A DNA stretch of 25,244 nucleotides from a virus: positions 1-25,244 of the IMG/VR virus record IMGVR_UViG_3300023109_000126. The stretch is one strand, 5' to 3'. The position numbers were made by a program, and so were the translations under genes. The notes under the pieces are model-generated. The model ran no database searches. It was given only the letters and a program-made list of their open reading frames with translations, and was not told the DNA's origin. Of this stretch, positions 1-25,244 are shown one piece after another; the first letter of the stretch is position 1, and the number at the start of each line of letters is the position of its first letter.

Positions 1-488
1 CTCCGCAAGTGTTTATTACACATAGTGCTAACTATAGCGCACTAACACCTACACATAGTAATTATCCTTTTCAAATTTATAGCAATTCGTCTGTAGATGC
101 ATTTACAATTACAGGAGAATTTACAGTAGAGAATTCAAAAGAAGCTGAATATTGGATCGCCGCAGTACATTTTTTAAGAAGTATAACTAAAATGGCGTAT
201 GGTGACAGTGCAAATAAAGGATCTCCTCCACCAGTAACAAAGCTTAATGGCTACGGTGATTATGTTTTTAATAATGTACCAGTAGTTATTCAAAATTTTA
301 ACGTTACGTTGCCCTCTGATGTAGACTATATACCTGCTAGTGTTGGATTTAACGGATCTTATGCTCCAACTAAGTCTGAAATTTCGGTTTCGATGGTTCC
401 TGCATACAGTAGAGACAAGGTTAATAAGTTTAGTCTTGATAAATTCGTTAACGGCGGATATATTTTAGGCGGAGACGGGTACATTTAA
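1..488 (+). CDS. 48: Baseplate tail-tube cap protein, gp48-like (5' partial)
   Basis: The reading frame is open to the left edge of the window (first full codon at position 3), so this is the C-terminal part of a longer protein. A GTG at 9 is only an internal valine codon. About 161 residues are visible. They are rich in beta strands and include a helix-like stretch with EAEYWIAAVHFLRSITK, followed by FNNVPVVIQNFNVTLPSDVDY and a closing IS-VSMVP-YSRDKVNKFSL. A strand ending in an alternating hydrophobic 'EISVSM' followed by a tyrosine/arginine tail resembles the end of T4 gp48, which sits on top of the baseplate and starts tail-tube assembly. gp54 is a related alternative, since both are tube-like proteins. 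The next gene (gp53-like) starts on the last base of this stop codon. Placement in the tube-cap family is fairly safe; the choice of gp48 over gp54 is inference. Confidence 0.6.
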   Translation, partial: PQVFITHSANYSALTPTHSNYPFQIYSNSSVDAFTITGEFTVENSKEAEYWIAAVHFLRSITKMAYGDSANKGSPPPVTKLNGYGDYVFNNVPVVIQNFNVTLPSDVDYIPASVGFNGSYAPTKSEISVSMVPAYSRDKVNKFSLDKFVNGGYILGGDGYI

Positions 489-790
489 TGGCTAATTATG
501 ACGATAAAAGTCCTTATAAAGACACTAGGCAAGTTAACGGACAGTATTTAGGAATTTTAAATATTAGACCTGTGCCTGCAGAAAACGATGATATTTTATA
601 TGAAATTGAATCGCAGTATACTTACAGACCAGACTTATTAGCTTACGACTTGTACGGTGATAGGCGTTATTGGTGGGTTTTTGCTCAAAGAAATATGAAT
701 GTTTTAAAAGATCCTGTATATGATTTTAGACCTGGCACAAAAATATACTTGCCTAAAGAACGAAATATTACATCAAAGTTAGGAGGCTAA
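488..790 (+). CDS. 53: Baseplate wedge protein, gp53-like
   Basis: This is a 100-residue protein. Its core block at residues 46-69 (YRPDLLAYDLYGDRRYWWVF and onward) is the typical signature of small phage baseplate wedge proteins of the gp53 type, where a helix with 'LYG(D/N)..YWW(V/L)' follows an arginine-proline pair. The end, residues 79-89 (DFRPGTKIYLP), looks like the last turn and strand of a LysM-type fold. T4 gp53 is about twice as long (196 aa), so this is a short form. In T4, gp53 joins neighbouring wedges around the hub. The ATG overlaps the upstream stop as TAATG, with a purine-rich GGAG at 471-474, so its translation is probably coupled to the upstream gene. Assignment to the gp53/LysM-like group is confident; exact equivalence to T4 gp53 is inferred. 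Confidence 0.78.
   Translation: MANYDDKSPYKDTRQVNGQYLGILNIRPVPAENDDILYEIESQYTYRPDLLAYDLYGDRRYWWVFAQRNMNVLKDPVYDFRPGTKIYLPKERNITSKLGG
781..786 (+). promoter_or_regulatory. Shine-Dalgarno site fixing a GTG start
   Basis: AGGAGG lies at 781-786, inside the last codons of the gp53-like gene. It is 8 bases before GTG 795 and is the strongest ribosome binding site seen in the window. The first in-frame ATG is 35 codons further on and has no comparable site, so GTG is the start of the hub gene. Confidence 0.85.
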
Positions 791-794
791 CACA

Positions 795-3557
795 GTGCCT
801 TTTTTACCACAAAATTTAGAAGCTAGACTGTCTCAAGCAGGACAAGATCTTGGAGAGGCGTCTGATCAGTTAGGTAATGCACTTAGTCAGCCACTACCAA
901 TGTCTCCAAATATCTCTTTAGATCCTTTAGGAAGAGCTCTTGCAGGCACAGCAGACTCTGCACGAGGTGCAGTTACCGCGATTGATTCGTTTATTTCTAA
1001 TCCAGGTGCTGCAATAGGAAATGCAATTGGTGGTGCACTAAATGATGCAATTGGTGGTGCGTTAGGCGGCTTGTTTGGCGGCCTCGGCGGCGGACCTATC
1101 GGTTTACAACCTAACTCTTTACGTAAATTTGCAAGCTATAATAATATTTTTACTTTTGGTGCTGTAAGTAAAACAACTTATAACTCTCCAAACTCTACAT
1201 ATAGGTCCAAAGGCCCAGATGTAACAATAATAAAATCTGGCGGAACAGGAAATGACCAAGTAAAAACTTCTTTAGAACGTGCTGCTGGAATTACCGGCGA
1301 ATACTTTATTGAAGATGTTGATATTATATGTCTTGTAACGCCCAACAGTAAAACACAACAGACAAATGCTACTACAATTAGTTTTAATGTTACTGAACCG
1401 TATAGTATGGGTTTATTTTTACAATCTCTACATATTGCTGCTGCAAAGGCAGGGTATACAAATTATTTAGAAGCAGTGTATTTGTTACAAGTAGAATTTA
1501 TCGGTTATGACGATAGTGGGCGTTCTGTTAAAGATGCTAGATCTACTAGAATGTTTCCATTAAAATTATCAAACGTTGAGTTTGATGTTACCGAAGCTGG
1601 TAGTTCTTATTTTGTTGAAGCTATACCTTATCATGAAATTGCAATGTCAGACGAAGTACAAATGACTCCAGTAACAGTAGATATACAAGGTGCAACGATA
1701 GCAGAACTTTTACAAACTGGTCCACAGAGCCTTTCTACTATTTTAAATACAAGAGAACAAGAACAAGTTCAAGCAGGTAACAAACCAGTTGCAGACGAAT
1801 ATGTTATTATGTTTCCTAAAAGCATGTCTAGCGCATCAAGTTCTCCGCTAGGTGCTGCAACACAAGCATTACAAGGGGCAACTACTGCGTCTGCTGCTGA
1901 ACCCGGAACTGAAGGCGCTGGAGGCGAAGAAGACAGAAATCAAAAACTTTATGATCAGTTAACTGGCGTCGAAGGCGGCGAAGTTCCTGCAGATTTTGAT
2001 GCAGAAATTAGCAAAGTATTAGGCATTGTTGTAACACGTAGCCAAGTAGGCGAGTCTATTAGAGAGTCTGCAGAAAGTGAAGAAAACATAAACGCCATAG
2101 GTCAAAGTAAAATTGTCAAGAGTTACTTAGACCAAGGAACTCAGTACTTCGGCCGTCCAGGATTTGTTGAAGATAAAGAAAATGCTCCGGGAATTTTTCA
2201 ACGCGGAAATATACAAATAAGTGACGAAGGTAGACGAATTAATTTTGCTCAAGGAACTAGAGTACAAAACATAATAGAAGAGGTTATATTACTTTCAGAA
2301 TATGCAAGAAATTTTGTAACTGAGCAACCAGATGCTAATGGTATGAAAACTTGGTTTAGAATTGAAAGTGATGTATTTTTAATTCCAGGAAACTCAAATG
2401 TTGCTGCAACCGGTGAAGGCGCAAAAGTTTATGTATACAAAGTTATGCCTTTTCAAAATCACGTAGCTAGATTTACATCTCCTACATCTGCCCCGCCAGG
2501 ATACCTAAATTTAAGACGCCAAGCTGTTAAAGAATATGACTACTTATATACTGGTGAGAATGATGATATTATAGATTTTAATATTAATATTAACGCTGCA
2601 TTTTTTACAGCATTAAATGGTGATTTCGGACAATTAAATGCTAATCAAATTACACTTGGCGCAAACGGATTAGTTATAAATCCAGAATCTCCTGTACACG
2701 GTGCATCACCAGGCAACAGTACTAATTCATCAACATCAGGTATATCTGCTACTAGACCTGTTCCTACTACAAACACAGGCGAAGCTGGGTCAGGACCGCA
2801 AAATCATCCTGAGAATGCAGTTGCAAGAACATTTAATGACGCAATTGTAAATAGTGAAACTGATTTAGTAGGTATTGACTTTGAAATTTGGGGAGATCCG
2901 TATTATATTACAGATAGCGGAATGGGAAATTACAGTGCATCTCCTACAGGTAGTATTAATTTAAATAGTGACGGGTCGATGGACTATCAAAGCGGAGAAG
3001 TAGATATTCTAATAAATTTTAGAACTCCTGTAGATATACGAGATCCTGGGTTTATGAAATTTCCAGCAGGCGGCACTAAAGCTGTTGGTGCATTCAGTGG
3101 TCTGTATCAAGTAATAGAAGTTACTAATTCTTGGAGTGAGAATAGATTTACACAAAAATTAAAAACAATTAGAAGAAGAAATCAACCAGAAGATACAGGT
3201 ATATCGCCTATTGATATTTCTATAGAAAGTATCATTGAAAAGGGACTTGATGCTATTATATCGCCGTTAATATCTTCGCCTGTTGCTGCATTTCAGGGCG
3301 CTATTGACGATATACAAGGTCAAATTGATCAATTAGGTGCAACATTAACACAAGGTATAGGCGGAGCAGTAGCAAATGGTGTTGCAGCATTAGATTCTGC
3401 TGCAACTGATGTTGTTGGAAATATATCGTCGTCGGTTAGTGGCGCTGCGCCTACAATACCATCAGATAATCGTACTGATGCACAAGTTAATGCCGATTTC
3501 GAAGAACAACATAATGCGTATTTGGCAAGAGCAAATCGAGCAACAGGAAGAACTTAA
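795..3557 (+). CDS. Putative baseplate hub protein (gp27-like, enlarged)
   Basis: This 920-residue protein starts at GTG. Visible parts in order are: a polar N-terminus; a Gly/Ala-rich hydrophobic segment (about 67-103) with tandem AIGGAL units; a beta-rich region (about 110-300) with the block EPYSMGLFLQSLHIAAAKAG and then FIGYDDSG; a low-complexity Ser/Ala/Gly/Glu linker (about 343-380); a second folded region (about 400-625) with YDYLYTGENDDIIDFNI; a Ser/Thr/Pro linker (about 632-672); a beta-rich C-terminal region (about 680-795) ending in SGLYQVIEV and KLKTIRRRN; and a final amphipathic Ala/Gly/Ser-rich tail. The gene lies directly upstream of gp5. In T4 the partner of gp5 is the tube-like hub protein gp27 (391 aa). 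The 'YTG-N..I..F.I' block and tube-like N-terminal region fit large hub proteins of marine T4-like phages as I remember them. I can claim only a hub-type structural protein with moderate certainty. One cysteine is present. Confidence 0.6.
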   Translation: MPFLPQNLEARLSQAGQDLGEASDQLGNALSQPLPMSPNISLDPLGRALAGTADSARGAVTAIDSFISNPGAAIGNAIGGALNDAIGGALGGLFGGLGGGPIGLQPNSLRKFASYNNIFTFGAVSKTTYNSPNSTYRSKGPDVTIIKSGGTGNDQVKTSLERAAGITGEYFIEDVDIICLVTPNSKTQQTNATTISFNVTEPYSMGLFLQSLHIAAAKAGYTNYLEAVYLLQVEFIGYDDSGRSVKDARSTRMFPLKLSNVEFDVTEAGSSYFVEAIPYHEIAMSDEVQMTPVTVDIQGATIAELLQTGPQSLSTILNTREQEQVQAGNKPVADEYVIMFPKSMSSASSSPLGAATQALQGATTASAAEPGTEGAGGEEDRNQKLYDQLTGVEGGEVPADFDAEISKVLGIVVTRSQVGESIRESAESEENINAIGQSKIVKSYLDQGTQYFGRPGFVEDKENAPGIFQRGNIQISDEGRRINFAQGTRVQNIIEEVILLSEYARNFVTEQPDANGMKTWFRIESDVFLIPGNSNVAATGEGAKVYVYKVMPFQNHVARFTSPTSAPPGYLNLRRQAVKEYDYLYTGENDDIIDFNININAAFFTALNGDFGQLNANQITLGANGLVINPESPVHGASPGNSTNSSTSGISATRPVPTTNTGEAGSGPQNHPENAVARTFNDAIVNSETDLVGIDFEIWGDPYYITDSGMGNYSASPTGSINLNSDGSMDYQSGEVDILINFRTPVDIRDPGFMKFPAGGTKAVGAFSGLYQVIEVTNSWSENRFTQKLKTIRRRNQPEDTGISPIDISIESIIEKGLDAIISPLISSPVAAFQGAIDDIQGQIDQLGATLTQGIGGAVANGVAALDSAATDVVGNISSSVSGAAPTIPSDNRTDAQVNADFEEQHNAYLARANRATGRT
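1021..1060 (+). repeat. 16-bp tandem direct repeat in the hub gene (AIGGAL units)
   Basis: The 16-base string ATGCAATTGGTGGTGC occurs at 1021-1036 and again at 1045-1060. The 24-base period equals eight codons. It encodes two adjacent AIGGAL-type octapeptides within the Gly/Ala-rich segment, followed by a degenerate third unit (GGLFGGLG). The local run of GGC/GGT glycine codons is unusual for this AT-rich sequence. It is a recent in-frame duplication or a conserved amphipathic motif. Confidence 0.85.
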
Positions 3558-3575
3558 CCTGGAAATAGGATAGCA

Positions 3576-5561
3576 ATGGATAAAGTTAATAAAAATCAAG
3601 TAGAAAGAACAAGTCAAAGCGGCACTAAGGAGCAGTTTCCTTCGCAGCCTAAAATTGCTATTGTTAGAAATCATCTAGATACTACATATATGGGAAACCT
3701 TGAAGTAGAACTTTTAACATCATCAAATTCAGGACAGTCTACAAATGCACCAGGTCAGATTATTGTAGCAAAATATCTTAGCCCGTTTTACGGAATAACA
3801 TCACTGCAAGGAACAACTGATAATGAAAGCCACATAAGTAGTCAACGCAGCTACGGCTGGTGGGGAGTTCCTCCAGATGTTGGTGCAAAGGTTCTTGTAA
3901 TTTTTGCAGAAGGCGGCACAGCATTTTGGATTGGTTGTATTCCTGAAGACCACACAAATATTATGACTCCTGATCCGTTTGTTTCCAGTACATACAATGA
4001 TTCTGATCAGTCTAGAAAATTGCCTGTTGTAGAATACAATAAACGAACCGAAGACGGTACTGGCAGAAATAGTACACAATTTGTAAAACCAGCAAATCAA
4101 GATGCTATTGATGTGTTAACTACACAAGGTTTAATTGATGACGAAATAAGGGGTGTAACAAGTACTAGTTCTAGAAGAGAAGTTCCTAGCGCAGTTACTG
4201 GATTTAGTAGTCCAGGACCACAAGACAGGCGCCCAGGTGCACCTAGAGTTAATTACGGAGAAAATTTTGCACAAACTCCTATGCCTCAAAATAGATTAGG
4301 CGGCAGTAGTTTAGTGTTTGATGACGGTGATGCTACATTGTTGCGTAAAACTCCAGCAAAAGACGGACCTCCTGTGTATGCAAATGCCGAAGCTGGAGAA
4401 ACAGACGGCGATCCTACACTTCCTCATAATGAACTAGTACGTTTAAGAACAAGAACGGGTCATCAAATTTTACTTCATAATACTGAAGATTTAATTTATA
4501 TTGCTAATGCACGAGGCACTACTTGGATTGAATTAACTGCAAACGGAAAAATTGACATTTATGCACAAGACAGTATTAGTGTACATAGTGAAGCAGACAT
4601 TAATATGAAGGCCGGTGCTAATGTTAATATTGAAGCAGGAGCAGATATTAATTTAAAAGCAGCCGGCGATACAAACGTAACTGCTCCGGGCAGTGTAAAC
4701 TTAGATACTCCTGATACAAATATGAAAAATTTAGATGTAAACGGCAATGCAATAATAAGTGCAAATACAAACACAGGTTCTCTGTCAGCAGGAAGTGTTA
4801 ATGGAACTAGTGCAGGTTCATCTTGGACAGATCGCCCAGGAAGTGATGATCAAATACTTGGATCACATAGTTCTGCATCGCCTACAGCTCCGACAGCGGC
4901 TATACCAAGCGCAAGAGTTCCCTTGCACGAACCTTGGAGTGGGCACGAAAATTTGTTCAACACTACTGCTGTAACACCTGATACATTTAGACAAAATACA
5001 ACACGCGAAGCTGGCGCTCAACCAAATACTGCTCCTCCAGAAGCAGCAGAAGCACCTGCTGCTCCTCCTACAGACGGAGTAGTATCTACTCCTAATGCTT
5101 CGATACCAGGTGTTCCTAAAAATGTAGGTAATGCACTTGGCGGAGTACAAGAAAGCGTAGGACAGTTTAGTGTCGGAAACTTAGTAAATTCTGTAGCAGA
5201 ATCTGCCTCTCAAATTACACATAGCGTAGGACAATCGATTGTCGGTGCAATTGACAGTATAGCAAGTCCAGGCGCATTAAGCAATATTACAAATAGTATT
5301 ACTGGATCTGCAATATCTCAAACAATAGGAGCAGTTGGTAGTTTACTTAATTTACGAACTACGTTGGCAAAAGGTCAAACTCCGAGACCTACAACTATTA
5401 CAGACTCTGCTGATCCGTTTGAAGGAATTGATCCTGTTATTGATGTAAAAATACTTAACGATGTTGCTGATGGAAAATACTCAGACGGATCTCAAATTAC
5501 ATTAGGAAATGGACAAACGTATACAGTTAATAGAGACGGCGACTATTACGAGTTAACATAA
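3576..5561 (+). CDS. 5: Baseplate central spike protein gp5 (no lysozyme domain)
   Basis: This 661-residue protein has AGGA at 3567-3570, 5 bases before its ATG. Residues about 24-140 form an OB-fold of the gp5/VgrG type, with beta strands around KIAIVRNHLD, SYGWWGVPPDVGAKVLVIF and GTAFWIGCIP. Residues about 140-285 are a polar Pro/Ser/Arg-rich linker. Residues 285-320 (NELVRLRTRTGHQILLHNTE and onward) lead into a strict eight-residue repeat at about 324-395, the hallmark of the trimeric needle beta-helix. T4 gp5 carries a lysozyme domain between the OB-fold and the needle; no lysozyme-like motif is visible here. After the needle come RVPLHEPWSGHE (447-458), a Pro/Ala stretch, an amphipathic Gly/Ala/Ser/Val-rich region (about 505-595) and a small ending of about 50 residues. 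The protein would form the cell-puncturing tip with the hub encoded upstream. Confidence 0.88.
   Translation: MDKVNKNQVERTSQSGTKEQFPSQPKIAIVRNHLDTTYMGNLEVELLTSSNSGQSTNAPGQIIVAKYLSPFYGITSLQGTTDNESHISSQRSYGWWGVPPDVGAKVLVIFAEGGTAFWIGCIPEDHTNIMTPDPFVSSTYNDSDQSRKLPVVEYNKRTEDGTGRNSTQFVKPANQDAIDVLTTQGLIDDEIRGVTSTSSRREVPSAVTGFSSPGPQDRRPGAPRVNYGENFAQTPMPQNRLGGSSLVFDDGDATLLRKTPAKDGPPVYANAEAGETDGDPTLPHNELVRLRTRTGHQILLHNTEDLIYIANARGTTWIELTANGKIDIYAQDSISVHSEADINMKAGANVNIEAGADINLKAAGDTNVTAPGSVNLDTPDTNMKNLDVNGNAIISANTNTGSLSAGSVNGTSAGSSWTDRPGSDDQILGSHSSASPTAPTAAIPSARVPLHEPWSGHENLFNTTAVTPDTFRQNTTREAGAQPNTAPPEAAEAPAAPPTDGVVSTPNASIPGVPKNVGNALGGVQESVGQFSVGNLVNSVAESASQITHSVGQSIVGAIDSIASPGALSNITNSITGSAISQTIGAVGSLLNLRTTLAKGQTPRPTTITDSADPFEGIDPVIDVKILNDVADGKYSDGSQITLGNGQTYTVNRDGDYYELT
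4545..4712 (+). repeat. Octapeptide repeats coding for the gp5 needle beta-helix
   Basis: Seven consecutive in-frame octads cover residues 324-379, with more degenerate units to about 395. Examples are ADINMKAG (340-347) and GSVNLDTP (372-379). Each has alternating small/hydrophobic residues and a conserved asparagine or aspartate near the middle. This is the pattern of the T4 gp5 C-terminal triple-stranded beta-helix and of VgrG needles. The repeat is at protein level; the DNA copies have diverged. Confidence 0.85.
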
Positions 5562-5574
5562 GGGTAAATATGAT

Positions 5575-6021
5575 ATGAGCACACAAGAAAAGAGCATTTA
5601 CAAACAAATAGTAGTTCCTGGTAATCAGTCCCAGTCTCCTATTCCAGAATCGAGAGCATACAGGGGAATTAGCACAGTTGACCCTGATGCAACCGAATGG
5701 GTACTATATGATATTGCACTTATTAAACAAGATATTATTAACCACTTTCATATTCGTCAAGGTGAAAAACTAAGTGATCCTGAGTTTGGAACTATTATTT
5801 GGGATGTATTATTTGAGCCGTTAACTGATCAACTTCGTGACGCTATTACTAAAAATGTTTCAAGACTTATTAATTATGATCCTCGAGTAAATGTTGATAA
5901 TATTATAATATCTACATACGAAAGCGGAATACAAATTGAATGTACACTAAGTTATCTACCCTATAATATTTCTGAAAATATGAAACTAAAATTTGATGAA
6001 AATGCTGGATTTTTATCATAA
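5575..6021 (+). CDS. 25: Baseplate wedge protein gp25
   Basis: This 148-residue protein is close in length to T4 gp25 (132 aa) and belongs to the gp25/gpW-like baseplate family. The core is intact: residues 40-60 (WVLYDIALIKQDIINHFHI), then RQGEKLSDPEFGTIIWDVLF and EPL (61-83), then a helix ending in YDPRV (101-105) and two beta strands to the end. In contractile tails this protein sits at the inner ring, contacts gp6 and gp53 and links the wedge to the first sheath ring. AGGG at 5561-5564 gives a normal ribosome binding site. An earlier ATG at 5570 is followed almost at once by TGA, so 5575 is the start. In T4, gene 25 lies in a different cluster from genes 5 and 6; here it sits between them. 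Confidence 0.93.
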   Translation: MSTQEKSIYKQIVVPGNQSQSPIPESRAYRGISTVDPDATEWVLYDIALIKQDIINHFHIRQGEKLSDPEFGTIIWDVLFEPLTDQLRDAITKNVSRLINYDPRVNVDNIIISTYESGIQIECTLSYLPYNISENMKLKFDENAGFLS

Positions 6022-6047
6022 AATAAACTACGCACATAATATAATAA

Positions 6048-6055
6048 AATAAATA
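6048..6055 (+). promoter_or_regulatory. T4-type late promoter candidate upstream of gp6
   Basis: AATAAATA at 6048-6055 matches the T4 late promoter octamer TATAAATA at 7 of 8 positions. It lies in a 55-base non-coding gap, the longest in the window. In T4 the octamer occupies about -13 to -6, so transcription would start near 6061, just before the ribosome binding site (GAGG, 6065-6068) of gp6. A second octamer before the gene at 25228 has exactly the same distance (21 bases) to its start codon, which raises confidence. Confidence 0.6.
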
Positions 6056-6076
6056 CATTGTAACGAGGAAAACAGC

Positions 6077-9000
6077 ATGTCATCTACAGATAGACAAAAT
6101 AGATTATTACTAGCAGAAGATTGGAAACGTGTCTATCAAAGTTTCCGTAATGCAGACTTTAAGTCTTACGATTTTGACAATCTAAGACGCACAATGGTCT
6201 CTTACTTGCGTGAAAACTATCCAGAAGATTTTAATGATTATATTGAGTCAAGTGAATATCTTGCGCTAATTGATATGATTGCATTTTTAGGTCAAAATAT
6301 TGCATTCCGTATTGATCTAAATGCTAGAGAAAATTTCCTAGAACTAGCAGAACGCCGTGAGAGTGTACTACGTTTAGCAAGATTACTTTCTTATAATCCT
6401 AAGCGTAACCAAGCAGCAAACGGGCTTTTAAAAATTGAAGCAGTTAGTACAACTGAAGAACTAGTTGATTCAAATGGAATTAACCTTCAGAATCAAACAA
6501 TTCAATGGAACGATTCTTCAAATCCTGATTGGTATGAACAATTTATTAGAGTAATGAATTCGTCGTTACCTGTTAATGGTACTTTTGGAAGACCTGTAAA
6601 ATCAGAAGAAATTTCCGGAGTTCCAACAGAACAATACCGTATGAATTCAACTAACAACGAAATTCCTGTGTATAGTTTCTCAAAAACAGTTGACGGCAAA
6701 AGTGTTGCATTTGAAGTTGTTTCGACAGATATAAATGATAATGAAATATACGAAGAGCCACCGTTCCCTGGTAATAACTTTGCATTCCTTTACAGAGACG
6801 ATGGCAGAGGCATTGCGAGTTCGAATACTGGATTCTTTACACACTTTAGACAAGGAAAAATTGACACTGGACAGTTTAATGTAACAAATCCTAGCACAAG
6901 TCAAGTTGTAGCAATTGATGCAAGAAACATTAATCAGTCAGATGTTTGGTTATATAACTTAGATAGTATTGGAAATGAGCAAGAACTTTGGACAAAGGTA
7001 GATGCAGTTGAAGGTAACAATGTAATTTATAATAGTTTAAATAAAAGCATTAGAAATATTTATAGTATATTAACACGCATTGAAGACCGAATTAGTTTAA
7101 TCTTTTCAGATGGTACATTTGGTAATTTACCGCAAGGAAATTTCCGTGTATACTACCGTTCTAGTAAAAATCAAAGACTTATAATTACACCAGACAGTTT
7201 ACGTGGTATTGCTGTACGTATTCCATATGTATCAAAAGCAGGTAAAGCTGAAACTATAACAATTACTCTTGAATTAAAATATACTGTTGACAATGCAACA
7301 ATATCAGAAACTAATGCAAGCATTAAGAAAAATGCTCCTAGTACATATTATACACAAAATAGAATGATAACTGGAGAAGATTATCAACTAGGCCCACTTG
7401 CTGTGAGTCAAGAAATAGTTAAAGCAAAAAGTGTAAACAGAGTGTCAAGTGGTATTAGTAGATATTTTGACTTAGTTGATTCTACTGGAAAATATAGTAC
7501 TACGAATCTTTTTGGTACAGACGGCGCAGTTTATAAAGATTTTTTAACATTAAAAACAGGCTTCTCGTTTGAAACTCTTACAGACATTGAAGGACAGATA
7601 CTTAACACTATTGAACCTATATTGTCTAGCATTAAAGTTCGAAATTATTATTACAATACATTTCCTAAATTATTAGTTGAAGATTTAGGAGCAGTTTGGA
7701 CACAAACTACTGAAGATACTAATAATTTTACTGGTAGAATGTCTAACGCTGCGGGCGTTCTTGTTAAAATAGGATCATTTACCGGATCTAACATGAAATT
7801 TGTTAAACCAAATAGTTTATTAAAGTATATTCCACCAGAAGGATATCACTTCTTAAACGGCAAACTTGAACTAGGCGAACCAGATTATAGAGGCGGATCA
7901 ACATATAAATGGGTAAAGGTTATAACAGTTATAGGAGACGGTACTGAAATTCAAGAAAGCGATGCTGGCCCAATTACCATTAACGATAGCATTCCTACAG
8001 GATCAAAATTAATTGAAATTAGAACCCCACTTCCGACAACTCTTACACCAGATGTCCAAGCACAGATTACTGCTCAAATATTTTCTTACAAAACATTCGG
8101 ATTGAGATATTCAAGAACCGACGGAGAATGGCGCCTAATTACAGAAAATAACTTAGCAGCAAATAGTGAGTTTAGTACAGGTAAAACTGGTAGCACAGCA
8201 GGCCAACAGTTAGATGCAAGTTGGATTTTAAAATTTAATACTGACGGAGAAAACTACACCATTACATATCGCGGCCTACGTTACATATTTGAAAGTGACA
8301 AGGACATAAGATTCTATTACGATAGTAGTGATAAAATTTATAACAATCGTACTGGAAGAGTTGTAAAAGATAAAATAAATGTATTAAACATTAATAATAA
8401 ACCCACAGAATCAGTTCCTTTTAATACTGACTATCTTTGGGAAATTGTTGAAGAATACAGAGATGCCGAAGGGTATATTGATAGTAAAAAAATACAAGTA
8501 AGTTTCTTTGACGAAGACGACGACGGTGTTGTAGATAATCCTGAAATATTTGATGATATAGTAGACGAAGTTAATATTAGTTCTGATAATATAACTGAAA
8601 AACTAGTATTTTTAAAGAAAAAAGTATCTTCAGATGGTGTTGAAGACTTTTTATACGAAAACAAAAATAATATTTTTAGAGATCCTAATGCACTTATACT
8701 ACTTTCAAAGTCTAATAGAGGCTCGTTAAGCAAATATGATGACGGTGATATTTTATATTATTTAGAAGAAGATATTTTTGAAATATATAACGAAACAACT
8801 ACAACGTTAACTATTACTACTGATTATAAAGCATTTATTGGTAGAGACGGATTAAAGTTTCAGTATGTTCATTCCGCTGATCAAGAAAGTAGAATTGACC
8901 CTAGTGCAAGTAATATTATCGATACATATCTGTTAACTAGAGGTTATGATACATTGTACAGACAGTGGTTAGATGGCGATTTAGATAGTAAACCATTGCC

Positions 9001-9553
9001 TCCTAGCAGTGACGATTTGTATATTAGCTACTCTGCTAACTTAAATAAAATTAAATCATTAAGTGACGAAATTATCTATCATCCAGTTAAGTACAAAGTA
9101 CTTTTCGGATCAAAGGCGAAAGAAGACTTGCAAGCAACATTTAAAATTGTAAAAAATCCTAAATTAGTGTTAAACGATAACGAAGTAAAATCAAAAGTTA
9201 TTAGTGCAATAAATAAATTCTTTTCACTTGATAATTGGGACTTCGGAGATAGGTTCTATTTTTCAGAATTATCTACATATGTAATGAGTCAATTGTCACC
9301 AAACCTTGTTACGTTTGTTATTGTGCCAGTACAAGAAGATCAAACATATGGATCTTTACAAGAAATTAAATCAGAGTCAGATGAAATTTTTATTAGTAGT
9401 GCAACAGTGTCGGATGTAGAAGTAATAGATGCTATTACTGCTGGTAGATTAAAGTCACAAGGTGCAGTTGTTACGAGTGTTACTGCTGCTAATACAGGCA
9501 TCCAAAGCGGTGCATCGACTTCAACGTCAACTAATGGAGGCCTTAGTTACTAA
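6077..9553 (+). CDS. 6: Baseplate wedge protein gp6 (enlarged)
   Basis: This 1,158-residue protein has an N-terminal block (about 33-111) that is nearly the textbook gp6 sequence of T4-like phages: FDNLRRTMVSYLRENYPEDF, then YIESSEYLALIDMIAFLGQN, then LNARENFLELAERRESVLRL and LLSYNPKRN. Residues 337-360 (DRISLIFSDGTFGNLPQGNF and onward) are the baseplate_J-type core, and residues about 420-490 include YYTQNRMITGEDY and VNRVSSGISRYFDL. T4 gp6 is 660 aa. The extra length lies mainly in the region of about 560-1000, which includes an Asp-rich loop at 812-823 that fits an EF-hand calcium site. The C-terminus has about 40 residues of low-complexity Ser/Thr/Gly. gp6 dimers join six wedges into the ring around the hub and control sheath contraction. 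No cysteine was found. GAGG at 6065-6068 precedes the ATG, and a late promoter candidate lies just upstream. Confidence 0.95.
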   Translation: MSSTDRQNRLLLAEDWKRVYQSFRNADFKSYDFDNLRRTMVSYLRENYPEDFNDYIESSEYLALIDMIAFLGQNIAFRIDLNARENFLELAERRESVLRLARLLSYNPKRNQAANGLLKIEAVSTTEELVDSNGINLQNQTIQWNDSSNPDWYEQFIRVMNSSLPVNGTFGRPVKSEEISGVPTEQYRMNSTNNEIPVYSFSKTVDGKSVAFEVVSTDINDNEIYEEPPFPGNNFAFLYRDDGRGIASSNTGFFTHFRQGKIDTGQFNVTNPSTSQVVAIDARNINQSDVWLYNLDSIGNEQELWTKVDAVEGNNVIYNSLNKSIRNIYSILTRIEDRISLIFSDGTFGNLPQGNFRVYYRSSKNQRLIITPDSLRGIAVRIPYVSKAGKAETITITLELKYTVDNATISETNASIKKNAPSTYYTQNRMITGEDYQLGPLAVSQEIVKAKSVNRVSSGISRYFDLVDSTGKYSTTNLFGTDGAVYKDFLTLKTGFSFETLTDIEGQILNTIEPILSSIKVRNYYYNTFPKLLVEDLGAVWTQTTEDTNNFTGRMSNAAGVLVKIGSFTGSNMKFVKPNSLLKYIPPEGYHFLNGKLELGEPDYRGGSTYKWVKVITVIGDGTEIQESDAGPITINDSIPTGSKLIEIRTPLPTTLTPDVQAQITAQIFSYKTFGLRYSRTDGEWRLITENNLAANSEFSTGKTGSTAGQQLDASWILKFNTDGENYTITYRGLRYIFESDKDIRFYYDSSDKIYNNRTGRVVKDKINVLNINNKPTESVPFNTDYLWEIVEEYRDAEGYIDSKKIQVSFFDEDDDGVVDNPEIFDDIVDEVNISSDNITEKLVFLKKKVSSDGVEDFLYENKNNIFRDPNALILLSKSNRGSLSKYDDGDILYYLEEDIFEIYNETTTTLTITTDYKAFIGRDGLKFQYVHSADQESRIDPSASNIIDTYLLTRGYDTLYRQWLDGDLDSKPLPPSSDDLYISYSANLNKIKSLSDEIIYHPVKYKVLFGSKAKEDLQATFKIVKNPKLVLNDNEVKSKVISAINKFFSLDNWDFGDRFYFSELSTYVMSQLSPNLVTFVIVPVQEDQTYGSLQEIKSESDEIFISSATVSDVEVIDAITAGRLKSQGAVVTSVTAANTGIQSGASTSTSTNGGLSY
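8510..8545 (+). other. EF-hand-type calcium-binding loop in gp6
   Basis: Residues 812-823 of gp6 read DEDDDGVVDNPE. This has acidic residues at loop positions 1, 3, 5 and 9, glycine at 6, a hydrophobic residue at 8 and glutamate at 12, which is the full canonical EF-hand/dockerin-type loop. It lies in the region that T4 gp6 lacks. Calcium binding is inferred from the pattern alone. Confidence 0.6.
9536..9540 (+). promoter_or_regulatory. Shine-Dalgarno site of the giant gp7-like gene
   Basis: GGAGG lies in the last codons of gp6, 12 bases before ATG 9553. The start codon shares a base with the gp6 stop (TAATG), so ribosomes finishing gp6 can restart directly on the giant gene. Confidence 0.7.
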
Positions 9554-12500
9554 TGGCATATAATAACGATCAAAATCCTACGAATCTTCCTATTGGAGAT
9601 AATGACAGACGCAGAAGTTCAGATCATTTACCTAGATATTTTAGAACTAGAGTTAATAATAAATTCCTTTCTAGCACAATTGATCAACTAATTCAACCTG
9701 GCTCTGCAGAAAAACTTAATGGCTATTATGGTCAAAAAGAAGCCAAAGGATTTCAAACAACTGATTTTTATATTGGCGATGTTTCTAAACAAAGAGAAGA
9801 CTATCAATTTGAGCCTGCTTCGGTTGTAAAAGATTCGTTAGGGAATATAGATTTTTATGGCGATTATAACGATTATATTAATCAATTAAATTCGTTAGGT
9901 GGCAGCGTGTCTGACCATAGCTTATTGAATAGACAAGAATACTATGCTTGGAGCCCTAATATCGATTTTGATAAGTTTACTAACTTTAGAGAATACTATT
10001 GGTTACCTACTGGTCCGCGACCTATACAAATTGCAGGCGAAAAAGACAATGTAGTAAAAACTATTAAAGTTACCGCAGTTAATAATGGTGAGAACTACGG
10101 ATACGTATTCACACCGGATGGACTTACACAAAATCCTGTTTTAACCTTGTTTAGAGGCATTACATACAAATTTGAAATTGACACCCCTGGTAATCCTTTA
10201 TCCTTTAGATCTAGGAAATCAACAGCGCCAATTTATAGACCTAATTTTTTGTATGTTAAGGGTGAAATAATTAATTTTAATGGCGGAATCTATATTTGTA
10301 ACTCGGAACATGTATCTGGCCTAGAGTTAAATTTAGATTTATGGGATTTAGATACAGCCTTTAATTTAACAGGAGTAGTAAGTAGTAACGGAGTAGAAAA
10401 AGGGACAATTGAAGTTACACTAGATCAAAGTACACCTGATTTAATTTATTATATGTCTGATAACGATTTATATGCAAGTAATGTTATAAATGTTCTTGAC
10501 ATTAACGAAGCAACCTCTATTAATGTAGAAGAAGAAATATTAGGAACAAAGACTTACAAAACAGAAACAGGTATTGAACTTTCTAATGGAATGAAAATAG
10601 AATTTATCGGAAATGTTACTCCTGAAAAATATTCAACAGGTTTTTGGTATGTAGAAGGAGTTGGAGACAGCATAGTTCTTAAATCAGAAGAAGATCTTAA
10701 TGTTCCTAGTTCGTATACCTCAGATTTAATTGTAGAATTTGATAACGAAGGATTTGACGAATTTCCGTATTCAGAAGCAATTGGATATCCTGCTAACAAA
10801 GATTATATTACAATTAATAGAGCAAGTCAAGATGGAAATTTGTGGTCAAAATATAATCGTTGGTTTCATAGAAGTGTAATTGAAAAAAGTGCAGAAATTA
10901 ATAATCAACCCCTCGAACTAGATCAAAGTGCAAGAGCAACACGACCTATTATTGAATTTGAACCTAACTTAAAATTATTTAATTACGGAACAGAAGTTAA
11001 AAAGAGTATCGATTTAGTAGATAATTTTACTAAAGATGTTTTTAGTATTATTGAAGGAACTGAAGGCTATAATATCGATGATGTAGATCTATCTAATGGT
11101 ATGAGAGTTTTGTTTACTGCTGACAGTGATCCTCTAGTCTATGGTAAGATTTTTGAAGTTGAATTTATTAATTTTCAAAATCGTAGACAAATTACATTTA
11201 AGGAAACTTCTGATAGCTTACCATTGTTAAATGAAGTTGTACTCTGTAAACAGGGTACAGATTTTAAAGGTAAAATGCTTTGGTTTAACGGTTCTGAGTG
11301 GAAATTAACACAACAAAAGTTAAATTTAAATCAGTCACCGTTATTTGATATTTTCAATGAATCCGGAACAAGTTATTCAGACGAAAATGAATTTGAATCT
11401 ACTACATTTAAAGGCACTGAATTATTTTCTTATAAAGTAGGCCAAGGGTTAAACGATAGCGAATTAGGATTTCCGTTAACATATAGAAATATTGAAAATG
11501 TTGGTGATATTGTATTTGAATATGATTTATCTTTTGATACATTAACTTATGCTAATGTAGGAGACTTACCTATAACAGCTTCGGTTAAAGAAGGTTATAT
11601 TAGAAAATATAATTCAAGAGAAGGTTTTGAAATTTTAAACGGATGGACCAAGGCAACTACTGATAGTACACAGTCTGTTATTAGACAGTATGTTAACGAT
11701 AATACTAGAACATTCTTTACAGTAGATACTTATGAAAGAAGTGGTTTGTTAGAAGACCTGTGGCTAAGAGTGTTTGTAGATAATTCTTTAAAATTTGAGG
11801 ATGTCGATTATACAACTTCTATAGATCCTAATGAAAATTTAATAATTAAATTTAATAAAGATCTTGAATTAGGACAACGAGTTATTATTAAAACACGATC
11901 TGTTGCTGAAAAAACAGAAAACGGAAAATACGAAATTGCTAGTAACTTAGAAAGAAATCCATTAAATGTTGATATAACTGAATTTACTCTAGGAGAAGTA
12001 AACGACCATGTTGGAACAATTGTCGAGGAAGTAAATAATTTTAACGGCATTTATCCTGGGAATAGCAATCTAAGAGATTTAAAAAGTCTATCAACTTACG
12101 GAAAAAGAATAGTAAAACATAGTTCACCGTTAAACTTGCCGCTATATCATATTGTTGATAAAGATGCAAATGTTGTTAAAGCAGTAAAATATGCAAGACG
12201 TGAATACGGTAAATTTAAAAGGTCCTTCATTCAACACGCAACAGATTTAGGATTTAGTGGTCCTATAAAGGAACATGTTGATCTAATTTTAACTGAAATG
12301 AATAAGGATAAGACTACGTCTATGCCTTACTATTTCTCAGACATGGTTCCGTATACTGGATCGTCTAGGTTTGTTTCTGAAATTACAGATGCAGAAAATA
12401 ACTTCTTTGCATTGTCAAAGATATTTAATGTTAATAGTCCTAGTGATACTGCTGTACAGGTTTACATAAACGGACAGCAATTAATATATGGTAAAGATTA

Positions 12501-15500
12501 TACGTTTAACGATCAAGGATTTGTTATTGTTACTGCTGATAAAAGTCAAGGCGATTTAATTGAAATTTACGAATACGAATCGACAAATGGTAGTTTTGTT
12601 CCACCGACACCGACTAAATTAGGAATATATCCTAAATTTATTCCTGAGACTTTTATTGATAATACGTATTTAGAACCTACAACAGTAATACAAGGTCATG
12701 ATGGAAGTATTACTGTAGGATATAACGACTTTAGAGATGACCTTTTATTAGAATTAGAAAAACGAATTTTTAATAATCTTAAAGTTGAATATAATACTGA
12801 TCTATTTGATATTAATGATTTTGTTCCCGGCCACAGTAGAGATACTGGACTAACTTTAACGCAAATTAATAAGCCTATGATTAGCGACTTTGTCCAATGG
12901 TTACAATTAGTCGATTCAGATTATACAATACATGAGTTTTTTGAAAGAGAAAATACTTTTACATTTAACCATACCGGGATGACAGACATTGGCGGACATC
13001 CAGTAAATGGATGGTGGAGAGCTGTTTACAAATACGCATATGATACTGATCGTCCTCATACACACCCTTGGGAAATGCAAGGATTTAGTATTAAACCAGA
13101 CTGGTGGGACGAGCAGTACGGTAGTGCTCCGTACACTAGAAACAACTTTTTAATGTGGGAAGATATTGAAGCCGGTACTATTCGAACACCATATACCCCA
13201 GGTGTAACTAACAAAAAAGTTGCTAGAAAAAATTTAACATCGCACATTCCGGTTGACGATGACGGAAACTTAGTTAGTCCTGTATTAAGCAGTTTTGTTG
13301 AAAGTTTCAATTCAACTACATTAAATGATAATTTTAAATTTGGTGATTACAGCCCGGTTGAAACCGCTTGGCGTCGAAGCTCTGAATATCCTTTTGCATT
13401 ACTTGTTTCGTTAATTGTAACTCAGCCGGCTAAGGTATTTTCCACTGCGTTTGATAGAATTAGACAAGTTAGAGGACTTACTGGTGATATCATTTATAAT
13501 AGGTCTAACACTCAAATTCAGCTTTCAGACATAGAATTTCCTAACACCTCTACTCAAACTACTAGAACGTATACATCGGGATTAATAGATTATATTAGCA
13601 ATTATCTAGGGTCAACAGTAGAGATGCCGTATGACGAGTATAAACAAAGATTAACAACTATTAATAATCAAATTGGTTTTAAATTAGGAGGATTTACTAC
13701 AAAGGATAAATTTAAACTTATTTTAGATAGTCGCACACCGACTAATAAAGGTAACATTTTTATTCCGGAAGAAAACTATCAAATTTTCCTAAATACAAGT
13801 ACTCCAGTTAAAACTATTACATACAGCGGAGTTATAGTTGAAAAACAGTCATATGGATTTGTAGTAAGAGGCTACGATCAAGAATTACCATATTTTAACT
13901 ATTATCCAGCAGTTGAATTGCAAAGTGATCGGCTAGTGAGAATTGGCGGCATTAGTGCTAGCTTTGTAGAATGGAACGAAAATAAAACATATGTTTTAGG
14001 AACTATAATAGACTATCAAAATTCTTATTATAGAGCTACGGAAACCCACACAAGTAGTAATACATTTGACGATACAAAATTTGCTAAAATACCTAAAATT
14101 CCAGAAGAAGGCGGCCGCGAAGCATACTTTAGAAAAGCGTTTACTAATAATGTTGAACAACTTCCATACGGAAGTGTGTTTAAAACAATTCAAGAAGTAG
14201 TTGACTTTATTTTAGGGTATAATCGTTATCTAGAAACTGAAGGGTTTGTGTTTGACTATTATGCCCAAAACTCTAATTTTGTATCTAACTGGGAAACTAG
14301 TGCAAAGGAATTTATGTTTTGGACAACTCAAAACTGGGGAGAAGGGGCTGTTATAACATTGAGTCCCGGAGCGTTCCAACTTAAATTTAATTCTAACTAT
14401 GCAGTTGTTGACGATATTTACGATACGTTTTACGGATATAGCTTACTTAAAGCTGATGGGAAAAAACTTTTACCACAAAATGTTAGTTTAACTAGAGAAA
14501 ATCCTCAAGAATTTGTTGTTAGACCAAAATCAACAGAAGACGGAATTTATTCAGTACGTCTTTCGTTAGTGCAAAAAGAGCACGCTATTGTTATTGATAA
14601 TAAGACAGTTTTTGGAGATATTATCTTTGATCAAGAACCTGGATACAGACAAGAAAGAATTAAAGTATTAGGTTATAAGTCTAGCGACTGGGACGGTTCT
14701 ATTAATGTTCCGGGATTTGTTTACGACAATGTAGTTATTACAGAATGGAAATCTTGGAAAGATTATAATATAGGCGATGTAGTAAAATACAAAGAGTTTT
14801 ATTATATTGCTAAAAATAAAATTCCAGGAACAGAAGTATTTGTTGCAAGTCAGTGGTCAATACTTAGCGAAAAGCCCGAATCGCAGTTAATGCCAAACTT
14901 TGAATACAAAACAAATCAGTTTGCTGATTTTTATGATCTAGATACTGATAATTTTGATTTAGAACAGCAAAAATTTGCACAGCATTTAATTGGATATCAA
15001 AACAGAGACTACCTTGCTAACATTATTAATGATGATGTAAGTCAGTACAAATTCTATCAAGGAATGATTCAAGACAAAGGCACACAAAATGCATTAACTA
15101 AATTGTTTGATGTACTAGGAAGTGCAGACAAAGATAGTTTAGAATTCTATGAAGAATGGGCTATTAAAGTAGGACAATATGGCGCAGCAGACGGGTTCGA
15201 CGAAGTTGAATATATTCTAGACGAAGATAAGTTTAGACTACAACCGCAAAGTGTAGAATTAGTAAATTCAGTTACTGGTGATGAAACCGACTTAGTTTAT
15301 AGAATTAGACCTTTTGAAACTTACTTAACACCTGAAAATTACGACCACGCACCGTTTCCTACAACATATGTCGATGACACATATGTTAAGACTGCTGGAT
15401 ATGTAAATTCTGATGATGTTGATTTTATAATTGACACATACGATTCTATTGCTAATATAAATTACGATGATATTAGATACAAACAATTTGTTTGGGTAGG

Positions 15501-18500
15501 AAACGTAAAACAATCTTGGAATGTTTATGTTTTCTTAAAGGATGATATATTCTTAGAAAGCGTTATTAGTGTAGGCAATCAAACAGAGTTATCGTTTAGC
15601 ACTATTCCTAACGATTTAAGTGTTGGCGAAATTATCGGTATTGAATACACTGATGAAGAAGATAACAAAGTCGCAGAATTTGCAAAAATAACAAAAATTA
15701 TTAATAATAAAATTACAGTAGAAGGTTCAACTTTAACAGAAAGTAACACTGTAACTAATCCTATTGTAACAAAATTTGTAAGTGTACGGTCTTCTAATCT
15801 TAACGAAGCAAGCGAATTAATACAAAAATATAAGCAAGCTATTACTCGTGTATGGATCGACGACGATGGTACTGGAAAATGGAAAGTATTTAATAATACT
15901 TTAGGATTTAATGTACAACAAGCTATTGAAAATTCTGAATCAGGAGACAAACACAATTATGCCCAAGTTATTGCAGCAAACGATAACAACACATTATTAG
16001 TAGTTAGTTCGCCTGACAATGTCGACGGTAAAGTCTTTACTTATGTTAGAGCAGGCAACTCGGGGTCGTATCAGCTTAATCAAGTAATAGATCCAGATCA
16101 AGGTCTTGCTAAGTCATATCCTTCTTTTACAGGAAATACAGTATACAACACTGGCGACATTGTTGTTTTTAATAAAATGTATTATGAATCGTCTAGTTCG
16201 TTTACGTCTACTGTACAAGAAATTGAGCCTGGAGTTTTCGAAACAATTGATCAAACTTGGTCTAATTATGTATCTAACTTTACTGAAATTAATAAACCAG
16301 ATGATGTGCAACGTTTTGGTGCATCTATAGCAGTATCGCCGAACGGTAGATATCTAGTAGTTGGTTCTCCTAATGCAACACAGGTTAATTCTACATATCA
16401 AGGGGATTATAACGAAGATACAAATTATAATGATCAAGATATTGTTCGTTATAAAGACAATATTTGGCAAGCAAATAAAGATGTATTAGGCTCAATTGAA
16501 AATATTAAGTTTGGAAGCTTTGAATCTGTTTCTGAAATACTTATTGATCTTGCACAGCTAAATGAAGATGATGATATTAAGCCATCAATACTAACAGGCG
16601 ATTATCCGTTTTCGACAGACTTTTTAGAACAAGAATTTATTACTAATCACTTGCTGATAAAAGCACCGCTTGATATGTATCAAGGTTCAAAGATAACTGA
16701 CACAATTCACTTGCGTTGGAATGACCTAACTTATGCAAACCAGTTTGCTGATGACTTATTAAGTAGAGAACCGTTTAATGGCAACATACCAGAAATTACC
16801 GGTAACTTTTTAACTAATAGTCATATAATTACTGAAAAAATTGACAGTATTCTTTATGTAGAAAATTCAAACACAACGCCGTTAGTAGGTCAAATTATTG
16901 AAACTCTAACAGGGTTCGGCGAAGTGTGTTATACACAAAACGTAGGAGCCAAACTAGTAATTTACGTTAAGGAACAAAATGGTACATTTGGTACAGTAGG
17001 ATCTTTAACAACTAGCATCGGCGAATTTGTTGGCGAATATGAAACAACTGGTCCGATAGATACAGCAGCCGACTCAGAAGATTCTTGGGGCGGGTATTGG
17101 AGAATAGAAGCACCTTCGAATTATACAGTTCCCGAAATTAACTCAGACATTGGTCGCGGACTTGTATATTTTGATCTTAGTCCTACAGGTAGTTCTAGCA
17201 CAGATAAATTTTATTACAATGTTTTAGATTATTCGTCAAGTGTAGAACGCAGTTTAGATGGAGAAAATTCTCAAGTTATAACACTAAGTTATTCAGGTAA
17301 TCCAGGGCCTTTAGATGTCTCGGGCAATTTTGAATCGTCTTTATATGTGTTACGAGCTCCTAAAGAGTTAAGTGATTCGATAACAGCAGAAGGTGTAATT
17401 CAAGGTGATGCATCGAATCCCAAATTAAATGTATTTTATAATATATTACCTCCGTTTTCAACAAACGACCTAGGTAGCAGATCGTTAGAAGGGATAGGAC
17501 TTTCTTCAACAGTTGTTAATAAGAAATCAACAGTATACGATGTTTGGGATGGATATATTGATTTTAGAATTACTAAAAACTTAGGTGGCATACCAATTGA
17601 ACCTAAAGTAGGAATAACTGTTCGAGATGTAACAAATTTAGGAACTGCCGAAATTGTATTCTATCAAAAATTTGATACGTCTAACGGTAGGATATATGTT
17701 AAAAACGTCAGCGGCACTTGGGCATTAGGTAATAACTTTGGTGAAAATAGAGAAATTGAATTCTTATCTGATGGCACTGGAGATCCAGTTTACGATCCAA
17801 TTTCAGGGTCACGTGTTTTTGGTCAAATAGAACAACGCTGTTATCCATTTGATGCTCAAGGCATTGGTAAATTTATTGTTTTTGATACTGGTGTTGATAT
17901 CGAAATACAAAATACGGATAATGATGTTGCGACTAGAGAAGATACAATTGTTGACGGCGAATATTGGTTCTATAGAGAAGAAGAAGTTAGCGGCATTCCT
18001 AGACTACCAAACCTACCAACTATTGACAATAATGACTGGAATATTAGATATAATATTCCTGCTACTCCAAATGCCGGAGTCAATTCGGACTGGATTGACA
18101 ACTCGGAGTATTCAGAGCTTGTAAACGAAGGAATGTATACTGTTTATGAAAGAAGGGGCATAGGACAATTTAGTAAGATTAATTCTTATATTGCTCCTGA
18201 TCGACAAGGCAGTGCTTTCTTAGCAAGCGAATTAAATCTAACAGCAAATGGTGATTTTAATAGGTTATTTGTTAAATCTACAAACGGAGGCCAAAACAAC
18301 AACGGCAAACTATATATAATTAATAACGGCGAAATAAATGAAACGACATATGGCTGGGAATCTGCTAGAGACAAAAACTACCGAGGCTCGTTTGATATTG
18401 ATACAATTTATTTTACTGATGAAAAGGTTTATTATAATAATAACTTATACAGTGCAATCACTACTACAGGCCCTGGTCAATTTGATGTGTCTAACTGGAC

Positions 18501-21500
18501 GGTAATAGACGAAGTTACTGATTATTTAGGTTTCTTACCAAACATAACAGATAATGTTGTAGGAGACGATAGTACTGTTGTAATTAATAACTCTGGCTTA
18601 ATAGAATATGCAAAAGCATTTGATACAAGTAAAAACGGTGAAGTTTTAGTTTTAACTACAGTGTACGAAGGATTAACACCAAATACCATCGAAGTATATA
18701 GAAATTTAAACGGTTCTTTCTATAGAGATCAAACAATACAGGCTCCTAACAAAAATACAAATTTTGGTTACAATATTGCAATAAGCAACGACGGAAAATT
18801 AATTGCAGTAGGGTCACCGTACGACGACACAGAAATACTAGATCAAGGCAAGGTTTATATTTACAAACAGACAAATGGAGTGTTTGAACTAGCACAAGAA
18901 CTTTATAGTCCGTCAAAAGAAAAAACAGAATTGTTTGGATGGACAGTTGATTTTGACGGCAACAGATTAGTTGTAGGATCACGTAACGGTGATTCTCAAA
19001 TTTCAACAACATTTGACGGAATTGAAGTTGGCAATACATCTCCAATAACATCATTTGATAATATGCTTACTAGTTTTTCAAGTGTTACTAAAGACACTGG
19101 CAATATTAAAATATACGAAAGATATATTGATACTATTTCATATGCACAAACAATTGATTATGATGTACCAAATGTTTCGTTTTTTGGATTGAACACATTA
19201 TTAAAAAATAATCATGTTTATGTAGGATTGCCTACACTTTTAAACAGTCAAGGTACACGAAGTGGCGCAGTTGTTGATTATCGAATACCAGAAAACACAC
19301 AAATTTGGAATGTTTTAAGAGAATCAAAAGAAACTGTGGATGTTAATAAAATTAAACGTGCTGTACTTTATAATAAAAGTACTAACGAAATTGTTAGATA
19401 TATTGATTATATCGATCCACTCCAAGGAAAAATTGCAGGACCTGCAGAACAAGAATTACGGTATAAAACATATTATGATCCTGCAACTTATACTACTGGT
19501 ATTCTGCCAAATACTGATCCTACTAACAGTTGGAGTAGTGCTCAAGTTGGTCAACTATGGTGGGATTTAACTAATGCTAAATTTAAAAATCCTTATCAAT
19601 CAGATGTTATTTTTAGTGCTAATAACTGGAATAGTGCGTTTTCGAGTATTAATACAGTTGATGTTTATGAATGGGTTGAAAGTAAACTACTTCCAAGCGA
19701 GTGGGATAAACTAAGTGGAACTAATAAAGGTATTACACAAGGAGTTACAGGCCAATCTCGCAGCGGAGACGATGCATATGTATTAAAAAGAAAATACAAC
19801 GAGTCGTCCGGAACATTTACTAACTATTTTTACTTCTGGGTTAAAAATAAAACTACGCTTCCTAATATTGAGTTTAGAACACTAAGTGCAAGAGATGTTG
19901 CAGACTTAATTCTAAATCCGGCAAGCGTGGGATATAGATTTATAAGTTTAATATCAAACAACCAGTTTGGAGTTCATAATTGTGACGATCTTGTAAAAGA
20001 TCAAGACATTGTATTAAGTGTGCAATATTGGACTATCGAAAATCAAGATACAAATATTCACAATCAATATCAAATTTTAACCGAAGGCTTAGAAACAAGC
20101 ATTCCAAAAAGAGATATACAGAAGAAATGGTTTGATAGTTTAGTTGGATATGATGAAAATAATAAACAAACTCCTGCTCCTGAACTAAGTGCAAAAGAAA
20201 AGTATGGAATACTTAATAAACCTAGACAAGGATGGTTTGTAAACAGAGAAGAAGCTCTTAAACAAACTATTACTAGAATTAATACTGTATTAAAATCTAA
20301 TTTAATTGCAGATGACAAAGATATTTCCGCATTAACTCAAGTTGATCCTGCACCTAGCCAAGCAAGTAGACGTTGGGATAGGACTGTTGAATCTTTAATT
20401 GATTTACAATTTGTAGGTGTTGCTAAGGCTCAACAGGGTAAATTAGAAGCAATTGTCGAAAACGGAAAAATTGTAAGAGTTAATATAGTTGAGCCAGGTA
20501 GAGGATATTTACAAGCACCTACAGTAAAGGTGTTAGGAATAGGCAACGAGGCAGAAATTGAAACAGTAATTGACAGCCAGGGAAGAATTGTAAACACAAT
20601 TATTAATAATGAAGGCAGTAATTATAATCAATCTACTGTGCTGTCTGTAAGAAGATATACTGTGTTAGTTGAATCTGATGAAACTCTTATTGGAAAATGG
20701 GCTCTATATGAAAGAGATGTAATATTAAAAGAATGGATTTTAGTTGAGAGCCAGGCTTACGATGTTACAAAATATTGGAATTATATAGATTGGTATGAAA
20801 CAGGTTATAATACATTTACAAAAATTGATTTTGTAATTGATTTTCCATATGACCTGCCGTCAATAAACGATACTATAGGCAGTGTTATTAAAATTAACAA
20901 TATAGGCACAGGCGGATGGTTATTACTAGAAAAGATTGATGCTCAAATAGGTGTTGATTATTCTGTAAATTATAAAACTATTGGCCGAAAAGACGGCACA
21001 ATACAATTTAAAGATACACTTTATGACGTTAAAGCTGGTTTAGTAGGATTTGATACTACTAGTTATGATGTATTATCGTTTGATAATCTTCCAACTTCTG
21101 AAACTAGACTTATTTTAAACACAGTTAAAGATAATATTTTTGTTAATGATTTAGCAATAGAATATAATAAATTATTCTTTGCAGGATTACGTTATGTCTT
21201 CGCTGAACAAAAGTATGTAGATTGGGCATTTAAGACTAGTTTCTTAAAAGCTAAACATAACGTGGGAACTTTAGAACAAAAAACTAACTTCCAAAATGAC
21301 AATCTTCCTAGCTATGAAGAATATATCAAAGAAGTTAAACCTTACAAAACAAAAATTAGAGAATATTTAAGTTCATACGAAGCAATTGACGAATCTCAGT
21401 CGTTTGTGTCTGATTTTGACTTACCTGCAAGATATAATGCGTTGTCAGATTCTATTCAACCGTTGCGTGTTAAAACATCGTCTAGTGGTATTATATCAGA

Positions 21501-24500
21501 CAACCCTGAAGAAATAAACACGTATCCAAATAAAAGTTGGGCAGATAATGCAGGCTATAAAATTATAAGAATCGAACTTAAAGATTCAGGAGAAGGCTAT
21601 TTAACTCCGCCCACTGTTACTATTAGTGGCGGCGGCGGTAGCGGCGCAACTGCAAAAGCAACTTTAGGTCGAGGCGGCTCTGTTAATAATATAACTGTTA
21701 TAACGCAAGGCAATGGATTTCTTGAAGCTCCTGTAGTAACATTAAACGGTTCGTTTGCTCCCGGAGGGCGCGAAGCAAGCGCATTTGCTGTTATCGGTGA
21801 TAGTCCTGTTAGAAGTTTACAGACTATTATCAAGTTTGATAGAGTTAGCGGTACATATGAATTTGTTAATCTTGATACAACAGAAACATTTGTTTCCAGC
21901 GGTAAGATAATTGACTTCAATTTGAAATGGCCAATAGATTTAAGAACTACTCGAGTTACTGTTTTTGAAAATGACGACGAAGTTCTTTCTAGAAGATATA
22001 CTTTCTTAAATATCTTAGATAGATCTAAAGGATATGATAGGTATTATGGACAAATTCGATTTATCGATCCGCCTGCTGCCAATGCACAAATTAAAATAGA
22101 ATACTTTAAATCAATTAATTTACTTAAGGCACAAGATCGTATTAATTTAGCATATGAACCAACAAGTGATAACTTTGGTAAAACACTAGGTCAACTAATG
22201 GATGGCGTTGACTACGGCGGCGTCGAAGTAAGAAGTTTTGATTTTAGCGGAACTACTGGGTGGAATTCGGCTCCGTGGATGTCTCAAGGATGGGATGTAT
22301 TTGATACAACGTTTGAAGATGAAATATTCCAGTTACGAGATGACAGTACACGAGTATTGACATTTGCTAAGCCATTAGAAGATGGTATAGTTTATAATGT
22401 ATATAGAAATGGTATAAGAATTGATGCAGACGATTATACTAATGGAAGTTCTGCTACTAATCTAGATGCGCAGATGTTATCAATTACAGGATCAGGACAA
22501 ACCGGAATTGCATTGTATGACGATGATACAGATTTAGAAGACGGTATTATTGTATTTGATGAAGACATAATTCCTACAGCATCTGGAGATGTTTTGATAA
22601 TTAGAAAATCAACATCAGACGGTAGTTTTATTGCTGATCTAGAAAGTTACGACACCTCAATAGACGGCGGTGACTTAGTATATTCAACTGCAATAGGTCT
22701 AGACTCTGCAAGTATTAATATTGACGGCGATGGCTTTGTTACTCCGACAACTTCAAAAGGTCCAGAAGAAATTGTTCCAGGACAAGTGCTTGATACATTA
22801 GATATACAAGTTTTTGAAAAGCCATCAGGCGGCGCAAGTCAAATTAGTTCTAGAAATTATATAGGCGATGGCGTACAACGCATGTTTGATGTAGGATCTA
22901 TCATTGGAAAAACTGAAAACCTATTTGTAAAAATAGACTATAATATTTTAGATAAAAATGAATATACATTTGATTTTAATGCAAAGAAAATATTGTTTAA
23001 CGTTGCTCCGTCAAATAGTGCAAAAATTAGCTTAGTTAATGTCGGACCAAGTGCAGGTTCAGTTCTTGAAATTGACACGTTTACTGGCAACGGAAGTGCA
23101 ATAGAATTTCTTACAAATGTAAGATATCAAGAGAATTCAAATGCATATGTTACTGTAGACGGAACACAAACTAACGTTACTCTACTCGAGTCTGATGATA
23201 GCTATGAAAATCAAGGTAACTTTGTAGTAAGCTTTGCTGAACCTCCTAAAGTTGGATCAATAATTGATTATATGATTGCAGAAGGAGGTACTGAAATTTC
23301 TCAGCAATACAGTACAGTAACAGTTGACGAATTTGAAGCAGATGGCAGCACAACTGTGTTTGATTTAAGTCAAGCACCATTTGCACAACAGCCAGAAAGT
23401 GCATATGTATTAGTTGAGGTTAACAACAAAATACTAGATTCGGGATATAGTCAAACATTTGATGTAACAACATCACAGCGAGAATATCAATTAGATTTAA
23501 CACAAATTCCTGTTGCAAGTATTAACAGCTACGATATAATAGTATATCTAAATGGTATCGAGCTAGAATATTTACAAACATGGACATTTGAAGGTGCAGG
23601 TTCGTTTGATTCGTCTTTAGATGCTCAATCACAACCAGGTTCAACTATTACACTTACTGCTGGTATTGGCGAAGACAGTGACGAACTAAAGGTTTTTGTA
23701 ATTACTTCGGGTGAATATAGAATGGGCTACTATGAAAGCGACAATAATTTTGTAAAAACTCCTGGCACACTATACCTAGATAGTGCCTACAACGAATTTG
23801 ATAAAATTAAAGTTTACCAGTTTAGTAATCATAATAGTCAAGGATTTGAACGTCAAAGTTTTGAAGTAACCGAAAAAACAGAAACTACTCCGGGAACTGA
23901 GTTATATCATAGTTTCAGTTTACTAAGAAAAGGGCTTATTACACTACGTAAACCTGCTATAGATGCTGAATATGCATGGGTAGTTAAAAACGGAGATCTA
24001 CTAACTCCAAACGTTGACTATTCAATAACTGCTAATAAAAAGTATGTTAAATTAGTCGAACAGCCAGTCGAAGGCGACAAACTACAGGTATTACATTTTG
24101 CAGATAATGTAGTTGTTGATAAGTTTGGCTGGAGACAGTTTAAAGATATGCTTAACCGCACTCACTATAAACGCCTACAAAAGCTTCATCAGATTGAAGA
24201 ACCATTAAATTGGTACGATACTGTAATTACTGTAATTGATGCATCTACACTTCCAGAACCAGATGTAGATGCAAAATATCCAGGTGTTATTTTTATTGAC
24301 GGCGAAAGAATAGAATATTTTGGAAAAAGTGGAAACGAGTTAACACAATTACGCAGAGGAACGCTAGGAACAAGCATTAAAGAAGTTTACGATGCAGGTA
24401 CAATGTTTATGGAACAAGGAGTGTCAGCAACTATTCCTTATAAAGACCAAACACAACTAACTTCGGCTGTTGCTGGCGGTTATAATACTGGACTAGACGA

Positions 24501-25203
24501 ATACGAAAATAGCGACAACATGAACGTTACTAGTATTACTTACAATTTTAATAACAACACGGCATTTCCTGTTAGGGTTCCGGGCGTGTATGAACAAATT
24601 TGTACAGTTATCGGAGAAGGATTTACTCCTAGTGTAAAAGTGTTTGTAGGTGAAACAGAAGCTACTACAAGATATATAAGTGATACACAGTTAGAATTTG
24701 ATGTGCCTGGATTTAATGTTCCGGGAGCATATGACTTAATTGTAGTTAATCCGTTTACTAACATACCGATCGATACTCCGCAAACTAGTTTTGTAGTTGC
24801 AGGCGGTATTAAATATGTTCAAATATTATTACCATACGCACCGATTCCTAATCCAACTAGTGCAACTAATTGGTATAAAGATACAATACCAGATGAGTAT
24901 TGGGAAGCGCAAGATATTGAAGTATTTACAGCAGGTCAAAGATTGCGCAAAACACCGTTACAATCATATAACTACATTGAGCAAGATTCACCAGAAGGCG
25001 ATATTACATTAGAGGCAGAATATGCAGTAAACAAAAATATAGGTGCTTATGTGCGATTAACTACACCACCGCCTATTGGAACAACAGTAAATATTTTTAG
25101 AAAGGTCGGGTCGTTATGGTCTGATGTAGGAACAAGCATTGCACAGAGTAATTCTAACGTTGCTAAATTCTTACGCGACTCAACAACTGACCTACCACGA
25201 TAA
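9553..25203 (+). CDS. 7: Giant baseplate wedge protein, gp7-like (5,216 aa)
   Basis: This single uninterrupted frame codes for 5,216 residues, about five times T4 gp7 (1,032 aa). The order gp6-gp7 is that of T4, where gp7 is the long wedge protein running from the hub region to the baseplate edge. The N-terminal region (130-156, with FTNFREYYWLPTGP) resembles large structural proteins of marine T4-like phages as I remember them. Residues 1790-1856 resemble the C-terminal helical part of T4 gp7. Other visible parts are six CBM5/12-like modules (about 232-2993), an aromatic/His-rich block (about 1126-1211, with RPHTHPWE), a split FG-GAP-like beta-propeller (about 2131-3259), a QLWWD module (about 3327-3390), Gly-rich modules (3629-3699 and 4002-4083), tail-type beta repeats (about 4436-4730), an IDGERIEYF module (about 4884-4963), a TIG/IPT-like domain (5012-5085) and the tail-protein ending AKFLRDSTTDLPR. 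No signal peptide or membrane segment is seen, and only about six cysteines. It probably combines wedge scaffold and receptor-binding roles. Structural role is near certain; the gp7 name is likely. Confidence 0.8.
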   Translation: MAYNNDQNPTNLPIGDNDRRRSSDHLPRYFRTRVNNKFLSSTIDQLIQPGSAEKLNGYYGQKEAKGFQTTDFYIGDVSKQREDYQFEPASVVKDSLGNIDFYGDYNDYINQLNSLGGSVSDHSLLNRQEYYAWSPNIDFDKFTNFREYYWLPTGPRPIQIAGEKDNVVKTIKVTAVNNGENYGYVFTPDGLTQNPVLTLFRGITYKFEIDTPGNPLSFRSRKSTAPIYRPNFLYVKGEIINFNGGIYICNSEHVSGLELNLDLWDLDTAFNLTGVVSSNGVEKGTIEVTLDQSTPDLIYYMSDNDLYASNVINVLDINEATSINVEEEILGTKTYKTETGIELSNGMKIEFIGNVTPEKYSTGFWYVEGVGDSIVLKSEEDLNVPSSYTSDLIVEFDNEGFDEFPYSEAIGYPANKDYITINRASQDGNLWSKYNRWFHRSVIEKSAEINNQPLELDQSARATRPIIEFEPNLKLFNYGTEVKKSIDLVDNFTKDVFSIIEGTEGYNIDDVDLSNGMRVLFTADSDPLVYGKIFEVEFINFQNRRQITFKETSDSLPLLNEVVLCKQGTDFKGKMLWFNGSEWKLTQQKLNLNQSPLFDIFNESGTSYSDENEFESTTFKGTELFSYKVGQGLNDSELGFPLTYRNIENVGDIVFEYDLSFDTLTYANVGDLPITASVKEGYIRKYNSREGFEILNGWTKATTDSTQSVIRQYVNDNTRTFFTVDTYERSGLLEDLWLRVFVDNSLKFEDVDYTTSIDPNENLIIKFNKDLELGQRVIIKTRSVAEKTENGKYEIASNLERNPLNVDITEFTLGEVNDHVGTIVEEVNNFNGIYPGNSNLRDLKSLSTYGKRIVKHSSPLNLPLYHIVDKDANVVKAVKYARREYGKFKRSFIQHATDLGFSGPIKEHVDLILTEMNKDKTTSMPYYFSDMVPYTGSSRFVSEITDAENNFFALSKIFNVNSPSDTAVQVYINGQQLIYGKDYTFNDQGFVIVTADKSQGDLIEIYEYESTNGSFVPPTPTKLGIYPKFIPETFIDNTYLEPTTVIQGHDGSITVGYNDFRDDLLLELEKRIFNNLKVEYNTDLFDINDFVPGHSRDTGLTLTQINKPMISDFVQWLQLVDSDYTIHEFFERENTFTFNHTGMTDIGGHPVNGWWRAVYKYAYDTDRPHTHPWEMQGFSIKPDWWDEQYGSAPYTRNNFLMWEDIEAGTIRTPYTPGVTNKKVARKNLTSHIPVDDDGNLVSPVLSSFVESFNSTTLNDNFKFGDYSPVETAWRRSSEYPFALLVSLIVTQPAKVFSTAFDRIRQVRGLTGDIIYNRSNTQIQLSDIEFPNTSTQTTRTYTSGLIDYISNYLGSTVEMPYDEYKQRLTTINNQIGFKLGGFTTKDKFKLILDSRTPTNKGNIFIPEENYQIFLNTSTPVKTITYSGVIVEKQSYGFVVRGYDQELPYFNYYPAVELQSDRLVRIGGISASFVEWNENKTYVLGTIIDYQNSYYRATETHTSSNTFDDTKFAKIPKIPEEGGREAYFRKAFTNNVEQLPYGSVFKTIQEVVDFILGYNRYLETEGFVFDYYAQNSNFVSNWETSAKEFMFWTTQNWGEGAVITLSPGAFQLKFNSNYAVVDDIYDTFYGYSLLKADGKKLLPQNVSLTRENPQEFVVRPKSTEDGIYSVRLSLVQKEHAIVIDNKTVFGDIIFDQEPGYRQERIKVLGYKSSDWDGSINVPGFVYDNVVITEWKSWKDYNIGDVVKYKEFYYIAKNKIPGTEVFVASQWSILSEKPESQLMPNFEYKTNQFADFYDLDTDNFDLEQQKFAQHLIGYQNRDYLANIINDDVSQYKFYQGMIQDKGTQNALTKLFDVLGSADKDSLEFYEEWAIKVGQYGAADGFDEVEYILDEDKFRLQPQSVELVNSVTGDETDLVYRIRPFETYLTPENYDHAPFPTTYVDDTYVKTAGYVNSDDVDFIIDTYDSIANINYDDIRYKQFVWVGNVKQSWNVYVFLKDDIFLESVISVGNQTELSFSTIPNDLSVGEIIGIEYTDEEDNKVAEFAKITKIINNKITVEGSTLTESNTVTNPIVTKFVSVRSSNLNEASELIQKYKQAITRVWIDDDGTGKWKVFNNTLGFNVQQAIENSESGDKHNYAQVIAANDNNTLLVVSSPDNVDGKVFTYVRAGNSGSYQLNQVIDPDQGLAKSYPSFTGNTVYNTGDIVVFNKMYYESSSSFTSTVQEIEPGVFETIDQTWSNYVSNFTEINKPDDVQRFGASIAVSPNGRYLVVGSPNATQVNSTYQGDYNEDTNYNDQDIVRYKDNIWQANKDVLGSIENIKFGSFESVSEILIDLAQLNEDDDIKPSILTGDYPFSTDFLEQEFITNHLLIKAPLDMYQGSKITDTIHLRWNDLTYANQFADDLLSREPFNGNIPEITGNFLTNSHIITEKIDSILYVENSNTTPLVGQIIETLTGFGEVCYTQNVGAKLVIYVKEQNGTFGTVGSLTTSIGEFVGEYETTGPIDTAADSEDSWGGYWRIEAPSNYTVPEINSDIGRGLVYFDLSPTGSSSTDKFYYNVLDYSSSVERSLDGENSQVITLSYSGNPGPLDVSGNFESSLYVLRAPKELSDSITAEGVIQGDASNPKLNVFYNILPPFSTNDLGSRSLEGIGLSSTVVNKKSTVYDVWDGYIDFRITKNLGGIPIEPKVGITVRDVTNLGTAEIVFYQKFDTSNGRIYVKNVSGTWALGNNFGENREIEFLSDGTGDPVYDPISGSRVFGQIEQRCYPFDAQGIGKFIVFDTGVDIEIQNTDNDVATREDTIVDGEYWFYREEEVSGIPRLPNLPTIDNNDWNIRYNIPATPNAGVNSDWIDNSEYSELVNEGMYTVYERRGIGQFSKINSYIAPDRQGSAFLASELNLTANGDFNRLFVKSTNGGQNNNGKLYIINNGEINETTYGWESARDKNYRGSFDIDTIYFTDEKVYYNNNLYSAITTTGPGQFDVSNWTVIDEVTDYLGFLPNITDNVVGDDSTVVINNSGLIEYAKAFDTSKNGEVLVLTTVYEGLTPNTIEVYRNLNGSFYRDQTIQAPNKNTNFGYNIAISNDGKLIAVGSPYDDTEILDQGKVYIYKQTNGVFELAQELYSPSKEKTELFGWTVDFDGNRLVVGSRNGDSQISTTFDGIEVGNTSPITSFDNMLTSFSSVTKDTGNIKIYERYIDTISYAQTIDYDVPNVSFFGLNTLLKNNHVYVGLPTLLNSQGTRSGAVVDYRIPENTQIWNVLRESKETVDVNKIKRAVLYNKSTNEIVRYIDYIDPLQGKIAGPAEQELRYKTYYDPATYTTGILPNTDPTNSWSSAQVGQLWWDLTNAKFKNPYQSDVIFSANNWNSAFSSINTVDVYEWVESKLLPSEWDKLSGTNKGITQGVTGQSRSGDDAYVLKRKYNESSGTFTNYFYFWVKNKTTLPNIEFRTLSARDVADLILNPASVGYRFISLISNNQFGVHNCDDLVKDQDIVLSVQYWTIENQDTNIHNQYQILTEGLETSIPKRDIQKKWFDSLVGYDENNKQTPAPELSAKEKYGILNKPRQGWFVNREEALKQTITRINTVLKSNLIADDKDISALTQVDPAPSQASRRWDRTVESLIDLQFVGVAKAQQGKLEAIVENGKIVRVNIVEPGRGYLQAPTVKVLGIGNEAEIETVIDSQGRIVNTIINNEGSNYNQSTVLSVRRYTVLVESDETLIGKWALYERDVILKEWILVESQAYDVTKYWNYIDWYETGYNTFTKIDFVIDFPYDLPSINDTIGSVIKINNIGTGGWLLLEKIDAQIGVDYSVNYKTIGRKDGTIQFKDTLYDVKAGLVGFDTTSYDVLSFDNLPTSETRLILNTVKDNIFVNDLAIEYNKLFFAGLRYVFAEQKYVDWAFKTSFLKAKHNVGTLEQKTNFQNDNLPSYEEYIKEVKPYKTKIREYLSSYEAIDESQSFVSDFDLPARYNALSDSIQPLRVKTSSSGIISDNPEEINTYPNKSWADNAGYKIIRIELKDSGEGYLTPPTVTISGGGGSGATAKATLGRGGSVNNITVITQGNGFLEAPVVTLNGSFAPGGREASAFAVIGDSPVRSLQTIIKFDRVSGTYEFVNLDTTETFVSSGKIIDFNLKWPIDLRTTRVTVFENDDEVLSRRYTFLNILDRSKGYDRYYGQIRFIDPPAANAQIKIEYFKSINLLKAQDRINLAYEPTSDNFGKTLGQLMDGVDYGGVEVRSFDFSGTTGWNSAPWMSQGWDVFDTTFEDEIFQLRDDSTRVLTFAKPLEDGIVYNVYRNGIRIDADDYTNGSSATNLDAQMLSITGSGQTGIALYDDDTDLEDGIIVFDEDIIPTASGDVLIIRKSTSDGSFIADLESYDTSIDGGDLVYSTAIGLDSASINIDGDGFVTPTTSKGPEEIVPGQVLDTLDIQVFEKPSGGASQISSRNYIGDGVQRMFDVGSIIGKTENLFVKIDYNILDKNEYTFDFNAKKILFNVAPSNSAKISLVNVGPSAGSVLEIDTFTGNGSAIEFLTNVRYQENSNAYVTVDGTQTNVTLLESDDSYENQGNFVVSFAEPPKVGSIIDYMIAEGGTEISQQYSTVTVDEFEADGSTTVFDLSQAPFAQQPESAYVLVEVNNKILDSGYSQTFDVTTSQREYQLDLTQIPVASINSYDIIVYLNGIELEYLQTWTFEGAGSFDSSLDAQSQPGSTITLTAGIGEDSDELKVFVITSGEYRMGYYESDNNFVKTPGTLYLDSAYNEFDKIKVYQFSNHNSQGFERQSFEVTEKTETTPGTELYHSFSLLRKGLITLRKPAIDAEYAWVVKNGDLLTPNVDYSITANKKYVKLVEQPVEGDKLQVLHFADNVVVDKFGWRQFKDMLNRTHYKRLQKLHQIEEPLNWYDTVITVIDASTLPEPDVDAKYPGVIFIDGERIEYFGKSGNELTQLRRGTLGTSIKEVYDAGTMFMEQGVSATIPYKDQTQLTSAVAGGYNTGLDEYENSDNMNVTSITYNFNNNTAFPVRVPGVYEQICTVIGEGFTPSVKVFVGETEATTRYISDTQLEFDVPGFNVPGAYDLIVVNPFTNIPIDTPQTSFVVAGGIKYVQILLPYAPIPNPTSATNWYKDTIPDEYWEAQDIEVFTAGQRLRKTPLQSYNYIEQDSPEGDITLEAEYAVNKNIGAYVRLTTPPPIGTTVNIFRKVGSLWSDVGTSIAQSNSNVAKFLRDSTTDLPR
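10246..18530 (+). repeat. Six dispersed CBM5/12-like modules in the giant protein
   Basis: Six segments of about 40-50 residues share the pattern (W)-x(5)-Y-x(2)-G/D-D/E-I/V-V-x-Y/F-x(4)-Y-x-A, often with a later W. This resembles the small chitin/cellulose-binding modules CBM5/12. Approximate positions are: 10246-10355 (FLYVKGEIINF); 13963-14090 (WNENKTYVLGTIIDY); 14746-14875 (WKDYNIGDVVKYKEFYYIA); 16117-16275 (VYNTGDIVVFNKMYYES); 16395-16530 (NYNDQDIVRYKDNIWQA); 18381-18530 (IYFTDEKVYYNNNLYSA). Copies two and three have the best fit; the first and the last are weak. Sugar binding is inferred from the family. Confidence 0.5.
14920..15120 (+). other. gp7-homologous helical block in the giant protein
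   Basis: Residues 1790-1856 begin with FADFYDLDTDNFD, continue through a helical region with YQNRDYLANIINDDVSQYKF and end with FYQGMIQDKGTQNALTKLFD (from 1834). The last part resembles the remembered T4 gp7 stretch FYSTKGIEASYKFLFKVL near its C-terminus. It is followed by a segment with FYEEWAIKVGQYGA. This is the main sequence argument, besides gene order, for the gp7 assignment. Confidence 0.55.
15943..19329 (+). other. Split FG-GAP-like beta-propeller (about seven blades) with inserts
   Basis: Blade-like units follow the plan 'FG..IA.S.DG..L.VGSP.....G.VY.Y....G.F.....I..P'. Approximate residues are: 2131-2182; 2254 to about 2283 continued at 2863-2883 after a large insert; 2887-2929; 3017-3065; 3070-3120 (the clearest: NFGYNIAISNDGKLIAVGSP and then GKVYIYKQ); 3127-3206 (LFGWTVDFDGNRLVVGS); 3209-3259. 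Blade two is interrupted between its 'VGSP' strand and its 'VY.Y' strand by about 580 residues. Two CBM-like modules also sit in loops. Seven blades would close a ring, as in integrin-type FG-GAP propellers. Weak blades one, three and seven make the count uncertain. Confidence 0.55.
20437..20650 (+). other. Gly-rich 'GYLQAPTV' module, copy 1
   Basis: Residues 3629-3699 hold two half-units, VNIVEPGRGYLQAPTVKV and TIINNEGSNYNQSTVLSV. Each has a short strand, a Gly turn and an aromatic-x(3)-(P/S)-T-V strand. It is the same module type as the copy at 21556-21801. Such repeats are common in tail and adhesin proteins of marine phages; no enzymatic role is suggested. Confidence 0.5.
21556..21801 (+). 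other. Gly-rich 'GYLTPPTV' module, copy 2
   Basis: Residues 4002-4083 hold two half-units: LKDSGEGYLTPPTVTISGGG with GSGATAKATL, then ITQGNGFLEAPVVTLNGS. This is the 'GxGY-x-PTVTISGGGGSGA' type of repeat seen in phage tail proteins. The glycine run is encoded by consecutive GGC/GGT codons and is the most G+C-rich spot of the giant gene. Confidence 0.6.
22858..23740 (+). repeat. Four tail-type beta repeats in the giant protein
   Basis: Degenerate units begin at about residues 4436 (YIGDGVQRMFDV), 4510 (FTGNGSAIEFLT), 4594 (FEADGSTTVFDLS) and 4642 (QREYQLDLTQIP). Each starts 'F.GDG....F.L', continues with '..V.V.VNN..L....Y' and ends in 'I.F...P..G..I'. This 70-85-residue plan is typical of phage baseplate and tail-fibre beta domains. 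Isolated similar units occur earlier, around 11700-11910 and 12420-12590. Confidence 0.55.
24586..24807 (+). other. TIG/IPT-like immunoglobulin domain near the C-terminus of the giant
   Basis: Residues 5012-5085 include ICTVIGEGFTPSVKVFVG, TQLEFDVPGFNVPGAYDLIV and VNP. The order 'I.G.GF.P...V.VG...A......T.L.F..P...PG.YDL.V.NP' is that of TIG/IPT domains, which often occur in adhesins and phage tail proteins. A role as spacer or in receptor contact is inferred. Confidence 0.65.
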
Positions 25204-25206
25204 ATA
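25199..25206 (+). promoter_or_regulatory. T4-type late promoter candidate overlapping the giant gene's stop
   Basis: GATAAATA at 25199-25206 matches TATAAATA at 7 of 8 positions and overlaps the TAA stop of the giant gene. It ends 21 bases before ATG 25228, the same distance as the candidate upstream of gp6. Transcription would start near 25212. An AGGA at 25214-25217 follows, 10 bases before the ATG. Confidence 0.6.
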
Positions 25207-25227
25207 GTATAGCAGGAATATAAAAAC

Positions 25228-25244
25228 ATGACAGATAAATTAAA
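25228..25244 (+). CDS. Start of the next gene (3' truncated by window end)
   Basis: ATG 25228 opens a frame reading MTDKL to the window edge. It is preceded by AGGA at 25214-25217 and by a late-promoter-like octamer. In T4 the gene after gp7 is the wedge protein gp8, but five residues are too few to identify the product; a tail fibre or another baseplate protein is equally possible. Confidence 0.6.

Follow-up and report, generated by a model that had tools for sequence, protein, structure and literature searches.

The gp5-like protein encoded at positions 3,576–5,561 of the analyzed DNA is best explained as the gp5/VgrG-type central spike of a jumbo myovirus, which would form a trimer and pierce the host envelope mechanically rather than serve as a tail lysozyme; we put the probability of this reading at about 0.7. 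The analyzed DNA, hereafter the window, is 25,244 bases long and coincides with the whole IMG/VR record, i.e., it is a genome fragment. In the order of its domains the protein comprises an OB fold, a conserved middle segment, a beta-helix needle, a short post-needle motif and a predicted C-terminal helical domain. It belongs to a known spike class, of which it is a variant without a recognizable lysozyme and with a clade-specific tip.

Genomic context of the spike gene

The source of the window is a jumbo myovirus with RaK2 and PA5oct among its relatives. Its genes are, in order, a partial structural gene, a gp53-like gene, a gene for a 920-aa protein in the hub position, gp5, gp25, gp6 and a gene for a giant protein of 5,216 aa, and the order gp53, hub-position gene, gp5, gp25, gp6 is common to the window, RaK2, PA5oct and Vibrio phage 2.275. 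The gp53-like baseplate wedge protein (488–790, plus strand) matched Pfam Phage_gp53 (E = 2.7e-4) and phrog_7145 (E = 9.5e-27). The 920-aa structural protein that follows (795–3,557, plus strand) matched phrog_11190, “virion structural protein” (E = 3.4e-30), and its place in the RaK2-like gene order suggests a gp27-type hub role. Gly/Ala-rich, low-charge stretches near the start of this protein resemble in style the tip domain of gp5.

The spike gene itself (plus strand) encodes 661 aa, exactly the reading frame given in a preliminary description of this DNA, and was identified by phrog_13211 (E = 4.7e-48, residues 21–213) together with the conserved gene order. The gp25-like wedge gene (5,575–6,021, plus strand; GPW_gp25, E = 4.8e-8) starts 13 bases past gp5, with no lysozyme gene between the two. 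Lysozyme activity is ascribed to T4 gp25 in a passage that cites a 1986 paper (PMC5259590); as a lysozyme candidate, the window gp25 was dropped, its only Pfam match being the wedge family GPW_gp25. Further downstream lie a gp6-like baseplate wedge gene (6,077–9,553, plus strand; phrog_10646, E = 1.5e-302) and the giant open reading frame (9,553–25,203), which matched phrog_10938, “virion structural protein”, and showed CBM_5_12 (E = 3.1e-11), FG-GAP and weak TIG matches, with no hydrolase among these domain matches. A 270-kb relative has an open reading frame of 4,694 aa downstream of gp6. Searching 50,697 phage records by tblastn revealed gp5 relatives in 64, all at less than 60% identity and, among the matches listed, at no more than 62% query coverage.

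Architecture of the spike body

The OB-fold domain (residues 24–140; 3,645–3,995, plus strand) was recognized from AlphaFold-predicted strands and from structural comparison, in which OB proteins were the top matches. VIA-align matches listed for the model were mostly OB-fold proteins, with a best Z of 7.8 over residues ~24–124, which lies in the “middling” range of the tool; Phage_base_V matched 17 of 33 gp5 family members, with the window gp5 itself unmatched. The needle (residues 324–395; 4,545–4,760, plus strand) was supported by Pfam DUF2345 at residues 325–405 (E = 1.1e-4, under the family cut-off), a family matched by 31 of 33 gp5 proteins, and by Foldseek, whose best matches to the spike were those of AlgoCIS, Anabaena and Streptomyces contractile injection systems (CIS), with the phiKZ spike and T4 gp5 also retrieved. 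The full-length AlphaFold model was of modest confidence (mean pLDDT 61.9, pTM 0.43). These results agree with the preliminary placement of an OB fold at about residues 24–140 and of a needle at about 324–395, and an OB fold, a beta-helix needle and a baseplate gene setting together make the window protein a gp5/VgrG-type spike.

The intervening residues 140–285 (3,993–4,430, plus strand) had been described as a Pro/Ser/Arg-rich linker without a lysozyme. The missing lysozyme was borne out by profile searches, as described below, but the word “linker” misdescribes this segment, whose conservation equals or exceeds that of the OB fold: across 35 relatives, 17 of its 145 columns were invariant, whereas the OB domain had 5 invariant columns out of 113 and the needle 9 out of 54. 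Its enrichment in Pro, Ser and Arg was mild (24.7% versus 19.0% in the rest), and no enzyme domain was detected in it. Because the distance from OB fold to needle is 183–231 residues in 49 of 60 clusters of related spikes (those measurable by script), there is no lysozyme-sized insert between the two.

Search for a muralytic domain in the window

Apart from a family label, no muralytic family was found in the window gp5 using Pfam, NCBIfam and PHROGs. The label, “baseplate hub subunit and tail lysozyme”, comes from phrog_13211, which matched only residues 21–213, upstream of the lysozyme position in RaK2-type relatives; phrog_27932, which bears the same name, matched residues 260–377. The preliminary description had proposed a profile check of residues 140–285 for muralytic families, and a profile of residues 138–292 built from 28 sequences gave a best E of 1.1 against the PDB and a probability of 0.2 against the GH24 domains of RaK2-type gp5 proteins, while a GH24 profile used as positive control retrieved T4 lysozyme at E = 8e-22. 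Residues 441–661 had no enzyme match in Pfam, PHROG or NCBIfam, and the C-terminal alignment (A4) again reached a probability of 0.2 against the GH24 profile. The window gp5 carries a recognizable lysozyme neither between OB fold and needle, as in T4, nor at the C-terminus past the needle, as in RaK2-type spikes. Pfam, PHROGs and NCBIfam likewise recognized no muralytic domain in the other window proteins, in line with the earlier statement that none of them shows a lysozyme-like motif.

A divergent, unrecognizable lysozyme hidden in residues 140–285 was also considered, given the conservation of this segment and a single match to the pattern E-x8-D-x5-T at residues 124–139. This pattern was not kept in the alignment of relatives and occurred 7 times in the 8,364 residues of the window proteins, the profile tests were negative with a working control, and the same middle segment is present in spikes that have a separate C-terminal enzyme. 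On the profile tests and the non-conservation of the pattern we rejected this candidate as extremely improbable.

A conserved post-needle motif and a clade-specific predicted helical tip

The preliminary description had examined the enzyme position of T4 and left residues 396–661 undescribed. This region contains the motif R-x-P-x-HEPW-x2-HE at residues 447–458 (4,914–4,949, plus strand), in which R447, P449, H451, E452, P453, W454, H457 and E458 were each at least 90% conserved in alignment A3. Of the 60 environmental gp5 clusters, 59 have it, although part of this sample was chosen by the motif itself. No phage paper on an HEPW motif was found in a literature search limited to one collection.

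Residues 511–661 (5,106–5,558, plus strand) form a clade-specific domain for which AlphaFold predicted helices and a few strands, with pLDDT mostly 73–88 per block in the full model and a mean of 75 when modelled alone. No PDB fold was matched at E ≤ 0.001, which is not proof of a new fold. Charge was low in residues 511–600 (6.7%), and transmembrane helices, considered for the C-terminal domain, were rejected on hydropathy (KD19 ≤ 1.09). The domain weakly matched tape-measure-type PHROGs, at E = 0.005–0.0074 for the window (phrog_1535, E = 0.0074) and at best E = 6.7e-4 for phrog_58 in one of eight members. The weak tape-measure matches and low charge suggest that this tip may contact the envelope or the tape measure protein, and it is most cautiously read as a putative non-catalytic contact domain.

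Tips and enzymes in named relatives

Scanning the gp5 proteins of ten named phages with Pfam located Phage_lysozyme at the far C-terminus in RaK2, Vibrio 2.275, GAP32 and 121Q (residues ~760–880), preceded in RaK2, Vibrio 2.275 and GAP32 by M23 at a score under the M23 family cut-off; in 121Q, the lysozyme alone was over threshold. XaC1 gp5 aligned with these RaK2-type spikes but showed no lysozyme match. An SLT_3 domain was found at residues 594–690 of XacN1 gp5, and an M23 peptidase gene adjoins gp5 in this phage. That gene (locus L009, 6,778–7,617) carries an HEPW motif in its own tail, and the adjacent gp5 is without it, so that the motif may be a docking peptide. Atu_ph07 gp5 (locus L006, 3,947–6,544) ends in Trypsin_2 (residues 700–849, E = 6e-17), and a stretch ahead of it looks lysozyme-like, which is only a reading. 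Phosso, PA5oct and SCTP-2 gp5 had no enzyme match by Pfam; the Phosso protein (locus L007, 3,986–7,120), which aligns by eye with that of Atu_ph07, contains a very long glycine-rich linker. Between gp5 and gp25, seven of the phages examined have an additional gene, of 162 aa, with a lysozyme annotation.

The C-terminal lysozymes of RaK2 and CBB are already known from sections of their descriptions, the former as a “very unusual domain composition” (PMC3622015) and the latter for the CBB spike (PMC5259590). In PA5oct, the annotation of which we covered at 1–50,000, 54,739–79,635 and 78,000–176,000 of 286,783, a PAAR protein with mass spectrometry evidence, gp239 (locus L222, 37,101–38,123), is encoded about 100 kb from the lysozyme-less gp5. 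Its record note reads “putative baseplate hub sub and tail lysozyme, muramoyl-pentapeptidase”, and Pfam recognized the PAAR part only. As judged from these sequence matches, the enzyme position in the spike family is the C-terminus past the needle or other genes, with none seen internally.

Diversity of spike tips in environmental relatives

We collected 70 loci with the gp5 sequence, HEPWSGHE being one of six search peptides, and at least 75 further loci by using the motif as a DNA pattern; the latter half is motif-selected and in part repeats earlier contigs. The resulting 145 records and the window yielded 116 complete gp5 proteins of at least 400 aa, which fell into 60 clusters at 90% identity. 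One cluster (L069) was left out of the tip classes for its broken frame. In this locus (5,424–8,146) the gp5 frame breaks near the motif and the missing end is read in a different frame, which may stem from a sequencing error.

Among the 59 classed clusters, 24 had a bare tip that ends shortly past the motif with gp25 as the next gene, and 16 had a bare tip followed by a separate Gly/Ala-rich gene of 336–531 aa before gp25. GH19 followed the motif in 8 clusters, a class assigned by sequence pattern; Pfam supported GH19 in all six pattern-bearing proteins scanned, four of them over the family cut-off. The predicted helical domain of the window, which follows the motif and is about 150 residues long, occurred in 6 clusters, and the others had a transglycosylase-like domain (L141, one cluster), another C-terminal part (L066, one), a small gene (one) or a next gene that was not seen (two). 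Separate Gly/Ala-rich genes are found, for example, at L038 (3,746–4,822), L041 (11,498–12,592) and L044 (9,552–11,078), and the 364-aa product of the L041 gene gave a tape-measure family match (E = 2.9e-6). The helical domain was compared with these genes of L038, L041, L044 and others, and the comparison did not establish homology (hhalign probability 7%). Small PAAR genes follow GH19-bearing spikes at L062 (11,441–11,731) and L064 (6,954–7,265), two of the 12 proteins scanned.

In a tree of residues 22–370 (68 rows including nine named phages, for which the labels “M23+GH24” and “lyz+trypsin” were assigned within this analysis), built by a quick method with SH-aLRT support only, the helical clade was one fully supported group nested among bare and GH19 spikes, and the distribution of GH19 needed at least two changes.

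Muralytic genes elsewhere in relatives

The preliminary description had called for a search of the remaining genome for muralytic domains. The record ends with the window, and this search was run on relatives, with nine muralytic Pfam families searched singly against 10 to 25 records each, mostly fragments. Phage_lysozyme was found in 0 of 10 records, M23, SLT, Amidase_2 and M15_4 in 0 of 24 each, and NlpC/P60, M15_3 and Hydrolase_2 in 0 of 25 each; GH19 was found in 1 of 24, in the gp5 of L062, which was the sole match at E ≤ 0.001 across the nine families. PAAR was detected in 3 of 30 records (PA5oct, SCTP-2 and one of the 26 environmental relatives) and had no match in the window.

This single-family screen was leaky, as it missed a 208-aa GH19 protein in the 270-kb relative that was later found by tblastn with a GH19 tip domain (E = 8e-20; Pfam on the isolated protein, E = 1.8e-4). 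A holin-like gene lies near it (GTA_holin_3TM, E = 3.3e-8), and the protein is probably an endolysin; the region (L095, 3,886–6,358) resembles a lysis cassette. A homologue is present in a 364-kb relative, whose spike also ends shortly past the motif. These findings indicate that relatives with a bare spike retain an enzyme for lysis; single-family Pfam searches and tblastn identified no virion enzyme in them.

Discussion

We propose that contraction of the tail would push the spike, as a trimer, across the outer membrane, by analogy with T4, as outlined in part of PMC3004832, and with phiCD508, which a section of PMC11948020 presents as a contractile phage without a recognizable enzyme. Any cutting of peptidoglycan at entry would then fall to another protein encoded outside the fragment, PAAR-type or other, or would not be needed. 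The most likely role of the helical tip, once the tail has contracted, would be a non-catalytic contact with the tape measure protein or with the envelope. Against this reading, the window is only a fragment, the full-length model is of modest confidence, and a divergent enzyme below profile detection is possible. The preliminary description had offered three ways out, namely doing without the enzyme, using another virion enzyme or infecting a host with a thin wall. This was reasonable, with the PAAR protein of PA5oct as a precedent for another enzyme and the 24 bare clusters and phiCD508 making doing without plausible, but incomplete, as enzymes of this family lie past the needle or in other genes, and nothing found favors a thin-walled host.

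How peptidoglycan would be passed admits two readings. In the first, penetration would be enzymatic, like that of T4, with the enzyme on a virion protein of its own whose gene lies beyond the window; this protein would most likely be carried on the spike tip as a PAAR-linked peptidase or similar. PA5oct supports this, as it combines a lysozyme-less gp5 with a PAAR protein of the virion that bears a muramoyl-pentapeptidase annotation, and the M23 gene adjoining gp5 in XacN1 and the second lysozyme gene by gp5 in RaK2-type phages point the same way. PAAR, however, was unmatched in 25 of 26 environmental relatives and in the window, and the M23, SLT, amidase, M15, NlpC and SleB-type searches gave no matches in 24 or 25 records, mostly fragments and by an imperfect screen, so that we rate this reading as quite possible, at somewhat under even odds. 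Penetration by contraction force alone, with no virion muralytic enzyme, is consistent with the 24 of 59 clusters that have no gene between a bare spike and gp25, with the sole muralytic gene found in the 270-kb relative being a probable endolysin beside a holin-like gene, and with the precedent of phiCD508 as given in that section (PMC11948020). Near neighbors in the tree nevertheless carry GH19 on the spike, so an enzyme is useful to some of these phages, and absence from fragments is little proof; we hold this reading as a tentative one, against which we lean.

Compatible with either is the view that the helical domain resembles a tape measure, makes contact with the envelope and takes over the function of the lysozyme, for instance in that it opens or lines a passage at the inner membrane. 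It sits at the tip, where relatives carry their enzymes, and its low charge, its weak tape-measure matches and the stronger match of the separate L041 gene are in its favor. Yet no segment reaches the usual transmembrane hydropathy, the matches may reflect Gly/Ala-rich composition, and hhalign did not establish homology between the domain and the separate genes; we regard this view as unlikely. Broader still, and in our opinion equally doubtful, is the suggestion that these spikes are a swappable tip platform marked by R-x-P-x-HEPW-x2-HE, past whose needle enzymes (M23+GH24, GH19, SLT or transglycosylase-like, trypsin-like) trade places with domains that are not enzymes, the helical domain of the window being a non-catalytic stand-in for the lysozyme in envelope passage.

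Databases have passed the name “tail lysozyme” to spikes without a recognizable lysozyme, as in PA5oct gp350 and the PHROG label, and the present comparison shows where the enzyme sits when present and how frequently it is absent. Enzyme tips, bare tips and helical tips on related spikes form a natural series, within which an old question, namely whether entry of a contractile phage requires peptidoglycan to be cut, becomes testable in one family.

Compared with known systems, the window spike shares with the phiCD508 needle the lack of a peptidoglycan hydrolase on a contractile phage spike, and differs in that phiCD508, in the same section, has no beta-helix and a Gram-positive host (PMC11948020). 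T4 gp5 has the same OB fold, beta-helix needle and location among baseplate genes but carries its lysozyme between OB fold and needle, where the window protein has none, having a predicted C-terminal helical domain instead. The RaK2-type gp5 proteins (RaK2 gp078, CBB_240, GAP32 and 121Q) resemble the window in OB fold, middle segment, needle, gene order and the absence of a lysozyme from the position of T4, and depart from it in the M23-like and GH24 domains past the needle and in a second lysozyme gene after gp5. PA5oct gp350 (477 aa) is one of the nearest matches from named phages (35% over residues 27–374), is without a lysozyme and bears the related post-needle motif FEPCPEH; unlike the window protein, it ends shortly past the motif, and PA5oct encodes a PAAR/pentapeptidase protein of the virion at another site. 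VgrG and extracellular CIS spikes (AlgoCIS, Streptomyces CIS) gave the best Foldseek matches and are likewise spikes without a lysozyme. In them a gp27-like hub part is fused to the spike, whereas in the window the putative hub part has a separate gene, and extended VgrG proteins carry their cargo at the C-terminal position, as in spikes of the window type.
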